Assembly: GCF_014495845.1 (NCBI RefSeq) | Contig: NZ_CP061080.1 | Span: 1,105,001-1,169,000, forward strand | Length of the DNA: 64,000 bases | Direction of reading: 5' to 3' | From: Aquibium microcysteis | Lineage (GTDB): Bacteria > Pseudomonadota > Alphaproteobacteria > Rhizobiales > Rhizobiaceae | Shown here: positions 1 through 64,000 of the stretch, in pieces | Numbering within the stretch: position 1 is the stretch's first letter | How the letters are laid out: each line of letters opens with the position of its first letter | Made by a program: the position numbers and the translations under genes | The notes under the pieces: model-generated | The model's input: only the letters and a program-made list of their open reading frames with translations | The model's database searches: none | Told to the model about the DNA's origin: nothing

Positions 1-580
1 CGGGCATCGAGACGTAGGATTCGGTCTCTTCCGCGACCGCGACCTTGCCGGCCGCCACGAAGCCGGCGACGTGGGTGGAAAAGCCGTCCCAGAGCGTGTC
101 CTTGACCGTCAGCACGATGACGCCGCCGGGCCGGCAGATGCGCACCAGTTCGTCGAGGCCTTCCGGCCCGACATGGCCGGTGGTGAAGACGCCGGCCGAG
201 ACGATGCCGGCGAAATGGCCGTCGGCGAAGGGCAGGGGGCCGCCGAGCGCCAGCCGGTGCAGCGCCGCATAGACGTTCTTGCGCGCGGCCACGGCCAGCA
301 TGCCTTCCGACAGGTCGAGCGCCTCGACATGGCGATAGCCGACGATGCCCAGCCACTCGCCGACGAGCCCGGTGCCGGCGCCCGCGTCGAGGAGCGGTCC
401 GGCCCCGCGCGGCAGGTGGCGGGCGAGCAGCGCCAGGCAGATCGCCGGGTGGCGATAGCCGGCCTGCGCCATTTCGCGGTCGTAGCTGTCGGCCCAGCCG
501 TCGTAGAGCGCCGCGACCTCCTCCGGCCGCTTCGCCGCATAGACCGCGCCCAGCGCGCCGCCATGTTCGTTGCCTGCCAT
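1..580 (-). CDS. SAM-dependent methyltransferase (3' end outside window)
   Basis: A reading frame starting at ATG 578-580 runs leftward off the window edge, giving about 193 visible residues without a stop. The SAM-binding motif I (LLDAGAGTGLVG) is at about residues 63-74, followed by an acidic motif II region (EALDLSEGM, 86-94) and a post-motif segment (RPGGVIVLT, 150-158). The N-terminus with YDGWADSYDRE and GYRHP resembles class I methyltransferases of the Methyltransf_11/25 type related to WBSCR27-like proteins. The substrate cannot be inferred. It is divergent from the kinase-like gene at 686, and about 105 bases between them hold both promoters. Confidence 0.8.
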   Translation of the reverse strand, partial: MAGNEHGGALGAVYAAKRPEEVAALYDGWADSYDREMAQAGYRHPAICLALLARHLPRGAGPLLDAGAGTGLVGEWLGIVGYRHVEALDLSEGMLAVAARKNVYAALHRLALGGPLPFADGHFAGIVSAGVFTTGHVGPEGLDELVRICRPGGVIVLTVKDTLWDGFSTHVAGFVAAGKVAVAEETESYVSMP

Positions 581-685
581 GCCTCGTCCCTCGTCTCGAT
601 TTCCGCGTCCCGACACCCTAGCCGAACGGGCCATTCTGTGGAACCGTGGGTGCACGATACCGGACATGAAAAGGGGAGATCGGGC

Positions 686-1603
686 GTGGCGGACCAGACG
701 GCGGAACTCGACGAGGCGCGCGGCATACTGGCGTCGATCCCTGCCTTCGCAGGCATCGACGCCCCCCTGCAGCGCCTTGGCGGCCTGACCAACCGGGTTT
801 ACCGGGCTGGGAGCCTCTGCCTGCGCATCCCGGGCAAGGGGACCGAGGAATACATCGACCGCAAGAACGAGAAGGTGGCGGCCGCCGAGGCGGCGAAGGC
901 CGGCGTCAGCCCCGAGGTACTCTTCTTCGACGACTCGACCGGCGTGATGGTGACGCGCTTCCTCAACGGCGCGGCGACGATGTCGCCGGAGGCGTTCCGC
1001 TCCCGCCCGGGCGCCCCGGCGCGGGCGGGCGAGGCCTTCCGCCGGCTGCATGAGTCGGGTGCCGCGTTCCCGTTCCGCTTCGAACTGTTTTCGATGATCG
1101 ACGGCTATCTGACGATCCTTGCGACCAAGGACGTCACGCTGCCCGACGGCTACCACGACGTGGTCCGCGAGGCCGAAACGGTCCGCGCGGCTCTCGCCGC
1201 CCACCCGCTGCCGCTCGCGCCCTGCCACTGCGACCCGCTCTGCGAGAACTTTCTCGATGCCGGCGACCGCATGTGGATCGTCGACTGGGAATATTCGGGC
1301 ATGAACGACCCGATGTGGGACCTCGGCGACCTCGCCGTCGAGGCGGGCTTCGACGCGGCGCAGGAAGACGAGATGATCCGGGCCTGGTTCGGGGCCGAGC
1401 CGTCGGCGGCCGAACGCGGCCGCATCGTCATCTACAAGGCCATGTGCGATCTGCTGTGGACGCTCTGGGGCCTGATCCAGCACGCCAACGGCAACCCCGC
1501 CGACGACTTCTGGGCCTATTCCGTCAACCGCTTCGAGCGCTGCAAGGCGCTGATGGCCACGCCCGATTTCGCCCGCCACGTGGCGGCGGTGGCGCGCGGC
1601 TAG
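686..1603 (+). CDS. Choline/aminoglycoside phosphotransferase-family kinase
   Basis: The 305-residue protein starts at GTG 686, chosen because AAGGGGAG lies 7-8 bases upstream and the ATG at 666 is out of frame. It carries the kinase-like fold signature: a Brenner-type catalytic loop HCDPLCEN (His181, Asp183, Asn188) and a metal-binding IVDWEYSG segment (Asp200). The run WEYSGMNDPMWDLG is typical of choline/ethanolamine kinases of the LicA type rather than antibiotic kinases. A choline or related amino-alcohol substrate would fit the betaine-rich neighbourhood, but this is inference. Its stop codon overlaps the convergent AraC-gene stop (TAG in both directions at 1600-1603). Confidence 0.8.
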   Translation: MADQTAELDEARGILASIPAFAGIDAPLQRLGGLTNRVYRAGSLCLRIPGKGTEEYIDRKNEKVAAAEAAKAGVSPEVLFFDDSTGVMVTRFLNGAATMSPEAFRSRPGAPARAGEAFRRLHESGAAFPFRFELFSMIDGYLTILATKDVTLPDGYHDVVREAETVRAALAAHPLPLAPCHCDPLCENFLDAGDRMWIVDWEYSGMNDPMWDLGDLAVEAGFDAAQEDEMIRAWFGAEPSAAERGRIVIYKAMCDLLWTLWGLIQHANGNPADDFWAYSVNRFERCKALMATPDFARHVAAVARG

Positions 1604-2532
1604 GACTGGCGGCGCAGGGCGCGCCAGCGGCTGGGCGACAGGCCGTAGGCGGCCGAGAATGCGCGGCTGGCATGGGCCGCGTCGGCGAAGCCCCGGGCGA
1701 AGGCGATCTCGGTGACCGAACGGGCGGCGAGCCGCGGATCGGCGAGATCGCGGCGCATCGCAGCGAGCCTGCGGGCGCGGACATGCGCCGAGAACGTCGT
1801 GCCCGTGGCGGAAAACAGCATGTGCAGATAGCGCACCGACACGCCGAACCGTTCGGCGGTGCGCGACGGCGTCAGCCCGTGATCGTCGAGATGGGCCTCG
1901 ACATGCGAGAGAAGGCGCGGCAGGAGGTCGCCGGCATGCGCGGGCGCCGGGCCGGGCTCGACCAGCCGGCCGAGCAGGTCCACCACGATGTCGGCGGCGA
2001 GCGGCGCGTGCCCGGGCGGGATGTCGGCGGCGATCTTCGTCAGGGCGGCGAGATGGCCGGCGGCGAGCGCGCCGAGCCCGCTGCGGCTCTCCAGACGCAC
2101 TGCGCCGCGCTGCCCCGCCGCCCGGCCGAGCCGCTCGCGCGGGATGAGGAGCGTCACCTTGTGCAGCGGCCGCGCGACCTCGAAGCGGATCGGCTGCCCG
2201 CCGTCCCACAACAGCATGTCGCCGGGCGTCAGCCGCGTCGCCGTCTCGCCCTGGCGGACATGTTCCTCCCCGGACAGGACGAGCAGCATGCCGACATGGT
2301 CGCCCTCGGTGCGGCGGATGTCGTCCCCATCGCGATGGCCCGACAGCGGCGCGCTGCGGCATTCGATCAGCGCGCAGCCGCCGAGATCGTGCCAGGCGAG
2401 CGCGCAGTCGTGCGCGGCTCGGTCGGGCAGGTCGAGCGACCAGGGCAAGTGGACGGAACTCAGCATCGCCCGCGTCGCCTGCCCGCGCAGCGACGCCGGC
2501 AGGACGCCGGATGTCCAGTTGCCAGACTGCAT
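1600..2532 (-). CDS. AraC-family transcriptional regulator
   Basis: The protein has 310 residues starting at ATG 2532. The N-terminal 190 residues look like the AraC-binding-like (cupin) sensor half, including TRLTPGDMLLWDGGQP. The C-terminal 105 residues form the double helix-turn-helix: AERFGVSVRYLHMLF gives the first helix pair, and ARGFADAAHASRAFSAAYGLSP is the conserved second signature. It is divergent from the hydrolase at 2683 with a 150-base shared intergenic region, the usual arrangement for an AraC regulator and its target. The effector is unknown. Confidence 0.88.
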   Translation of the reverse strand: MQSGNWTSGVLPASLRGQATRAMLSSVHLPWSLDLPDRAAHDCALAWHDLGGCALIECRSAPLSGHRDGDDIRRTEGDHVGMLLVLSGEEHVRQGETATRLTPGDMLLWDGGQPIRFEVARPLHKVTLLIPRERLGRAAGQRGAVRLESRSGLGALAAGHLAALTKIAADIPPGHAPLAADIVVDLLGRLVEPGPAPAHAGDLLPRLLSHVEAHLDDHGLTPSRTAERFGVSVRYLHMLFSATGTTFSAHVRARRLAAMRRDLADPRLAARSVTEIAFARGFADAAHASRAFSAAYGLSPSRWRALRRQS

Positions 2533-2682
2533 CGCTCCTCCCGCGGCGCGTGTTGCATCCGCGACCGACTTTATCGCAGCCGCGCTTCGCTGTCGAACAA
2601 GCCGCTTCCCTGCAGGACAAGCATCGGCCGCGCGCGCGGCGGAAGATGCAACCGTGGACAATGCATCCGGGAGGAAAAGGGC

Positions 2683-3576
2683 ATGCGACACGACATCGAG
2701 TTCAACACCGAGGACGGCGTGATCCTGCGCGGCTGGTTCTTCCGCGCGCAGGGCGTGGAAGGCCACGCGCCGACGGTGATCATGGCGCATGGCTTCACCG
2801 CCACGCGCGAGATCTTCCTCGGCGACTTCGCTGAGGTGTTTTCGGCGGCGGGGATGAACGTCATCGTCTACGATCACCGCAATTTCGGCGCCTCCGACGG
2901 CACGCCGCGCCAGCACGTCGACCCGTGGGCGCAGATCAACGGCTACCGCGACGCCATCACCTATGCGCAGACCCTACCCGAGGTGGATGCCGGCCGCATC
3001 GGTGTCTGGGGCTCGAGCTATGCCGGCGGCCACGTGCTGGTGGTGGCCGCGATCGACCGGCGGGTGAAATGCGTCGTCTCGCAGGTGCCGCTGACCTGGG
3101 GCTTCGAGAGCGCCCGCCGGCTGATCCGCGGCGACCACTGGGCCGGCCTGCGCGCCGCCTTCGACGGCGACCGCGCCGCCCGCGCCCGCGGCGAGCCGGG
3201 CGCGCTGATGCCGGTGACGGCACCCGAGGGCCAGCCCTGCGCGCTGCCGACGGCCGACACCTACGATTTCTTCACACGCTTCGCCGCCGAGCACGAGACG
3301 GCGTGGAAGAACGAGGTGACGCTGCACTCGATCGAGATGTTCACCGAATACGAGCCGGCCACCTACGTCGCCCGCATCGCGCCGACGCCGCTGATGATCG
3401 TGGTGGCGGCTGGCGACCATCTGACGCCCTTCGACATGACCGCGCGCGCCTACGAGGAGGCGCTGGAGCCGAAGAAGCTCGTCGTGCTCCCGGGCGGCCA
3501 TTTCGAGGCCTATACGGGCAAGCCCTTCGCGATCTCGTCGGCCGCCCAGCGCGACTGGTTCAAGGCGCATCTGTAG
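2683..3576 (+). CDS. Alpha/beta hydrolase
   Basis: The 297-residue protein starts at ATG 2683 with GAGGAAAAGG just upstream. It has the alpha/beta hydrolase layout: oxyanion region MAHGFTATRE (34-43), DHRNFGASDG strand-turn (64-73), nucleophile elbow GSSYAG with Ser112, acid Asp245 (AAGDHLTPFD) and catalytic His273 (PGGHFEAY). Secretion signals are absent, so it is probably cytoplasmic. It resembles the DltE/FrsA-like hydrolases often annotated as alpha/beta hydrolase or X-Pro-type, and no substrate can be named. It is likely controlled by the divergent AraC regulator. Confidence 0.85.
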   Translation: MRHDIEFNTEDGVILRGWFFRAQGVEGHAPTVIMAHGFTATREIFLGDFAEVFSAAGMNVIVYDHRNFGASDGTPRQHVDPWAQINGYRDAITYAQTLPEVDAGRIGVWGSSYAGGHVLVVAAIDRRVKCVVSQVPLTWGFESARRLIRGDHWAGLRAAFDGDRAARARGEPGALMPVTAPEGQPCALPTADTYDFFTRFAAEHETAWKNEVTLHSIEMFTEYEPATYVARIAPTPLMIVVAAGDHLTPFDMTARAYEEALEPKKLVVLPGGHFEAYTGKPFAISSAAQRDWFKAHL

Positions 3577-3590
3577 GCGCGGGCAGGGCG

Positions 3591-3680
3591 AAATACGGGA
3601 CAGTTTACTTAATTCGGAGTACTTTCCACTCATCTGGAATGCAGGCGTCGGGCCGAATTAAGTAAACTGTCCCCGTATTT
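3591..3680. repeat. Long inverted repeat between convergent genes
   Basis: The left arm (3591-3617) and right arm (3653-3680) are reverse complements over about 27 bases, with a single extra C in the right arm, around a 35-base loop. The core reads GGGACAGTTTACTTAATTCGG. The element sits between the convergent ends of the hydrolase and a demethylase gene and is much more AT-rich than its surroundings. It could act as a bidirectional terminator. The GGGGACAG-type core recalls repeats associated with REP-associated tyrosine transposases, but none is encoded here. Confidence 0.85.
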
Positions 3681-3703
3681 CCGGCGCCCGCATTTCGTAC
3701 CCC

Positions 3704-6148
3704 CTACATCCGCACACGCTCGGCCTTCGGATCGTACATCGGCTTCAGCGAGGCTTCGGCCGCGTGGCGCACGCCGGCGATCTCGATCGCGTAGGTCGAG
3801 GACAGCACCTCGGCCTCGCTCTCGCCCGCGCAGGGCACGTAGCCGAGGCCGATGGCGGCGCCGAGGGCGTGGCCGTAATTGCCCGAGGTGATGGTGCCGA
3901 CGATGGCGCCGTCGCGCACGATCGCCTCGTTGTGGAAGAGGAGCGGCTCGGGGTCGGTCAGGCGGAACTGGACGAGGCGGCGGTCGAGGCCGGCCTCGCG
4001 TTTCTTCAGCACCGCGTCGCGGCCGATGAAGTCGCCCTTCGAAGTGCGGACCGCGAAGCCGAGGCCGGCCTCCAGCACGTGGTCCTCGTCGGTGATGTCG
4101 TGGCCGAAATGGCGGAAGGCTTTTTCGATGCGGCAGGAATCGAGCGTGTGCAGGCCGCAGAGTTTCAGGCCGACGTCGGCTCCGGCCTCCTCCAGCGCCT
4201 CGAAGACGTGGGCGGTCTGGTCGGTCGGGATGTAGAGCTCCCAGCCGAGCTCGCCGACATAGGTGACGCGGTGGGCGCGGGCGAGCCCCATGCCGACCTC
4301 GACTTCACGAAACGTCCCGAAGGGATTCGCATCGTTGGAGAAATCGTTCGGGCTGACTCGGCGCATGAGGTCGCGCGCCTTCGGACCCATGACGCAGAGC
4401 ACGCTTTCGGCGGCCGTGACGTCGGTGACGATGCAGAAGGCCTCGCCGACATGGCGGCGGATCCAGGCGAGGTCGCGCTGCAGGGTGGCGCCGGGCACGA
4501 CAGCCAGGAAGGCGGTCTCGGTCAGGCGCGCGACGGTGAGATCGCTCTCGATGCCGCCGCGGGCGTTCAGCATCTGGGTGTAGACGATGCGGCCGGCGGG
4601 CACGTCGACGTCGTTGGCGCACAGTTTCTGCAGGACGCTGAGCGCGTCGCGGCCCTCGACGCGGATCTTGCCGAAGGAGGTCATGTCGAACAGGCCGACG
4701 CCGGTGCGGACGGCCATGTGCTCGTCGCGCTGGTTGTCGAACCAGTTCTGCCGCTTCCAGGAATAGCGGTAGTCGCGCTCCTGGCCGGGCCGGGCGAACC
4801 AGTTGGCGCGCTCCCAGCCGGCCACCTCGCCGAAGACGGCGCCGCGCGCCTTCAGGTGCTCGTACAGCGGCGAGCGGCGCACGCCGCGGGCGGACGCCAT
4901 CTGGCGGTAGGGAAAATGGTCGGCATAGAGCAGGCCGAGCGTCTCGGTGACGCGTTCCTTGAGGTAGCGCCGGTTCTTCTGGAACGGCTGGGCGCGGCGG
5001 ATGTCAACCTCCCAGAGATCGAAGGGCGGCTCGCCGTCGTGAATCCACTGCGCCAGCGCCATGCCGGCGCCGCCCGACGAGACGATGCCGATCGAATTGT
5101 AGCCGGCCGCGACCCAGTAGCCGGCGAGTTCGGGCGCCTCGCCGAGATAGTAGCGGTCGTCCGGTGTAAAACTCTCGGGGCCGTTGAAGAAGGTGTGGAT
5201 GCCGGCCGTCTCCAGCATCGGCATGCGGTCGACGCCCATTTCGAGGATCGGTGCGAAATGGTCCATGTCCTCCGGCAGCTGGTCGAAGCAGAAGCTTTCG
5301 GGGATGCCGTCCATGCCCCAGGGTTTTGCCACCGGCTCGAAGGCGCCGAGCATCATCTTGCCGGCGTCCTCCTTGTAGTAGGCGCATTCGTCGGGGACGC
5401 GCAGCACGGGCAGGCGGGTGAGGCCGGGGATCGGCTCGGTGATCAGGTAGAAATGCTCGCAGGCATGCAGGGGGACGGCGACGCCGTTTTTCGAGGCGAG
5501 GTCGCGCGCCCACATGCCGGCGCAGTTGATCACCACGTCGGCCGCGATCGTGCCGGTCTCGCCGTCCTTCTCCCAGGAGACGCCGGTGACGCGGCGGCCG
5601 GTCTCGTGGACGGCGGTGACCTTGACGCCCTCGGCGATCACGGCGCCGCGCATCCGCGCGCCTTTCGCCAGCGCCATCGCGATGTTGGCGGGATCGCACT
5701 GGCCGTCGAGCGGCAGGTGAACGGCGGCCATCACGTCCGACACGTTGAGATGCGGATACATCTGCTTCACCTCGGCCGGCGTAATCTCGCGCACGTCGAC
5801 GTCGAAGGCGCGCGCCAGCGAGGCCTGGCGGTAGATTTCCTCCTTCCGCTCGGCGGTGAGCGCGACGGTGATCGAACCGACCTGCCGCATGCCGGTGGCG
5901 ACGCCGGTCTCGGCCTCGAGCCTGGCGTAGAGGTCGGCGGAATATTTGGCGAGCCGCGTCATGTTGCGCGAGCCGCGCAGCTGGCCGACGAGGCCGGCGG
6001 CGTGCCAGGTGGTGCCGCTGGTGAGCTGCTTGCGTTCCAAGAGCACGATGTCGGTCCAGCCCAGCTTCGCCAGATGATAGGCGACGGAACATCCGGACAC
6101 GCCGCCGCCGATGATCACGGCGCGGGCCTTGGGCGGAAGGGCGGTCAT
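3704..6148 (-). CDS. FAD-dependent dimethylglycine/sarcosine dehydrogenase-like protein with GcvT domain
   Basis: The 814-residue protein starts at ATG 6148. An N-terminal DAO-type flavin domain begins with VIIGGGVSGCSVAYHLAKLG (11-30). WHAAG at residues 48-52 supplies a His49 at the position that carries covalent FAD in mammalian dimethylglycine dehydrogenase. From about residue 430 follow a linker and a C-terminal aminomethyltransferase (GcvT) domain, which in this family transfers the oxidised methyl group to tetrahydrofolate. Probable role: oxidative demethylation of dimethylglycine, sarcosine or a related N-methyl amine. It ends a minus-strand cluster with an aminotransferase, a homocysteine methyltransferase and a second homologue. 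Exact substrate unknown. Confidence 0.88.
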   Translation of the reverse strand: MTALPPKARAVIIGGGVSGCSVAYHLAKLGWTDIVLLERKQLTSGTTWHAAGLVGQLRGSRNMTRLAKYSADLYARLEAETGVATGMRQVGSITVALTAERKEEIYRQASLARAFDVDVREITPAEVKQMYPHLNVSDVMAAVHLPLDGQCDPANIAMALAKGARMRGAVIAEGVKVTAVHETGRRVTGVSWEKDGETGTIAADVVINCAGMWARDLASKNGVAVPLHACEHFYLITEPIPGLTRLPVLRVPDECAYYKEDAGKMMLGAFEPVAKPWGMDGIPESFCFDQLPEDMDHFAPILEMGVDRMPMLETAGIHTFFNGPESFTPDDRYYLGEAPELAGYWVAAGYNSIGIVSSGGAGMALAQWIHDGEPPFDLWEVDIRRAQPFQKNRRYLKERVTETLGLLYADHFPYRQMASARGVRRSPLYEHLKARGAVFGEVAGWERANWFARPGQERDYRYSWKRQNWFDNQRDEHMAVRTGVGLFDMTSFGKIRVEGRDALSVLQKLCANDVDVPAGRIVYTQMLNARGGIESDLTVARLTETAFLAVVPGATLQRDLAWIRRHVGEAFCIVTDVTAAESVLCVMGPKARDLMRRVSPNDFSNDANPFGTFREVEVGMGLARAHRVTYVGELGWELYIPTDQTAHVFEALEEAGADVGLKLCGLHTLDSCRIEKAFRHFGHDITDEDHVLEAGLGFAVRTSKGDFIGRDAVLKKREAGLDRRLVQFRLTDPEPLLFHNEAIVRDGAIVGTITSGNYGHALGAAIGLGYVPCAGESEAEVLSSTYAIEIAGVRHAAEASLKPMYDPKAERVRM

Positions 6149-6245
6149 GCGGCGGGCTCCTGGTGAGGGTGTTGCGGGCTGGGTGGCTTCAGTGTCTGGG
6201 TTCGTCGGGGGGGGGGCGGCACCTGGGTTCGCGCGGTCGGCGCGG

Positions 6246-6424
6246 GGAACCCCCACCCTTACCCTCCCCACGAGGGGGAGGGGGATGTGCGACGTCGGTG
6301 CCTGTCACCTCGGGAAAGGCGAAAGGGGGGTGTGACGTTCGGCTGCGGGGCTAGGATTGGACCGGAAAAGCGAAACGCCGGCGACCCCCTCCCCCTTGTG
6401 GGGAGGGTAAGGGTGGGGGTTCCC
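6246..6424. repeat. Inverted pair of GC-rich palindromic repeats
   Basis: The left copy (about 6246-6284) and right copy (about 6384-6424) are near-perfect reverse complements carrying CCCCCACCCTTACCCTCCCC and its complement. Each also contains a shorter hairpin of CTCCCC and GGGGAG around CACGAG or CTTGTG. Such elements are common between rhizobial genes. This pair occupies most of the 331-base gap between the demethylase and the aminotransferase. No other gene is visible there. Confidence 0.85.
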
Positions 6425-6479
6425 AGGCGCAGGCTTCGGTCGGGGTCCCGGCGCGGCAGCGGCGGAAACACAAAAGCGC

Positions 6480-7670
6480 TCATGCCTGCCGCTGCCCGCC
6501 GCCATGCGCGGCGGCGAAGCGGCGGAGGCGGGCGGCGGCGTCGGCGAGCACGGGCTCGGGCTGGCAGAGGCTGATGCGGATGTGGCCCCGCGCTGCTTCG
6601 CCGAAGCTCGAGCCCGGCATGACGGCGACCTTCTCGGCCTCGAGGAAGGCCCAGGCGAAGGCCTCGCAGTCGGGCTCGATGGCGGAGACGTCGAGCATCA
6701 CGTACATGCCGCCCTCCGAGCCGCGCACGCGGATGCCGTTCAGCCCGCGCACATGGTCGAGGAAGGCCTCGCGGCGGCGGTGGTAGAGCGCGGCGATCTC
6801 GGCCACGCCCCAGTCGTTCTCCAGCGCCTCGATCGCCGCGCGGCTGGCGAAATCGTTGAGGCCGTAGGTGGAGACGAGGTTCAGGTTGACCAGCAGCGCG
6901 ATCATGTCGGCCGGGCCGGTGAGCCAGCCGATGCGCCAGCCGGTCATGCCGTGGCTCTTCGACATCGAGTTCACCACCAGCGTGCGCCCGGCCATGCCGG
7001 GAAGCGAACGTGGCGACAGATGGCCGCCGTCGGCCGGCAGCGACCAGTAGACCTCGTCGGAGATCAGCCAGAGGTCGCGGCGGCGGCAGAGATCGGCGAT
7101 GCCTTCCAGCGTGGCGCGCGAATAGACGGCGCCGGTCGGGTTGTTGGGCGTGTTGATCAGGATGGCCTTCGTGTCGTCGCGCAGCGCCGCCTCGATGTCG
7201 GCTGCGAGCGGCTGGAAGCCGTTCTCGGCCTTCGCCTCGACGATGGTGAAGGCGGCGCCCGCGGCGCGGAAGGTGCCGGGATAGGTGGCGTAATAGGGCG
7301 CCACCACGATGGCGTGGTCGCCGGGATCGAGCGTGCCCTGAACGGCGGCGTAGAGCGCGAGCTGGCCGCCGGGCGTGGCGATGACCTCTGCGGCCGTGGT
7401 CGCGACGCCGGTGCAGCGGGTCGAGATCCTGGCCATGGCCGTCCGGAGCGCGGGCAGGCCGGGGAGCTGGGTGTAGTGGTGGAAGCCGGCGTCCAGCGCC
7501 GCCTTGCAGGCCTCGACGGTCTCCCTGGGCGTGTCGAAGTCGTGGTCGCCGACCGACAGCATCATGATGTCCTCGCCGGCCTGCTTGCGCGCCATGGCCG
7601 CGAAATGCACCTCCCAGCCGTCCTTGCCGGACGGGGTGATGCCGCCGATGCGGGCCGAATGCCTAGGCAT
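6480..7670 (-). CDS. PLP-dependent class I/II aminotransferase
   Basis: The protein has 396 residues starting at ATG 7670. Fold type I features are present: the substrate-site stretch INTPNNPTGAVYSR, the SDEVYW motif with the PLP-contacting Asp and Tyr, and the Schiff-base lysine Lys238 in NSMSKSHGMTGWRIGW. The family deaminates amino acids such as aspartate, aromatic amino acids or alanine-like substrates. Its first codons overlap the end of the homocysteine methyltransferase gene by 8 bases, indicating co-translation. In context it may interconvert an amino acid product of the demethylation genes, but this is inference. Confidence 0.85.
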   Translation of the reverse strand: MPRHSARIGGITPSGKDGWEVHFAAMARKQAGEDIMMLSVGDHDFDTPRETVEACKAALDAGFHHYTQLPGLPALRTAMARISTRCTGVATTAAEVIATPGGQLALYAAVQGTLDPGDHAIVVAPYYATYPGTFRAAGAAFTIVEAKAENGFQPLAADIEAALRDDTKAILINTPNNPTGAVYSRATLEGIADLCRRRDLWLISDEVYWSLPADGGHLSPRSLPGMAGRTLVVNSMSKSHGMTGWRIGWLTGPADMIALLVNLNLVSTYGLNDFASRAAIEALENDWGVAEIAALYHRRREAFLDHVRGLNGIRVRGSEGGMYVMLDVSAIEPDCEAFAWAFLEAEKVAVMPGSSFGEAARGHIRISLCQPEPVLADAAARLRRFAAAHGGGQRQA

Positions 7671-8568
7671 GGAATCCTCCGATGGCGTGGCCGGCCTCGA
7701 TCAGCCGGTCGCGCAGCCGCGCGATGTGCTCGGGGCCGACCTCGCAGCAGCCGCCGACGATGCCGGCGCCGCGTTTCACCCAGCCCATGGCGAAGCCGGC
7801 ATAGGACTCGGGACCGAGATCCTCCCGGGCCGAGAGCACATCCACCGTGCCACCATGCTTCAGGGCATGCACGGCGGTGAAGCCGTTGGCATAGGCGCCG
7901 ACGACCCCGCCGAGGGACGCGAGATCGCCGAAGGCGGCATCGACCGTTTCGGGCCGCGAGCAGTTGACGAGGCGGGCGGCGATGGGGAGATGCGCGACGG
8001 CCGCGGCCGCCTCTGCGATCGTCTCGCCGCTGCGCAGCGAAGGCGCGCCGTCGTCGGACAGCGTCCAGGAGATCCAGACCGGCTTGCCGCTCTCGGCGGC
8101 GGCGGTGGCGGCGGCGAGGCCTTCCTGCGCCGAGGCCATGGTTTCGCACAGGAACAGGTCGACCCGGGCTGCCTCCGCCGCGACGATGCGGCGGTAGAGG
8201 TCGACGGTCTCCTCGAAGGAGATGGTGAGCTTCGGCGCATAGGAGCCGAACAGCGGCGGCAGGCAGCCGGCGATGGCGCAATCGGCGCCGACGGCGTCGC
8301 GGGCCTGCTCTGCGAGGTCGAGGCCGGCCTGCTGCAGCGGGAGGAACATCTCGCCCACACCCTCGCGCGCCAGCCGCTCGGGCGTCGCGGCATAGGTGTT
8401 GACGGTGATGACGCGGGCGCCGGCGCGGATGAAGTCGGCATGCAGGTCGCGCACTAGATCGGGCTCGTCCATCAGCACCTTGGCCGACCACAATGGGGTG
8501 GGCGTGGCGCCGGAGCGGCGCAGGAGTTCCTGGCCCATGCCGCCGTCGGTGAGGATGATGGGGGTCAT
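7663..8568 (-). CDS. Zinc-dependent homocysteine S-methyltransferase (BHMT/MmuM family)
   Basis: The 301-residue protein starts at ATG 8568 and covers the single S-methyltransferase barrel of the PF02574 family. Zinc ligands are visible as Cys203 (VNCSRP) and the adjacent pair Cys274-Cys275 (GGCCEVGPEHI). The N-terminus TDGGMGQELLRRSG is also characteristic. Family members move a methyl group from betaine, S-methylmethionine or a sulfonium donor to homocysteine, forming methionine. Lying between two N-methyl demethylase genes, it is a candidate betaine-homocysteine methyltransferase, although S-methylmethionine use cannot be excluded from sequence. Confidence 0.85.
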   Translation of the reverse strand: MTPIILTDGGMGQELLRRSGATPTPLWSAKVLMDEPDLVRDLHADFIRAGARVITVNTYAATPERLAREGVGEMFLPLQQAGLDLAEQARDAVGADCAIAGCLPPLFGSYAPKLTISFEETVDLYRRIVAAEAARVDLFLCETMASAQEGLAAATAAAESGKPVWISWTLSDDGAPSLRSGETIAEAAAAVAHLPIAARLVNCSRPETVDAAFGDLASLGGVVGAYANGFTAVHALKHGGTVDVLSAREDLGPESYAGFAMGWVKRGAGIVGGCCEVGPEHIARLRDRLIEAGHAIGGFHA

Positions 8569-8619
8569 GGGCGGGTTGCTCCGTGCGGTGCCTGGTTGGC
8601 GGGTTGGTTGGGACGGTCG

Positions 8620-8796
8620 CGCTCTACGACACCCCCCTCTGCCCTGCCGGGCATCTCCCCCTCAAGGGGGGAGATCGGCTGTCGCCGTCGCCCCGGCCAA
8701 TCGCCGAAGTTGGAAGACTGGCGCTGCAATCGAAACTGCCGATCTCCCCCCCTGAGGGGGAGATGTCCGGCAGGACAGAGGGGGGTGTCGTAGAGC
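8620..8796. repeat. Inverted-repeat element (GGGGGAGAT family)
   Basis: The left arm (8620-8678) and right arm (8740-8796) are near reverse complements: GCTCTACGACACCCCCCTCT at the left matches AGAGGGGGGTGTCGTAGAGC at the right. Each arm carries an internal hairpin with CATCTCCCCC and GGGGGGAGAT. The element fills most of the 256-base gap between two co-oriented genes. The same arm sequence recurs at 12875-13272, so this is a dispersed family. Confidence 0.85.
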
Positions 8797-8824
8797 ACGA
8801 ACGCCTGAGGTGTTGCCAAGATTG

Positions 8825-11278
8825 TCACCCCCTCAGCCTCTCGTTCCCCGCGTCCCACAGCGGCCCGTCCTCCTGCACCGTCGCGGAAAACCGTTCGCCG
8901 AAGATCTCGACCTCGACCGCCGTCCCCGGCACGGCCAGATCCGTGCGCAGCATGCCGAGCGCGATCGACTTGTCCACCCGGTGCCCCCAGCCGCCCGACA
9001 GGGTCTCGCCGACGATCGCGCCGTCGTGCCAGAGCGTCGACATATAGGGCGCGTCGCACTCGCCGGGCTGGTCGATGGTGAGCGCCACGAAGCGCTTGGT
9101 CGTGCCGCGCTGCTTCTCGGACAAGAGCGCGGCCTTGCCGCGGAAATCGGGTTTGTCCCATCTGACGAAACGCTCCAGCCCGCCCTGGAGCACCGTGTAG
9201 TCGGTCGACAGTTCCTGCTTCCAGGCGCGGTAGCCCTTTTCGAGGCGCAGCGAATCCAGCGCGAACATGCCGAAGGGCTTCAGCCCGTGCTCCTGGCCGG
9301 CCGCCCAGACCGCATCGAAGACGGCGGCGGTGTCCTCGACCTTGGTGTGCAGCTCCCAGCCGAGTTCGCCGGCGAAGGAGACGCGGACCAGCTGGAGCCA
9401 GCGGCCGGCGATCTGGCAGGACTGGTGCGTGAGCCAGGGTCTTGAAAGGTCGGCGTCGGACACGTCGGCCAGGATTGCCCGCGACTTCGGCCCGGTGAGG
9501 ATCTGGCAGGAAAAGGCGTCGGTGACGTCCTGGAGTCCGATTTCAGTCTCTCGCGGCAGGTTCTTCGCCAGCCACTCGAAGTCGTGGCTCTGCGCGACGG
9601 CCGCGGTGATGAGGAAGAAGAAGTCTTCGGCGAGCGCCATCACCGACATTTCGGTGACGATGCGGCCCTTGTCGTCGGCGAAATAGGCGAGCCCGATGCG
9701 GCCGGGCTTCGGCACCGCGCCGGTGATCTGCGTCGCCAGCCAGTCGCCCGCGCCCGGCCCCTGCAGGCGGAAGCGCGAGAAGCCGGGCAGGTCGAGGATG
9801 CCGGCGGCGTCGCGGACGGCGAGGCATTCCGCGCGGATGCGCGTCTGCCAGGGGCCGTCGCGGCGGAAGGTCTGGGTCGCTTCCTCGGACGTGTCGTCGC
9901 CCGCCTCGGCATACCAGGTGGCGCGCTCCCAGCCGTTGTAGGCGCCGAACTGCGCTCCGAGCGCGGCGATCCGGTCGTGGATCGGCGAGAGCTTGCGGCC
10001 GCGCGCGGCCGGCCAGGCATGGCGCGGGAAGTGGATGGCATATTCGTGGCCGTAGACCTCCAGCCCCTTGGCCACCGCATAGTCGGGCGCTGCGGCGAAG
10101 CCGGTGAAGCGGCGGGGGTCGCAGGACCACATGTCCCATTCCGTGGCGCCTTCGGTGACCCATTCGGCGAGCACCTTGCCGGCGCCGCCGGCCTGCGCGA
10201 TGCCGAAGGTGAAGACGCAGGCTTCGAAGGCATTCGGCACGCCCGGCATGGGCCCGATCAGCGGATTGCCGTCAGGCGCGTAGGGGATCGGGCCGTTGAT
10301 GACCTTGGAGAGGCCCGCGGTGCCGAGGATCGGCACGCGGGCGACGGCATCGTTCAGGTACCATTCCAGCCGGTCGAGATCGTCCGGGAACAGCTGGAAG
10401 GAGAAATCGCCCGGCATCGGATCGTCGGGCGTGGCCCAGTGGGCGCGGCAGTTGCGCTCGTAGGGGCCGAGATTCATGCCGCCCTTCTCCTGGCGGAGAT
10501 AATAGGAGCTGTCGACGTCGCGCAGCAGCGGCAGCTTGTGGCCGACCTCCTTCGTCCAGGCGGCGAGTTCGGGGATCTCGTCGAACAGGATGTACTGGTG
10601 GCTCATCACCATCATCGGGATGTCGCGGCCGAACATCCGGCCCACTTCGGCGGCGCGGTAGCCGGCGGCGTTGACGACGATCTCGCAGCGGATCTCGCCC
10701 TGGCCGGTCGAGATCACCCATTCGTCCTTTTCGCGGCGGACGCCGTCGACCGGGCAGAATCGGACGATGGTCGCGCCCATGTCGCGGGCGCCCTTGGCGA
10801 GCGCCTGGGTGAGCTGGGCGGGATCGATGTCGCCGTCCGCCGGATCGTAGAGCGCGCCTTCGAGGTCGTGCGTCTCGATGAAGGGATAGTGCTGCCGGAT
10901 CTCGTCGGGGCCGATCACCTCGAGCGCCATGCCCTGATAGCGGCCCATGCCCTTGGCGCGCTGGAACTCGCGCATGCGCTCCATGCCGTGGGCGAGGCGC
11001 ACCGAGCCGGTGACGTGGTAGTTCATCGGATAGCCGACGGCGTCGGCCAGCCCGCGATAGAGCCCGGCCGAATAGCGCTGCATGTTCATGACCGACCAGG
11101 AGGAGGAGAAGGTCGGCACGTTGCCGGCGGCATGCCAGGTGGAGCCGGAGGTGAGCTCGTTCTTCTCCAGGAGCACGCAGTCGGTCCAGCCGGCCTTCGC
11201 CAGATGGTAGAGCGACGAGACGCCGACCGCGCCGCCACCGATGATGACCACGCGGGCGTGGGAAGGAAGGTCAGCCAT
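8825..11278 (-). CDS. FAD-dependent dimethylglycine dehydrogenase-like protein with GcvT domain (second copy)
   Basis: The 817-residue protein starts at ATG 11278. It has the same architecture as the protein at 3704-6148: N-terminal flavin site VVIIGGGAVGVSSLYHLAKA, then STWHAAG with His49 at the likely covalent-FAD position, then a GcvT-type folate domain in the C-terminal half (FAGELGWELH, LRLEKGYRAW). The two differ widely in sequence, so they probably act on different N-methyl substrates or steps. It is the first gene of the minus-strand demethylation cluster. The XRE-cupin regulator gene ends 42 bases upstream on the same strand. Confidence 0.87.
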   Translation of the reverse strand: MADLPSHARVVIIGGGAVGVSSLYHLAKAGWTDCVLLEKNELTSGSTWHAAGNVPTFSSSWSVMNMQRYSAGLYRGLADAVGYPMNYHVTGSVRLAHGMERMREFQRAKGMGRYQGMALEVIGPDEIRQHYPFIETHDLEGALYDPADGDIDPAQLTQALAKGARDMGATIVRFCPVDGVRREKDEWVISTGQGEIRCEIVVNAAGYRAAEVGRMFGRDIPMMVMSHQYILFDEIPELAAWTKEVGHKLPLLRDVDSSYYLRQEKGGMNLGPYERNCRAHWATPDDPMPGDFSFQLFPDDLDRLEWYLNDAVARVPILGTAGLSKVINGPIPYAPDGNPLIGPMPGVPNAFEACVFTFGIAQAGGAGKVLAEWVTEGATEWDMWSCDPRRFTGFAAAPDYAVAKGLEVYGHEYAIHFPRHAWPAARGRKLSPIHDRIAALGAQFGAYNGWERATWYAEAGDDTSEEATQTFRRDGPWQTRIRAECLAVRDAAGILDLPGFSRFRLQGPGAGDWLATQITGAVPKPGRIGLAYFADDKGRIVTEMSVMALAEDFFFLITAAVAQSHDFEWLAKNLPRETEIGLQDVTDAFSCQILTGPKSRAILADVSDADLSRPWLTHQSCQIAGRWLQLVRVSFAGELGWELHTKVEDTAAVFDAVWAAGQEHGLKPFGMFALDSLRLEKGYRAWKQELSTDYTVLQGGLERFVRWDKPDFRGKAALLSEKQRGTTKRFVALTIDQPGECDAPYMSTLWHDGAIVGETLSGGWGHRVDKSIALGMLRTDLAVPGTAVEVEIFGERFSATVQEDGPLWDAGNERLRG

Positions 11279-11320
11279 GGATCTGGTCCTCGAAGGGGGC
11301 TCTTTGCATTCTCGCCGCGC

Positions 11321-11923
11321 TCAATAGACCGGCGGCGAGATGACCCACACGACCACCGCCGCGATCGTGCCGGGGTTGCGCCAGCGGAAGGGTTTTTCCT
11401 TGAAGCGGAAGCTGTCGCCGGCGGCGAGCCGGTGCCAAGTGCCGTCGATCTCGATGTCGAAGCGGCCGGAGACGACGTAGCCGGCCTCCTCGGTCGGGCG
11501 CAGCGACGGTGCTTCCAGGCGGGCGCCGGGTGCGAACTCGGATCGCACGAGCTCGAAGCTGCCGCCGAGATCGGGCGACAGCAGTTCCTCGACGAGGCCG
11601 GTCTCGCTGGAGCCGAGCGAGCGGCGGCGCCCGGCCCGCACGACGACGCCCTTCTCTGCCTCGACCGGCGCGTCATGTCCGAAGAACAGGCCGAGCGGCA
11701 CGCCGAAGGCCTGGGCGAAGCGGCGCAGATCCTCCACCGACGGCCGCGACAGGCCGCGCTCGACCTGGCTCAGCCAGCCGACGGATCGGTCGAGCTGCTG
11801 GCCGAGATCGGCGAGCGTCATGCGGCGCGCCTTGCGCAGCGCGCGCAGGTTTCCGGCCAGCAAGACATCCCCCGCCTGCGCCAAGCAACCGCCTCGTGAA
11901 AAAATCCTCTCGAATTTCATCAT
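11321..11923 (-). CDS. XRE-family transcriptional regulator with C-terminal cupin
   Basis: A protein of about 200 residues with an N-terminal helix-turn-helix (LRALRKARRMTLADLGQQL, then VGWLSQVERGLSRPSVEDL) and a C-terminal cupin barrel (GSFELVRSEFAPGAR, EEAGYVVSGRFDIEIDGTW, LAAGDSFRF). This HTH-cupin type usually senses a small metabolite and controls a neighbouring catabolic operon. ATG 11923 was chosen; ATG 11935 and 11920 are in frame, and none has a strong ribosome site. It lies directly upstream of the demethylase gene on the same strand and may be co-transcribed with it as its regulator. Confidence 0.85.
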   Translation of the reverse strand: MMKFERIFSRGGCLAQAGDVLLAGNLRALRKARRMTLADLGQQLDRSVGWLSQVERGLSRPSVEDLRRFAQAFGVPLGLFFGHDAPVEAEKGVVVRAGRRRSLGSSETGLVEELLSPDLGGSFELVRSEFAPGARLEAPSLRPTEEAGYVVSGRFDIEIDGTWHRLAAGDSFRFKEKPFRWRNPGTIAAVVVWVISPPVY

Positions 11924-11957
11924 CGCGCCTGTCATGAAAAATTCAAGCAGAATTTCA
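11912..11957. promoter_or_regulatory. Possible operator: repeated GAATTTCA half-sites
   Basis: The octamer GAATTTCA occurs at 11912-11919 and again at 11950-11957, with the oppositely oriented near-match ATGAAAAATTC (11934-11944) between them. The block overlaps the start region of the XRE-cupin gene and is much more AT-rich than its surroundings. This spacing fits an autoregulatory operator, but binding is inferred only from symmetry and position. Confidence 0.35.
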
Positions 11958-12071
11958 GGCGATGTGATACGAGCCCCGGCACATCCGGACGCTGCACCGG
12001 CGGATCGTCGCGATTGGACCAATTGCGCCCGATATGCCAAGGATGGTGCATAAGGACGAGGGGACCTCGGC

Positions 12072-12782
12072 ATGCTCGCACCCGACAAACAGCCTGAAAC
12101 GATCGACGAAGCGGAGATCGTGGACGCGGCGATCACGTCGCGCCGCTCGGTGCGCGCCTTCCTGCCCGACCCGGTGGACGAGGAGACGATCCGCGACATC
12201 CTTCGGGTGGCCAGCCGGGCGCCGTCGGGCACCAACATGCAGCCCTGGAAGGTCTGGGTGACCACTGGCGAGACCAAGCAGAAGATCACCGATGCCATCC
12301 TGGGCTCGGGCATCCGGGCCGAGAAGGCGAAGTGGGACGAGTACAAATACTATCCCGACCAGTTCTTCGAGCCCTATTACGGGCGCCGCCGCGCCGTCGG
12401 CTTCGCGCTCTACGGGGCGCTCGGCATCGGCAAGCGCGACGTCGACCAGATGCGCGCCCAGCATGACCGCAACTTCGTGTTCTTCGACGCGCCGGTGGGC
12501 ATGATCTTCACCATCGACCGCCGCCTGAACCACGGCTCGTGGATCGACCACGGCATGTTCCTGCAGTCGATCATGATCGCGGCGCGGGGCAGGGGCCTGC
12601 ACACCTGCCCGCAGGCGGCCTTCGCGCCCTACCATAACCAGATCCGCCCTGTGCTCGGCATCCCCGACGAGGAGATCGTCGTCTGCGGCATGGCGCTCGG
12701 CTACGAGGACGCCTCCAAGCCCGAGAACAGCCTGCGCACCGAACGCGTGCCGCTGGAGGAGTTCGTCACGTTTGTGAAGTGA
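12072..12782 (+). CDS. Nitroreductase-family flavoprotein
   Basis: The 236-residue protein starts at ATG 12072. The N-terminal FMN phosphate-contact segment TSRRSVRAF (22-30), the RAPSGTNMQPWKVWV motif and the C-terminal GMALGYED stretch are characteristic of the nitroreductase fold (NAD(P)H-dependent, FMN, homodimer). It could reduce nitro-aromatics or quinones, or act in another flavin-dependent reaction. The physiological substrate is not evident. It is transcribed divergently from the XRE-cupin gene with about 148 bases between them. Confidence 0.86.
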   Translation: MLAPDKQPETIDEAEIVDAAITSRRSVRAFLPDPVDEETIRDILRVASRAPSGTNMQPWKVWVTTGETKQKITDAILGSGIRAEKAKWDEYKYYPDQFFEPYYGRRRAVGFALYGALGIGKRDVDQMRAQHDRNFVFFDAPVGMIFTIDRRLNHGSWIDHGMFLQSIMIAARGRGLHTCPQAAFAPYHNQIRPVLGIPDEEIVVCGMALGYEDASKPENSLRTERVPLEEFVTFVK

Positions 12783-12874
12783 GGGGTGAGTGGCGCCTGT
12801 CCTCTCCCCCTGCCCGCTTCGGCGGTGGCGCACCTCTGCGATGGCTTTGGTTGAGCAACGCCGCCTGAGCGCTT

Positions 12875-13043
12875 GATCTCCCCCCTTGTGGGGGAGATGT
12901 CCGGCAGGACAGAGGGGGCGCGACAGAGCGCGGACTTTGGTGATCGTAGTCACGATGTTTCGGTTGTCCCAGCAACCGCCAGCGCCCTGCGACACCCCCC
13001 TCTGCCTACCGGCATCTCCCCCACAAGGGGGGAGATCGGCAGC
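12875..13043. repeat. Inverted-repeat element, first tandem copy
   Basis: This element of about 169 bases is bounded by GATCTCCCCCCTTGTGGGGG at the left and the complementary CCCCCACAAGGGGGGAGATC at the right. The unique middle contains CGGACTTTGGTGATCGTAGT. It belongs to the same family as the element at 8620-8796. A second, nearly identical copy starts at 13101, so the whole unit has been duplicated in direct orientation. Together they fill the 504-base gap between the nitroreductase and MarR genes, where no gene is visible. Confidence 0.87.
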
Positions 13044-13100
13044 TCCGGCGGCGGCGGGCCTCTTGCGACGGCTGCAGTTGGCGAAGCCGGCGGAGCGCGT

Positions 13101-13272
13101 GATCTCCCCCCCTTGTGGGGGAGATGTCCGGCAGGACAGAGGGGGGCGCGACAGAGCGCGGACTTTGGTGATCGTAGTCACGATGTTTCGGTTGTCCCAG
13201 CAACCGTCTGCGTCCTACGACACCCCCCTCTGCCTGCCGGCATCTCCCCCACAAGGGGGGAGATCGGCAGCT
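13101..13272. repeat. Inverted-repeat element, second tandem copy
   Basis: A direct repeat of the element at 12875-13043 with only a few substitutions, including the identical middle CGGACTTTGGTGATCGTAGT. It ends 14 bases before the stop of the MarR gene. The middle segment shared by both copies shows that the duplication included the loop and not only the palindromic ends. Confidence 0.87.
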
Positions 13273-13286
13273 TGGGCCGCGGCGCC

Positions 13287-13736
13287 CTACGAGATCGCCA
13301 GCAGCGCCGCGCGCAGGCCGTCGGCGTTGTCGAGGCCCTCTTCCAGAACCGCATGGGTGTCGCGCCAGATCGGGACGGCGCGGGCGAGGGTGTCGCGGCC
13401 GGCGTCGGTCAGCGTGAGAAGCTTGCCGCGGCGGTCGTCGGGGTCGATCCGCACCTCCAAAAGGCCGCGCCGTTCGAGCGTCTTCAGCGCCGCCGTCAGC
13501 GTGGTGCGGTCCATGGCGAGCAGGGCGGCGACCTCGCGCATGCGCGCGGGAACCGGCCGGTTGAGCGACATCAGCATCGAGAACTGGCCGTTGGTGATGC
13601 CGACCGGGCGGAACGCCTCGTCGAACAGCCGCGCCAGCGACCGCGCCGCGCGCTGGACATGGAGGCACAGGCACGCGTCCCTGACCTCCAGCGTGACGGC
13701 GAATCCGATCTTTTCGGTATGTGAGGGCTTTGACAT
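13287..13736 (-). CDS. MarR-family transcriptional regulator
   Basis: The 149-residue protein starts at ATG 13736. The winged-helix core is clear: REVAALLAMDRTTLTAALKTL forms the recognition region, followed by the wing RIDPDDRRGKLLTLTDAGR. N-terminal cysteines (Cys22 and Cys24 in DACLCLHV) might give redox sensitivity, which is speculation. It is divergent from the BNR-repeat gene at 13830 with a 93-base intergenic region containing ATGTTGATATCAACGT, a good palindrome that could be its operator. Confidence 0.87.
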   Translation of the reverse strand: MSKPSHTEKIGFAVTLEVRDACLCLHVQRAARSLARLFDEAFRPVGITNGQFSMLMSLNRPVPARMREVAALLAMDRTTLTAALKTLERRGLLEVRIDPDDRRGKLLTLTDAGRDTLARAVPIWRDTHAVLEEGLDNADGLRAALLAIS

Positions 13737-13742
13737 ATGCCT

Positions 13743-13765
13743 ATAATGTTGATATCAACGTAAAT
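13743..13765. promoter_or_regulatory. Candidate MarR operator in divergent promoter
   Basis: The stretch around TGTTGATATCAACGT contains the perfect palindrome GTTGATATCAAC centred near 13754. It lies between the divergent MarR start (13736) and the BNR-repeat gene. MarR dimers typically bind such palindromes of 12-20 bases, so autoregulation and control of the divergent gene are likely but unproven. Confidence 0.5.
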
Positions 13766-13829
13766 GTCCAGCGCTTGCTTTCGGGGCGGCGGAGGCGGCT
13801 GGTCGTTCGTGGGAGAGGAGACCGTCCCG

Positions 13830-14915
13830 TTGGCAAAGCGCATACTCATCCTGATCGGCACCAAGAAGGGCCTGTTCGTCGCCGAGAGCGACGGGAACCG
13901 CAAGAATTTCCGGCTGCGCGGCCCCTATTGCAACACCTGGCCGATCCATCACGCGATCCTCGATCCGGCGACCGGCGCGATCCATGCCGCCGGCGGCAAC
14001 GAGTGGTTCGGACCGGCGGTCTGGACCTCGCACGACCTCGGCGCGACCTGGACGCATTCGAGCGAAGGGCTGGCCTATCCTGAAGGGGAGGAGCCGGTCT
14101 CGGCGGTGTGGAGCCTGGCGCCCGGCCGTGACGGCACGCTCTATGCGGGCGTGCAGCCGGCCGGCCTGTTCCGCAGCACCGACGGCGGCAGGACCTGGAG
14201 CCACGTGAACGGCCTGCGCGACCATCCGTCGAGGCCGCACTGGAACCCCGGCGGGGCAGGGCTGATCCTGCATTCGCTGGTGCCGCATCCGACCGATCCG
14301 GACCGCATCTGGGTCGGCATCTCGTCGGCCGGCGTGTTCGGAACCGACGATGGCGGCAGGACCTGGGAGCCGCGCAACAGGGGCACGCGCGCCGACTATT
14401 TCCCGGAAGACCAGCGCTATCCCGAGCTCGGCCAGTGCGTGCACTGCATGGTGCTGGCGCCCGGCACCGACCAGCTGCTCTACCAGCAGAACCATTGCGG
14501 CATGTACCGCTCCGACGATGGCGGCCGGTCCTGGACGAGCATGGAGAACGGCCTGCCGTCGAGCTTCGGCTTTCCGGCGGCGGTCCACCCGCGCGATCCG
14601 CAAACCGTCTACCTGATCCCGCTCAACGGCGATTCGGCGGGCCGTTTCATGCCGGATGCAAAGACGGCGGTGTGGCGCACGCGCGACGGCGGCGCGAGCT
14701 GGCAGGCGATGCGCGCCGGCCTGCCGCAGGAGAACGCCTATTTCGGCGTGCTGCGCCAGGCGATGGCGGTCGACCGGATGGAGCCGGCGGGCGTCTATTT
14801 CGGCACCGGCAGCGGCGAGATCTACGCCAGCGCCGACGAGGGCGACAGCTGGTCGCAGATCGCCGCGCACCTGCCGACGATCTCGTCGGTCGAAACCCAC
14901 GTGCTGGACGCCTGA
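13830..14915 (+). CDS. BNR/Asp-box repeat beta-propeller protein (sialidase-like)
   Basis: The protein has about 361 residues. TTG 13830 was chosen because GGGAGAGGAG lies 9 bases upstream; an in-frame ATG at 13764 would place the start in the probable operator. Five Asp-box-like repeats are visible: STDGGRTW, TDDGGRTW, SDDGGRSW, TRDGGASW and SADEGDSW. They predict a six-bladed propeller like exo-sialidases or YCF48 proteins. Signal peptide not seen. It is followed after two bases by a MoaD/ThiS-like gene, implying a functional pair. Glycosidase activity is not assured because the repeats also occur in non-enzymatic proteins. Confidence 0.8.
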   Translation: MAKRILILIGTKKGLFVAESDGNRKNFRLRGPYCNTWPIHHAILDPATGAIHAAGGNEWFGPAVWTSHDLGATWTHSSEGLAYPEGEEPVSAVWSLAPGRDGTLYAGVQPAGLFRSTDGGRTWSHVNGLRDHPSRPHWNPGGAGLILHSLVPHPTDPDRIWVGISSAGVFGTDDGGRTWEPRNRGTRADYFPEDQRYPELGQCVHCMVLAPGTDQLLYQQNHCGMYRSDDGGRSWTSMENGLPSSFGFPAAVHPRDPQTVYLIPLNGDSAGRFMPDAKTAVWRTRDGGASWQAMRAGLPQENAYFGVLRQAMAVDRMEPAGVYFGTGSGEIYASADEGDSWSQIAAHLPTISSVETHVLDA

Positions 14916-14917
14916 GA

Positions 14918-15244
14918 ATGGCCCGGCGCGACGACCTGTCGGACGCGGCCGGCCATGCCTCGGCCGTCCGCGCCGCGCTGCCGGTGACGGTGAAGCTGTC
15001 GCCGGTGCTGTGCGACCTGTTCCCCGGCTCGCGGCGCGAAGTGTCGATGGTGGCGGCGACGGTCGCCGAGATGATCGACGAGCTGGACCGCCTGTGGCCC
15101 GGCATGGGCGACCGCATCCGCGACTCGCGCCCGGCGATCCGCAAGCACATGAACGTCTTCGTCGACGGCAGCCGGGCGAGCCTGAAGACGCCGCTCGCCC
15201 CCGGCGACGAGGTCTACGTGCTGACGGCCATCAGCGGCGGGTAA
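14918..15244 (+). CDS. MoaD/ThiS-family small protein
   Basis: The protein has 108 residues beginning at ATG 14918, two bases after the upstream stop. The beta-grasp fold is suggested by VTVKLSPVLCDLFPG at the start of the domain, NVFVDGS in the middle and the ending LTAISGG. The terminal Gly-Gly is the site that is adenylated and thiocarboxylated in MoaD and ThiS. No E1-like or molybdopterin gene is adjacent, so its role as sulfur carrier or protein modifier is open. A decayed second copy lies at 17701-17907. Confidence 0.85.
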   Translation: MARRDDLSDAAGHASAVRAALPVTVKLSPVLCDLFPGSRREVSMVAATVAEMIDELDRLWPGMGDRIRDSRPAIRKHMNVFVDGSRASLKTPLAPGDEVYVLTAISGG

Positions 15245-15422
15245 GGCCTCCGCCCGGACCGCGACGGCAATGCCGCACGCATGGCGCGTGGCAGATTGAC
15301 GCAGCGTCGGAACTCCGCAATGATGTGTGACGCCCGGGAGGAGAACGCGGGCGTGTTCGTAACACATTGCGCACGCGTCCGTGGTGGAGGCATCGCCGGC
15401 GCACGCGAGGAGGAGAACCCAT

Positions 15423-17624
<2,202 letters not shown>

Positions 17625-17632
17625 CGCTCAAG

Positions 17633-17659
17633 GGGCGCGGGGCCAAAGGCTCCGCGCCC
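17633..17659 (+). terminator. Strong hairpin after PQQ dehydrogenase
   Basis: GGGCGCGGGGCC (17633-17644) pairs with GGCTCCGCGCCC (17648-17659) with one G-T pair and a three-base loop, starting 8 bases after the stop codon. A U-tract does not follow, so it may stabilise the mRNA end or act with Rho. Confidence 0.45.
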
Positions 17660-17700
17660 GTCATGGCCGGGCGCCGCCGCCCGGCCGTGGCGCGCTCGGG

Positions 17701-17907
17701 ATGCGGGTCGGGTCGCGGTGGGGGAAACGGCGGCGACCGTGTCGGAGACGATCGACGAACGCGACCGGCCGTGGGGAGGCACGGGCGACCGCATCCGCGA
17801 TGCGCAAGCACATGAACGTGTTCGTGGAGGGCGACCGGGCGGGGCTCGAGACGCCGCTAGCGCCGGGCGCGAAGGTTCATGTGCGGACGGCGATCAGCGG
17901 GGGGTGA
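17701..17907 (+). pseudogene. Decayed copy of the MoaD/ThiS-like gene
   Basis: The stretch from about 17712 to the stop at 17905-17907 is clearly homologous to the intact gene at 14918-15244. The first part reads GETAATVSETIDE and GDRIRDA in one frame. The second part, MRKHMNVFVEGDRAG to RTAISGG, is in another frame. Alignment shows a 14-base deletion near 17800, where the intact gene has TCGCGCCCGGCGAT, which explains the frameshift. The normal N-terminus and ribosome site are missing. It probably arose by local duplication around the PQQ dehydrogenase. A short downstream peptide restarting at the internal ATG cannot be excluded. Confidence 0.82.
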
Positions 17908-18475
17908 GGCCCTGGTGGTGAAGATCCGACGCTCGGGACCGGGACGGGGTTTGACCGGAGCCGACCCCATGGCGGCTGTTCCGGACCGAATTTACTGGTG
18001 ACGGAATCCTGCCACTCGTTAAGTGCTTATAGGACGGCAGTGGGATGGCGTCGAAGACAGTCCAAACCCGGACATCGAATTGCCAAGGGCGCCATTTGCC
18101 TTCTCTCAGTGAAAACTCTCTTCCGCAGCCTTGAATGTAGCTGTCGCATTCCCCAGATGATCGTCGCCCGTGGGGATTGGCCCAGGGGTTTGGCCGTTGA
18201 ACTTGTCAACCTCTTTATGGTGACCTGGCAGTAGGATGCCGAACAGCATCTCCGCTACCAGCGCCAGACTGAATGAGACACTGAGCATAGCTCGGACCTC
18301 CACGGTTACATAATACCATCTCGCGTTTCGAGACCCGTGTCTGCGAGACGTTCGGAAGTGTGACGCTGAACGTATGCGCTGGCAGAAGATGGCGTGCGTT
18401 CGGGGGACGCCCGGCCCAAAAAGCCGGAGCCCAGGGTCAGGGCCAGTCCTCCGAACTCTGCGACAGGGGGGAGTT
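17908..18475. other. Low-GC leader ahead of the reverse transcriptase; candidate structured RNA
   Basis: From about 17990 the base composition drops well below the surrounding DNA and stays low through the reverse transcriptase. No convincing plus-strand gene is present before 18476. Several short stem-loops are visible: GTTGA and TCAAC near 18197-18211, CTCGC and GCGAG near 18320-18347, and CCGGC and GCCGG around AAAAA near 18411-18427. Some defence-type reverse transcriptases use a structured RNA encoded just upstream as template, so this region could hold one. The only coding candidate is a minus-strand ORF at 18106-18288. Confidence 0.35.
18106..18288 (-). CDS. Possible small membrane protein antisense to the RT leader
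   Basis: A 60-residue frame starts at ATG 18288 with an excellent Shine-Dalgarno GGAGGT (complement of 18296-18301) seven bases upstream. The N-terminus MLSVSFSLALVAEMLFGILL is a plausible single membrane helix or signal, followed by a polar tail (PGHHKEVDKF, then ATFKAAEESFH). No family is recognised. It lies on the opposite strand to the reverse transcriptase within its low-GC leader and could be a genuine small gene of the insertion. Chance is the main alternative. Confidence 0.42.
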   Translation of the reverse strand: MLSVSFSLALVAEMLFGILLPGHHKEVDKFNGQTPGPIPTGDDHLGNATATFKAAEESFH

Positions 18476-19770
18476 ATGTCGCTCGATTGGTTCAAGACCA
18501 GAGGCTACCGCCATTTCGATCTGCCCGTAGGCGAGAAGTTCGCCAAGAAGGTTATGGACCCGAACTTCGTTCTTCGGCACTCGTTCCTACCTCTTCTGCA
18601 TTTCACGAAATCTGAGAAGCGCTATAAGAAGTGCCCGAAAACCGGGACGCGGACAATCAGCACGAAAGACCGCCCTATCAAGTATGCATCGCATCGGGAC
18701 GCTTGCATCCTCTCCTATTACGCCAGCGAGATGAACAAATTGCTGGACGCCCACTACGAGTCTGCTGGTTTGTCCGATAGCGTTTTGGCCTATCGCGCGC
18801 TCGGACGCGGAAACTATGATTTCTCGGCGGAAGTGCTTTCATTTGCCAAGTCTCATGCCCCCGTGACGATACTAGCTTTCGATGTCAGCAGCTTCTTCGA
18901 CAACCTCGATCATACCCTACTCAAGCGCCGCCTGAAGGTCGTGCTTGGCGTAGCGTCGCTCCCCGAAAACTGGATGCGCGTGTTTAGGGCGATCACCGCC
19001 TTCCACTATGTGGATATGGAGGATTTGAAGGCGGACCCCACGTTCTCCGCCCGCCTTAGGGAGAACAGTCGAGATCGGATCGCCAGCGTCGAAGAATTGA
19101 AGGCCAATGGCATCAAGTTCTACCCGAACCCGGAATTTGCAAAGGGACATCGGCGTGGCATCCCTCAGGGAACACCTATCAGCGCAGCCGCGTCAAACCT
19201 CTACATGATTGACTTTGATGCTAGGGCACGCGCCTACTGTGATAGCATCGGTGCGTTGTATCGCCGGTATTCGGACGATATTTGGTGATTTGCGAACCCG
19301 TTCATGCGGCGGCGGCAGAGGCCAAGATCATGGGCCTCATCAAAGCTGAGAAATTGGAGATTTCGCCGCACAAGACAGAAAGGACCGAATTCACAGGGAC
19401 AGGCGCTGCGGTGGTCGGGAAAGCTGCGCAGTATCTCGGATTCGTGCTCTATGAAGCAGGACCTGCCATTCGGGAAAGCTCTCTTGCTCGCCAGTGGCGG
19501 AAGATGCGAAGGGCGATGCGCCGGACGCGCATAGTCGCCGAGCGTAGCATTGCTTCTGGAAAGTCTACCAAGGCGCACACTAAGCGCTTGTATCGCCGGT
19601 TCACCCATCTGAAGGTCCGCGACGAAGAAGGTCTCCGGGTCGTGCGCAACTTCTCCTCCTACGGACGGCGCAGTGCTGCCGTGTTCGACGTTGATGAGAA
19701 GATCACTCAGCAGATCAAGCGGTTTGAACGCGCCGCATTTCGCGAGATAGACAAACTTAAGAAGTTATGA
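18476..19770 (+). pseudogene. Reverse transcriptase (defence-type, DRT/Abi-like), frameshifted in the catalytic motif
   Basis: The first frame starts at ATG 18476 with GGGGGGAG upstream and encodes 270 residues. RT motifs are present: FDVSSFFDNLDH (135-146) with the metal-binding Asp, RRGIPQGTPIS (226-236) and YSDD (265-268), then a stop at 19286. The conserved continuation (LVICEPVHAAA, then KTERTEFTG) runs in the -1 frame from 19282 to 19770. One T missing from ATATTTGG would restore a protein of about 431 residues. No maturase or intron RNA domains are seen, and the single-domain size fits antiviral UG/DRT reverse transcriptases such as DRT2. It may be inactivated, a sequencing error, or less likely a frameshifting gene. 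Confidence 0.8.
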
Positions 19771-19836
19771 ACTGACTTTCCTGCCTCCTCTCCATTGTCA
19801 TTGGGCTCGCGGCTAGCAAGCGCAGACTTCTCACCA

Positions 19837-20424
19837 CTACCGCACCTCGCACCCCACCTCCTCGCCGGCATGGACCAGCATCGTCCAGAACGACCGCGCA
19901 AACGAGCGGAAGACGTAGAGGTCGAAGCGGTCGGGGCCGGTGCGCTGGATCTGGGCCAGCACGTCGTGGTGCTGGGTGGCGCGGCCGGCGGCGAGGGGGA
20001 AGGCGGGGAGCGAGAAGTCGACCGCGAAGAGTTTTGACAGCACCCATTCGGCCTTCGGGCCGGCGATGCGGATGGAGGTGCGGCCGTGGCTCAAGTCGGT
20101 GACGGCGCCGTCGGCCGTGGCGAGGGCTGCGCGCAGCGTCTCGGCCAGGCCCTCGACCTGGTCGACCACGAGGAATCGGCCGGGCGCGATGCCGAAGGCG
20201 GATTGCCTGCCGGTGGCAATGCCGCCGCCCGCGCCGTCGGGCAGCGTCAGGCCGGTCGCGGCCGCGATCGCCGCCATCACGGGTTTTTCGCTTCCGGGGA
20301 AGGCCGCGACCTGGACGATGGAGCCCGAGCGGGTTTCCGACAGCACCACGCCGGGCTCGCCGGCGGGGTTGCCGTGGCGGCCGGGTTTCCAGGCGCTGCC
20401 CAGCGGCGAGAGCGGCTCAACCAT
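19837..20424 (-). CDS. soxG: Sarcosine oxidase gamma subunit
   Basis: The 195-residue protein starts at ATG 20424, overlapping the alpha-subunit stop by 8 bases. Its sequence (VAAFPGSEKPV, LVVDQVEGL, VTDLSHGRTSIRIAGPKAEWVLSK) matches the gamma chain of heterotetrameric sarcosine oxidase, a GcvT-like small domain. It is the last gene of soxBDAG. The enzyme oxidises sarcosine to glycine, transferring the methyl carbon to tetrahydrofolate and producing hydrogen peroxide. The low-GC reverse transcriptase insertion ends only about 60 bases from its stop. Confidence 0.9.
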   Translation of the reverse strand: MVEPLSPLGSAWKPGRHGNPAGEPGVVLSETRSGSIVQVAAFPGSEKPVMAAIAAATGLTLPDGAGGGIATGRQSAFGIAPGRFLVVDQVEGLAETLRAALATADGAVTDLSHGRTSIRIAGPKAEWVLSKLFAVDFSLPAFPLAAGRATQHHDVLAQIQRTGPDRFDLYVFRSFARSFWTMLVHAGEEVGCEVR

Positions 20425-23400
20425 GCATGCGGCTCCCCTCGGGATCGAAGAAATGGTGGCTGACGACCGCGACCGGCCCGAAGCGGCCGCGCAGCGGATC
20501 GGAGACGAAGGCGCGGCTGCCGTGGCGCGCCGTGCCGCCCTTCACCAGCGCCAGCGCGATGTACTTGCCGAGCGCCGGCGAGAAGCAGACCGAGGTGACG
20601 TGGCCGATCGAGCCGGAGAGCGTCCGGTCGCCGTGCTCGACGATGTGTGCGCCGCCGTTCAGCGGCTGGCCGTCGAGCGAGACGAGGCCGACGAGGGCGA
20701 TGCGGTCGTCGGCCACCAGCGCCTCGCGGTCCATCATCGCCGAGCCGACGAAGGGTTTTTTCTTCGACAGCATCCAGGAAAGGTGGAGATCCCGCGCGGT
20801 GGTGCGGCCGTCGATTTCCGCACCGGTGACGTGGCCCTTCTCGATGCGCAGCGTGCCGAGCGCCTCCAGCCCGTAGGGGACGATGCCGAAGGGCGCGCCT
20901 GCCGCCATCAGCGCGTCCCAGACGTGTTGGCCGTGGCCGGAGCCGCAATAGACCTCGTAGGCCAGTTCGCCCGAGAACGAGAGCCGGCAGATCATCACCG
21001 GCACGCCGCCGACCGCGCCATGGACGATGCCCATGAAGGGCAGGGCGTCATTGTCGACGGACGTGCCGTCCACGCAGGCGGACAGCACCGCGCGCGCCTT
21101 CGGGCCGGAGAGGGCGGCGCCCGCCCATTCGTCGGTGACGGAGGTCATGATGACCTTCAGGTCGGGCCAGACCACGTCGAGCAAATATTCGAGATGCTGC
21201 AGCACGCGGCCGGCATTGGCCGTCGTCGTCGTCATCAGGAACTCGGTCTCGGCCAGCCGCCAGGTGGTGCCGTCGTCGAAGGCGAAGCCGTCCTCGCGCA
21301 GCATCAGCCCGTAGCGCGCCTTGCCGACGGGCAGCGTGGAGAAGAGGTTGGTGTAGACGCGGTCGAGGAAGGCGGCCGCGTCCGGGCCCTGCACCATGAT
21401 CTTGCCGAGCGTCGAGACGTCGACGATGCCGACGCTGTCGCGCACGGCCCTGGCCTCGCGCACATAGGCCTGCTCGACGGTCTCGCCGGGCTGGCCGTAG
21501 ATCATCGGCCGGTGCCAGAGGCCGGCGGCATACATCGTCGCGCCCTGCTCGACGTGCCAGTCGTGCAGCGGCGTCAGCCGGTCGGGCTTCAGTTCGCCGA
21601 AGCGCTCGGCCGCCAGCGCGCCGATCGAGACCGGGGCGAAGGGCGGGCGGAAGCGGGTGGTGCCGACCTCGGCGACGGGAAGGCCGCGCGCGTCGGCCAT
21701 GATGGCGAGGCCGGCCACGTTCGACGTCTTGCCCTGGTCGGTCGCCATGCCGAGCGTCGTGTAGCGCTTCAGGTGCTCGACGGAGACGAAGCCCTCGCGG
21801 TGGGCGAGGCGCACGTCCTCGGCGGTGACGTCGTGCTGGAAGTCGACGAAGGCCTTGGAGCCGCGGCCGTCGGCGGGGCGGATCTCGAAGACCGCGGCGG
21901 GGGCGGCGTCGAGTACAGGGGCGTCGCTGGCCGGCAGGTCGACCGGATCGGCAAGACCGTCCTCGACGGCTGCGACGGCGGCGAGGCCGTCGGCGAACGC
22001 GGCGGTCGTGGTGGCATGGCCAATGACGGCGCCGGCGCCGCTCCAGCCGGCATCGGCTTCCGCTTCGGGCGGCAGGAAGGCCTGCAGCGTCTCGTCCCAT
22101 CGCGCCCTGGCGCCGGCCTGGCTGGCGAGATGGATCGCCGGCGACCAGCCGCCGGAGACGGCGAGGCCGTCGGCCTCGATCCGGCGCGGCTCGCCCGAGA
22201 GGGTCTTCGTCGCCGCATCGAAGCGCCGGACGGTGACGCCGGTCAGGCGGCGCCCGCCCGCGGTGTCGGCGACGGCATGGCCGAGCAGAAGTTCGCCGCC
22301 GGCCTGCGCGGCGAGCGCCCGCGCCTCGGCGGAGATGTCGGCGCGGACGTCGACGATGGCGGCGATCGCCGCGCCGGCGGCGCGCAGCGCGGCGGCCGCG
22401 GCATAGGCGCCGTCATTGTTGGCGAAGACGACGAAGCGTTCGGCCGGCAGAACGCCGTATTCGGCGGCGTAGCGTTGCGCGGCGGAGGCGAGCATGACGC
22501 CCGGCCGGTCGTTGCCGGGAAACACCATCGGCCGCTCGAAGGCGCCGGTGGCGAGCACGACATGGCCGGCGCGGATCACCCAGTGGCGGTGGCGCGGCGC
22601 GCCGCTCGCCTGTTCGCGCCGATGATCGCCGACGCGCTCCAGCGCGGCCAGCGTGTTGCCGTCGTAATAGCCCCAGACGGTGGTGCGCGGCAGAAGGCGG
22701 ACGTTGTCCATGGAAGCGAGGGTGGCCACGGTCCCCGCCACCCAGTCGGTGGCGGCCTCGCCGTCGAGGTGTTCGCCCGACCATTTCAGCGCGCCGCCGA
22801 AGAGGGGCTCGAGGTCGGCCAGAACGACATGCCGGCCGGCCCGCGCCGCCGCCAGCGCTGCCGCGAGGCCGGCGGGTCCGCCGCCGACGACGAGGACGTC
22901 GCAGAAGGCGTTCATCTTCTCGTAGCGCGCGGTGTCCGGCGCATGGCCGGCGCGGCCGAGGCCGGCGGCGCGGCGGATGACCTCTTCGCACAGCATCCAG
23001 AAGCGGGTGCCTTTCAGCGGGCCAACGACCGGGCCCATGAAGGTCTTGTAGTAGAAGCCGGCCGAAAACAGCCGGCCGCCGAGCTGGTTCAGCGCGCCGA
23101 CGTCGACGGCGAGCGAGGGGGAGCGGTTCTGGCTTTCGGCCACCAGCCCGTCGAAGATCTCGACCTGGGTCGCCGGCACGTTCGGCTCGCGCACCGCACC
23201 GCGCAGCACGGTGACCAGCGCGTTCGGCTCGTCGACGCCGGCGGCGAGGAGACCGCGCGGGCGGTGATACTTGAAGGAGCGTCCAAACAGGGTGACCCCG
23301 TTGGCGAGCAGCGCCGAGGCCAGCGTGTCGCCGGGGTGGCCGGCATAGAGCCTGCCGTCGAAGCGGAAGGAGACCGAGCGGGTGCGGTCGATCCGTCCGC

Positions 23401-23425
23401 CGGACGGTGCGCGGCGCGGGCTCAT
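20417..23425 (-). CDS. soxA: Sarcosine oxidase alpha subunit
   Basis: The 1002-residue protein starts at ATG 23425; a longer upstream extension overlaps soxD and is not expected. The N-terminal 2Fe-2S-type fold lacks its cysteines, as is usual in this subunit. A pyridine-nucleotide Rossmann domain follows (DVLVVGGGPAGLAAALAAAR, about 180-199), and the C-terminal third is a GcvT domain for tetrahydrofolate (LSFSGELAYEVYCGSG). Size and order match heterotetrameric SoxA. Its start overlaps the soxD stop by 4 bases and its end overlaps soxG, so the operon is translationally coupled. Confidence 0.94.
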   Translation of the reverse strand: MSPRRAPSGGRIDRTRSVSFRFDGRLYAGHPGDTLASALLANGVTLFGRSFKYHRPRGLLAAGVDEPNALVTVLRGAVREPNVPATQVEIFDGLVAESQNRSPSLAVDVGALNQLGGRLFSAGFYYKTFMGPVVGPLKGTRFWMLCEEVIRRAAGLGRAGHAPDTARYEKMNAFCDVLVVGGGPAGLAAALAAARAGRHVVLADLEPLFGGALKWSGEHLDGEAATDWVAGTVATLASMDNVRLLPRTTVWGYYDGNTLAALERVGDHRREQASGAPRHRHWVIRAGHVVLATGAFERPMVFPGNDRPGVMLASAAQRYAAEYGVLPAERFVVFANNDGAYAAAAALRAAGAAIAAIVDVRADISAEARALAAQAGGELLLGHAVADTAGGRRLTGVTVRRFDAATKTLSGEPRRIEADGLAVSGGWSPAIHLASQAGARARWDETLQAFLPPEAEADAGWSGAGAVIGHATTTAAFADGLAAVAAVEDGLADPVDLPASDAPVLDAAPAAVFEIRPADGRGSKAFVDFQHDVTAEDVRLAHREGFVSVEHLKRYTTLGMATDQGKTSNVAGLAIMADARGLPVAEVGTTRFRPPFAPVSIGALAAERFGELKPDRLTPLHDWHVEQGATMYAAGLWHRPMIYGQPGETVEQAYVREARAVRDSVGIVDVSTLGKIMVQGPDAAAFLDRVYTNLFSTLPVGKARYGLMLREDGFAFDDGTTWRLAETEFLMTTTTANAGRVLQHLEYLLDVVWPDLKVIMTSVTDEWAGAALSGPKARAVLSACVDGTSVDNDALPFMGIVHGAVGGVPVMICRLSFSGELAYEVYCGSGHGQHVWDALMAAGAPFGIVPYGLEALGTLRIEKGHVTGAEIDGRTTARDLHLSWMLSKKKPFVGSAMMDREALVADDRIALVGLVSLDGQPLNGGAHIVEHGDRTLSGSIGHVTSVCFSPALGKYIALALVKGGTARHGSRAFVSDPLRGRFGPVAVVSHHFFDPEGSRMHG

Positions 23426-23715
23426 GCGGCCCCCCCGGAGCGGCGGCGGGCGCCGTCGGCCGCGTCGCGGGCGAAGCGGACGCTGTCGATCCGGTGCGTC
23501 AGGGTCGAGCGGACGACGATCAGATGCGACCGGCAGCCGCCGGAATGCTGCCAGTATTCGCGATGCGCGCCGGCCGTGTTGACGCGGTCGTAGACATAGG
23601 CGTTCCACGCCGCCTGGTCGGTCGAGGCGGGGTCCGGGCGGGTGCGGTTGGCGTCGCCCTGGTAGGTGAATTCGGAAACGTCGCGCGGGCCGCAACAGGG
23701 ACAGGTGATCAGCAT
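23422..23715 (-). CDS. soxD: Sarcosine oxidase delta subunit
   Basis: The 97-residue protein starts at ATG 23715. It has the zinc-site residues expected for the delta chain: Cys5 and Cys8 (CPCCG) plus His57 and Cys61 (YWQHSGGC). The ending VRFARDAADG is also typical. It holds the tetramer together between the alpha and beta subunits. It lies 10 bases after soxB and overlaps the soxA start. Confidence 0.92.
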   Translation of the reverse strand: MLITCPCCGPRDVSEFTYQGDANRTRPDPASTDQAAWNAYVYDRVNTAGAHREYWQHSGGCRSHLIVVRSTLTHRIDSVRFARDAADGARRRSGGAA

Positions 23716-23725
23716 GGGCGCGGCC

Positions 23726-24985
23726 TCAGTGCAGCCGGGGCGTGGCGCCCTGGCCCTTCTCGTCGATGACGGCGCCGCGATGAAAACGCTCCAGCGTGAA
23801 GGCGGCGTTGAGCGGATGCGGCGCGTCGCGGGCGATGGTGTGGGCGAAGCACGAGCCCGAGGCCGGCGTCGCCTTGAAGCCGCCATAGCACCAGCCGGTG
23901 TTGAGATAGAGGCCGGGCAGTGGGCCGGCGGTGATGATCGGCGAGCCGTCCATCGACATGTCCATGATGCCGCCCCAGGAGCGCAGCAGCCGCACGCCGG
24001 CCCAGCCGGGGAAGAGCGCGGCCATCTCGCTCATCACCTCCTCGACGACGGGCAGGTTGCCGCGCTGGGCATAGGAATTGTAGCCGTCGATGTCGCCGCC
24101 GAAGACCAGCCCGCCCTTGTCGGACTGCGAGACGTAGAGATGGCCGCCGCCGAAGGTGACCACCGTGTCGATGGCGGGTTTCAGCGATTCCGACACGAAG
24201 GCCTGCAGCACGTGGCTCTCGATCGGCAGCCGGTCGATGCCGGCGAGCTTCATCACGCGGCCGGTGGAGCCGGCAACCGCAACGGCGACCTTCCTGGCGC
24301 GGATCTCGCCGCGCGTGGTCATGACCCCCGTGATGCGGTCGCCGTCGCGCAGGAAGCCGGTGACCTCGCAATTCTCCAGCATGTCGACGCCGCGCCGGTC
24401 GGCGGCGCGCGCATAGCCCCAGGCGACGGCGTCGTGGCGGGCGGTGCCCGCGCGCGGCTGCATCAGCCCGCCGACGATCGGGAAGCGGGCCTTCGCCGAC
24501 ACGTCGAGGCCGGGAACCTTGCGCGCGATCTCGGCAGGGTTCATCCACACCGCGTCGATGCCCTCGTGCCGCATGGCGTTGCCGCGGCGGATGTAGTCGT
24601 CCGCCTGGCCGGGCGTGTGGGCGAGATTGAGGATGCCGCGCTGCGAGAACATGACGTTGTAGTTCAGCTCGTGCGACAGGTTCTCCCACAGCTTCATCGA
24701 ATGCTCGTAGAAGCCGGTGTTGGCGGGCAGGAGATAGTTGGAGCGGACGATGGTGGTGTTGCGGCCGACATTGCCGCCGCCGAGCCAGCCCTTCTCCATC
24801 ACGGCGACATTGGTGATGCCGTGCTCGCTGGCGAGATAGTAGGCCGTCGCCAGCCCGTGGCCGCCGCCGCCCACGATGACGACGTCGTAGTGCGGCTTCG
24901 GATCGGGCTTGCGCCAGGCGGGCTTCCAGTCGCGGTTGCCGGAGAACGCGTTCTTCAGCAGCGCAAGGGCCGAATATTCTCTCAT
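23726..24985 (-). CDS. soxB: Sarcosine oxidase beta subunit
   Basis: The 419-residue protein starts at ATG 24985 and is the first gene of the operon. The FAD site VVIVGGGGHGLATAYYLA begins near residue 35. His184 in ARHDAVAWGYAR is at the position reported to carry covalent FMN in the beta chain. C-terminal sequence (GGDIDGYNSYAQRGN, GWCYGGFKATPASG) is characteristic of SoxB. It catalyses the oxidation of sarcosine at the non-covalent FAD. Expression probably starts in the 169-base region shared with the divergent MscS-type gene. Confidence 0.94.
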   Translation of the reverse strand: MREYSALALLKNAFSGNRDWKPAWRKPDPKPHYDVVIVGGGGHGLATAYYLASEHGITNVAVMEKGWLGGGNVGRNTTIVRSNYLLPANTGFYEHSMKLWENLSHELNYNVMFSQRGILNLAHTPGQADDYIRRGNAMRHEGIDAVWMNPAEIARKVPGLDVSAKARFPIVGGLMQPRAGTARHDAVAWGYARAADRRGVDMLENCEVTGFLRDGDRITGVMTTRGEIRARKVAVAVAGSTGRVMKLAGIDRLPIESHVLQAFVSESLKPAIDTVVTFGGGHLYVSQSDKGGLVFGGDIDGYNSYAQRGNLPVVEEVMSEMAALFPGWAGVRLLRSWGGIMDMSMDGSPIITAGPLPGLYLNTGWCYGGFKATPASGSCFAHTIARDAPHPLNAAFTLERFHRGAVIDEKGQGATPRLH

Positions 24986-25154
24986 GTCTCTCTGTCCCCG
25001 GGCTGCCGGACACTAATGCCCGCCGCCCCCCGCGAATGCAACGATTGCGCCGCCGCCTTTCGCTGGGCCGACGCCGCAGCGCGCGGATCGGCCCGCCTTG
25101 CCGTGCGCGGGTGCGACCACTATGGATGCGACTTCATCGAGGAACCATGTGGCC

Positions 25155-27761
25155 ATGGGGGACATGACGAAACGCTGGCTCTGGGGAATGGCGACGGCCA
25201 TGCTTCTGGCCGCGGCGCCGGCCGGCCGCCCCGCGATCGCGCAGGAGGCGGAGCCCGCGCCGCTCGCGGCCCCCGCGGAGGCTGACGGACCGGCCGATGC
25301 CTCCGCGCCGGACGCGACCGCTGCGCCCGCCGCCACGGCTGGCCGGATCACGGCCGCATTGTCCGTCTACGACGAGCAGAAGCCGATCATCGACGGCGTC
25401 GCCGCCAAACTCGCGACGCTGAGCGACCGCGTCGCCCGTTTCGCCGATGACGATGCGGGGCTGGTCGAGACCCGCATCGAGCTGGAGGCGCTGGCGCGAC
25501 AGGTGCTTTCGGCCGGCGTGGCGTTCCGGCCGCGTCTGCAGGAGATCAACGCCCGGCTGGAGCAGATCGGCGCGCCGCCCGGCGAAGGCCTGCCGCCCGA
25601 GCCCGAGATCACGAGCCGCGAACGCGCCGACCTGCTGCGGCAGAAGGCCGAGATCAACGCACTGATCGGCGTGGCCGAGACCCTGTCGGTGCAGATCAAC
25701 CGTCTGATCGAGGAGATCGGCACCCTGCGGCGCGACCTCTTCGCGCGCACGCTGTCGAAGCGCTACGACATCGGCAGCGCCCTCAACGCGGCGACGCTGG
25801 ACGATCTGCGCATCGAGATCCTGGCCCTGCAGCGGACCGTCACGGCCTGGCTCAGCTTCGTCGTCGCCTTCAAGCTGCAGTCGGTCCTTTTCGCCACGCT
25901 GCTGGCGCTCGCGGCGGCGGCGGTTCTCTCCTTCGGCGGCCGGCGCGTCTTCGGCTCGATGATGGAGGCCGTCGCGGGAGCGTCGCCGTCCTACCTGTCG
26001 CGGCTGTCGGTGGCCTTCTGGTCGACGCTGATGCCGTCGATCACGCTTCTCGTGTTCCTGTCGGCCACCTGGTACCTTTGCGACACGTTCAACATCCTGC
26101 GCATCGACATCGGCCAGATGCTGTCGTCGCTGTTCCAGGTGATCGCCATCGTCTTCTTCGTCAACCGCCTGGCGCGGGCCGCCCTCGGGCCGGACCGGCC
26201 GAACTGGCGGCTGGTGCCGGTCGACACGCTCTCGGCGCGGAGGCTCTACTGGCTGGCCTGGCTGACGGCCGTGACCACCGGTGCCGACTTCGTGCTGAAC
26301 CGCGTCAATCAGGTCATGGGCTCGCCGCTGTCGCTCACCATCGCCAAGAGCCTGGTGGCGACCGTGATCGTCGGCATCCTGCTGATCCTGATCGGGCTGG
26401 TTCGGCCGGCGCAGGACGACGGCCGGCCGAGACGGCTTCATTGGATCAACTGGATCTTCCTTGCGCTCGGCGTCGGCACGATGGCGGCGGCGCTGCTCGG
26501 CTACATCGGCTTCGCCCGCTTCGTGTCGCAGCAGATCGTGGTGACGGGCGCCATCGCCTCCACGATGTATATCGGCTTCCTGTCGGCCGGCGCGATCTCG
26601 GGCGAGGGCGCCTTCGTGCGCACCGCGCTCGGCGAGGCGCTGCGCCGACGCTTCAAACTGGAGGAGGTGGCGCTCGACCAGCTTGGGCTCGCGGCCAGCA
26701 TCGCCACCTACATCCTGGTCGTCTGCGTCGGTGTGCCGCTGGTGCTGCTGCAATGGGGCTTCCAGTGGGGCGACATCACCACCTGGGCGCACCGGCTTGC
26801 CACCAACATCACCATCGGCACGGTGTCCTTCTCGCTGGTCGGTATCGTCACCGGCATCGTCGTCTTCTTCGTGGGCTATTTCGTCACGCGCGGCTTCCAG
26901 GGCTGGCTCGACGGCTCGGTGCTGTCGCGCGGCAAGGTCGATGCGGGGCTGCGCAACTCGATTCGCACCGCGGTCGGCTATGCCGGCATCGCCATCGCCG
27001 CGCTCGTCGGCATCTCGGCCGCCGGGATCGACCTGTCGAACCTCGCGCTCGTGGCCGGCGCACTGTCGCTCGGCATCGGTTTCGGGCTGCAGAACGTCGT
27101 CTCGAACTTCGTCTCGGGTCTGATCCTGCTCGCCGAGCGGCCGTTCAAGGCGGGCGACTGGATCGTCGCCGGCGCCGTCACCGGCACCGTCAAGCGCATC
27201 AGCGTGCGGGCGACCGAGATCGAGACCTTCCAGCGCCAGACGGTCATCCTGCCGAATTCCGAATTGATCAATGCCGCGGTCGGCAACTGGACGCACAAGA
27301 ACAAGCTCGGCCGCATCGAGATCAAGGTCGGCGTCGCCTATGGCACCGACCCGCGCAAGGTGCATGCGCTGCTGCTCGACATCGCGAAGAGCCATCCGAC
27401 GGTGCTGAAGAACCCCGAACCCTTCGTCTTCTTCGCCAATTTCGGCGAATCCTCGCTGGATTTCGAGATCAGGCTGTTCCTGGCCGACATCACCAGCGGC
27501 CTGACCGTGCAGAACGACATCCGCTTCGCCATCGTCGAAGCCTTCGAGCGGGAGGGTATCGAGATCCCGTTCCCGCAGCGCGACCTCAATCTGAAGGGCG
27601 CCAATATCAACCTGGTCGCGACCCCGGCGGATGCCGCGCCCAGGCCCGCCCCGCCGCCGCCGGCAGGCGCTGCCACGGCCGAGGTGGTCGCGCTGCCCGT
27701 CACCCCGCGCCGTGGCCGCCGCAAGCGCCAGGACCCCGACGACGGCGACGAAGTGCTGTGA
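25155..27761 (+). CDS. MscS-family mechanosensitive channel with DUF3772-like N-terminal domain
   Basis: The 868-residue protein uses ATG 25155, preceded by GAGGAA about 10 bases upstream; ATG 25164 is possible. A signal peptide (to about AIAQEAEP) is followed by a periplasmic helical domain of the DUF3772 type (about 70-220), about ten membrane helices, and the MscS pore helix and beta domain. The pore segment GALSLGIGFGLQNVVSNFVSGL and the following AERPFKAGDWI are diagnostic. The C-terminal tail is Pro/Ala-rich and ends in a basic-acidic RRGRRKRQDPDDGDE stretch. It releases solutes upon hypo-osmotic shock. Its neighbours in osmolyte (betaine) metabolism make this fitting. Confidence 0.9.
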   Translation: MGDMTKRWLWGMATAMLLAAAPAGRPAIAQEAEPAPLAAPAEADGPADASAPDATAAPAATAGRITAALSVYDEQKPIIDGVAAKLATLSDRVARFADDDAGLVETRIELEALARQVLSAGVAFRPRLQEINARLEQIGAPPGEGLPPEPEITSRERADLLRQKAEINALIGVAETLSVQINRLIEEIGTLRRDLFARTLSKRYDIGSALNAATLDDLRIEILALQRTVTAWLSFVVAFKLQSVLFATLLALAAAAVLSFGGRRVFGSMMEAVAGASPSYLSRLSVAFWSTLMPSITLLVFLSATWYLCDTFNILRIDIGQMLSSLFQVIAIVFFVNRLARAALGPDRPNWRLVPVDTLSARRLYWLAWLTAVTTGADFVLNRVNQVMGSPLSLTIAKSLVATVIVGILLILIGLVRPAQDDGRPRRLHWINWIFLALGVGTMAAALLGYIGFARFVSQQIVVTGAIASTMYIGFLSAGAISGEGAFVRTALGEALRRRFKLEEVALDQLGLAASIATYILVVCVGVPLVLLQWGFQWGDITTWAHRLATNITIGTVSFSLVGIVTGIVVFFVGYFVTRGFQGWLDGSVLSRGKVDAGLRNSIRTAVGYAGIAIAALVGISAAGIDLSNLALVAGALSLGIGFGLQNVVSNFVSGLILLAERPFKAGDWIVAGAVTGTVKRISVRATEIETFQRQTVILPNSELINAAVGNWTHKNKLGRIEIKVGVAYGTDPRKVHALLLDIAKSHPTVLKNPEPFVFFANFGESSLDFEIRLFLADITSGLTVQNDIRFAIVEAFEREGIEIPFPQRDLNLKGANINLVATPADAAPRPAPPPPAGAATAEVVALPVTPRRGRRKRQDPDDGDEVL

Positions 27762-27869
27762 GGAGGCCGTTCAGTTGCCGTTCATGCGGCTTCGCCTATA
27801 GGATGGGCGTAACGGGAGCCGTCGGCTTCCACCCGACACCAGAGGCGGTGGCGACACCGGTTTCGTGAC

Positions 27870-28133
27870 ATGAAGTTCTTCCTCGGCGCGACCATTTCCC
27901 TCCTGGCGGCCTCGGCTCCGGCGCTGGCGGCGAGCGCGATCAACAACGACGCGGAGGTCCGCGTCATCGTCGTCACCGAAGGCTCCAAGCAGGAGGAGTT
28001 GGCGATCGCTCCCGGCCAGACCGTGCAGTTCTGCTTCTCGAGCTGCTTCGTCACCATGCCCGACGGCGACCGCTTCGCCCTGTCCGGCAACGAGGTCATC
28101 GAGATCTCGGGCGGCCGCGCGCGCATCAAGTAG
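27870..28133 (+). CDS. Small secreted conserved hypothetical protein
   Basis: The 87-residue protein begins with a clear signal peptide (MKFFLGATISLLAASAPALA, cleavage after ALA at about 20). The mature part has two nearby cysteines in QFCFSSCFV and the C-terminal run GNEVIEISGGRARIK. Similar small periplasmic proteins occur in Rhizobiales, but no function is known to me. It stands alone between the channel gene and the toxin-antitoxin-like pair. Confidence 0.72.
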   Translation: MKFFLGATISLLAASAPALAASAINNDAEVRVIVVTEGSKQEELAIAPGQTVQFCFSSCFVTMPDGDRFALSGNEVIEISGGRARIK

Positions 28134-28297
28134 GCGCCTCGAAGCTTGCCCGATTTCGACCAGCCGGGTGGGCGGCGCTTCCGCGGAACGGTCTCTGCTC
28201 CATTTTCAGCTTCGCCCAGCACGCCCGGCATCCCGGTGCTCCAAGCAATTGACCTCGCGATCCGTTACACTTATTTCAGATGATGCGAGGTGATCGG

Positions 28298-28732
28298 ATG
28301 GATACCCCACATCTGAATTTCGAGAGCTTTGACGGCAGACTTCGGCGCGCCGCGGAGGACGCACTGGGTTCGCTGCGCGAACTCGGCGGAACGAGGAAAC
28401 CCGTCCCGGTGACACTCGACCCACAGATCGCCGCGGCGCTGGCCCGGTTTCTCGATGCCGCCCTCGAGAGAGGAGGAGTGGCTTACGGGCCGCTCGGGAC
28501 TGAACTGTCGCCAAGCCAGGCCGGCAAGATCCTTGGCCTGTCGCGCCCCCTCGTCGTCCGCCGGATGGAAGACGGCCGGCTGCCGTTCCATTACGTCGGT
28601 ACGCACAGGCGATGCACGCTCGGGGACGTTCTTGGGCTCAAGGCCAGGGAAGACGAGCGGAATCGGCTGATGGGCGAAATCTATCAGGACTTCGAGGAGA
28701 TTGGAGACATTGATTCAGAACCGTCGCCTTGA
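28298..28732 (+). CDS. Excisionase-like HTH antitoxin
   Basis: The 144-residue protein starts at ATG 28298, chosen because GAGGTGAT lies just upstream; ATG 28280 is also in frame. The central region PSQAGKILGLSRPLVVRRMEDGRLPFHYVGTHRR is split over a winged helix-turn-helix of the excisionase/MerR type. This fold is common in antitoxins paired with PIN_3 proteins, where it represses its own operon. The end overlaps the PIN gene start by 23 bases, showing tight coupling. Confidence 0.8.
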   Translation: MDTPHLNFESFDGRLRRAAEDALGSLRELGGTRKPVPVTLDPQIAAALARFLDAALERGGVAYGPLGTELSPSQAGKILGLSRPLVVRRMEDGRLPFHYVGTHRRCTLGDVLGLKAREDERNRLMGEIYQDFEEIGDIDSEPSP

Positions 28733-29369
28733 AGGCTTGCCGACGGTTCTGGCGGATGCCAACGTCCTGTTCTCCCAGGAACAGCGAAACCTCCTCATGA
28801 CGCTGGCCGTCGAGGGTCTTTTCCGTCTGCATCGGACAAGGGAGATCGAGGACGAGTGGGTTCGCAACCGTGCCAGGCACCTCCTGAAGGCGGGAAAAGA
28901 CGGGATGGCTCCGCTGCGTACGGCCGAGAAGATGCGGAAGGCGATACCGGATTTCGATCCCGGCCATTGGCAGCGTCATCTGGATGACACCGGTCGCACC
29001 AACTCCGGGGATCGGCATGTGGCAGCGGCGGCAATCGCCTGTGCACCTTCGCACCTTCTCACATGGAACCTGAGGGACTTCGATGCGGAGAGTTTGAAAT
29101 CTCATGGGGTCCTGATCCGCACCCCTGACGACTTCCTCTGCGATGTCTATGACGGCAGTCCGGTCATCACCTGCGAAGCATCGCGGCTCGCCTATGGTTT
29201 TGCCCGATCCGTTACCGGGCGCGTCCCGACATGGCCTGGCTATCTCGAGAAGATTGCCGGTTCCGGGCTCCCGCGGTTTGCGGAGCGGTTGGCGGGTCAT
29301 GATGGGGATGGGACCCTGGATGATCTGTCGCACGTACTACACGACGACGAAGCATCGAGCGATGCCTGA
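28710..29369 (+). CDS. PIN-domain ribonuclease toxin
   Basis: About 219 residues. TTG 28710 was chosen because GAGGAG lies 10 bases upstream, while TTG 28701 is too close to that site. The N-terminal half is a PIN nuclease: the first acidic residue lies in VLADANVLFS, and later acidic residues in TNSGDRHVAAAA and LTWNLRDFD. Such proteins cut RNA, often tRNA or mRNA, with magnesium or manganese. The C-terminal 70 residues (after DDFLCDVYD) are an additional helical part found in PIN_3 proteins. Coupled with the HTH gene it forms a type II toxin-antitoxin-like module. Confidence 0.8.
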   Translation: MIQNRRLEGLPTVLADANVLFSQEQRNLLMTLAVEGLFRLHRTREIEDEWVRNRARHLLKAGKDGMAPLRTAEKMRKAIPDFDPGHWQRHLDDTGRTNSGDRHVAAAAIACAPSHLLTWNLRDFDAESLKSHGVLIRTPDDFLCDVYDGSPVITCEASRLAYGFARSVTGRVPTWPGYLEKIAGSGLPRFAERLAGHDGDGTLDDLSHVLHDDEASSDA

Positions 29370-29558
29370 CGAAGACTGCGACAGATGTCCGGCCTTTTCG
29401 CTATCGCGTCAACCCGCGATTAAGCCTCGCAGCGGAAATGCCGCCCCGAAACGCCGCGGTGCTGGCACTGTTGAACCTTCCGTAGGTGCTTCTCCCTAGA
29501 ACGTCCGGCATGGGCGCCGGGGGACAGTCGCGCCCGGGATACGGGAAGGTGACTTGGC

Positions 29559-31001
29559 ATGGATGCTCGGTCGGAACAAACGGCAATACCGCTCGCCGTC
29601 GACCTCGACGGGACGCTGATCAGGACGGACCTCTTGTGGGAGGGGCTTTTCCTTCTCCTGAAGCGGAATCCGCTCTATCTCTTCATGGTCCCGGTCTGGC
29701 TGGCATCGGGTCCGGCGCGGCTGAAGATGGAGATCGCCGCGCGGGTCGACCTCGACGTCGAGTCGCTGCCCTACCGCGAGGCGGTGGTGGCACGCCTCTC
29801 CGCCGAGAAGGCGGCCGGCCGCACCATCATTCTGGCCACCGGCACGCCGCGCAAGTTCGCCGAGGCCATCGCGGCGCATCTGGGCGTCTTCGACGCGGTG
29901 ATCGCCACCGACGATCCGCGCCACAACCTCACCTCCGGCCGAAAGCGCACCCGGCTGATGAACATGTTCGGCGACGGCGGCTTCGACTATGCCGGCAACA
30001 GCCGGCACGACCTGCAGGTGTTCGACGCCGCCCGCGCCGCGATCGTGGTGGCGCCGGACCGTCATGCGGCGCGCTGGCAGGCCGAGCATGGCTGCGAACT
30101 CGTGCCCGGCACGCGCCCGACGGCACGATCCGTGCTGCGGATGCTGCGCGCCCACCAGTGGCTGAAGAACAGCCTGATCGCGGTGCCTCTGGTGCTGGCG
30201 CACGAATACATGAACCTGTCGATGATCGCGGCCTGCTTGCTCGCCTTCGTGTCGTTCAGCGCGGCCGCGTCGGCGATCTACATCGTCAACGACTTCACCG
30301 ACCTCGCCGCCGACCGCCGCCACGCCACCAAGCGGCGGCGGCCCTTCGCCAGCGCCGACCTCACCATTCCCTTCGGCCTCGGCTCGATCGGCGTGCTGAT
30401 GGCCGTCAGCATCGCTGCAGCCGCCTTCCTGCCGCCGCTGTTCTGGATGGTGCTCGCCGGCTACCTCGCCGTCACCACCGCCTATTCCTTCGGGCTGAAG
30501 CGCATGCTGCTGGTCGACGTGTTCACGCTGGCCGGCCTCTACACGATGCGCATCATCGCCGGCGCGATGGCGACCGGCACCGAGGTGTCGTTCTGGCTGC
30601 TCGCCTTCTCCCTCTTCTTCTTCCTGTCGCTGGCGCTGGTGAAGCGCTTCGTCGAACTGGACGGAACGGAGCTGTCGCGCGGCGCGCGGCTGGCCGGCCG
30701 CGGCTACCGGCCCGAGGACATCGACATCGTCGCCCAGGCCGGCGTCGCCTCCGCCTTCGCCTCCGCGCTGGTGCTGGCGCTCTACATCGACAGCGTCAGC
30801 GTCAAGGAGCTCTACCCGCATCCCTGGATGATCTGGCCGCTGGCGCCGATCGTGCTCTATCTGACGCTGCGGATCTGGGTGCTGGCGCGCCGCGGCGAGA
30901 TGCATGACGATCCGATCGTCTTCATCGCCACCGACTGGCGCAGCCAGATGGTCTCGGCGCTCGGCGGCGTCCTCCTCGTGACGGCCGCGGTGGCGGCATG
31001 A
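29559..31001 (+). CDS. HAD phosphatase-UbiA prenyltransferase fusion (polyprenyl-phosphate phosphoribosyltransferase-like)
   Basis: The 480-residue protein starts at ATG 29559 with GGGAAGGTGA upstream. Residues 1-190 are a HAD domain (VDLDGTL, nucleophile Asp15 and Asp17; ILATGTPRKF; YAGNSRHDLQVF). Residues 200-480 are an integral-membrane UbiA domain with the magnesium motif NDFTDLAAD (Asn244, Asp245, Asp248, Asp252). UbiA proteins of this type in mycobacteria (Rv3806c) attach phosphoribose to decaprenyl phosphate, and the HAD part could remove the 5-phosphate. It overlaps the DprE1-like gene by 4 bases, supporting a pentose-lipid pathway. Confidence 0.85.
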   Translation: MDARSEQTAIPLAVDLDGTLIRTDLLWEGLFLLLKRNPLYLFMVPVWLASGPARLKMEIAARVDLDVESLPYREAVVARLSAEKAAGRTIILATGTPRKFAEAIAAHLGVFDAVIATDDPRHNLTSGRKRTRLMNMFGDGGFDYAGNSRHDLQVFDAARAAIVVAPDRHAARWQAEHGCELVPGTRPTARSVLRMLRAHQWLKNSLIAVPLVLAHEYMNLSMIAACLLAFVSFSAAASAIYIVNDFTDLAADRRHATKRRRPFASADLTIPFGLGSIGVLMAVSIAAAAFLPPLFWMVLAGYLAVTTAYSFGLKRMLLVDVFTLAGLYTMRIIAGAMATGTEVSFWLLAFSLFFFLSLALVKRFVELDGTELSRGARLAGRGYRPEDIDIVAQAGVASAFASALVLALYIDSVSVKELYPHPWMIWPLAPIVLYLTLRIWVLARRGEMHDDPIVFIATDWRSQMVSALGGVLLVTAAVAA

Positions 31002-32347
31002 CCGACGGGCTCGAGAGTTTCGGCCGGGTCTTCCGCGGCCAGGCGCGCGTGCTGACGCCCGTCCAGGCGGTGACGCTGCTGGAGAGCGGGCGCGCGGCGC
31101 CGGGCAGCCTGCTCGGCTACGGCAACGGCCGCAGCTATGGCGACAGCTGCCTGAACGGCGGCGGCGCGCTGATCGACATGCGCGGCGCCGGCCGCATCCT
31201 GTCCTTCGATCCCGAGACCGGGATTTTGACGGCCGAGGCCGGCGCTTTCCTCGGCGACATCATCGCGCGGGTGGCCCGCCATGGCTGGTTCCCGCCGGTG
31301 GTGCCGGGAACGCAGCACGTGACGCTGGGCGGGGCGATCGCCAACGACGTGCACGGCAAGAACCACCACCGGCGCGGCAGCTTCGGCGCGCATGTCCTGT
31401 CGCTGACGCTGCTGCGCTCCGACGGGCGCACCACCATCTGCAGCGCCGACAGCCGGCCCGACCTGTTCCGCGCCACGATCGCCGGGATGGGGCTGACGGG
31501 GCTGATCCTGAAGGCGACGCTCCGCCTGATGCGGGTGGGCTCGCCGCATGTCGTGCAGACCGTGCGGCCCTTCGGCAGCCTGCGCGACTATTTCGACCTC
31601 GCCGAGGAGGCCGACCTGCGCAACGAATACGCCGTTGCCTGGATCGACCAGCTGGCGGGCGGCCGGGCGGCCGGACGCGGGCTGCTGCTGGCCGGCAACC
31701 ACGCCGACACGTCCGAAGGCGCCGACATCGACATGAAGCCCGGCCGGCTGTCGGTGCCGGTGCAGCCGCCTTTCACGGTGCTGAACCGGCCTTTCCTGCG
31801 GCTCTTCAACGCCGCCTACCGCTGGAAGAACGGCAGCCGCAGCGAAGCGGAATGCGTCCCGGCGAAGAGCTTCTTCTTTCCGCTCGACGGGGTCGCGAAC
31901 TGGAACCGGCTCTACGGTCCGGGCGGGCTGTTCCAGCACCAGTCGGTGGTGCCGGCGGCCGCCGCGCGGGTGGCGGTGCCGGCCATGCTGGACCTCGCGC
32001 GCCGGCGGGGGCAGGGCTCCTTCCTGACCGTCCTGAAGCGGTTCGGCGACCGGCCGTCGCCCGGCATCCTGTCGTTTCCGCGCGCCGGCTACACGCTGAC
32101 GCTGGACTTTCCCAACCGCGGGCTCGCGACGCGGCTGATGCTGGCCGAGCTCGACCGGATCGCCGTCGAAGCCGGCGGCGCCGTCAATCCCTACAAGGAC
32201 GCGCGCATGCCGGCGGATGTCTTCGAGGCGTCGTTCCCCGACTGGCGGATGCTGGAAGACCTGCGCGACCCCGCCTTCGTCTCCGATTTCTGGCGCCGCA
32301 CCGCGCTGACGCTGGACCACGGGGCGCGGGCGATCGCGGCCGAGTAG
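30998..32347 (+). CDS. DprE1-like FAD-dependent polyprenylphosphoryl-ribose oxidase
   Basis: The 449-residue protein starts at ATG 30998, overlapping the previous stop (ATGA). The FAD_binding_4 domain shows GYGNGRSYGDSCLNGGG, GTQHVTLGGAIANDVHGKN and HRRGSFGAH, which match mycobacterial DprE1. In GYTLTLDFP, Thr368 falls at the position of the Cys387 targeted by benzothiazinones in Mycobacterium tuberculosis, and Lys400 corresponds to the essential active-site lysine; both equivalences are from memory. DprE1 oxidises the ribose 2-hydroxyl to the keto intermediate in decaprenylphosphoryl-arabinose synthesis. Confidence 0.85.
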   Translation: MTDGLESFGRVFRGQARVLTPVQAVTLLESGRAAPGSLLGYGNGRSYGDSCLNGGGALIDMRGAGRILSFDPETGILTAEAGAFLGDIIARVARHGWFPPVVPGTQHVTLGGAIANDVHGKNHHRRGSFGAHVLSLTLLRSDGRTTICSADSRPDLFRATIAGMGLTGLILKATLRLMRVGSPHVVQTVRPFGSLRDYFDLAEEADLRNEYAVAWIDQLAGGRAAGRGLLLAGNHADTSEGADIDMKPGRLSVPVQPPFTVLNRPFLRLFNAAYRWKNGSRSEAECVPAKSFFFPLDGVANWNRLYGPGGLFQHQSVVPAAAARVAVPAMLDLARRRGQGSFLTVLKRFGDRPSPGILSFPRAGYTLTLDFPNRGLATRLMLAELDRIAVEAGGAVNPYKDARMPADVFEASFPDWRMLEDLRDPAFVSDFWRRTALTLDHGARAIAAE

Positions 32348-32463
32348 ACGGCCGCTGCGCGATGGTTGCGGAAGCATGAACCCGTTCGGTGCGAATTGCG
32401 GCCTTCCCCTTCACCGACGGTTTTTCTCTGTTTGCTAATGAAGGCGCGAGGAGACACGGCCCC

Positions 32464-32898
32464 ATGAAATACATCGTCTTCATCCTGTTCACGGTGATGA
32501 CCAACGCCGCCGCGCAGCTGATGCTGAAGTACGGCATGATGTCGATGGGGCCGCTGTCCTTTGCCGGCGTCAACCCCGTGCTGAAGATCCTGCAGATCGT
32601 GTTCAGTCCGTGGATCTTCTTCGGGCTCAGCGTCTTCGTGATCTCGATGGCGTCGCATCTCTACGTCCTGTCGAAGGTGGATCTCTCCTTCGCCTACCCC
32701 TTCCTGAGCCTCGCCTACGTCGCCGTCGCGATATTCGCCTATTTCGTCTTCCGCGAGGATCTGAACGCCTGGCGCGTCGCGGGGATCGGCTTCATCTGCC
32801 TCGGCACCATCCTGATCGCGCAGAGCGACCGCGGCCACGACGCCGCTGGCACGGATCTTGCCGGAGTTTCCATGCACAAGAGCGGGATGTCCCAATGA
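32464..32898 (+). CDS. Small EamA/SMR-like membrane protein, probable lipid-sugar flippase
   Basis: The 144-residue protein starts at ATG 32464. Four membrane helices are predicted: IVFILFTVMTNAAAQLMLKY, WIFFGLSVFVISMASHLYVL, the FAYPFLSLAYVAVAIFAYFV region, and VAGIGFICLGTILIAQ. Fold and size resemble ArnE/ArnF and other EmrE-like proteins. In the Arn pathway such proteins flip undecaprenyl-phosphate aminoarabinose. Next to the UbiA/DprE1 genes it may flip the polyprenyl-phosphate sugar to the periplasm. Its stop overlaps the next start (ATGA). Confidence 0.78.
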   Translation: MKYIVFILFTVMTNAAAQLMLKYGMMSMGPLSFAGVNPVLKILQIVFSPWIFFGLSVFVISMASHLYVLSKVDLSFAYPFLSLAYVAVAIFAYFVFREDLNAWRVAGIGFICLGTILIAQSDRGHDAAGTDLAGVSMHKSGMSQ

Positions 32899-33905
32899 GA
32901 CACATCATCTTCGGCGGCGACGGCTTCGTCGGACGCCATCTTGCCCCGAAACTGGTCGCCGATGGCCACGAGGTCGTGGTCGCCGACGTCACCAGAAGCG
33001 AGCTGCCGCACTACGCGACCGTGCGCTTCGCCCATTGCGACGTGACCGACAAGGCGTCGGTGCGGGCGCTGGGGATCGAGGCCGGCGACATGGTCTACAA
33101 CCTCTCGGCCAAGATGCTGTCGCCGATCCAGGTGCGGGCGAAGCGCCACGACTTCTTCTGGCCCGTGAACTTCCACGGCACGGAGAACATCATCCAGGCG
33201 ATGGACGAGGCCGGCGCGAAGAACCTCGTCCACTTCACCACCGACATGATCTACGGCCACACGGTGCAGTACCCGATGACCGAGGACCATCCGGTCGCGC
33301 CGCTCGGCGAATACGGGCTGTCGAAGCTGAAGACCGAGGAACTCGCCGCCGAATGGCGCAAGCGCGGCATGAACATCACGCTGTTCCGTCCGCGCCTGAT
33401 CATCGGGCCGGGCCGGCTCGGCATCCTGTCGAAGCTGTTCAGGCTGATCGACTGGAACCTGCCGGTGCCGATGATCGGCTCGGGGAAGAACCCCTACCAG
33501 TTCATCTCCGTCTTCGACTGCGCCGAAGCGGCAAGGCTGGCCTTCAAGGCCGGGGTGCCGAACGAGGCCTACAATCTCGGCTCGCTGAACCCGCCCTCGG
33601 TGCGCAAGCTGCTCGGCGACCTGATCGCCCATGCCGGCTCGCGCTCGATCCTGATCCCGACCCCGGGCTGGGCCGTGAAGCGCACCCTCGACCTGCTCGA
33701 TCTCATGAACATGCCGATCATGGACCCCGAGCAGTACCTGATCGCCGACGAGGACTGCCTGCTCGACGTGTCCAAGGGCAGGCGCGACCTCGGCTGGGTG
33801 CCGCAGTACCGCGACGAGGACATGCTGATCGCCGCCTATTCCGAGTATCGCGCCAGGATCGGCGGGGCGCCTGCGCCCGCCGTCGCGCATGCCCCGGCCG
33901 AGTGA
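32895..33905 (+). CDS. NAD-dependent epimerase/dehydratase (extended SDR)
   Basis: The 336-residue protein starts at ATG 32895, overlapping the previous gene by 4 bases. The N-terminal nucleotide site FGGDGFVGRH fits the GxxGxxG pattern, and the active-site region has YGLSKLK (Tyr-x3-Lys) after TTDMIYG. It could be a sugar-nucleotide or lipid-sugar epimerase/dehydratase. DprE2, the usual partner of DprE1, is a shorter classical SDR and is not seen here, so this protein may take its place or act on the attached sugar. Confidence 0.83.
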   Translation: MRHIIFGGDGFVGRHLAPKLVADGHEVVVADVTRSELPHYATVRFAHCDVTDKASVRALGIEAGDMVYNLSAKMLSPIQVRAKRHDFFWPVNFHGTENIIQAMDEAGAKNLVHFTTDMIYGHTVQYPMTEDHPVAPLGEYGLSKLKTEELAAEWRKRGMNITLFRPRLIIGPGRLGILSKLFRLIDWNLPVPMIGSGKNPYQFISVFDCAEAARLAFKAGVPNEAYNLGSLNPPSVRKLLGDLIAHAGSRSILIPTPGWAVKRTLDLLDLMNMPIMDPEQYLIADEDCLLDVSKGRRDLGWVPQYRDEDMLIAAYSEYRARIGGAPAPAVAHAPAE

Positions 33906-33917
33906 GGGAGAGACCCG

Positions 33918-35390
33918 ATGACCGTCATGACCAGACCCGACCTGACCGACGCCCGCGCCGTGATCGGCGCTCCCGAGCTGGCACCGACCCGGACGCCGAA
34001 GCCGCCGATGCTCTCGGTGGAGGATGCCAAGGCGCTCGACGTGGCGCGCATGACCGACCTGTTCAAGGCGCACCTCAACCCCGGCCAGCTGCATTTCATG
34101 AAGCTGCTCGGCTTCCACAAGGTGAAGATCGAGCGCGCCGAGGGCATGTATTACATCGACCAGAACGGCCGGAAGATCCTCGACTTCTTCGGCGGCTTCG
34201 GGTCGCTGGCCTTCGGCCACAACCATCCTCGCATCCTCGAGGCGCGCAGGCGCTTCCAGGAGGAGAAGCGGCACGAGATCGCCATCGCCTTCATGTCGCA
34301 ATATGCGTCGGCGCTGGCCCACAACATCGCCGCCTGTTCGCCGGGCGACCTCGACATGGTGTTCCTCGGCTCCTCGGGCTCCGAGGCCATGGAGGCCGCC
34401 ATCAAGGTGGCCGAGCGCGCCGCCGGACCGAAGCGGCCGAAGGTCGTCTATGCGGAGAACTCCTTCCACGGCAAGACCAAGGGCGTCCTGTCGATCACCG
34501 ACGGCCAGCTCTACCGCGGCGAGTTCAGGCTCGTCGACAACACCGTGCGCGTGCCCTTCGGCGACATCGAGGCGATCGAGCGCGCCTTCCGGGCCGATCC
34601 CGAGATCGGCGTGATCGTGCTGGAGACGGTGCAGGGCGGCGGCGGCATCATCCAGGCGCAGACGGAGTTCTGGCAGAAACTGCGCAGGCTCTGCGACCAG
34701 TACGGGGTGCTGTGGGTGGCCGACGAGGTGCAGTGCGGGCTCGGCCGCACCGGCCGCTTCTACGCCTTCGAACATCATGGCGTGGTGCCGGACGTGACCG
34801 CGCTCGCCAAGTCGCTCGGCGGCGGCAAGACGGCGATGGCGGCCATGATCGCCCGCCGCGAGGTCTACATGAAGGCCTACGGCACGCCGAAGACGGCGAT
34901 GATCCACGCCGCCGCCACCTTCGGCGGCATCGGCGAGGCCTGCATCACCTCCATCGAGGCGCTCAACGTGCTCTACGACGAGGGGCTGATCGACAACGCC
35001 GCCGACACCGGCGACTACCTGATCGAGCGGCTGCAGGCGATCGCCCGCAAGCATCCGAGCATCGTCAAGGAGGTGCGCGGCAAGGGCTTCATGGTGGGGC
35101 TCGAGTTCCACGACTTCTCGCAGACCCTGCCGATGGTGCTGCGCCCGGTCGTGGCGATGCTGGACGAGAAGCTGAAGGGCTCGCTGTCGGGCTTCATCGG
35201 CGCGCTGCTCCTGCGCGACTACGGCGTGCTGGTGGCCTTCACCGAATACAATCGCAACGTCATCCGGCTGGAGCCGCCGCTGATCTGCGAGCGCCAGCAT
35301 GTCGACCAGTTCTGCGACGCTCTCGACGGCCTCCTGTCACGCGGCATCGTCGGTATCGTCAAGGACTTCGTGAAGAGCCAGGTGAGCTGA
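33918..35390 (+). CDS. Class III PLP-dependent aminotransferase
   Basis: The 490-residue protein starts at ATG 33918, preceded by GAGGGAGAG. Class III signatures are GSSGSEAMEAAIKVAERAAG near residue 155 and the cofactor region WVADEVQCGLGRTG around residue 275. The likely Schiff-base lysine lies in TALAKSLGGGK near 300. It has an N-terminal extension of about 50 residues beyond the standard fold. In this operon it may aminate a keto-sugar or sugar-lipid intermediate. Alternatives are an ornithine- or GABA-type substrate or a hopanoid-tail aminotransferase. Confidence 0.82.
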   Translation: MTVMTRPDLTDARAVIGAPELAPTRTPKPPMLSVEDAKALDVARMTDLFKAHLNPGQLHFMKLLGFHKVKIERAEGMYYIDQNGRKILDFFGGFGSLAFGHNHPRILEARRRFQEEKRHEIAIAFMSQYASALAHNIAACSPGDLDMVFLGSSGSEAMEAAIKVAERAAGPKRPKVVYAENSFHGKTKGVLSITDGQLYRGEFRLVDNTVRVPFGDIEAIERAFRADPEIGVIVLETVQGGGGIIQAQTEFWQKLRRLCDQYGVLWVADEVQCGLGRTGRFYAFEHHGVVPDVTALAKSLGGGKTAMAAMIARREVYMKAYGTPKTAMIHAAATFGGIGEACITSIEALNVLYDEGLIDNAADTGDYLIERLQAIARKHPSIVKEVRGKGFMVGLEFHDFSQTLPMVLRPVVAMLDEKLKGSLSGFIGALLLRDYGVLVAFTEYNRNVIRLEPPLICERQHVDQFCDALDGLLSRGIVGIVKDFVKSQVS

Positions 35391-35428
35391 GCGGAACGCT
35401 TGCACGGGACAGAGAGGGGAACGGGCAC

Positions 35429-36628
35429 ATGCAAACAGTGAGTCGGACGCCGATGGACTGGGCGTTGAACGCCCCCGTCGCGGCAAGGGCCGCCTCGGTG
35501 CTGACCGGCCGGACGCTGCTCGACCGCGCAGCCGCGGCCTTCTTCGCCGCGACGATCCTGATCATCGCGCTCTACACCTGGGTGCGGCCGGACTACAACT
35601 GGGACATGGTCGCCTATGTGGCGACCGCGCTGGAGAACCGGATCGAGGATCCCGCCGAGCTGCACCGCGAGACCTGGGCGCAGATCTCGCCCGGCGCACG
35701 GCCGGCGCAGCTCTACGAGATCCAGCAGGGCAATCCCTACAACGTCCACCAGTGGAACAACCCGGTCGACTTCGAGTCGCAGCTGTCGATGTATCGGGTC
35801 AAGGTGGCCTATGTCTCCGCCCTGCGCGCGCTGGAGCCGGTGTTCGGCCTCGTCGGGGGTGCCCTGTTCGTGTCGATCGCCTCCCTCGTCGGCATCGGCG
35901 CGCTGGCGCTCCGCTGGCTCGGGGAGGAACGGGCGCTGCAGTCGGCCTTCGTGCTCGCGCCGGTGCTGGTGATCGCCGACCTGACGCACATGTCGACGGC
36001 GATCACGCCCGACATCCTGATGGCCCTGATCTCGCTGCTGGCGATCCACTGGCTCATGAAGGGTCGCGACTGGGCCGCCGGTGCGGCGCTTCTGCTGTCG
36101 GTCCTGGTGCGGCCCGACAACATCATCCTCGTCTTCGCGCTGCTCATCGCGGCGGTCGCCTTCGGATGGCGCAAGCTGCCGATGGCCGTCACCTTCGCCG
36201 CCTCGTTCGTCGCCTGCCTGCTGGTGTCGAAGCTCGGCGGGCATCCCGGCTGGTGGGCGCATTTCTACTTCTCCTGCGTCCAGATCCAGAACTCGATGAT
36301 CGGCTTCCAGCCCGACTTCTCGCTGTTCGATTTCGCCCATGGCTATGTCCGCGGCGTTCTGGTCTCGCTGCTCGACAATGACTGGCCGGCGCTGCTGGCG
36401 CTCTTCCTGGCGGGATGGGTGCTGCTCGCCCGTGCCGGCCGGATGGGGACGGGCCGGGAGAACGCGCTGATGTTCGCGCTCGCCATCGGCACGCTCGGCA
36501 AGTTCGCGAGCTTTCCGCTGCCCGACGACCGCTTCTATTTCGCCTTCATGGCGGGCATGGCCATCATTCTGGCCACCCGCTGGAACCCGAGGTTCGACCG
36601 CCTGGTCGCGAAGGAGACGACGTCATGA
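35429..36628 (+). CDS. Polytopic membrane protein, GT-C-like glycosyltransferase candidate
   Basis: The 399-residue protein starts at ATG 35429 with GAGAGGGGA upstream. About nine membrane helices are predicted. The first is AAAFFAATILIIALYTWV, followed by a loop with RPDYNWDMVAY, an acidic residue after helix 1 as in GT-C glycosyltransferases. GT-C enzymes use polyprenyl-phosphate sugars as donors, which matches the upstream genes. The protein is not similar enough to a named family for a substrate call. Its stop overlaps the FkbM gene start (ATGA). Confidence 0.7.
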   Translation: MQTVSRTPMDWALNAPVAARAASVLTGRTLLDRAAAAFFAATILIIALYTWVRPDYNWDMVAYVATALENRIEDPAELHRETWAQISPGARPAQLYEIQQGNPYNVHQWNNPVDFESQLSMYRVKVAYVSALRALEPVFGLVGGALFVSIASLVGIGALALRWLGEERALQSAFVLAPVLVIADLTHMSTAITPDILMALISLLAIHWLMKGRDWAAGAALLLSVLVRPDNIILVFALLIAAVAFGWRKLPMAVTFAASFVACLLVSKLGGHPGWWAHFYFSCVQIQNSMIGFQPDFSLFDFAHGYVRGVLVSLLDNDWPALLALFLAGWVLLARAGRMGTGRENALMFALAIGTLGKFASFPLPDDRFYFAFMAGMAIILATRWNPRFDRLVAKETTS

Positions 36629-37392
36629 CCAGCTTGCGGGAGACACTGGGTGCGGCCGCGCGGCGCGCGGTGGCGCGGGGGCTGCCGTCGGCGATCCTCG
36701 ACCGGGCACCGGCGCTGCGCGGGACGAAATTCCTCGCCGAGGCTGCCCGCCGGGCCGGCCGGCGCGGCGCGAAGCCCTTCCAGATGGTCAATGTCGGCGC
36801 CTGCGACGGGGCGCTGTTCGACGACGTGACGCCCTGGCTGCACCGCATTCCCGGCGCCCGCGCCGTGCTGGTGGAGCCCATCCCCTACAACCAGGCGCGG
36901 CTCCGGGCGAACTATCCCGATGCCGGCCGCTTCGTCATCGAGCCGGTCGCGATCACCCGCGAAAGCGGCACGATCTCGGTGAGGACCTTCGACGCGACGG
37001 CGCTCGAGTCCGGCAAGCTGCCGATCGAGTTCATCGGCTGCTCGTCGGTCACCGACACCAACCTGATGTCGGGCGTGAACGCCTGGGGCGAGGCCGATGC
37101 CAATTTCGACCGCTTCCGGCCCTATCTGAAGGACATCGAGGTGCCGTCCGAGACGCTCCAGGCGGTGCTCGACCGCAACGGCATCGACCACATCGACGCC
37201 TTCCTTGTCGATTGCGAGGGCGCGGACTGGACGGTGTTCGACCAGCTCGACATCGCCCGCTACCGACCCGGCATGATCAAGATCGAGATCGGCGCGCTGC
37301 GGCCCGACGAGATCGGCCAGGTGCTGGTGAAGCTGAAGACTGCCGGCTATCACGTCGGCCTCTATGCCGAGGACGTCTGGGCCTTCGCCTGA
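36625..37392 (+). CDS. FkbM-family methyltransferase
   Basis: The 255-residue protein starts at ATG 36625, coupled to the previous gene by a 4-base overlap. The SAM site MVNVGACDGALFDDVT is near residues 53-68, and VEPIPYNQARLRANYP continues the fold. The late motif DAFLVDCEGADWTVFDQLD is a hallmark of the FkbM group. Such enzymes often O-methylate sugars, so it could cap the glycan made by this operon. It is the last gene of the seven-gene run from 29559. Confidence 0.85.
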   Translation: MTSLRETLGAAARRAVARGLPSAILDRAPALRGTKFLAEAARRAGRRGAKPFQMVNVGACDGALFDDVTPWLHRIPGARAVLVEPIPYNQARLRANYPDAGRFVIEPVAITRESGTISVRTFDATALESGKLPIEFIGCSSVTDTNLMSGVNAWGEADANFDRFRPYLKDIEVPSETLQAVLDRNGIDHIDAFLVDCEGADWTVFDQLDIARYRPGMIKIEIGALRPDEIGQVLVKLKTAGYHVGLYAEDVWAFA

Positions 37393-37461
37393 CGTCCCCG
37401 GGCGGCCCCGCCGGCTGCGGGTCCGCCCTCGCCGACGCAGGTCGCGCCGCTCGTTGCCGAT

Positions 37462-37480
37462 GTCGCAAACAGGCTGCGAC
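37462..37480. promoter_or_regulatory. Palindrome GTCGCA-N7-TGCGAC upstream of demethylase gene
   Basis: A perfect inverted repeat of six bases, GTCGCA (37462-37467) and TGCGAC (37475-37480), lies 58 bases ahead of the start at 37538. Similar GTCG and CGAC palindromes occur in the mtgB/corrinoid promoter at 53628-53698. It could be an operator of the GlxA-type AraC regulator at 41802 or of another betaine-responsive factor. This is inference from symmetry and recurrence. Confidence 0.4.
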
Positions 37481-37537
37481 GACACGGTCGCGGCGCAATA
37501 TAGTCCGCGCCAGACATGCATTGCGGAGCAGCGGACA

Positions 37538-40099
37538 ATGGCAGAGTTCCCGACCCGGGCGAAGGTCGTCATCATCGGTCTCGGCGGCATCGTGGGCGCC
37601 TCGGTGGCGCATCACCTGATCGAGCGCGGCTGGGACGACATCGTCGGCATCGACACCTCCGGCATCCCGACCGACATCGGCTCGACGGCGCACGCCTCGG
37701 ACTTCTGCTACACCACCAGCCATGACTTCCTGTCCGTCTGGACGACGCTCTACTCGATCGATTTCTACGAGAAGCTCGGCCACTACGAGCGCATCGGCGG
37801 TCTGGAGGTCGCCCGCGTCGGCGACGACACGCGCATGGACGAGATCCGGCGCAAGGTCGCATCGGCCAAGGCCTTCGGCACGCGGGCGCGGCTGATCGAG
37901 CCGGCCGAGATCAAGCAGAAGTTCCCGCTGATCGAGGAGAGCGTGGTGCAGGGCGGGCTGTGGGACCCTGATGCCGGCCTCGTCATCCCGCGCTCGCAGA
38001 CGGTGGCCGGAAAGCTGGTCGACGCCGGCGAGAAGAGCGGCAGGCTGAAGGCCTTCGCCAACACGCCGGCCACGGCGCTGAAGATCGAGAACGGCCGCAT
38101 CCGCGGCGTGGTGACGCCGCGCGGCACGATCGAGGCCGACCACGTGGTGGTCTGCGCGGGGCTGTGGGGCCGGCTAATCGCCGAGATGGCGGGCGAGGAC
38201 CTGCCGGTGATGCCGGTCGACCACCCGCTGACCTTCTTCGGCCCCTACACGGAATTCGCCGGCACCGGCAAGGAGATCGGCTATCCGCTGATGCGCGACC
38301 AGGGCAACTCGGCCTACATGCGCGACACCGGCGACCCGACGACCTCGGAAGGCGGCATGATCGAATGGGGCTATTACGAGGAGACGAACCCGCGCCTCTG
38401 CCACCCGCGCGACCTCTTGGAGAAGCACCAGGCCCGCCTGTCGCCCTCGCAGCGCGACCTCGACATGGAGCAGATCATCGCGCCGCTGGAGAAGGCGATC
38501 GAGCTGACGCCGATCCTGGCCGAGCTCGGCTATGACGAGCGCCGCTCCTTCAACGGCCTGCTGCAGGTCTCGGCCGCCGGCGGCGCCTCGGTGGGCGAAA
38601 GCCAGAAGGTGAGGGGCCTCTGGTACGCCGTCGGCATCTGGGTCAAGGACGGCCCGGGCTACGGCAAGCTGGTCGCCGACTGGATGACCGACGGGCGCAC
38701 GGAAATCGATCACGCCTCGATCGATTTCGCCCGCTTCTACCCGCACCAGCTGGAAGAGGGCTTCATCGAGGGCCGGTGCGGCGAGGCGGCGCAGAAGGTC
38801 TACAACCCTGCCGTCCACCCGCGCGAGCCCTACGCGACCGGTCGCAACGTCAAGCGCTCGCCGATGTACGAGCGCGAGGTCGAGCTCGGCGGCCATTTCA
38901 TGGAACTCGGCGGCTGGGAGCGTGCGCATGGCTACAAGGCCAACGAGCACCTGCTGGAGACGTACGGCGACCGCGTGCCGGTGCGGCAGAACGAGTGGGA
39001 CAACCGGCACTTCTGGCGCGTCTCCAATGCCGAGCATCTGGCAATGAGCGAGGATTGCGGCATCGTCAATCTCAGCCATTTCCACATGGTCGACATCGAA
39101 GGGCCGGACCATGTCGAACTGCTCGAATGGCTGTGTGCGGCGAAGATCGGCGGCGACGCCAACATCGGCAAGGGCATCTACACCCACTTCCTCGACGACG
39201 AGGGCATGGTGCGCGCCGACTTCACCGTCTTCCGCATGGAGGACCGCTGCCGCCTCGTGAACGGCGCCGACGCCGGCCCGCGCGATCTCTATTACATGAA
39301 GCGCGTGGCCGAGGATCGCGGCCTCGACGTCACCATCACCGACACCTCGGAAAAATACATCACCATCGGCATCTGGGGGCCGAATGCCCGCGCGACGCTG
39401 AAGAAGGCAGTCGCGGATCCGGCGGGCCTCGATCCCGAGAACTTCCCCTTCGCGGCCATCAAGCCGGTCGAGATCGCCGGCCGGTCCGTCACCGCCTTCC
39501 GCATCTCCTATGTCGGCGAGCAGGGCTGGGAACTGCACATGCGCTACGAGGACGGCCTCGCCGTCTGGGATGCGCTGCGGGCGACCGGCGTGATGGCCTT
39601 CGGCGTCGAGACCTACGCCAATTCGCGGCGCATGGAGAAGAGCCTGCGGCTTCAGAACGCCGACCTTCTGACCGAATACAACCTTATCGAGGCCGACCTC
39701 GCCCGCCCGAAGGTCAAGGAGGCGGATTTCCGCGGCAAGGCGAAGCACCTCGAATACAAGGCGCGGCCGCACCAGCCGGCCATGCTGTGCACGCTGGTGA
39801 TGACCGACAACGTCGATTCGAAGGGCGTCGCCCGCTATCCCGTCGGCTCGATGCCGGTGATGGATCCGGCGACCGGTGAGACGCTGGTCGACGACCTCGG
39901 CCGCCGCTCCTTCACCACTTCGGTCGCCTACGGCCCGACCATCGGAAAGAACATCGCGCTCGCTTATCTGCCGCACGCCTGGTGCGAGGTGGGCCGCCGG
40001 CTGCAGGTGGAGTATTTCGGCGAGACGTTCCCGGTGGAAGTCGCGGCGGTGGGGTATCGGCCGCTGTACGATCCGGAGAACGCGAAGCCGCGGAGCTGA
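37538..40099 (+). CDS. FAD-dependent oxidoreductase with GcvT domain (third demethylase-like protein)
   Basis: The 853-residue protein starts at ATG 37538. The flavin site is VVIIGLGGIVGASVAHHLIERG (split around residue 10-30), and STAHASDF replaces the WHAAG motif of the two copies at 3704 and 8825 while keeping the histidine. The C-terminal half is a GcvT-like domain (RISYVGEQGWELHMRYEDGL). It is therefore a more distant member of the dimethylglycine/sarcosine dehydrogenase group, and the substrate may differ. It is monocistronic, lying between the pentose-lipid operon and a DUF1194 gene. Confidence 0.86.
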   Translation: MAEFPTRAKVVIIGLGGIVGASVAHHLIERGWDDIVGIDTSGIPTDIGSTAHASDFCYTTSHDFLSVWTTLYSIDFYEKLGHYERIGGLEVARVGDDTRMDEIRRKVASAKAFGTRARLIEPAEIKQKFPLIEESVVQGGLWDPDAGLVIPRSQTVAGKLVDAGEKSGRLKAFANTPATALKIENGRIRGVVTPRGTIEADHVVVCAGLWGRLIAEMAGEDLPVMPVDHPLTFFGPYTEFAGTGKEIGYPLMRDQGNSAYMRDTGDPTTSEGGMIEWGYYEETNPRLCHPRDLLEKHQARLSPSQRDLDMEQIIAPLEKAIELTPILAELGYDERRSFNGLLQVSAAGGASVGESQKVRGLWYAVGIWVKDGPGYGKLVADWMTDGRTEIDHASIDFARFYPHQLEEGFIEGRCGEAAQKVYNPAVHPREPYATGRNVKRSPMYEREVELGGHFMELGGWERAHGYKANEHLLETYGDRVPVRQNEWDNRHFWRVSNAEHLAMSEDCGIVNLSHFHMVDIEGPDHVELLEWLCAAKIGGDANIGKGIYTHFLDDEGMVRADFTVFRMEDRCRLVNGADAGPRDLYYMKRVAEDRGLDVTITDTSEKYITIGIWGPNARATLKKAVADPAGLDPENFPFAAIKPVEIAGRSVTAFRISYVGEQGWELHMRYEDGLAVWDALRATGVMAFGVETYANSRRMEKSLRLQNADLLTEYNLIEADLARPKVKEADFRGKAKHLEYKARPHQPAMLCTLVMTDNVDSKGVARYPVGSMPVMDPATGETLVDDLGRRSFTTSVAYGPTIGKNIALAYLPHAWCEVGRRLQVEYFGETFPVEVAAVGYRPLYDPENAKPRS

Positions 40100-40114
40100 A
40101 CGGGGGCCGCGCCA

Positions 40115-40139
40115 CGCCGCGACGCGGCGGGTCCTTTTC
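40115..40139 (+). terminator. Hairpin followed by T-run after demethylase gene
   Basis: CGCCGC (40115-40120) and GCGGCG (40124-40129) form a tight stem with a GAC loop, followed by GGTCCTTTTC. The position 16 bases after the stop codon suits a Rho-independent terminator, although the T-run is short. Confidence 0.5.
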
Positions 40140-40234
40140 AGCAACCGGCGCAGGTCGCGCGAATGTGAAGGGCAGGGGCGTGCAATCTGCCCGCGCTCGC
40201 TTTCCCTCCGCGACGTTTCGCGTATCGTTGCGTC

Positions 40235-41119
40235 ATGTCCTCGCGCATCCTCCCCCTGGCGGCGGCGACACGCGGCTGCCGCATCCTCCTGCTGACCGGG
40301 CTTCTCGGCCTCTTGTCCGCCGCGCCGCTTTCGGCGCAGACCCATCCCGAGGACGACGAGGTCGTCGACGTCGAGCTGGTGCTGGCCGTCGACGTGTCGC
40401 TCTCGATGTCGCCCGGCGAACTCGCCATCCAGCGCGACGGCTATGCGGCAGCCCTCGTCCACGAAGAGGTGGTTCGGGCGATCCGGGACGGGGTGCACGG
40501 CAAGATCGCGGTGACCTATTTCGAGTGGGCGGGCGACTTCATGCAGCATGTCGTCGTGCCCTGGACCCGGATCTCCAGCGAGGCGGAAGCGCAGGCCTTC
40601 GTGGCGCAGATGACGGCGAACCCGCCGCAGAGCGCGCGCCGCACGTCGATCTCCGGCGCGCTCCTCTATGCCGACAAGCTCTTCGACGACAACGGCTTCC
40701 GCGGGCTGAAGCGGGTCATCGACGTGTCGGGCGACGGGCCGAACAACCAGGGCGAGCCGGTGGACCTGACGCGCGACGACATCATCGCCAAGGGGATCAC
40801 CATCAACGGCCTGCCGCTGATGACCAGCGGCGGCTTCGCGTCGAGCTTCGATGTGGACGACCTGGACGTCTACTACCAGAACTGCGTGATCGGCGGGCCG
40901 GGCGCCTTCGTCATCCCGGTGAACGACTGGGCGCAGTTTCCCGAGGCGATCCGGCGCAAGCTTGTGCTGGAGCTTGCCGGAGTGTCGCCCGCATGGCCCC
41001 CGCCTGCCGCGCCGACGGCGCAGGACCTGCCCGTGGTGCTGGCGCAGGCGACTCCCGGCTTCGACTGCCTGATCGGCGAGAAGATCTGGCAGAACCGCCA
41101 GCGCTACTGGGAGAACTGA
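40235..41119 (+). CDS. DUF1194-family secreted von Willebrand factor A protein
   Basis: The 294-residue protein starts at ATG 40235 and has a signal peptide ending near PLSAQT (residue 35). A vWA-like domain follows with the metal-binding DVSLSMS motif (Asp53, Ser55, Ser57), a Thr in RRTSISGAL and VIDVSGDGPNNQG as the later acidic site. The DUF1194 family is common in Alphaproteobacteria and has no fixed function. It is probably periplasmic and protein-binding. The C-terminus ends in NRQRYWEN. Confidence 0.86.
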   Translation: MSSRILPLAAATRGCRILLLTGLLGLLSAAPLSAQTHPEDDEVVDVELVLAVDVSLSMSPGELAIQRDGYAAALVHEEVVRAIRDGVHGKIAVTYFEWAGDFMQHVVVPWTRISSEAEAQAFVAQMTANPPQSARRTSISGALLYADKLFDDNGFRGLKRVIDVSGDGPNNQGEPVDLTRDDIIAKGITINGLPLMTSGGFASSFDVDDLDVYYQNCVIGGPGAFVIPVNDWAQFPEAIRRKLVLELAGVSPAWPPPAAPTAQDLPVVLAQATPGFDCLIGEKIWQNRQRYWEN

Positions 41120-41135
41120 TCGTTCGCCCTGCTTT

Positions 41136-41654
41136 TCAGGGCCCCGCGGGTCGGGGCTTTGCAGCAAGCGCGATTGCCAGGACCCGCGAGGTGGTGACGG
41201 ACGAGTCCGCCGAGATCTGCGCGATCGGCTCGTCCGGCGACGTGACCTTCAGCCCCCCACGCACCAGCGCGGCTTCGAGATCGGTCGCCGCCATGCCGAG
41301 GAGCGGCGCGAGCTGCGCCACGGTGCGGCTGGGCAGGAGCTGGATCAGCTGGCGCTCGGGCGGCGCTCCGGTGCTGCCGCCGATCATCGACGGCGCAGCG
41401 AAGGCGAGGGCGCCGGCCAGCGACGACGCCAGCGCGACACGCATCGGCGCACGCTTGAAATAGGCGAGGAAGGGCCGCCAGTTCTTCTGCAGGTGCAGGA
41501 CGAAGGGAACGACCAGCACCATCGACAGCCATTCATGCATGCCGGTGAAGGCCGCCCGCCCGACGCCGAAGAAGATCGCCACTCCGGAGACCAGCGAGAC
41601 GACGAACAGGCCGGTAACGAGGGGCGTGGCCCAGCGTGAGACGACGACGGACAT
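41136..41654 (-). CDS. DUF4405-like membrane protein
   Basis: The 172-residue protein starts at ATG 41654, chosen over an upstream frame extension because CCGGAG precedes it. The first 90 residues have three predicted membrane helices: WATPLVTGLFVVSLVSGVAI, HEWLSMVLVVPFVLHLQKNW and the VALASSLAGALAFAAPSMI region. Histidines in GMHEW and LHLQKNW could bind haem as in cytochrome b561-like DUF4405 proteins. The C-terminal part (RQLIQLLPSRTVAQLAPLLG) is soluble. It converges with the DUF1194 gene, 16 bases apart. Confidence 0.72.
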   Translation of the reverse strand: MSVVVSRWATPLVTGLFVVSLVSGVAIFFGVGRAAFTGMHEWLSMVLVVPFVLHLQKNWRPFLAYFKRAPMRVALASSLAGALAFAAPSMIGGSTGAPPERQLIQLLPSRTVAQLAPLLGMAATDLEAALVRGGLKVTSPDEPIAQISADSSVTTSRVLAIALAAKPRPAGP

Positions 41655-41801
41655 GGGGAACTCCGGTTTCTTCTGCGCCGGCGACACAGGCACCGGCGTG
41701 CGCCCGGGACACAAGCACCCGCGCCGACCGGTGGACGTTGATCTGAATCAAGCAGCCCGGGGGCCGACACCGATCGGTGCGATCGCCGCCGCAGCGGAGC
41801 G

Positions 41802-42806
41802 TCAGGCCGCCAGCATGTGCTTGCGGTCGGCGCGCTCCTGCTGCGGCGAGCGGGCGTAGAGCTCGCGGTAGCATTTCGAGAAATGCGAGGCCGAGACGAA
41901 GCCGCAGGCGACCGCCACTTCCACGACGGGCAGCGACGACTGGACGAGCAGGTGGCGGGCGCGGTCGAGGCGGATCTCGAGATAGTAGCGCGCCGGCGAG
42001 CGCCCCATCTCCTGGCGGAACAGCCGCTCGATCTGGCGCCGCGACAGGCCGACGCCGTCGGCGATCTCCACCAGCGACAACGGCTCGGCGAGATTTGCCT
42101 CCATCAGCTCGATGATGGCGAGCACCTTGGCGTTCTGGACGCCGAGGCGGGCGCGCAGCGGCAGGCGCTGGCGGTCCGTCGGGCTGCGCACGCGGTCGGT
42201 CAGCATCTGCTCGCAGACGCGGTTGACGATCGTCTCGTCGAAATCGTCGCCGATCAGCTTCAGCATCATGTCGAGCGAGGCGGTGCCGCCGGCACAGGTG
42301 TAGATGTTCTGGTCGACCTCGAAGAGGTCGGCGAAGACGTTGGCCTTCGGATATTTTTCCGAGAAGCCGGGAAGGTTTTCCCAGTGGATGGCGCAGCGCT
42401 TGTTTGAGAGCAGCCCGGCCGAGGCGAGCACGTGGGCGCCGGTGCACAGGCCGCCCACCGCCACGCCGCGATTGTACTCCTCGCGCAGCCAGGCGAAGAC
42501 CGACTTGTTGGCGTAGCTCTCGACGTTGATGCCCGAGCAGACGACGACCATCGACGGCCGGTCCGGACCGCCGAGCTTGCGCCGCTCGTCGTCGAGCGAG
42601 GTGTCGACGGCGCATTCGACGCCGTTGGAGGCCTTGACCGGCCGGCCGTCGGCGCTGGCCAGCCGCCACCGGTAGGCTTCGAAGCCCAGCATCCGGTTGG
42701 CGATGCGCAGCGGCTCGATGGCCGTCGCAAAGGCCACCATCGTGAAATCGGGCACGAGGAAGAAGACGATCGACCGCTTCAGGGATGACTTCGCGTTCAC
42801 GTGCAT
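41802..42806 (-). CDS. GlxA-family AraC regulator, GbdR-like
   Basis: The 334-residue protein starts at ATG 42806. The N-terminal 200 residues form a DJ-1/PfpI-like (GATase1) sensor domain with GLCTGAHVLASAGLL. The C-terminal 100 residues are an AraC DNA-binding domain (LVEIADGVGLSRRQIERLFRQ, then VACGFVSASHFSKCYRELY). Proteins of this class include GbdR and CdhR, which sense glycine betaine, dimethylglycine or carnitine and activate their catabolic genes. Given the sox, demethylase and mtgB loci around it, this is the best candidate for a pathway activator here. Confidence 0.85.
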   Translation of the reverse strand: MHVNAKSSLKRSIVFFLVPDFTMVAFATAIEPLRIANRMLGFEAYRWRLASADGRPVKASNGVECAVDTSLDDERRKLGGPDRPSMVVVCSGINVESYANKSVFAWLREEYNRGVAVGGLCTGAHVLASAGLLSNKRCAIHWENLPGFSEKYPKANVFADLFEVDQNIYTCAGGTASLDMMLKLIGDDFDETIVNRVCEQMLTDRVRSPTDRQRLPLRARLGVQNAKVLAIIELMEANLAEPLSLVEIADGVGLSRRQIERLFRQEMGRSPARYYLEIRLDRARHLLVQSSLPVVEVAVACGFVSASHFSKCYRELYARSPQQERADRKHMLAA

Positions 42807-42943
42807 GCCCCACGCAAATGGCTGTTCTTATTCTTCTACGACTGCATCGTCGTGACGAAGAAAGTGTCGTCCGGAAGCAAGGCTGCTGTCAACGGGCGAG
42901 GGGGCCCGCGCAAGCGAAATTGAACGCATCCCCGCACATGACG

Positions 42944-42971
42944 ACGCCCGCAGGGCAAAGCCTGCGGGCGT
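42944..42971 (-). terminator. Perfect 11-bp hairpin downstream of small gene
   Basis: ACGCCCGCAGG (42944-42954) and CCTGCGGGCGT (42961-42971) pair perfectly around a six-base loop. The hairpin lies 51 bases beyond the stop of the minus-strand small gene at 43022, and a clear U-tract is missing on either strand. It is probably a terminator or mRNA-end stabiliser for that gene. The 215-base gap 42807-43021 holds nothing else recognisable. Confidence 0.5.
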
Positions 42972-43021
42972 TCATTCGAAATCAGGACGGGCTCGGCCCG
43001 GCCATGGAGGACGGAGCCGTC

Positions 43022-43159
43022 TCAGCCGAGGGAATGTCCGAGGCGGGCGGCCGCCAGCGCGCCGGTCTGACCGGGCATCGTGCGCTGCAGGCGCTGGCGC
43101 TCCAGAGCGGTCGTCAGGTTGGACGGGCGGCGGGCGAACATGCGGGTGAGGAACTTCAT
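43022..43159 (-). CDS. Small basic protein of 45 residues
   Basis: The frame starts at ATG 43159 with GGAG about 9 bases upstream and ends at 43022. The sequence begins MKFLTRMFARRPSNLTTALE and is rich in Arg, with a helical, amphipathic look. It resembles small alphaproteobacterial proteins found near DUF1127 genes, but I cannot name a family. Support comes from the ribosome site, the AT-rich promoter-like region upstream (43290-43350) and the downstream hairpin. Confidence 0.55.
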   Translation of the reverse strand: MKFLTRMFARRPSNLTTALERQRLQRTMPGQTGALAAARLGHSLG

Positions 43160-43459
43160 CGATGCGTCTCCATGCTGTTTGACGGCTCGGCCTTCGCGCA
43201 TTGGAGTGGGGCGGCGCGTGATGCCCTCCATATAGGCTCTGCTGCCTGCTTCGGAGGCAGGAAATACGAAGCGCAAAGCACAAAAAGCGACATGGGCAAA
43301 GTAAGGCGCCGAGCGCAAAAACACCGATAAATCAACAATTTAATAGTAAAAATCGTGCCGCTATGCTTGCCGCTCAAATGCGTCATGCGAAAACGCCGTG
43401 TCGCAGAAGCGACGAAGCCGGCGGTGCATGGCCGCCGGCCGCCGCGGAAGCGTCACGGA
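43160..43459. other. AT-rich intergenic region, no gene seen
   Basis: This 300-base gap between two small minus-strand genes becomes strongly AT-rich at about 43315-43352 (ACACCGATAAATCAACAATT and onward), unusual for this genome. It is probably the promoter region of the 45-residue gene. There are no convincing reading frames or long repeats in it. Confidence 0.5.
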
Positions 43460-43639
43460 TCAGCGACCGAAATGATCTCGGGCGGGATGGCGGCCGATTT
43501 CCGCGGTGTAGCGGTCGGGCCATCCGATGTCCTTGCGGATTTCCGAGGGCAGCGCTGCAATCGCCCTCTCCGTGCGGGCGGCGCGGCGCCACCGGCGCCA
43601 ATGGCGCGCGAGCGCGCCGATGTCGGTCGGGATGGGCAT
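43460..43639 (-). CDS. DUF1127-family small protein
   Basis: The protein has 59 residues from ATG 43639 to the stop at 43460. An arginine-rich amphipathic segment (HWRRWRRAARTERAIAALP) precedes the characteristic core EIRKDIGWPDRYTAEI. DUF1127 proteins are small RNA- or metabolism-related factors in Alphaproteobacteria, often controlled by LysR-type or stress regulators. It is divergent from the LysR gene, with 115 bases between the starts. Confidence 0.82.
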   Translation of the reverse strand: MPIPTDIGALARHWRRWRRAARTERAIAALPSEIRKDIGWPDRYTAEIGRHPARDHFGR

Positions 43640-43754
43640 GTCAGTATCCTTTCGTGCCGATGTTGTGGACCGCTTGACTATCGGCCTGGCCTCGCATTCA
43701 ATCCAGCGAAATGAAATGAGCTTCTGAATCAGAAAAACTGAACGGAACCCTGCC

Positions 43755-44654
43755 GTGAACGCACCGCTGAACCACCCGCTGCCGCTGCTGGAACTGGACG
43801 TGCTGCGCACCTTCGTGGCGATCGCCGACACGGGCTCCTTCACGCTGGCGGCCAATGCGGTGTTCAGGACGCCGTCGGCGGTGTCGATGCAGATCAAGAA
43901 GCTGGAGGAGCAGCTCGGCCGCTCGCTGTTCAACCGCGACGCCCGCTCCGTCTCGCTGACGACCGACGGCGAGCTGCTGCTCGGCTATGCGCGCCGGCTC
44001 CTGTCGATCAACCGCGAGGCGGTGGCGAAGTTCATCGTCCCCGACATCACCGGCGTCGTGCGGCTGGGCTCGCCGGACGATTTCGGCGAACGCGTGCTGC
44101 CGATCGTGCTGAAGCGCTTCGCCCAGTCGCATCCCTCGATCGCCGTCGATGTGGTGATCGACCAGAGTTCGAACCTGCGGCGCCGGATGGAGGACCGCCG
44201 GCTGGACATCACGCTGATGACCTGCTCGCAGAAGTCGCGCGTGCCGGATGCCGAGGTTCTGCTGTCGGAGCCGATTGTCTGGGGCGGCGCCAGGGGCGGC
44301 TCGGCGCATCTGCGCGAGCCTCTGCCCGTGTCGCTGTGGGAGGAGGGCTGCGCCTGGCGGTCCAGCGCGCTGGAGGCGCTGGGGCGCGTCGGCCGCGACT
44401 ACCGCGTCGCCTACATGAGCGCGCACACCGCGGGGCAGCGCTCCGCCATCATCGCCGACCTCGCGGTGGCGCCGCTGCCGCGCTCCTTCGTCGGCGGCGA
44501 CGTGGTCGTGCTCGGCCCCGACAGCGGCCTGCCGGAGATCGGCACCTACGAGATCGCGATGCTGGTGGCCCCCGACGCGCCGGCGCCCGTGCTGGCGGCG
44601 GCCGACCACATCCGCGCCACCTTCGAGAGCTTCCGCGAGACCGGCCGGTTCTGA
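43755..44654 (+). CDS. LysR-family transcriptional regulator
   Basis: The 299-residue protein starts at GTG 43755. The N-terminal helix-turn-helix is clear (FVAIADTGSFTLAANAVF, then TPSAVSMQIKKLEEQLGRSLF). A periplasmic-binding-like effector domain follows (VRLGSPDDFGERVLPIVLKR). It resembles regulators of the LrhA or VtlR/LsrB group. In Brucella, VtlR controls small DUF1127 proteins, and here a DUF1127 gene is directly divergent. That link is by analogy only. Confidence 0.87.
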   Translation: MNAPLNHPLPLLELDVLRTFVAIADTGSFTLAANAVFRTPSAVSMQIKKLEEQLGRSLFNRDARSVSLTTDGELLLGYARRLLSINREAVAKFIVPDITGVVRLGSPDDFGERVLPIVLKRFAQSHPSIAVDVVIDQSSNLRRRMEDRRLDITLMTCSQKSRVPDAEVLLSEPIVWGGARGGSAHLREPLPVSLWEEGCAWRSSALEALGRVGRDYRVAYMSAHTAGQRSAIIADLAVAPLPRSFVGGDVVVLGPDSGLPEIGTYEIAMLVAPDAPAPVLAAADHIRATFESFRETGRF

Positions 44655-44700
44655 ATCGGCCGGCCGGCAGGCGGCCGCGCGGACCGCGCCGCCGAGGCGA

Positions 44701-45636
44701 TCAGGCGGCCGCGCCGGATCGCGGAGCCCTGGCCGATGTCGCCGCGAGATCCGTCACGAAGGACACCATCCTGTCGCGCGCGCGAAAAGCTTCGGGCATG
44801 TCGAGCAGCGGCCAGACGTGGTACAGCCCGGGCTCCTCCAGGATCTCGACCGGCACGCCGGCTGCGCGCGCCCGCGCGGCGAAGACATGCGTGTCGGGAT
44901 TGAGCAGGTCGCGGGTGCCCGTCAGCACGAGCACCGGCGCCAGCACCGACAGGTCGCCATGGACCGGGCTGATGCGCCAGTCTGCATGGTCGATGCCGCC
45001 GGCATAGAGCCGCGTGGCTTCCTCGGCCCCGGGCACGCCGAGCCAGGGATCGCGCTTCTCCACCTCGTATATTTCGGGATTGGCGAGCGACAGGTCGACC
45101 GGCGGCGAGATCAGGACGAGGCCGGCAGGCTTCGGCAGGCCCTCCCGTGCTGCCGTCATGGACAGGACCAGCGCCATGTTGCCGCCCGCCGAATCGCCCA
45201 TCAGGACGAGGTCGCGGGCAGCGGTGGTCGCCAGCACGTCGCGGTGCAGCGCCATGCACGCGCCGATGATGCGCTCCGCCTTCGCCTCCGGCGCCAGCGG
45301 GTAGATCGGCACGGTGATCTGAGCGGAGAGCCGCTCGGCCATTTCGGCGATCAGCTTCCAGTGATGCGCGGTGATCTCGAACAGGTAGGCGCCGCCGTGC
45401 AGGTAGACGATCCGCAGCCGCGAGGCGCCGGCTTTCGGCCGCACCTCATAGACCCTCATCCCGTCGACCGCGCGCTCGGCGATGTCCAGGCGCCGCGCGA
45501 TCGTCTGCGGCGGCCGGAAATCCTCGCTCGCGCGCGCCGCCTTCAGCCGGGCGTGCATGCCTTCCACCGAAGCGAAGGACTTCTTGCGCGTGTGCTTCAG
45601 CACGAAGGCGAAGAGACGGCTCTTGAAGCTCGGCAT
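44701..45636 (-). CDS. HSL-family alpha/beta hydrolase (esterase), copy 1
   Basis: The 311-residue protein starts at ATG 45636. Hormone-sensitive-lipase-type features are the oxyanion motif HGGAY (His80-Gly82), nucleophile Ser149 in GDSAGG, the acid in GTRDLLNPD and His in YHVWP. N-terminal KSRLFAFVLKHTRKK may form a short basic helix. It hydrolyses short acyl esters, and the natural substrate is unknown. It begins MPSFKSR and the upstream neighbour begins MPSLKSR, showing tandem duplication. Confidence 0.87.
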   Translation of the reverse strand: MPSFKSRLFAFVLKHTRKKSFASVEGMHARLKAARASEDFRPPQTIARRLDIAERAVDGMRVYEVRPKAGASRLRIVYLHGGAYLFEITAHHWKLIAEMAERLSAQITVPIYPLAPEAKAERIIGACMALHRDVLATTAARDLVLMGDSAGGNMALVLSMTAAREGLPKPAGLVLISPPVDLSLANPEIYEVEKRDPWLGVPGAEEATRLYAGGIDHADWRISPVHGDLSVLAPVLVLTGTRDLLNPDTHVFAARARAAGVPVEILEEPGLYHVWPLLDMPEAFRARDRMVSFVTDLAATSARAPRSGAAA

Positions 45637-45713
45637 GTCGGTTTCCCTGCCTGCGTGATCGGCCCCCGGAGGCCGGACCGGGCGGGGAGACTTGCCGCGA
45701 TCGGCAGACGCGG

Positions 45714-46685
45714 TCAACCGGGAAGCGTCGGTCCGAGCCCGGTGCGGACCGGCGCGACGGGGACGACCTTGCCGCGGCTGCGCGGCGGCTCGGCCGGCGT
45801 CTTGCGTCCCAGGAAGGCGACGATGTGGTCGCGGGCGCGGCGCGCCTCGATCGTCTCGATCAGCGGCCAGACATGGTACATGCCTTCCTCGACGAAGAGC
45901 TCGATGTCGACGCCGGCAGCGCGGGCGCCCTCGGCGAAGCCGAGCGTTCCCGAATGCAGCAGGTCGCGTGTCGACGAGAACACCAGGGTTTTCGGAAGCA
46001 CCGCGAGGTCGCCATGGCGCGGACTGATGCGCCAGTCGGCGACATCGAGCCCGGCGCAATAGAGGCGGATCGCCTCCATGCCGCCCGGCACGTCGAGCCA
46101 CGGATCGTTCAGCGCCGCCTCCACCATCGCCTCCCGGGCGGTCATGTCGAGGCCGGGCGAGATCAGCACGTGGCGGCCGGGCAGGGGCATTCGCCGCTCC
46201 GCCGCCAGCATGGTCAGCACCACCGCCATGTTGCCGCCGGCCGAATCGCCCATGAACACGACCTCGCTCGCCGGGCTCTCGCCCAGCACCGCGCGGTAGG
46301 TCGCCATCGCCATGCGGAACATCGCGTGGAAATCGTGCTCGGGGGCGAGGGGGTAGATCGGCACGGTGACCCGCGCGCCGGTGCGCCGCGCGACGTCGGC
46401 GATCAGGTTCCAGTGATAGCTGGTGATCTCGAAACAGAAGGCGCCGCCGTGGAAATACACCACGTGGCCGGCGCCGCGGCGCGTGGCGGGGATGTCGTAG
46501 ACGGGCCAGCCGTCGATGACGCGCTGCTCGATCCGGTGGCGCAGCGCGATGGCGGGCGGGGGGCGATGATCGGCACGCTGCCGGTCGCGGGCGATCCAGC
46601 GGTGCAGCTCCGCCGCGCTCGAAAACGCCTTCTTGCGCGTGAGCTTCAGATAGAGGCCGACGCATCTGCTTTTCAGGCTCGGCAT
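45714..46685 (-). CDS. HSL-family alpha/beta hydrolase (esterase), copy 2
   Basis: The 323-residue protein starts at ATG 46685. It is a paralogue of the gene at 44701-45636, with HGGAF (79-83), Ser148 in GDSAGG, the acid in SSTRDLLHSG and the His in YHVWPLIE. The two share most landmarks but have clearly diverged, so the duplication is not recent. A proline- and arginine-rich tail of about 20 residues (PPRSRGKVVPVAPVRTG) is unique to this copy. Seventy-seven bases separate the genes. Confidence 0.87.
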   Translation of the reverse strand: MPSLKSRCVGLYLKLTRKKAFSSAAELHRWIARDRQRADHRPPPAIALRHRIEQRVIDGWPVYDIPATRRGAGHVVYFHGGAFCFEITSYHWNLIADVARRTGARVTVPIYPLAPEHDFHAMFRMAMATYRAVLGESPASEVVFMGDSAGGNMAVVLTMLAAERRMPLPGRHVLISPGLDMTAREAMVEAALNDPWLDVPGGMEAIRLYCAGLDVADWRISPRHGDLAVLPKTLVFSSTRDLLHSGTLGFAEGARAAGVDIELFVEEGMYHVWPLIETIEARRARDHIVAFLGRKTPAEPPRSRGKVVPVAPVRTGLGPTLPG

Positions 46686-46799
46686 GGGGCTCCGATCCTC
46701 CGGGGTCCGAGTGAAGGACCGTCCGGCGCGATCGTCAAGGGCCCAGGCAGGGAGCCAGCTTGGCGCGAGACCGGGACGGCGCCCGGCCAACGCCCCTTG

Positions 46800-48848
46800 T
46801 CAGCTTCGGTTCCGCCGCGCGTCGCGTTCCTCGCGCGAGCGGCGGCGCGGGGTGGAATCGCCGGTGGCGCCGTCGACGGTGGTGGCGCGGGGCGGCAGGG
46901 TGACCGCTTCGGCCAGATGCGGGAAGGCGTCGACCTTGTTGGGCAGCGCCATGGCGTTGACGAAATGCTGCTGGAAGCGCGGCTCGAGCGCCGTCTCGAT
47001 CTTCTCGATGCGCTGCACCGTCCGCTCGATCTCGCGCCGGTGGTCGCGGCTGAGCAGCGCCATCAGCGCGCCGGTGCCGGCGGCGTTGCCGACCGCCTTG
47101 ACCTCGGCGAGATCGCAGTCGGGGATGAGACCGAGCACCATGGCGTATTTCGGATCGATGAAGGAGCCGAAGGCGCCGGCGAGCGCGATCGTGTCGACAT
47201 GGTCGATGCCGAGCTTCTCCATCAGGAGCTTGACGCCGGCATAGAGCGCCGACTTGGCGAGCTGGATGGCGCGGACGTCGTTCTGGGTGACGGAGATCTC
47301 CTGCTTGCCCTGGTGCAGCAGGTAGGAATGGGTGCGCCCGGTCTGGCGGATGCGCGGGCTGCGCGCGGCCAGCCCGCCGTCGATCACGCCGTCCTCCGAG
47401 ATGATGCCGGCGAGATACATTTCCGCCACCACCTCGATGATCGCCGAGCCGCAGATGCCGGTGATGCCGAGGCGTTCGGCGTCCGCGTCGAAGCCCGGCT
47501 CGTCCGACCAGAGGTCGGAGCCGATGATCTTGAAGCGCGGTTCGAGCGTGGCGGGATCGATGCGCACGCGTTCGATGGCGCCGGGCGCGGCGCGCTGGCC
47601 GGCCGAGATTTCCGCACCTTCGAAGGCGGGGCCGGTGGGCGAGGAGGCGGCGACGAGACGATCCCGGTTGCCGAGCACGATCTCGGCATTGGTGCCGACG
47701 TCGACGAGGAGCATCATGCGGTCCTGCCGGTGCGGCCCTTCTGACAGCGTCGCGCCTGCGGCATCCGCCCCGACGTGCCCGGCGATGCAGGGCAGCATGT
47801 AGATGCGTGCGCCGGTGTTGATGCCGAGCCCGAGATCGCTCGCCCAGGTGTGGACCGCGCCCGAGACGGCGAGCGCGAAAGGCGCCTGGCCGAGTTCGGT
47901 CGGATCGATCCCGAGGAACAGATGGTGCATGATCGGGTTGCCGACGATGACCGCATCGAGCACGTTGTTCGGATCCACGCCGCCTTCCGCGCAGACCTTG
48001 CGCGTCAGCTCGGTGACGGCGTCGCGCACAGCCTTCGTCATCTGGTCGCGACCGTCGGGATTCATCATCACGTAGGAGACGCGGCTCATCAGATCCTCGC
48101 CGAAGCGGATCTGCGGGTTCTGCATGCCCGACGAGGCGACGATGCGGCCCGACAGGAGCGAGACGAGGTGCATGGCGATGGTGGTCGAGCCGATGTCGCA
48201 GGCGATGCCGTAGGCTTCGTTGTGCAGGCCCGGCCACAGCGCGATGATGTTGGGCCGCGAGGCTTCGAGGTCGCGGTGGATCGCCGCCGTCACGCCCCAG
48301 TTCCCCTTGCGCAGGATGCCCTGCACCTGTGGAATGAGATATTGCGAGACGAGCAGGTTGTCGAAGCCCCAGTCCCTGTCCAGCATCGCCTTCAGCCGGT
48401 CGAGATCGCCGAGCGGCTTGTGCATGTCGGGCTCCTCGACCTCCACGTAGCAGAGCTGGACGGCGGGGTTGCGCTCGATGATGCGGTCGATGGCCGACTT
48501 GCGCACCACCTGGGCATTGACCACCGTGTCCTGCGGCACGTCGATGACGAGGTCGCCCTGGATGGTGGCCGAGCAGGACAGGCGACGGTTCTCCGGCAGG
48601 CCGCGCACGCGGTCGTAGCGCTCCTCCTTGGGGCCGCGGGCGGAGATGTGGTCGTTGGAGGAGACGATCTTGTGCTTGGCGAAGCTGCCCTCCTGCACCT
48701 CCACCTGACAGCGCCCGCAGGTGGCGCGGCCGCCGCAGACGCTCTCGACGTAGACGCCGAGCGAGCGCGCGGCATCGAGCACCGGCGTGCCGACCGGAAA
48801 GCGGCCGCGCTTGCCGGACGGCATGAACAGGACGAGGGGATCGGACAT
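46800..48848 (-). CDS. Corrinoid-protein reductive activator (RACo/RamA-like, DUF4445)
   Basis: The 682-residue protein starts at ATG 48848. The N-terminal 2Fe-2S ferredoxin domain has Cys38, Cys44, Cys47 and Cys92. A middle linker is followed from about residue 210 by an ASKHA-type ATPase fold (ACDIGSTTIAMHLVSLL; LVDVGTNAEIVLGN). Such proteins use ATP to reduce inactive Co(II) corrinoid back to Co(I) for methyltransferase reactions. It is the likely reactivase for the corrinoid protein at 52843. The tail ends in a basic RRRSREERDARRNRS segment. Confidence 0.9.
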   Translation of the reverse strand: MSDPLVLFMPSGKRGRFPVGTPVLDAARSLGVYVESVCGGRATCGRCQVEVQEGSFAKHKIVSSNDHISARGPKEERYDRVRGLPENRRLSCSATIQGDLVIDVPQDTVVNAQVVRKSAIDRIIERNPAVQLCYVEVEEPDMHKPLGDLDRLKAMLDRDWGFDNLLVSQYLIPQVQGILRKGNWGVTAAIHRDLEASRPNIIALWPGLHNEAYGIACDIGSTTIAMHLVSLLSGRIVASSGMQNPQIRFGEDLMSRVSYVMMNPDGRDQMTKAVRDAVTELTRKVCAEGGVDPNNVLDAVIVGNPIMHHLFLGIDPTELGQAPFALAVSGAVHTWASDLGLGINTGARIYMLPCIAGHVGADAAGATLSEGPHRQDRMMLLVDVGTNAEIVLGNRDRLVAASSPTGPAFEGAEISAGQRAAPGAIERVRIDPATLEPRFKIIGSDLWSDEPGFDADAERLGITGICGSAIIEVVAEMYLAGIISEDGVIDGGLAARSPRIRQTGRTHSYLLHQGKQEISVTQNDVRAIQLAKSALYAGVKLLMEKLGIDHVDTIALAGAFGSFIDPKYAMVLGLIPDCDLAEVKAVGNAAGTGALMALLSRDHRREIERTVQRIEKIETALEPRFQQHFVNAMALPNKVDAFPHLAEAVTLPPRATTVDGATGDSTPRRRSREERDARRNRS

Positions 48849-48868
48849 GCGTGGGGGTGCCGTATGGG

Positions 48869-49492
48869 TTACTGTTCGGTGACGGACGCGAGGCCTTCGA
48901 AGATGTCGGCGAGCGCGAGCGTGACGCCGATTTCGGGGATGTCGATCACATCTTGACTGTCGGAAAAGACAACAACCGTCGGCGCTTCACCCGACCGCCG
49001 CGTATGCAACTGGACGCGCAGCTTGTCCGGGTCGATGATCATGACGTGGCGAATTGTCTGAACCCGCCAGTATTCTGTGATCTTGCCTGCCAGATCGAAC
49101 GTTCTCGTGGACGGAGACAAGACCTCGGCCACCAGTATCGGGTGCTCAAATGTAAAGCCCCCATCGATTTTCGTCCCGCAGTCGACGACAAGGTCGGGAA
49201 ACCGGATCTGATTTTCCGCCGTCTTCACGGCCGCATCGCTTACATAGGCGCTGCAGCGACCGTCTCGAAGCTGGTTGCCGAACAGGCGGGAAAGGTTGCT
49301 GTTCACCCTGTTATGGCGCCGGCTGGCGCCGGTCATCATGGTCGGGGCCGTGGCTCCTGGAAGTGTCACGGCGATGGGGAGCCGCTTGAGCATCGGAACG
49401 CCATCCACGAGTTCGTATTTCTCCTCCTGGTGTTCGTTCCAGGCGAAGAACTCGTCGATTGTCCATTTCCGCTGCGTCTGAACGACTGTCAT
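48869..49492 (-). CDS. Uma2-family (DUF820) putative restriction-like endonuclease
   Basis: About 207 residues from ATG 49492; TTG 49516 is an alternative. The PD-(D/E)XK-like core is visible: YELVDGVPML, FPDLVVD, PILVAEVLSPST and EYWRV. Uma2 proteins are numerous in some bacteria, with unknown roles. Its location between two corrinoid-system genes looks like a later insertion, since the flanking genes belong to the same pathway. Codon use is somewhat less GC-rich than its neighbours. Confidence 0.82.
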   Translation of the reverse strand: MTVVQTQRKWTIDEFFAWNEHQEEKYELVDGVPMLKRLPIAVTLPGATAPTMMTGASRRHNRVNSNLSRLFGNQLRDGRCSAYVSDAAVKTAENQIRFPDLVVDCGTKIDGGFTFEHPILVAEVLSPSTRTFDLAGKITEYWRVQTIRHVMIIDPDKLRVQLHTRRSGEAPTVVVFSDSQDVIDIPEIGVTLALADIFEGLASVTEQ

Positions 49493-49550
49493 CTTATCCG
49501 AGGTGCTCCCGGTCAATGCTGAGACAGATTACGCTTGCGAAAGGGCTCCG

Positions 49551-50519
49551 TCACCCCCGGCCCATCCGCGCCTCGCGGCCGCCGCGGCGGCGCCCGCCGG
49601 CTGATCCGCCGTCGCCCGGTGCATTCACCTGCACCGGTGCGGGGGCGGCGTGTTCGCCGGGCTTGTAGTCCTTGTAGGTGCGGATCCAGTTCATGCAGTC
49701 CTTGTCGGTGCCGTTGAGCACGTTGGCGCCGCGCACGGCCTCCATCTCCTGCGGGCGGCAGGGGTTCATGATGGCGGACGTCATGCCTGCGCCGATGACC
49801 ATCGGGATGAAGGCGGCGTTGATGCCATGGCGGTGCGGCAGGCCGAAGGAGACGTTGGAAAGGCCGCAGGTGGTGTTGACCTTGAGCTCCTCGCGCAGCC
49901 GGCGCAGCAGCGCGAAGACCTGGCGGCCGGCATCGCCCAGCGCGCCGATCGGCATGACCAGCGGATCGACGACGACGTCGTGCGGCTTGATGCCGTGGTC
50001 CATGGCACGCTCGACGATCTTCTTGGCGACCGCGAAGCGCACGTCCGGATCCATCGAGATGCCGGTCTCGTCGTTGGAGATCGCCACCACCGGCACGTCA
50101 TACTTCTTGACCAGCGGCAGGATGGCCTCGAGCTTCTCCTCCTCTCCGGTGACCGAATTGACCAGCGGCCGGCCCTTGGCGACCTTGAGTCCGGCCTCGA
50201 TGGCGGCCGTCACCGAACTGTCGATCGACAGCGGCAGGTCGACGAGATCCTGCACGATCTGCAGCGTCCGGACGAGCAGGTCGGGCTCGGTGGCGTTCGG
50301 GTCGACGGCGGTGACGCCGGCATTGACGTCGAGCATCGTGGCGCCCGCGGCGGCCTGCTCCAGCGCGTCCTTGATGACCGTCTCGAAATTGCCGGCGACC
50401 ATCTCGGCGGCGAGCTTCTTGCGGCCGGTCGGGTTGATGCGCTCGCCGATGACGCAGAAGGGCTGGTCGAAACCGATGATGATCTCCCGGGACGCCGAGG
50501 CGACGATGGTGCGGGTCAT
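49551..50519 (-). CDS. Methyltetrahydrofolate:corrinoid methyltransferase (pterin-binding)
   Basis: The 322-residue protein starts at ATG 50519. A TIM-barrel pterin-binding domain is evident: VIGERINPTGRKKL, GATMLDVNAGV, LPLSIDSSV and a late TCGLSNVSFGLPHR. This matches AcsE/MtgA-type enzymes that move the methyl group between methylcorrinoid and tetrahydrofolate. In this locus it would accept the methyl group from MtgB via the corrinoid protein. The C-terminal 25 residues are Gly/Arg-rich and probably disordered. Confidence 0.88.
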   Translation of the reverse strand: MTRTIVASASREIIIGFDQPFCVIGERINPTGRKKLAAEMVAGNFETVIKDALEQAAAGATMLDVNAGVTAVDPNATEPDLLVRTLQIVQDLVDLPLSIDSSVTAAIEAGLKVAKGRPLVNSVTGEEEKLEAILPLVKKYDVPVVAISNDETGISMDPDVRFAVAKKIVERAMDHGIKPHDVVVDPLVMPIGALGDAGRQVFALLRRLREELKVNTTCGLSNVSFGLPHRHGINAAFIPMVIGAGMTSAIMNPCRPQEMEAVRGANVLNGTDKDCMNWIRTYKDYKPGEHAAPAPVQVNAPGDGGSAGGRRRGGREARMGRG

Positions 50520-50613
50520 GTCTGTCTTCTCCGGGCGTCGGCGACGCAGTGTCGGGTTGGTCGGGTTCTGTGGCGGTGGGGCGTCGAGCGGGAGGCGAGG
50601 GCGGTCAGCAGGA

Positions 50614-50916
50614 TCAGCCGCTTTCACGGCCGCCGGCTTTCGCCAGTGCCACCAGCCGGTCGCGGCCGTAGTCGGCCTCGATGGCGCTCATGGCGCGGTC
50701 GGCCTCGGCTTCGAGATCGTCGCCCACCGGTACAGCTGATGCCTTGCGCCATTCCTCGAGGTAGGCGCCGCTCTCGGCCGCGCCGGACCGCATCGCCGCC
50801 ATGTCGATGGCCTCGGTGAAACGCAGCGGCAGTTCGCGCTTGGCGCTGGCGCGGCCCTTCTTGACGATGACCTGTGCGGGGATGTCCCGCCAGTAGACGA
50901 CGATCAGTTCGGCCAT
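50614..50916 (-). CDS. Small PF13769-like ('virulence factor') protein
   Basis: The 100-residue protein starts at ATG 50916. It begins MAELIVVYWRDIPAQVIVKK, followed by an alpha-helical segment (LRFTEAIDMAAMRSGAAESG) and ends VALAKAGGRESG. The family label is historical and gives no biochemical role. It recurs next to corrinoid methyltransferase genes in rhizobia, from my recollection, and may be an accessory factor. It is 94 bases upstream of the pterin methyltransferase gene and co-oriented. Confidence 0.72.
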   Translation of the reverse strand: MAELIVVYWRDIPAQVIVKKGRASAKRELPLRFTEAIDMAAMRSGAAESGAYLEEWRKASAVPVGDDLEAEADRAMSAIEADYGRDRLVALAKAGGRESG

Positions 50917-51054
50917 CGGCCCTGCTCCAGAGGATCTGCACCGAGATGTGCCGGAACGCGACGGTCCCCGCTTCTCATGTGGCGACGCGGGCGCCTTCAA
51001 AAGCGACGTCGCAATGCGAACAGGCTGCCACGGCCGTCCGGATGTCGCGCCGGC

Positions 51055-51744
51055 TCAGAACCAGTGATGCAGGCCGGCGGTCTTCCAGAGAAGGTTCAGC
51101 ACGGCTCCGGCAGAGACCACCACGGCGACGATGATGGCGAGCGATGTGATTCCGACCGCCACCCCGATGCCGAACAGGATGCCGTCGCGCTCCGATAGCG
51201 CGAGCCCGACGAGCGTGGAAGCGAAGGCCGGCAGCCAGTTGCCGAGCGGCACCGGCAGCACCACGGCGATGCCGAGGATCAGGGCGATGACGCCGATGGC
51301 ACGATCCCCCTGGCGGCGCCAGAACGGCCAGTAGCGCGGCCGCACCAGCCGCTCGAGCCGCTGCAGCAGCGGGACGATCCGCGCCGATCCCGTTCGGAAC
51401 CGGTCGAGCGGGATCGATTTCGACAGGAGCGATTGCGGAAGCCAGGCCGTCCTGCGTCCGAGCACCATCTGTGCCGCGACGATGACGATGGGGATGCCGA
51501 GGAAGACGGAGGCGCCGGGCGGCAGCGGCAGCAGGTTGAGCGAGGAGAAGAAGACGAGGAGGGTGGCGAACGAACGGTCGCCCAGCGCGTCGCGGATCGA
51601 CCCGACCGTGATCGGTCCGGTTGCTTCGGCGGCCAGGACGAGGAAAACGTCGGAGAGCCGCCGCGGCCTTGGCCGGCGCGCCTTGCCCGGTGCGAGCTTG
51701 TCGTCTCCGTCCATGTCCCATCCCCGCGCCGGCACCGATGTCAT
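51055..51744 (-). CDS. ExoD-family membrane protein
   Basis: The 229-residue protein starts at ATG 51744, chosen because AAGGTG precedes it; ATG 51714 is in frame. Conserved ExoD features include LGDRSFATLLVFFSSLNLLPLPPG, GIPIVIVAAQMVLGR and the polar PRYWPFWRRQGDRAIG loop. Several membrane helices are predicted. ExoD proteins influence exopolysaccharide production and symbiosis in rhizobia. No exopolysaccharide genes are adjacent, and it sits inside the corrinoid locus. Confidence 0.83.
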   Translation of the reverse strand: MTSVPARGWDMDGDDKLAPGKARRPRPRRLSDVFLVLAAEATGPITVGSIRDALGDRSFATLLVFFSSLNLLPLPPGASVFLGIPIVIVAAQMVLGRRTAWLPQSLLSKSIPLDRFRTGSARIVPLLQRLERLVRPRYWPFWRRQGDRAIGVIALILGIAVVLPVPLGNWLPAFASTLVGLALSERDGILFGIGVAVGITSLAIIVAVVVSAGAVLNLLWKTAGLHHWF

Positions 51745-52015
51745 GCGCCTGCACCTTGCCCCGAACGCTTATGCGACAATGGCCGTTAACCCTTGATGAC
51801 AGGTTGCGCCACTACAATTCTCGCCGCCGTCGGCACGACGGGGAGCAGAGTTGCAGCGGACCATGCGACCTGACACGTGACGCGATCCGTCGGATTCGCC
51901 CGCATGCGTCAGGGTTCTGTTCCGTGCATGTCGTTCACCCGAATCCGGTGCCGACATTCGGGAGACATGCTCTGCGGCCCGAATTCGGGCATATTGATGG
52001 AATTGAAGCCCGTGC

Positions 52016-52666
52016 TCAGGACGTCGGCCAGGCCGCACGGTCGAGGGCCTGAACGAGATCGCCATAGCCGGTGACACGCTTCTCGTAGGCGAGGCCGAGC
52101 AGCCGCGCTGCATCCTGTGCCACGGCTTCCAGCGCCGGATCCTCGGTCTGGGCGAGGTAGACCAGCTTTTCGTAATTGCCGAAGAAATCCGCGATGAGTT
52201 CCGGATGCCGGTCGAGCCCCAGCGGCTTCATGAAGAAGGCGTCGAACTGGCGGCAGAGGAAGTCGGTCATGTAGAACGACGTCATGTCGTCGTCGGCGAT
52301 CGCCTCGAAGGCTTCCATTCCCTGGTAGAAGGCGAAGCAGTGCGGCCCTTCCATCCGTGCCACACCGTGCTTCTCGCAGACGCGGTCGAGCAGCCCGCCG
52401 GTGCCGCAATCGGCATAGCCGACGAAGATGTTCCGGTAGCCCTCGCTCCGGGCCTTGTCGATCGTTGCGTCCATGGCCGGCGCTATGCGGTCGGGATGGA
52501 AGTGGAACTCGGCCGGCAGGCAGGTGAGTTCGAGGTGGTCGAGCCCGAGCCGCTCCTTCACCGCCAGTACCTCGCGGGCGATCATTCCGCAGGCGATGAC
52601 GAGAACCTTCTCGCCTTCGGCGCGTTGACGGGGTGTCGCTGCAACCCCTTCAAGGAGACTTTTCAT
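52016..52666 (-). CDS. DUF1638 protein
   Basis: The 216-residue protein starts at ATG 52666 with an excellent GGGAGG site upstream. Conserved-looking stretches are KVLVIACGMIAREVLAVKE, LPAEFHFHPDRIAPAMD and YADCGTGGLLD, with Cys and His residues that could bind a metal. DUF1638 genes often sit with corrinoid methyltransferases, hence a possible accessory role. Its start codon overlaps the start codon of the divergent entericidin gene by two bases, and its ribosome site lies inside that gene. No alternative start keeps the conserved N-terminus. Confidence 0.85.
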   Translation of the reverse strand: MKSLLEGVAATPRQRAEGEKVLVIACGMIAREVLAVKERLGLDHLELTCLPAEFHFHPDRIAPAMDATIDKARSEGYRNIFVGYADCGTGGLLDRVCEKHGVARMEGPHCFAFYQGMEAFEAIADDDMTSFYMTDFLCRQFDAFFMKPLGLDRHPELIADFFGNYEKLVYLAQTEDPALEAVAQDAARLLGLAYEKRVTGYGDLVQALDRAAWPTS

Positions 52667-52823
52667 GACCGCCTCCCTGCTTTCGCGGCTTGCCGTGCTG
52701 GCCGTCGTCGCGCTGGCCTCGACCGGCTGCGCCAACACCATCCGCGGCATCGGCCGGGATGCCGCCAGCACGGTCGATGCGACCCAGAACGCCGGAGCCA
52801 ACGTCGCCGAGGCCGCCGACTGA
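52665..52823 (+). CDS. Entericidin-like lipoprotein
   Basis: A 52-residue protein from ATG 52665, preceded by AAGGAGA. The signal peptide ends in a lipobox (LASTGC), after which the mature part CANTIRGIGRDAASTVDATQ resembles EcnA/EcnB entericidins, small cell-envelope lipoproteins. The ATG overlaps the divergent DUF1638 start (CATG), so each gene's ribosome site falls within the other's coding sequence. It converges with the corrinoid-protein gene, 19 bases away. Confidence 0.85.
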   Translation: MTASLLSRLAVLAVVALASTGCANTIRGIGRDAASTVDATQNAGANVAEAAD

Positions 52824-52842
52824 CGGACCTCGCGCCTCCGTC

Positions 52843-53541
<699 letters not shown>

Positions 53542-53627
53542 CGTGGGCTCCAGAGGATGCTTCGGTGCGTTCGGTCACGCTCCCGGACAGTGGCTCATGT
53601 GTATTCGCCATGGGCACGCGGTTCATA

Positions 53628-53698
53628 GTCGATTTGCGACTTGAGACGCGACGAAAGCGACTGGAAAACACTCCTCGTCGGTGTCGATTTTGCGACAC
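53628..53698. promoter_or_regulatory. Two related palindromes in the mtgB/corrinoid divergent promoter
   Basis: GTCGATTTGCGAC (53628-53640, arms GTCG/CGAC) and GTGTCGATTTTGCGACAC (53681-53698, arms GTGTCG/CGACAC) lie 40 bases apart between the divergent starts. They share the core GTCGATTT(T)GCGAC. Paired sites of this kind suggest a regulator controlling both genes together. The GlxA/GbdR-like AraC protein is a candidate. Binding is not shown. Confidence 0.5.
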
Positions 53699-53775
53699 GT
53701 GCTGACGTTGCCGGGACGGTTCGGCGATGGCCCATCACTACGATCCGGGCCAATGGCCGCAAAGGCCCTGAACTC

Positions 53776-55368
53776 ATGTCGGGAAACGGACCCATGGACG
53801 AGAATCTGGCAGTCGAGCAAGCCGCCGGCACGGCACGGCGCGGCCGCGGCGACCGCGGCGGGGCGTCGGCGCGGCGCGCGGCGCGATCGGGCGGCGGGCC
53901 GGGCCTCCAGCAGCCCTACATCCTGCGCCGGATCAAGGTCTACGAGGTGCTCGACGAGGAGGGCCTGTCGCTGATCGAGGCCAATGCCGACACGGTGCTG
54001 GAGGAGATCGGCATCGAGTTCCGTGACGACGCCGAAGCGCTGCAGATGTGGCGCGACGCCGGCGCCGACGTGAAGGGCGAGCGGGTGCATTTCCCGAAGG
54101 GCCTGTGCCGGCAGCTCCTGAAGACCGCTCCGTCGGTCTTCACCCAGCACGCGCGCAATCCCGAGCGCTCGGTGCAGATCGGCGGCGACGCCACCGTCTT
54201 CGCGCCGGTCTACGGCCCGCCCTTCGTGCGCGACCTCGACGGCAACCGCCGCTACGCCACGATCGAGGATTTCCGCAACTTCGTGAAGCTTACCTTCATG
54301 GCGCCGTCGCTGCACCATTCCGGCGGCACGGTGTGCGAGCCGGTCGACGTGCCGGTCAACAAGCGCCATCTCGACATGATCCACGCCCACATGACGCTGT
54401 CCGACAAGCCCTTCATGGGCTCGGTGACGGCGCCCGAGCGCGCCGAGGACACGGTGGCGATGGCCAAGATCCTGTTCGGCGAGCGCTTCGTCGAAGAGAA
54501 CACGGTCATCATCAACCTGATCAACGCCAACTCGCCGATGGTCTTTGACGAGACCATGCTGGGCGCGGCGAAGGTCTATGCGCGCAACAACCAGGCCACC
54601 ATCATCACGCCCTTCATCCTGGCGGGCGCGATGAGCCCGGTGACCGTGGCCGGCACGCTGACGCAGGTGCTGGCCGAGGTGCTGGCGGGCGCCGCCTTCA
54701 CGCAGCTGGTGCGGCCGGGCGCGCCGGTGCTGTTCGGCACCTTCGCCTCGTCGATCTCGATGCAGTCGGGGGCGCCGACCTTCGGCACGCCGGAGCCGAC
54801 GCTGGTCTCCTACGGCGCCGGCCAGCTTGCGCGGCGCCTCGGGCTGCCTTTCCGCACCGGCGGCTCGCTCTGCGCCTCCAAGATTCCCGACGCGCAGGCC
54901 GCCTACGAGAGCGCCAACACGCTGACCTCGACGCTTCTCGCCGGTACCAATTTCGTGCTGCACGCGGCCGGCTGGCTCGAGGGCGGTCTCGCCTCCTGCT
55001 ACGAGAAGTTCATGATGGACATCGACCAGCTCGGCATGCAGCAGAAGCTCGCCGCCGGCGTCGACCTGTCGGAGAACGGCCAGGCGATGGACGCCATCCG
55101 CGAGGTCGGTCCCGGCAGCCACTATCTCGGCTGCTCGCACACCCAGGCCAATTTCCAGTCGGCCTTCTACCGCTCGACCATCGCCGACAACAATTCCTTC
55201 GAGCAGTGGCAGGCGGAAGGCGAGAAGCGGGCGGAACAACGCGCCAACGAACTCGCCCGCCGCTGGCTTGAGACCTACGAGGCACCGGCGCTCGACGAGG
55301 GCATCGCCGAGGGCCTGCGCGACTTCATCGCGACCAAGAAGCAGTCCATGCCCGACGCCTTCACGTGA
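53776..55368 (+). CDS. MttB/MtgB-family trimethylamine/glycine betaine:corrinoid methyltransferase
   Basis: The 530-residue protein starts at ATG 53776; ATG 53794 is also possible. After an N-terminal disordered Arg/Gly-rich stretch comes the MttB TIM barrel (LSLIEANADTVLEEIGIEF; ITPFILAGAMSPVTVAG; SIPDAQAAYES is SKIPDAQAAYES here). No in-frame TAG occurs, so it belongs to the non-pyrrolysine branch, whose studied member MtgB demethylates glycine betaine. With the corrinoid protein, pterin methyltransferase and RACo-like activator it forms a full methyl-transfer system. The likely product is dimethylglycine, feeding the demethylases and SoxBDAG. Confidence 0.9.
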   Translation: MSGNGPMDENLAVEQAAGTARRGRGDRGGASARRAARSGGGPGLQQPYILRRIKVYEVLDEEGLSLIEANADTVLEEIGIEFRDDAEALQMWRDAGADVKGERVHFPKGLCRQLLKTAPSVFTQHARNPERSVQIGGDATVFAPVYGPPFVRDLDGNRRYATIEDFRNFVKLTFMAPSLHHSGGTVCEPVDVPVNKRHLDMIHAHMTLSDKPFMGSVTAPERAEDTVAMAKILFGERFVEENTVIINLINANSPMVFDETMLGAAKVYARNNQATIITPFILAGAMSPVTVAGTLTQVLAEVLAGAAFTQLVRPGAPVLFGTFASSISMQSGAPTFGTPEPTLVSYGAGQLARRLGLPFRTGGSLCASKIPDAQAAYESANTLTSTLLAGTNFVLHAAGWLEGGLASCYEKFMMDIDQLGMQQKLAAGVDLSENGQAMDAIREVGPGSHYLGCSHTQANFQSAFYRSTIADNNSFEQWQAEGEKRAEQRANELARRWLETYEAPALDEGIAEGLRDFIATKKQSMPDAFT

Positions 55369-55447
55369 AGCGAGCCCGATACAGGCCGGGCTAAAGTGGC
55401 CGATCTGATCCACAAGGAAGTCTGGAGAACCGCCTTCTCCGGACCGA

Positions 55448-55470
55448 AGAAGCCGCGATGAGCGGCTTCT
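55448..55470 (+). terminator. Perfect 9-bp hairpin after mtgB
   Basis: AGAAGCCGC (55448-55456) and GCGGCTTCT (55462-55470) pair perfectly with a five-base loop, 79 bases beyond the mtgB stop. It lacks a good U-tract. The rest of the 304-base gap to the cytochrome b561 gene (55369-55672) contains only the latter's promoter region and no recognisable gene. Confidence 0.45.
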
Positions 55471-55672
55471 GTGCGGTGGTTTGTGGCCGCCGCGGCACGC
55501 GCGATCCGGAAAAGGCGCACGGCAGCCGGAATGGCGGGCGCTCCGTGTCGGCGGACTTTACAGAACTTTACCTTGCGAAACGTTGCGCGGCTTGTTCTGG
55601 ATCAAGCCTGCGGCCTAGCCTCGGGGACATCGTGAGGCGCCTCATCCACCGAGGCTTCGAAAGGTCCCGATC

Positions 55673-56206
55673 ATGCCAGCCATCGTTGCTCCCGTCCCCT
55701 CCACGCACCCCACCGGCTATTCCGCCGCCCAGATCGTCCTGCACTGGGTGATCGCGGCCATGGTGGTCTTTCAGCTCGTCATGGGCGAGGAGATCGCCGA
55801 GACCTATCGCGTCTACCGGCAGGGCAGGGCGGCCGATGCCGACGAACTGTTCCAGGCGGATATCCACGTCTATATCGGGCTCGCGGTCCTGGTCCTCGCC
55901 GTGGCGCGGCTCGTGCTGCGCGTCACGCATGGCGCGCCGCCTCTCCCGGCAGGGCAGCCGAAGATCCAGACGGCGATCGCCCATCTCGCCCATGCCGTCC
56001 TCTACGTCGCCATCTTCGCCATGCCGATCAGCGGTGCCGTGGCTTGGTACCTCGACGTCCCGCTGGCGGGGGAAGTCCACGAACTGGCCAAGCCGGTCAT
56101 CATCGTGACGGTCCTCGTGCATGCCGTCGGCGCGCTGCTGCAGCATTTCGTCAAGAGAACCGACGTGCTGACGCGCATGCTGCGGCCGGAGCGCCGCACC
56201 GCCTGA
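55673..56206 (+). CDS. Cytochrome b561-family membrane protein
   Basis: The 177-residue protein starts at ATG 55673. Four membrane helices and conserved histidines (VLHWVIAAMVV, ADIHVYIGLAVL, HLAHAVLYVA, VLVHAVGALLQH) match the bacterial cytochrome b561 family, which binds two haems b. Such proteins pass electrons to or from quinones, and some act as superoxide oxidases. A link to the sarcosine oxidase peroxide load is possible but not shown. It stands alone after mtgB. Confidence 0.88.
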   Translation: MPAIVAPVPSTHPTGYSAAQIVLHWVIAAMVVFQLVMGEEIAETYRVYRQGRAADADELFQADIHVYIGLAVLVLAVARLVLRVTHGAPPLPAGQPKIQTAIAHLAHAVLYVAIFAMPISGAVAWYLDVPLAGEVHELAKPVIIVTVLVHAVGALLQHFVKRTDVLTRMLRPERRTA

Positions 56207-56284
56207 TGGCGCCGGCGCAGACTTGCGACCGGCGGCACCGCAATGCGACAAGGCATGCGAGCACCAGAGCCCGGAGCCTCCGCC

Positions 56285-57019
56285 TTGACCAAGCGCATGA
56301 TCGACATCGCCACCGCCGACGGTCCCTGCCGCGCCGGCCTGTTCGTCCCGGACGGCGCGGCGAAGGCCGCCGTCATCCTGTTCATGGACATCTTCGGCCC
56401 GCGCCCCGCGCTCGACTCCATGGCCGAAAGGCTGGTCGCAATCGGCCATGCGGTGCTGGTGCCCGACCTCTTCCACCGCTTCGGCGACCGGCCGCTCTTC
56501 GATCCCCGCACGGCCTTCGCCGACGCGGCGACGAAGGAGCGGCTGTTCGGCATGCTGCGCGCCACCACGCAGGCCATGACGATGGCCGACACCGGCGCCT
56601 TCCTCGACGCGCTGTCGGCCGAAGGGTTCGACGGGCCGGTCGGCGTCACCGGCTACTGCATGGGCGGCGCCCGGGCGCTCAACGCGGCGGCGGCCTTTCC
56701 CGACCGCATCGCCGCGGCGGCGAGTTTTCACGGCGGCAACCTCGCCACCGACGCGGACGACAGCCCGCACCGGCGCGCGGCGGACATGAAGGCCCGCATC
56801 TATGTCGGCGCGGCCGGCGTCGACGGCTCCTTCCCGCCGGACCAGGCGGGTCGCCTGGCCGAGGCGCTGCGGGCGGCCGAGGTGGACCACATGCTCGAGA
56901 CCTATGCCGGCACGAAGCACGGCTGGTGCATGCCGGACCATCCCGTCTTCGACGTGGCCGGCGCCGAGCGGCACTGGTCGCGTCTGGAGACGCTCTTTTC
57001 CGAGACGCTGGCGGCCTGA
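56285..57019 (+). CDS. Dienelactone hydrolase-family protein
   Basis: About 244 residues from TTG 56285, chosen for GGAG 8 bases upstream; ATG 56243 and 56297 are alternatives. The catalytic Cys125 in GYCMGG replaces the usual serine, as in dienelactone hydrolases; the acid lies in the GVDGSFPPD region and His in TKHGW. It hydrolyses lactones or esters in aromatic degradation or detoxification. Two TGCGAC motifs lie upstream (56224 and 56244). No other aromatic-degradation genes are nearby. Confidence 0.85.
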   Translation: MTKRMIDIATADGPCRAGLFVPDGAAKAAVILFMDIFGPRPALDSMAERLVAIGHAVLVPDLFHRFGDRPLFDPRTAFADAATKERLFGMLRATTQAMTMADTGAFLDALSAEGFDGPVGVTGYCMGGARALNAAAAFPDRIAAAASFHGGNLATDADDSPHRRAADMKARIYVGAAGVDGSFPPDQAGRLAEALRAAEVDHMLETYAGTKHGWCMPDHPVFDVAGAERHWSRLETLFSETLAA

Positions 57020-57158
57020 GAGGATGTGAAAGATGCCCGTTTCCGCGCGGCTCGAGCGAATGACCTCGAGGATCTTGGCGGGCATTCCTGCCCATCCCCG
57101 ATCGATTGACACACGCTGAGCCGCCGTCACGCGGTCCGCGGGCAGGGAGGCGCGCCGG

Positions 57159-57851
57159 ATGGGGTCGATCGATCGCGACGGGATCGCCGCCGCACTCGCC
57201 GTCCACGGGATGATCGTCCGCGGCGGCGTCGATTTCGGGACGGACGAGGCGGCCCCCGCCGGACCGACCGGCGCGCCGGCCAGAGCGGTGCTGCTCGTCG
57301 GCCATGCCGGCTCGTCGATCTGGCCGGCCTTCACTGCCTGGCGGGCGACGCAGCCGGCCGGGCTCGCCGACCCGCTCGATACCTGGTCGCGGGAGGCCAT
57401 CGGCGCCGTCGCCTTGCGCTTCGGCGCCCGCGCCGTCTCGCCGTCGGACCGGCCCTGGCTGCCCTTCCAGGCCTGGGCGATGCGCGCCGAAGGGCTGCGG
57501 CCGTCGCCGCTCGGCATCCTGATGCACCCGGTCTGGGGCACCTGGCACGCCTACAGGGGAGCGCTGCTGTTCGACGCGCCGCTGGGGCTCGCCCCGCTCG
57601 AACCTCAAGCGATGCCTCACCCCTGCGACGCATGTCCCGGAAAACCCTGCCTGAAGGCCTGCCCGGTCGGCGCCCATGCGGCGGCCGGATTCGCCTACGA
57701 GGCCTGCCTCGGCCACGTCCGGTCGGTCGCCGGAACGCCCTGCGCCAGCGGCGGCTGCCTCGACCGCAACGCCTGCCCGGTGGGCCGCGAATATAGCTAC
57801 GAGGCGGACCAGCAGGCCTTCCACATGGCGGCGTTCGCGGGCCGCCCATGA
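57159..57851 (+). CDS. Fe-S (4Fe-4S ferredoxin-like) protein
   Basis: The 230-residue protein starts at ATG 57159. The cysteine cluster CDACPGKPCLKACPVG (Cys156, Cys159, Cys164, Cys168) looks like a 4Fe-4S site, with further cysteines in CASGGCLDRNACPVG. The N-terminal 150 residues are of the QueG/MMACHC-like type, without strong similarity to epoxyqueuosine reductase. It may be a redox or corrinoid-processing protein. Function remains unassigned. Confidence 0.72.
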   Translation: MGSIDRDGIAAALAVHGMIVRGGVDFGTDEAAPAGPTGAPARAVLLVGHAGSSIWPAFTAWRATQPAGLADPLDTWSREAIGAVALRFGARAVSPSDRPWLPFQAWAMRAEGLRPSPLGILMHPVWGTWHAYRGALLFDAPLGLAPLEPQAMPHPCDACPGKPCLKACPVGAHAAAGFAYEACLGHVRSVAGTPCASGGCLDRNACPVGREYSYEADQQAFHMAAFAGRP

Positions 57852-58173
57852 AGGCCCCGGCATACTGCGGGGAGAAGCCACATCGAAGGAATTGCCGGGT
57901 TGCACATTGCGAGCAGCCTCCGATCGCAGGACATCATGCCTGCATGGCATCGGTCGAAAGCGGCCTCCACGACAACTGGCACCGCCACTCCGACCCCACC
58001 ACCGTCCGCCACCTGCAGCCCGACCCGCTCGGCATGCCCGACGGGCCGAGCCGGTGGCCGATGTGCGCAACCCCGTCCGACCCCGCGTTGCCGGAGCCCG
58101 GGCGAAGCGGCGGCGGCCGGATCCCGACCCCGCGACCGTGACGTCCGCAGGAAGCACCCCGATGCCCTCGGCC
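57852..58173. other. Intergenic region, no supported gene
   Basis: This 322-base gap lies between convergent genes. Reading frames exist on both strands, but none has a good ribosome site or recognisable domain. A plus-strand frame has an unusual His- and Pro-rich stretch (HDNWHRHSDPTTVRHLQPDP), which may be a remnant. Nothing else is seen. Confidence 0.4.
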
Positions 58174-59253
58174 TCACGGACCGGCTTCCGGTCCGCCGCT
58201 CCGCGTCGCGCGGGGATCGTCGTCCGCAACGTCACCGGGACGGCGGTGGCCGCTCCGGTCCTTCCAGGCCGCGGCGAGGCTCCGCCTGACGACGCGCCAG
58301 CGGCGCGACGGACCGGCCCACCAGGCGTTCGGCTTCAGGATGGCCGTGCCGCGGGGGCCGGCGGGCGGCTGCGGCGCCTCGGCCGTCACCCGGGCGAGGA
58401 GGGCGAACAGGTTGTGCTCGTGGAGGATACGGTTCCGCGCGGCGGCGAGGCTTTCGAGGCGGGTGGGTCCGACCGGCTCGCGCAGGATCGCCTCGATCCG
58501 GTTCATCGTGCCCGGCGCGTCGATGTCGATCGGCTCGATCGCGCCCGGGTCGACGTAGCGACCGATGTCCCGGCAGCCCGAGAAGAGCGGCACGCTCCAG
58601 CCGAGCAGGCTGTCGGCGAGCTTTTCGGTGAAGAAGCCGTCCTCGTCGTTGTTCTCGATCACGAGGTGGTGGCTGTAGGGCAGGATGGCGTCGGCCTTGT
58701 CCCCGATCTCGGCGAAACCCCGCCCGAAGAGAACGAAACGGTCGCCGAGACGCCGTTGCAGGGCGACCACGAACTCGACCCGGCGCCGGTGCTTGTCGGT
58801 GAAGTCCTTGGTGGAGACGACGGCCGAGAGCCCAGGGCGTTTCTCGCCGACCGGCAGATCGCGCAGCGCCGCGAAATCGAGGCGGACGCGGGGCGCGGTC
58901 CGGCCCGGCTCGAAGGCGAGGCCGAGCCACCACGGAAGCCCGGTCTGCCCCCGGACGAAGCGTCCGGCATAGCCGTCGACCGGCATCGGCGACAGGAGCG
59001 TGCCGAACTGCGCCGTGTAGCCGGGCAGGTAGGTCTTCACGCCGGGCGGCTCGGAGACGACGAGGATGCGGCGCCCGGCCGGAACGTCCGTGCGCAGGAC
59101 CGTGCGCATGTCGTCGTAGACCACCAGCCAGTCCGCCCCGATCGCACGGGCGTTCAGGTGGACCTGGACGGCTCCCCACCGCCCGTCTCGACCGGGGGTC
59201 TGGCGCAGCCAGGTCGGATTGGCATGCTCGCTGTAGAGCGCGATGTCCGTCAT
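58174..59253 (-). CDS. GT10-like glycosyltransferase (fucosyltransferase family)
   Basis: The 359-residue protein starts at ATG 59253. The alpha-1,3-fucosyltransferase-like motif is clear: HLVIENNDEDGFFTEKLADS (ENN at 200-202, TEK at 209-211), followed by GWSVPLFSGC. This part binds GDP-sugar in GT10 enzymes. The N-terminal part (WLVVYDDMRTV) binds acceptor. It has no membrane helix. It is divergent from a GT2 gene with 118 bases between them, suggesting a surface-glycan locus. Confidence 0.8.
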   Translation of the reverse strand: MTDIALYSEHANPTWLRQTPGRDGRWGAVQVHLNARAIGADWLVVYDDMRTVLRTDVPAGRRILVVSEPPGVKTYLPGYTAQFGTLLSPMPVDGYAGRFVRGQTGLPWWLGLAFEPGRTAPRVRLDFAALRDLPVGEKRPGLSAVVSTKDFTDKHRRRVEFVVALQRRLGDRFVLFGRGFAEIGDKADAILPYSHHLVIENNDEDGFFTEKLADSLLGWSVPLFSGCRDIGRYVDPGAIEPIDIDAPGTMNRIEAILREPVGPTRLESLAAARNRILHEHNLFALLARVTAEAPQPPAGPRGTAILKPNAWWAGPSRRWRVVRRSLAAAWKDRSGHRRPGDVADDDPRATRSGGPEAGP

Positions 59254-59371
59254 CGTCCGCCGTCGGCTGCGCGTCGTCCCGCCAACTGGCGTCGTCGTCC
59301 GCGAATTGCGTTCCGTTTTCGCGGCCTTATAAGCAGGACGTGAAGTCCAAGTCCATGACGGTCCGATTCGC

Positions 59372-60466
59372 GTGCGCAGTCCTTCCGGGGTTCCAGACGT
59401 CAGCGTGATCATGCCCGTCCGGAACGCGCAGCACTTCGTCGAAGATGCGGCACGGAGCGTGCTCGCGCAGTCGCATGCGTGTTTCGAGCTGCTGGCGATC
59501 GACGACGGGTCAGACGATGCGACACCGCAGATCCTCGAGCGGCTCGCGGCGGCCGACGGGCGCATCCGCGTGCTGCGCGGCGGCCGGCTCGGGCTGGTCG
59601 GCGCCCTCAACCGCGGACTGGCCGAAGCGCGCGCGCCGCTCGTCGCCCGGATGGACGCCGACGACGTCGCGACTCCCAAGCGGTTCGAGCTGCAGGTGGC
59701 CGCCCTGGCTGCCGCGCCGCATCTCGGCGTCGTCGCCGGACAGGTGGCCTTCATCGACGCGGCCGGCCGCGATCTGCGCCGCCGTTCGCGCCATCCGCTC
59801 GATCCCGCCGCCATCGCCGAACGGCTCGCCGCCGGCGACTGCGTCGTGGCGCACCCGACCGTCATGGCCAGGCGCCAGGTGCTCGAGGCGGTCGGCGGCT
59901 ACCGCGCCGCCTACCAGTGCGCCGAGGACATCGACCTGTGGCTGCGGGTCGCCGAGCGGGCGCCGATCGCGAACCTGCCCGACGTCGTGCTGCATTACCG
60001 GATCCATGGGGACCAGGTGAGCGCGCGCCAGCGGCTGCGCCAGATGTTCTCCACCGACCTGGCCGTGAAAACGGCATCGCTGCGCCGATCGGGCGCGCCC
60101 GACCCCACGTCGCGCGCCGACGGTCCGATCGACTGGAACGATACCGATGCGATCGCCGCGCTCGGTCCGGACGTGGCGGAAATCGCCTCGCTCTTCGCCG
60201 CGATGGACCGCATCTATTCGGGACCGGTCAGGGGATGGACGGATGACGCGCTGCGGGAGGCGATGACGGCGATCGAGCGCGCGCGGATCGCCGGTGCGGG
60301 CTCTGCGCGTCAGCGGCATCGGGTCCTGGCACGCCTGCTGCCTTCGGCGCTGGCCGGGCGTCGGCCGGCCCTGGCGGCGAGGCTGCTCGGGCAGATGTGG
60401 CGGGAGGACCGGTGGCGGACCCTGCTCGCTCCCTGGCGCGAGGTCCGTACGCCCGGCCTCGACTGA
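59372..60466 (+). CDS. Family 2 glycosyltransferase
   Basis: The 364-residue protein starts at GTG 59372. GT-A features are VSVIMPVRNAQ at the N-terminus, DDGSDDATP (44-52), the metal-binding Asp95-x-Asp97 (ARMDADDVATPKRFE) and the later catalytic acidic pair in CAEDIDLWLRV. The C-terminal 100 residues are helical and basic. It transfers a sugar from a nucleotide donor, with the specificity unknown. Together with the divergent GT10-like gene it forms a small glycan-decorating pair. Confidence 0.87.
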   Translation: MRSPSGVPDVSVIMPVRNAQHFVEDAARSVLAQSHACFELLAIDDGSDDATPQILERLAAADGRIRVLRGGRLGLVGALNRGLAEARAPLVARMDADDVATPKRFELQVAALAAAPHLGVVAGQVAFIDAAGRDLRRRSRHPLDPAAIAERLAAGDCVVAHPTVMARRQVLEAVGGYRAAYQCAEDIDLWLRVAERAPIANLPDVVLHYRIHGDQVSARQRLRQMFSTDLAVKTASLRRSGAPDPTSRADGPIDWNDTDAIAALGPDVAEIASLFAAMDRIYSGPVRGWTDDALREAMTAIERARIAGAGSARQRHRVLARLLPSALAGRRPALAARLLGQMWREDRWRTLLAPWREVRTPGLD

Positions 60467-60561
60467 CGGCGATCCGCACCGGCGGCAGACCGCAGCGAGG
60501 AAGCCCGCTCGGGATGGTGGCGCGGTCGTGCGGTCGACGGAGTTTCGCTGCGGCCGGCGCG

Positions 60562-62355
60562 CTACCGCGTCGGCAGCCCGGCCTTCGCCAGGCCGTCCAG
60601 CACGCGTTCCCAGTCCGACGGGTCCTTGTAGGGCAGGATGCGGGACCGGTGCTCGAGCGAATAGCGCGGGTTGACCACGAAGACCTCGTCCCAGAAGCGC
60701 TTCGCCTGCGCCGGCTCCCCGAGATGGCCGAGCGTCGAGGCGAGCAGGACGCGGGCGACGTCGGTGTTGGGCGACTTGGCGATGCGCTCGCGCAGCAACG
60801 GCTCGGCGAGCTCGTACTCGCCCTTCATGAAATGCGCATGGGCGAGGAAGTAGAGCCACATGTCGGGATAGCGCGGGTTGAGGCGGACGGCCTTCTCCAG
60901 CGATTCGATCGCGAGGTCGGGCTGGTGCATGTAGACCAGCATGTTGCCGCGCGTGACGTGCGTCTCGGCGTCGCCCGGCGCGAGTTCGACCGCCCGGGCG
61001 AGCACCGCGCAGGCTTCCTCCATGCGCCGTTCCCACAGCAGGCAGACCGCCAGCGCGCGGTGGGCGAGCGCGTCGTCCGGGCCGAGCTCGAGCGCCCGTT
61101 CCGCGGCGCGGTGCGCGTGATCGAGCGTTCCCTGCGGATCCGTCGTCCAGTTGTTGACGTAGGCGAGGATGTGGGCGAAGGCGAGACCCGAATGCGGGAA
61201 GGTGAGGTTCGGATCGAGCGCGATCGACCGTTCGAACAGCCTGATGCCCTCCTCGACGCGGTCCTGCGTGGCGGCGAAGATGAGTTCGCGTCCGCGCAGC
61301 GCGAGATCGTAGGCCTCGATGTTGGGCTGGTAGCGCTGCGACAGCCGGTCCTTCTCGCCGAGCTTCAGGTGGATCTTCAGCTGGTTGACGATGGTCAGCG
61401 TGATCTCGTCCTGGATGGCGAAGATGTCTTCCAGCACGCGGTCGTAGCGCTCGGCCCAGACATGGCCGCCGGTCGATCCGTCGATCAGCTGGGCGGTGAT
61501 GCGCACGCGGTTGCCGGCGCGCCGCACGCTGCCTTCCAGCACGTGGCGCACGCCGAGTTCGCGCGCCACCTGCTTCACGTCCACCGCGCGGCCCTTGTAG
61601 GTGAAGGACGAGTTGCGCGCGATGACGAGCAGCGAGGAGATTTTCGACAGGTCGGTGATGATGTCCTCGGTGATGCCGTCCGAGAAATAATCCTGCTCGG
61701 CATCGCCGCTCATGTTGTCGAAGGGCAGGACCGCGATCGAAGCCGTCTCGGCCGGCGCCGCGGCAGGCAGCGGCCACGCCGGCTCCCTGCCGTCGATCCG
61801 GATCGAGAAGGTACGGACGGGCTCGGCGATGTTCTTGACGCTGCGCAGGCCGCGATCCTCGAAGTCGAGCGCGAGCTTGTCCTTCACCTGGTCGTGGACC
61901 GTGCCCGAAATGCAGATGCCGCCGTCCTGGGCGATGCCCTCGATGCGCGCCGCGACGTTGACGCCGTCGCCGAACAGATCGTCGCCTTCCACCACCACGT
62001 CACCGACATTGATGCCGATCCGCAGGGTGAGATATCCGGGCGTGTCGGTCAGGTCGTTGCTGTCCTTGATGGCGCGCTGCACGTCGACGGCGTACTGCAC
62101 GGCGTCGACGGCGCTGTGGAACTCCGCGATCATCCCGTCGCCTGTCGACTTGACCAACCGGCCGGCATACTCCGCCAGTTTCGGGTCGAGCAGTTCCGAG
62201 CGCAGCCGGCGCAGGCGCTCGAGCGTCAGCGCCTCGTCGGAATGCATCAGCCGCGAATAGCCGACGACGTCGGTCACCAGGATTGCGGCCAGCCGCCGCT
62301 GGACCCGGATCGGCGATCCGCGGACGGGAGATCGTGGCGTGGCGGTCTGGTCCAT
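60562..62355 (-). CDS. Class III adenylate/guanylate cyclase with TolB-like and TPR domains
   Basis: The 597-residue protein starts at ATG 62355; upstream TTG or GTG starts are less likely. Residues 20-180 form the cyclase catalytic domain (AAILVTDVVGYSRLMHSD with Asp29; KSTGDGMIAEF with Asp73). Next is a TolB-like segment (SIAVLPFDNMSGDAEQDYFS), then several TPRs (LELGPDDALAHRALAVCLL, VRLNPRYPDMWLYFLAHAHF). This architecture is abundant in rhizobia. It makes cAMP, probably in response to a protein partner. No transmembrane segments are seen. Confidence 0.88.
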   Translation of the reverse strand: MDQTATPRSPVRGSPIRVQRRLAAILVTDVVGYSRLMHSDEALTLERLRRLRSELLDPKLAEYAGRLVKSTGDGMIAEFHSAVDAVQYAVDVQRAIKDSNDLTDTPGYLTLRIGINVGDVVVEGDDLFGDGVNVAARIEGIAQDGGICISGTVHDQVKDKLALDFEDRGLRSVKNIAEPVRTFSIRIDGREPAWPLPAAAPAETASIAVLPFDNMSGDAEQDYFSDGITEDIITDLSKISSLLVIARNSSFTYKGRAVDVKQVARELGVRHVLEGSVRRAGNRVRITAQLIDGSTGGHVWAERYDRVLEDIFAIQDEITLTIVNQLKIHLKLGEKDRLSQRYQPNIEAYDLALRGRELIFAATQDRVEEGIRLFERSIALDPNLTFPHSGLAFAHILAYVNNWTTDPQGTLDHAHRAAERALELGPDDALAHRALAVCLLWERRMEEACAVLARAVELAPGDAETHVTRGNMLVYMHQPDLAIESLEKAVRLNPRYPDMWLYFLAHAHFMKGEYELAEPLLRERIAKSPNTDVARVLLASTLGHLGEPAQAKRFWDEVFVVNPRYSLEHRSRILPYKDPSDWERVLDGLAKAGLPTR

Positions 62356-62635
62356 GGGCTGCGGGTCGCTCGCGATGCCATGCCGGCGGTCCCGGCACAC
62401 TGTTTCGAGCAAGACGCCCGAAAGGCGACTCAGCCCCCCGGCATTCTCCTCGGTCCGCCCCTATGTGGCCTTCGCACCTGCAAAGAACAAGGGTCGCCGG
62501 GTCGCGACCGGCTCACGCCGCTGTGACCTGCGGGCGACATCCCTGTGCCGGCGAGATCGAAGCGGGCGGCGCGGCGGCGAAAAGAATCGTGCTGCCCCCC
62601 CAAGGAATGGCAGACTGGCTGCGTCTCAGTGACGA

Positions 62636-63199
62636 ATGATGGCGATGACGGCACGGGCCGAAGCAATCGATGACGATCTCGTGGCGCGGGCGCGGGCCGG
62701 CGACCGCGAGGCGTTTGCGGCACTGGTGGAGCGGCACTACGACTTCATCTTCCGCGTCGCCTGGCGCTGGTGCGGCCGCCGCGCCGATGCCGAGGACGTC
62801 GCCCAGGAGGTCTGTGTCCGGCTGGGCAGAGCGATCGCGGGCTTCCGCGGCGAAGGGCGTTTCACGACCTGGCTCTACCAGCTGACGCTGAACGCCGCGC
62901 GCGACCACGGCCGCCGCATTGCCCGCGAGGCGACCAGGATGGCGGCCTACGGCGTTCAGGCCCTGTCGGCCGCGGCCGTCGTGCAGCACGAGCCAGACGA
63001 TCCGGCCGATGCGCTGTGGGAAGCGGTGCGGCAGCTGCCGCCCAAGCAGTGCGAGGCGGTGCTGCTCGTCTATGGCGAGGGACTGAGCCACGACGCCGCA
63101 TCGGACGTGATGGGATGTGCCGAGGCGACGGTGTCGTGGCACATCCACGAGGCCAGGAAACGGCTGAAGGCGCTGCTGCGCCCGGCCCGGGAAGAATGA
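62636..63199 (+). CDS. ECF-family RNA polymerase sigma factor
   Basis: About 187 residues from ATG 62636, with alternatives at 62639 and 62645. Region 2 (DREAFAALVERHYDFIFRVA, then DAEDVAQEVCVRLGRA) and region 4 (LPPKQCEAVLLVYGEGLSHD, then AEATVSWHIHEARKRLK) are well formed. The DNA-binding helix carries the usual basic end. No typical anti-sigma gene is adjacent. The next gene overlaps by 4 bases (ATGA) and encodes an N-terminal cytoplasmic part plus a membrane helix that could fill that role. Confidence 0.88.
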   Translation: MMAMTARAEAIDDDLVARARAGDREAFAALVERHYDFIFRVAWRWCGRRADAEDVAQEVCVRLGRAIAGFRGEGRFTTWLYQLTLNAARDHGRRIAREATRMAAYGVQALSAAAVVQHEPDDPADALWEAVRQLPPKQCEAVLLVYGEGLSHDAASDVMGCAEATVSWHIHEARKRLKALLRPAREE

Positions 63200-64000
63200 C
63201 CATGGCAAGGGACGAATTCGACATCCTGCGCGACCGGCGCCCGCCGCGCCCCGACGAGGCGGCGAAGCAGCGCGCGCTGGCTGCGGCGATGGAAGCCTTC
63301 GACGAAAATTTTCCGGAGGCCACCCAAGGAACGGCCACGACGCAGCGTCCCAGCACCAGAACCCCGTCGTTCTGGAGCAGGATCATGGACCGCAGATTTC
63401 TATCCACCCCCGCCATCGCCGGCATTCTGGCGCTGCCGGCGGCCGGCTATGCCGCCTACATGCTGGTGAGCGGGAGCCCGTTCGGCCGCCAGAGCCCCTT
63501 CGTCGACAGCCGGGTGGAGCAGGGGCCGGCACCGAAGGCCGCCGCGCCGGCCGAGCCTTCGCCTGCCGAAGCCACCCCGATCGCCGAAGCCGAAGAGGCC
63601 GCCCGCGCCTTCGCCGACGACGAAGGCGCGGTGCAGGCCGACCGGTCCCTCGACGCCGCGCCGCCGCCCGCCGCGCCGGCCATCTCGGCGCCGCTCGCGG
63701 AGGCGCCGGCGCGGCTGATGACGCGCGAGGCGGCGCCCGGCGCCCGGATCGCCAGCCAGCCGCAGCCGTCGGCGGTGATGCCCGTGCCGGCCGATCCCAT
63801 TCCGCTGGCGCAGGAGAACCGCGACCGGATCGAGGCCTTCGACACGAACCCGGTGCGCTCGGCGCTGGAACACCCGGTCTCCACCTTCTCGGTCGACGTC
63901 GACACCGCCTCCTACGCCTTCGTGCGCTCGTCGTTGAAGAGCGGCATCCTTCCGCAGGCCGACACCGTGCGCGTCGAGGAGATGATCAACTATTTTCCCT
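63196..64000 (+). CDS. YfbK-like von Willebrand factor A protein, 3' truncated by window
   Basis: The frame starts at ATG 63196, overlapping the sigma-factor stop, and runs off the window after 268 codons. It has a cytoplasmic N-terminus of about 70 residues, one membrane helix (TPAIAGILALPAAGYAAYML), an Ala/Pro/Glu-rich linker, then the start of the domain found before the vWA module (STFSVDVDTASYAFVRSSLK). Such proteins occur with ECF sigma factors. The N-terminal part may bind the sigma factor, by position and topology only. Confidence 0.83.
   Translation, partial: MTMARDEFDILRDRRPPRPDEAAKQRALAAAMEAFDENFPEATQGTATTQRPSTRTPSFWSRIMDRRFLSTPAIAGILALPAAGYAAYMLVSGSPFGRQSPFVDSRVEQGPAPKAAAPAEPSPAEATPIAEAEEAARAFADDEGAVQADRSLDAAPPPAAPAISAPLAEAPARLMTREAAPGARIASQPQPSAVMPVPADPIPLAQENRDRIEAFDTNPVRSALEHPVSTFSVDVDTASYAFVRSSLKSGILPQADTVRVEEMINYFP

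Follow-up and report, generated by a model that had tools for sequence, protein, structure and literature searches.

Which pentose is made by an operon that begins like the mycobacterial route to decaprenylphosphoryl arabinose and carries an aminotransferase gene where the gene of the reductase DprE2 would be expected? This question is raised by a window of 64,000 nucleotides, the whole stretch of DNA analysed, from Aquibium microcysteis (NZ_CP061080.1), in which seven tightly packed genes, all on the + strand, span positions 29559-37392:

29559..31001, + strand: g1, HAD-UbiA fusion, 480 aa, candidate phosphoribosyl phosphatase and polyprenyl-phosphate phosphoribosyltransferase
30998..32347, + strand: g2, DprE1-like FAD oxidase, 449 aa, presumed substrate polyprenyl-phosphoryl ribose
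32464..32898, + strand: g3, ArnE/ArnF-like small membrane protein, 144 aa, presumed flippase
32895..33905, + strand: g4, GalE-like extended SDR, 336 aa, candidate pentofuranose epimerase
33918..35390, + strand: g5, class III PLP aminotransferase (AT), 490 aa, presumed lipid-pentose transaminase and DprE2 stand-in
35429..36628, + strand: g6, GT-C glycosyltransferase, 399 aa
36625..37392, + strand: g7, FkbM-family methyltransferase, 255 aa

The distances between successive genes from g1 to g7 are -4, 116, -4, 12, 38 and -4 bp, three adjacent pairs overlapping by 4 bp. The arrangement is not a matter of chance, because all seven genes are kept in the same order and direction in 46 of the 80 named loci, and the possibility of a one-genome curiosity is ruled out. 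The sequence-only reading of this DNA had proposed a seven-gene operon of these families, and all seven co-directional open reading frames were found, with assignments upheld by domain models and, for g6, by structure prediction. The operon is flanked by genes of an MscS-type channel and a sarcosine dehydrogenase-like protein, both present in 76 of 96 loci searched and uninformative on the sugar acceptor.

In our opinion, the operon rather probably yields a polyprenyl-phosphate-linked 2-amino-2-deoxypentofuranose, which is used outside the cytoplasmic membrane. According to this proposal, g1 would convert PRPP into polyprenyl-P-ribose, g2 would oxidise C2 to a ketone in the manner of DprE1, and g5, in place of the DprE2 reduction that leads to arabinose, would transaminate this 2-keto sugar, probably with an amino acid as the donor. 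The product would be a 2-amino-2-deoxypentofuranosyl-P-polyprenol of ribo, arabino or, with participation of the SDR, C3-epimeric configuration; g4 would probably invert C3, or set the stereochemistry in another way, and this step would operate in most lineages and be dispensable in some. Then g3 may aid flipping of the lipid-sugar, g6 would move the sugar to an acceptor, and g7 would place an O-methyl group onto the sugar or the glycan. The analysis shows gene content, conservation, co-occurrence, active-site residues and the predicted GT-C fold; the substrates, the aminated carbon, the configuration and the acceptor are all inferred.

The first step has a close biochemical precedent. Both PF12710 and PF01040 match g1 above cut-off, as does NF006088 (616.5 bits), and the DPPR synthase models remain at or below 138 bits, under their cut-off. 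The motifs DLDGT at 15 (D15) and NDFTDLAAD at 244 (N244/D245/D248/D252) follow each other in the same HAD-then-UbiA order and with near-identical residue spacing as the catalytic residues D18 and N247/D248/D251/D255 of ORF15, which, according to the available part of Kelly et al. 2024 (PMC11127046), was biochemically shown to produce polyprenyl-P-ribofuranose. Thus, g1 has the HAD (PRP)-UbiA (PPPRS) fusion, the catalytic Asp and the NDxxDxxxD motif by which such proteins are recognised in that work. The same authors report m/z 435 for farnesyl-P-ribose, with membranes supplied with farnesyl-phosphate and PRPP.

The oxidase g2 contains an FAD_binding_4 domain, and its best NCBIfam model is DprE1 (NF053785), with 324 bits against a cut-off of 500 bits, a value reached in none of 249 genomes of the host's order and none of 337 genomes of its class. 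Against the solved mycobacterial DprE1 4aut it scores 222 bits. The residue of M. smegmatis DprE1 is present at 11 of 14 active-site positions compared, the differences being F320->V, N385->T and C387->T. Ten of these 14 positions (Y60, H132, K134, N135, W230, R325, Q334, Q336, K367 and K418) hold the mycobacterial residue in all 25 aligned AT- or SDR-linked oxidases, including K418, H132, Y60, Q334 and Q336, which are among the catalytic residues of DprE1. All 25 rows have Thr at position 385 and Thr or Ala at position 387, as do most DprE2-linked alphaproteobacterial oxidases. The ORF15-like g1 and the DprE1 residues of g2 support the earlier suggestion that these two proteins open a polyprenyl-P pentose route.

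The central point is the exchange of DprE2 for the aminotransferase. A sample of 76 DprE1-like loci was taken, regardless of neighbouring genes, from 249 genomes of the order and 337 of the class (Alphaproteobacteria), several of the loci lying on short contigs (L142: 3.2 kb). An adjacent same-strand DprE2 gene without the AT was found in 59 of the 76, the AT without DprE2 in 13, neither gene in four (L216, L167, L174 and L217), and the two together in none. This exclusion gives a Fisher p of 1.6e-11 with kinship ignored, a value that overstates independence because the AT-linked rows are mostly close relatives. The label DprE2 was given above 95 bits, and the three weakest loci so labelled score 100 bits (L147, located where its contig ends), 132 bits and 170 bits; the best scores of the DprE2 profile in AT loci were 61-68 bits (L041, L144, L226) and came from other SDRs. 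The profile was built on 18 of the same class loci and is circular for those 18; the absence of DprE2 from AT loci and the check with NCBIfam are free of this circularity. In the latter, model NF053786 found nothing better than 66 bits across the host genome, by which a DprE2 encoded elsewhere in it is ruled out, and nothing above 85.3 bits in the 13 AT genomes, with 166-180 bits in three of three control genomes picked for a DprE2 locus. The local absence of DprE2, from which its replacement had been proposed, therefore extends genome-wide in the host.

The AT is also closely bound to the oxidase. A DprE1-like gene occurs with it in 12 of 12 AT genomes of the order and in 79 of the 80 named AT loci, the exception (L120) having only 205 bases before the AT. 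Among 398 genomes sampled over the phylum, the AT occurred in seven, every one in the host's order. As for the four loci with neither gene, L216 carries g1, g3, the SDR and a g2 oxidase that looks intact, so that in its lineage something else, perhaps the SDR, would deal with the ketone. The oxidases of the other three, L167, L174 and L217, have altered active-site residues, and the link between oxidase and reductase is thus not a strict one.

The aminotransferase itself matches PF00202 (Aminotran_3) with 291 bits, and its residues K298, D269 and R450 are invariant in 12 of 12 sequences. In the tree, its clade (support 98/97) stands apart from an HpnO-type clade (100/99). The AT of locus L144 shares 69% identity with that of the window and is accompanied by an oxidase (410 bits to the DprE1 model) from a well-separated clade, other rows of which carry DprE2 or, once, neither gene; hence, two clearly distinct DprE1 lineages have this AT as a partner. 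The nearest other ATs found in the order occur in 21 genomes, 18 of which were checked, and HpnH was present in all 18 and within about 7 kb of the HpnO-like AT in 11. From this gene neighbourhood, these ATs are probably HpnO, which, according to the available part of PMC12583986, aminates ribosylhopane, is frequently encoded outside the hpn cluster and is hard to distinguish from other aminotransferases of its family. HpnO and g5 have in common the aminotransferase class and, presumably, a lipid-borne ribose as substrate, and the closest relatives found in the order are probably HpnO proteins. However, g5 belongs to a separate clade, its gene sits beside a DprE1 gene, and no match to HpnH (TIGR03470) was found in the host genome at E <= 1e-50, with 18 of 18 comparison genomes positive; the identity of g5 with HpnO is ruled out on the grounds of the separate clade and the lacking HpnH.

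At locus L174, another class III AT adjoins a very divergent DprE1-like gene without DprE2. It was grouped with the AT clade at 100/99, and the AU test rejected its joining the HpnO type (p 0.01) and kept a position outside both clades (p 0.15). Because of its long branch and this permitted outside position, L174, though suggestive, was not added to the count of two.

Other readings of the middle steps differ in what they assign to g4, g2 and g5. The protein g4 matches PF01370 (Epimerase) with 133 bits, has the motifs GGDGFVG (GxxGxxG) and YGLSK (YxxxK), and its best solved relative is a UDP-glucose 4-epimerase (69 bits). If g4 were a functional DprE2, reducing the 2-ketone to an ordinary pentose (arabinose or its epimer), the AT would have another task, for instance the amination of another position or the supply of an amine for a later decoration. 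Reduction of sugar ketones is common among SDRs, the gene is found in 11 of the 13 AT genomes as against none of six comparison genomes, and L216 has the oxidase and the SDR without AT or DprE2; yet g4 belongs with the epimerases of GalE type, unlike the classical SDR DprE2, and two AT genomes (G161 and G183, drafts, 100% and 91% complete) have no such SDR at E <= 1e-30, although oxidase and AT lie close together in them and no good DprE2 is present. Fourteen sampled loci of the AT/SDR type contain the AT in 13 cases and the SDR in 12, which makes the AT a slightly more constant substitute. We consider a DprE2 function of g4 unlikely. Of the earlier idea that SDR and AT jointly replace DprE2, the part concerning the AT is supported, and the SDR is missing genome-wide from two of the 13 AT genomes.

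Amination at another carbon, giving a 3- or 5-amino-pentose on the lipid, would follow if the regiochemistry of g2 was shifted or if the SDR made a C3 ketone. The best-known class III sugar aminotransferases target terminal aldehydes: HpnO acts on a ribose aldehyde, and the neomycin enzymes likewise on terminal aldehydes. With its score below the curated cut-off, g2 could differ from DprE1 in regiochemistry, but it keeps the DprE1 active-site residues, and its two main changes are common to DprE2-linked oxidases. The AT stands also beside the oxidase of another lineage in L144, and the SDR is absent from two AT genomes, so that this reading seems improbable to us. An ordinary D-arabinofuranose system, similar to noeCHOP or DprE1/DprE2, with an unrelated aminotransferase inserted nearby, would explain the first two steps and the transport and transfer genes, which match arabinose systems. 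Such an insertion is very hard to reconcile with the constant company of AT and DprE1-like gene and with the lack of any locus combining AT and DprE2, and we give it hardly any weight. An amino-pentose, guessed at earlier, thus appears the probable product from the comparative evidence.

The remaining genes would serve export, transfer and methylation. EamA (PF00892) matches g3 above cut-off, and the ArnE and ArnF models give 34.5 and 50.5 bits, below their equivalog cut-offs of 92 and 99 bits. The gene turned up in loci with the AT or the SDR, whereas it was found in none of the 59 DprE2 loci, and the protein corresponds to the small ArnE-like putative flippase of Kelly et al. 2024. For g6, the PMT_2 match is weak and below cut-off; its predicted structure has a GT-C-like fold with ArnT as the best match, which supports the GT-C character suggested from the sequence. 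The methyltransferase g7 matches PF05050 (54.3 bits, cut-off 22.7) and TIGR01444 (39.7 bits, cut-off 37.7).

Several known systems resemble the operon in part. The mycobacterial DPA pathway (DPPR synthase, DprE1, DprE2, Emb/Aft GT-C) has the same entry chemistry, oxidase family with catalytic residues and a GT-C enzyme, but in the host no good DprE2 is found, the phosphatase is a fused HAD, and Asn385 and Cys387 are replaced by Thr. The Arn pathway, which places 4-amino-4-deoxy-L-arabinose on lipid A, likewise uses a polyprenyl-phosphate aminopentose, an ArnE/F-like transporter and an ArnT-like GT-C fold; in it, a UDP-sugar is aminated by an aminotransferase of a different class, whereas the window's operon would aminate on the lipid a sugar derived from PRPP. 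The three-component extracytoplasmic pentofuranose systems of Citrobacter youngae O1/O2, covering ribose, xylose (SDR) and arabinose (DprE1/E2) in the available part of Kelly et al. 2024 (PMC11127046), share the HAD-UbiA protein for polyprenyl-P-ribofuranose, the small ArnE-like flippase, a GT-C transferase (of family GT136 in those systems) and a pentose-changing GalE-like SDR. There, ORF13 is an SDR epimerase converting Rib to Xyl, from which analogy the role of g4 is guessed. The DprE1-like oxidase and class III aminotransferase are additions of the window's operon, and the word "aminotransferase" has no occurrence in the main text of that paper. Rhizobial noeCHOP, proposed earlier as a partial precedent, is similar in the steps from polyprenyl-P-ribose to arabinose in an alphaproteobacterium, but serves D-arabinofuranosylation of Nod factors, with no aminotransferase named in the operon in the available part of PMC5080398; the systems of Kelly et al. 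and, for the AT, HpnO are closer.

In the accessible part of the open-access literature, no apparent pathway paper on aminopentose polyprenyl phosphates or 2-amino-2-deoxypentofuranoses was found, and no paper mentioning DprE1 was among the matches listed for DprE1, aminotransferase and polyprenyl. The operon is a variant of known lipid-linked pentofuranose systems that was not described earlier. The chances are about even that it makes an unreported polyprenyl-phosphoryl 2-amino-2-deoxypentofuranose by on-lipid transamination of the DprE1 ketone, with AT and HpnO in a wider class III lipid-pentose group and DprE2 replaced beside at least two DprE1 lineages.

The DprE1/DprE2 chemistry has been studied mainly as an arabinose-making drug target. 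If the proposal is true, the DprE1 ketone would be a branch point, from which reduction leads to arabinose and transamination to an amino-pentofuranose, and a DprE1 gene without DprE2, adjoining this class III aminotransferase, can serve as a genomic marker for further cases. The product would then be a bacterial surface sugar of a type not reported before, and positively charged furanose decorations would be predicted on the surface of Mesorhizobium and its relatives, much as enteric bacteria use 4-amino-arabinose to alter the charge of their envelope.

The operon lies in the window (G000:C1:1105001-1169000) of a host genome of 6.1 Mb, assembled as a single contig. The seven-gene set claimed in the sequence-only reading, with its HAD-UbiA protein and DprE1-like oxidase, was recovered in full, with these domain matches:

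29559-37392, + strand: seven ORFs (ORF reading)
g1, + strand: HAD and UbiA domains (domain search)
g2, + strand: FAD oxidase, top model DprE1 (domain search)
g3, + strand: EamA/ArnF-like small membrane protein (domain search)
g4, + strand: extended SDR (domain search)
g5, + strand: class III aminotransferase (domain search)
g6, + strand: PMT_2 match under the cut-off (domain search)
g7, + strand: FkbM methyltransferase (domain search)

Intergenic gaps from g1 to g7 are -4, 116, -4, 12, 38 and -4 bp. The operon's neighbours, at 25098-27761 and 37538-40099 of the window, encode an MscS-type channel and a sarcosine dehydrogenase-like protein; of 96 loci searched, 76 have both, which makes the site look old in the host's family. 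Directly upstream (28280-29369, + strand), a small HTH_17-like protein (match under the cut-off) overlaps a 222-aa protein without a Pfam match, in a layout resembling a toxin-antitoxin pair. Elsewhere, a low-G+C patch (18374-19770, + strand; 56-58% vs about 69%) holds an ORF that looks reverse-transcriptase-like by eye (18374-19288) and continues in another frame (19282-19770).

All DprE1-like loci of the order and class samples (36 + 41 - 1 = 76) were examined for replacement of the reductase DprE2 by a g5-type aminotransferase (AT). DprE2 adjoins the oxidase on the same strand, without AT, in 59 of the 76 loci, AT occurs without DprE2 in 13, and the two were found together in none; one locus (L216) has a g4-type SDR only, and three (L167, L174, L217) have neither AT, SDR nor DprE2. 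The exclusion of AT and DprE2 gives a Fisher p of 1.6e-11 over rows that are related, not independent, and a recount of loci left all main counts unchanged. Genome-wide, the NCBIfam DprE2 model reached no more than 85 bits in any of the 13 AT genomes and 166-180 bits in all three control genomes, which had been chosen for having DprE2. The absence of DprE2 claimed earlier holds genome-wide, and its replacement by the aminotransferase is supported. It is this replacement, whatever the number of swap events, that carries the odds given to the main reading, in which lipid-carried ribose would be oxidised by g2 and the ketone aminated by g5.

The closest named relative of g5 is from Aquibium sp. 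ELW1220 (97%), which marks the host as Aquibium-like. AT at least 68% identical to g5 is present in 12 of 249 genomes of the order, the host included, next-best ATs there being at most 36% identical. All 12 carry a DprE1-like gene, within a few kb of AT in the 11 non-host genomes, and DprE1 was found in none of six AT-less members of the host's family. The class sample (337 genomes) added only G451, whose locus L144 has g3, SDR, UbiA, DprE1 and AT contiguous. Among 80 named loci fetched with an AT profile (mostly Mesorhizobium, plus Aquibium, Nitratireductor and others), g1 to g7 are complete and in order in 46, g6 is present in 74 and g7 in 52, and DprE1, g3 and SDR are present in 79; at the sole exception, L120, just 205 bases precede AT.

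In g1, an N-terminal HAD domain carrying DLDGT at residue 15 is followed by a C-terminal UbiA domain carrying NDFTDLAAD at 244. The same domain order is found in ORF15 of Citrobacter youngae (nucleophile D18, motif N247/D248/D251/D255), which was shown to produce polyprenyl-P-ribofuranose (Kelly et al. 2024, PMC11127046). At L144 and L226, AT loci of other families, the UbiA protein (286-287 aa) is without the HAD part.

g2 scores 222 bits against solved mycobacterial DprE1. With the DprE1 model of NCBIfam it reaches 324 bits, under the model's cut-off of 500, which was reached by none of the order (n=249) or class (n=337) genomes. Fourteen active-site positions, in M. tuberculosis numbering, were mapped on M. 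smegmatis 4aut in an alignment of 88 rows. Among the 25 rows linked to AT or SDR, ten of these positions match the mycobacterial enzyme without exception, position 369 is Phe (23) or Leu (2), 320 is variable, Asn385 is replaced by Thr throughout and Cys387 by Thr (23) or Ala (2). DprE2-linked oxidases have Thr at 385 in 52 of 59 and Ala at 387 in 52 of 59, so that the AT-linked oxidases are barely separable from them by these residues.

The SDR half of the claimed replacement is slightly less constant than AT. SDR occurs in 11 of 13 AT genomes, the two exceptions (G161 and G183) being draft assemblies; L216 (3733-8001: HAD-UbiA, DprE1-like, EMR, SDR) is without aminotransferase or DprE2. It is in such exceptions that the model is weakest. 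No SDR was found in five AT-less members of the host's family and G572, and the top match in the 59 DprE2 loci was just 46 bits. g4 is GalE-like, and since a GalE-like protein, ORF13, was shown to determine xylose rather than ribose (Kelly et al., PMC11127046), the most natural guess is that g4 would act as a C3 epimerase, the main rival being that it would act as a ketone reductase.

The nearest ATs beyond g5's clade in the order (32-36% identity) are probably HpnO: HpnH is present in all 18 genomes checked, of 21 holding only such ATs, it lies within about 7 kb in 11 of the 18, and L223, one such HpnH-linked locus, has alongside a protein that we take, from its sequence, to be squalene-hopene cyclase-like. 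HpnO converts ribosylhopane to aminobacteriohopanetriol; against this identity, hpnO frequently lies away from the hpn cluster and is difficult to distinguish from related aminotransferases (PMC12583986). g5 differs from HpnO in that the AT tree sets its clade (98/97) apart from the HpnO-type clade (100/99) and the host has no HpnH, so that g5 should have no ribosylhopane substrate. All 12 ATs compared share K298, D269 and R450, the arginine presumably, from the enzyme class, binding the carboxylate of an amino-acid donor. At L174 (4905-13824), from another member of the class, a divergent DprE1-like oxidase has as neighbours a distant class III aminotransferase, a GT2 and two PMT_2-like proteins, with no DprE2; the same arrangement may have been reached here independently.

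Ribose, xylose and arabinose systems are described by Kelly et al. (PMC11127046), the word 'aminotransferase' being absent from the main text of the paper. Aminopentose lipid donors were not found in the openly accessible literature, a weak absence as most subscription papers lie outside it.

The phylogeny of the DprE1-like protein, proposed in the sequence-only reading as a check, places the window and L144 oxidases in different parts of the tree. That of L144 falls in a 17-row clade whose remaining rows have DprE2, apart from one with neither gene, and the window's clade sits among DprE2-linked oxidases (tree as drawn, midpoint root). The AT/SDR label requires four changes, at least three forced by well-supported branches, one of them being L217. 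This orphan DprE1-like gene of the AT clade (5218-6567, - strand), with active-site residues 132, 134 and 367 changed, is perhaps decaying. ATs form a single clade, with L144 at its base, so that two histories would fit: repeated replacement of DprE2 by AT, or exchange of one oxidase for another beneath AT. Whichever history holds, AT is paired with two DprE1 lineages.
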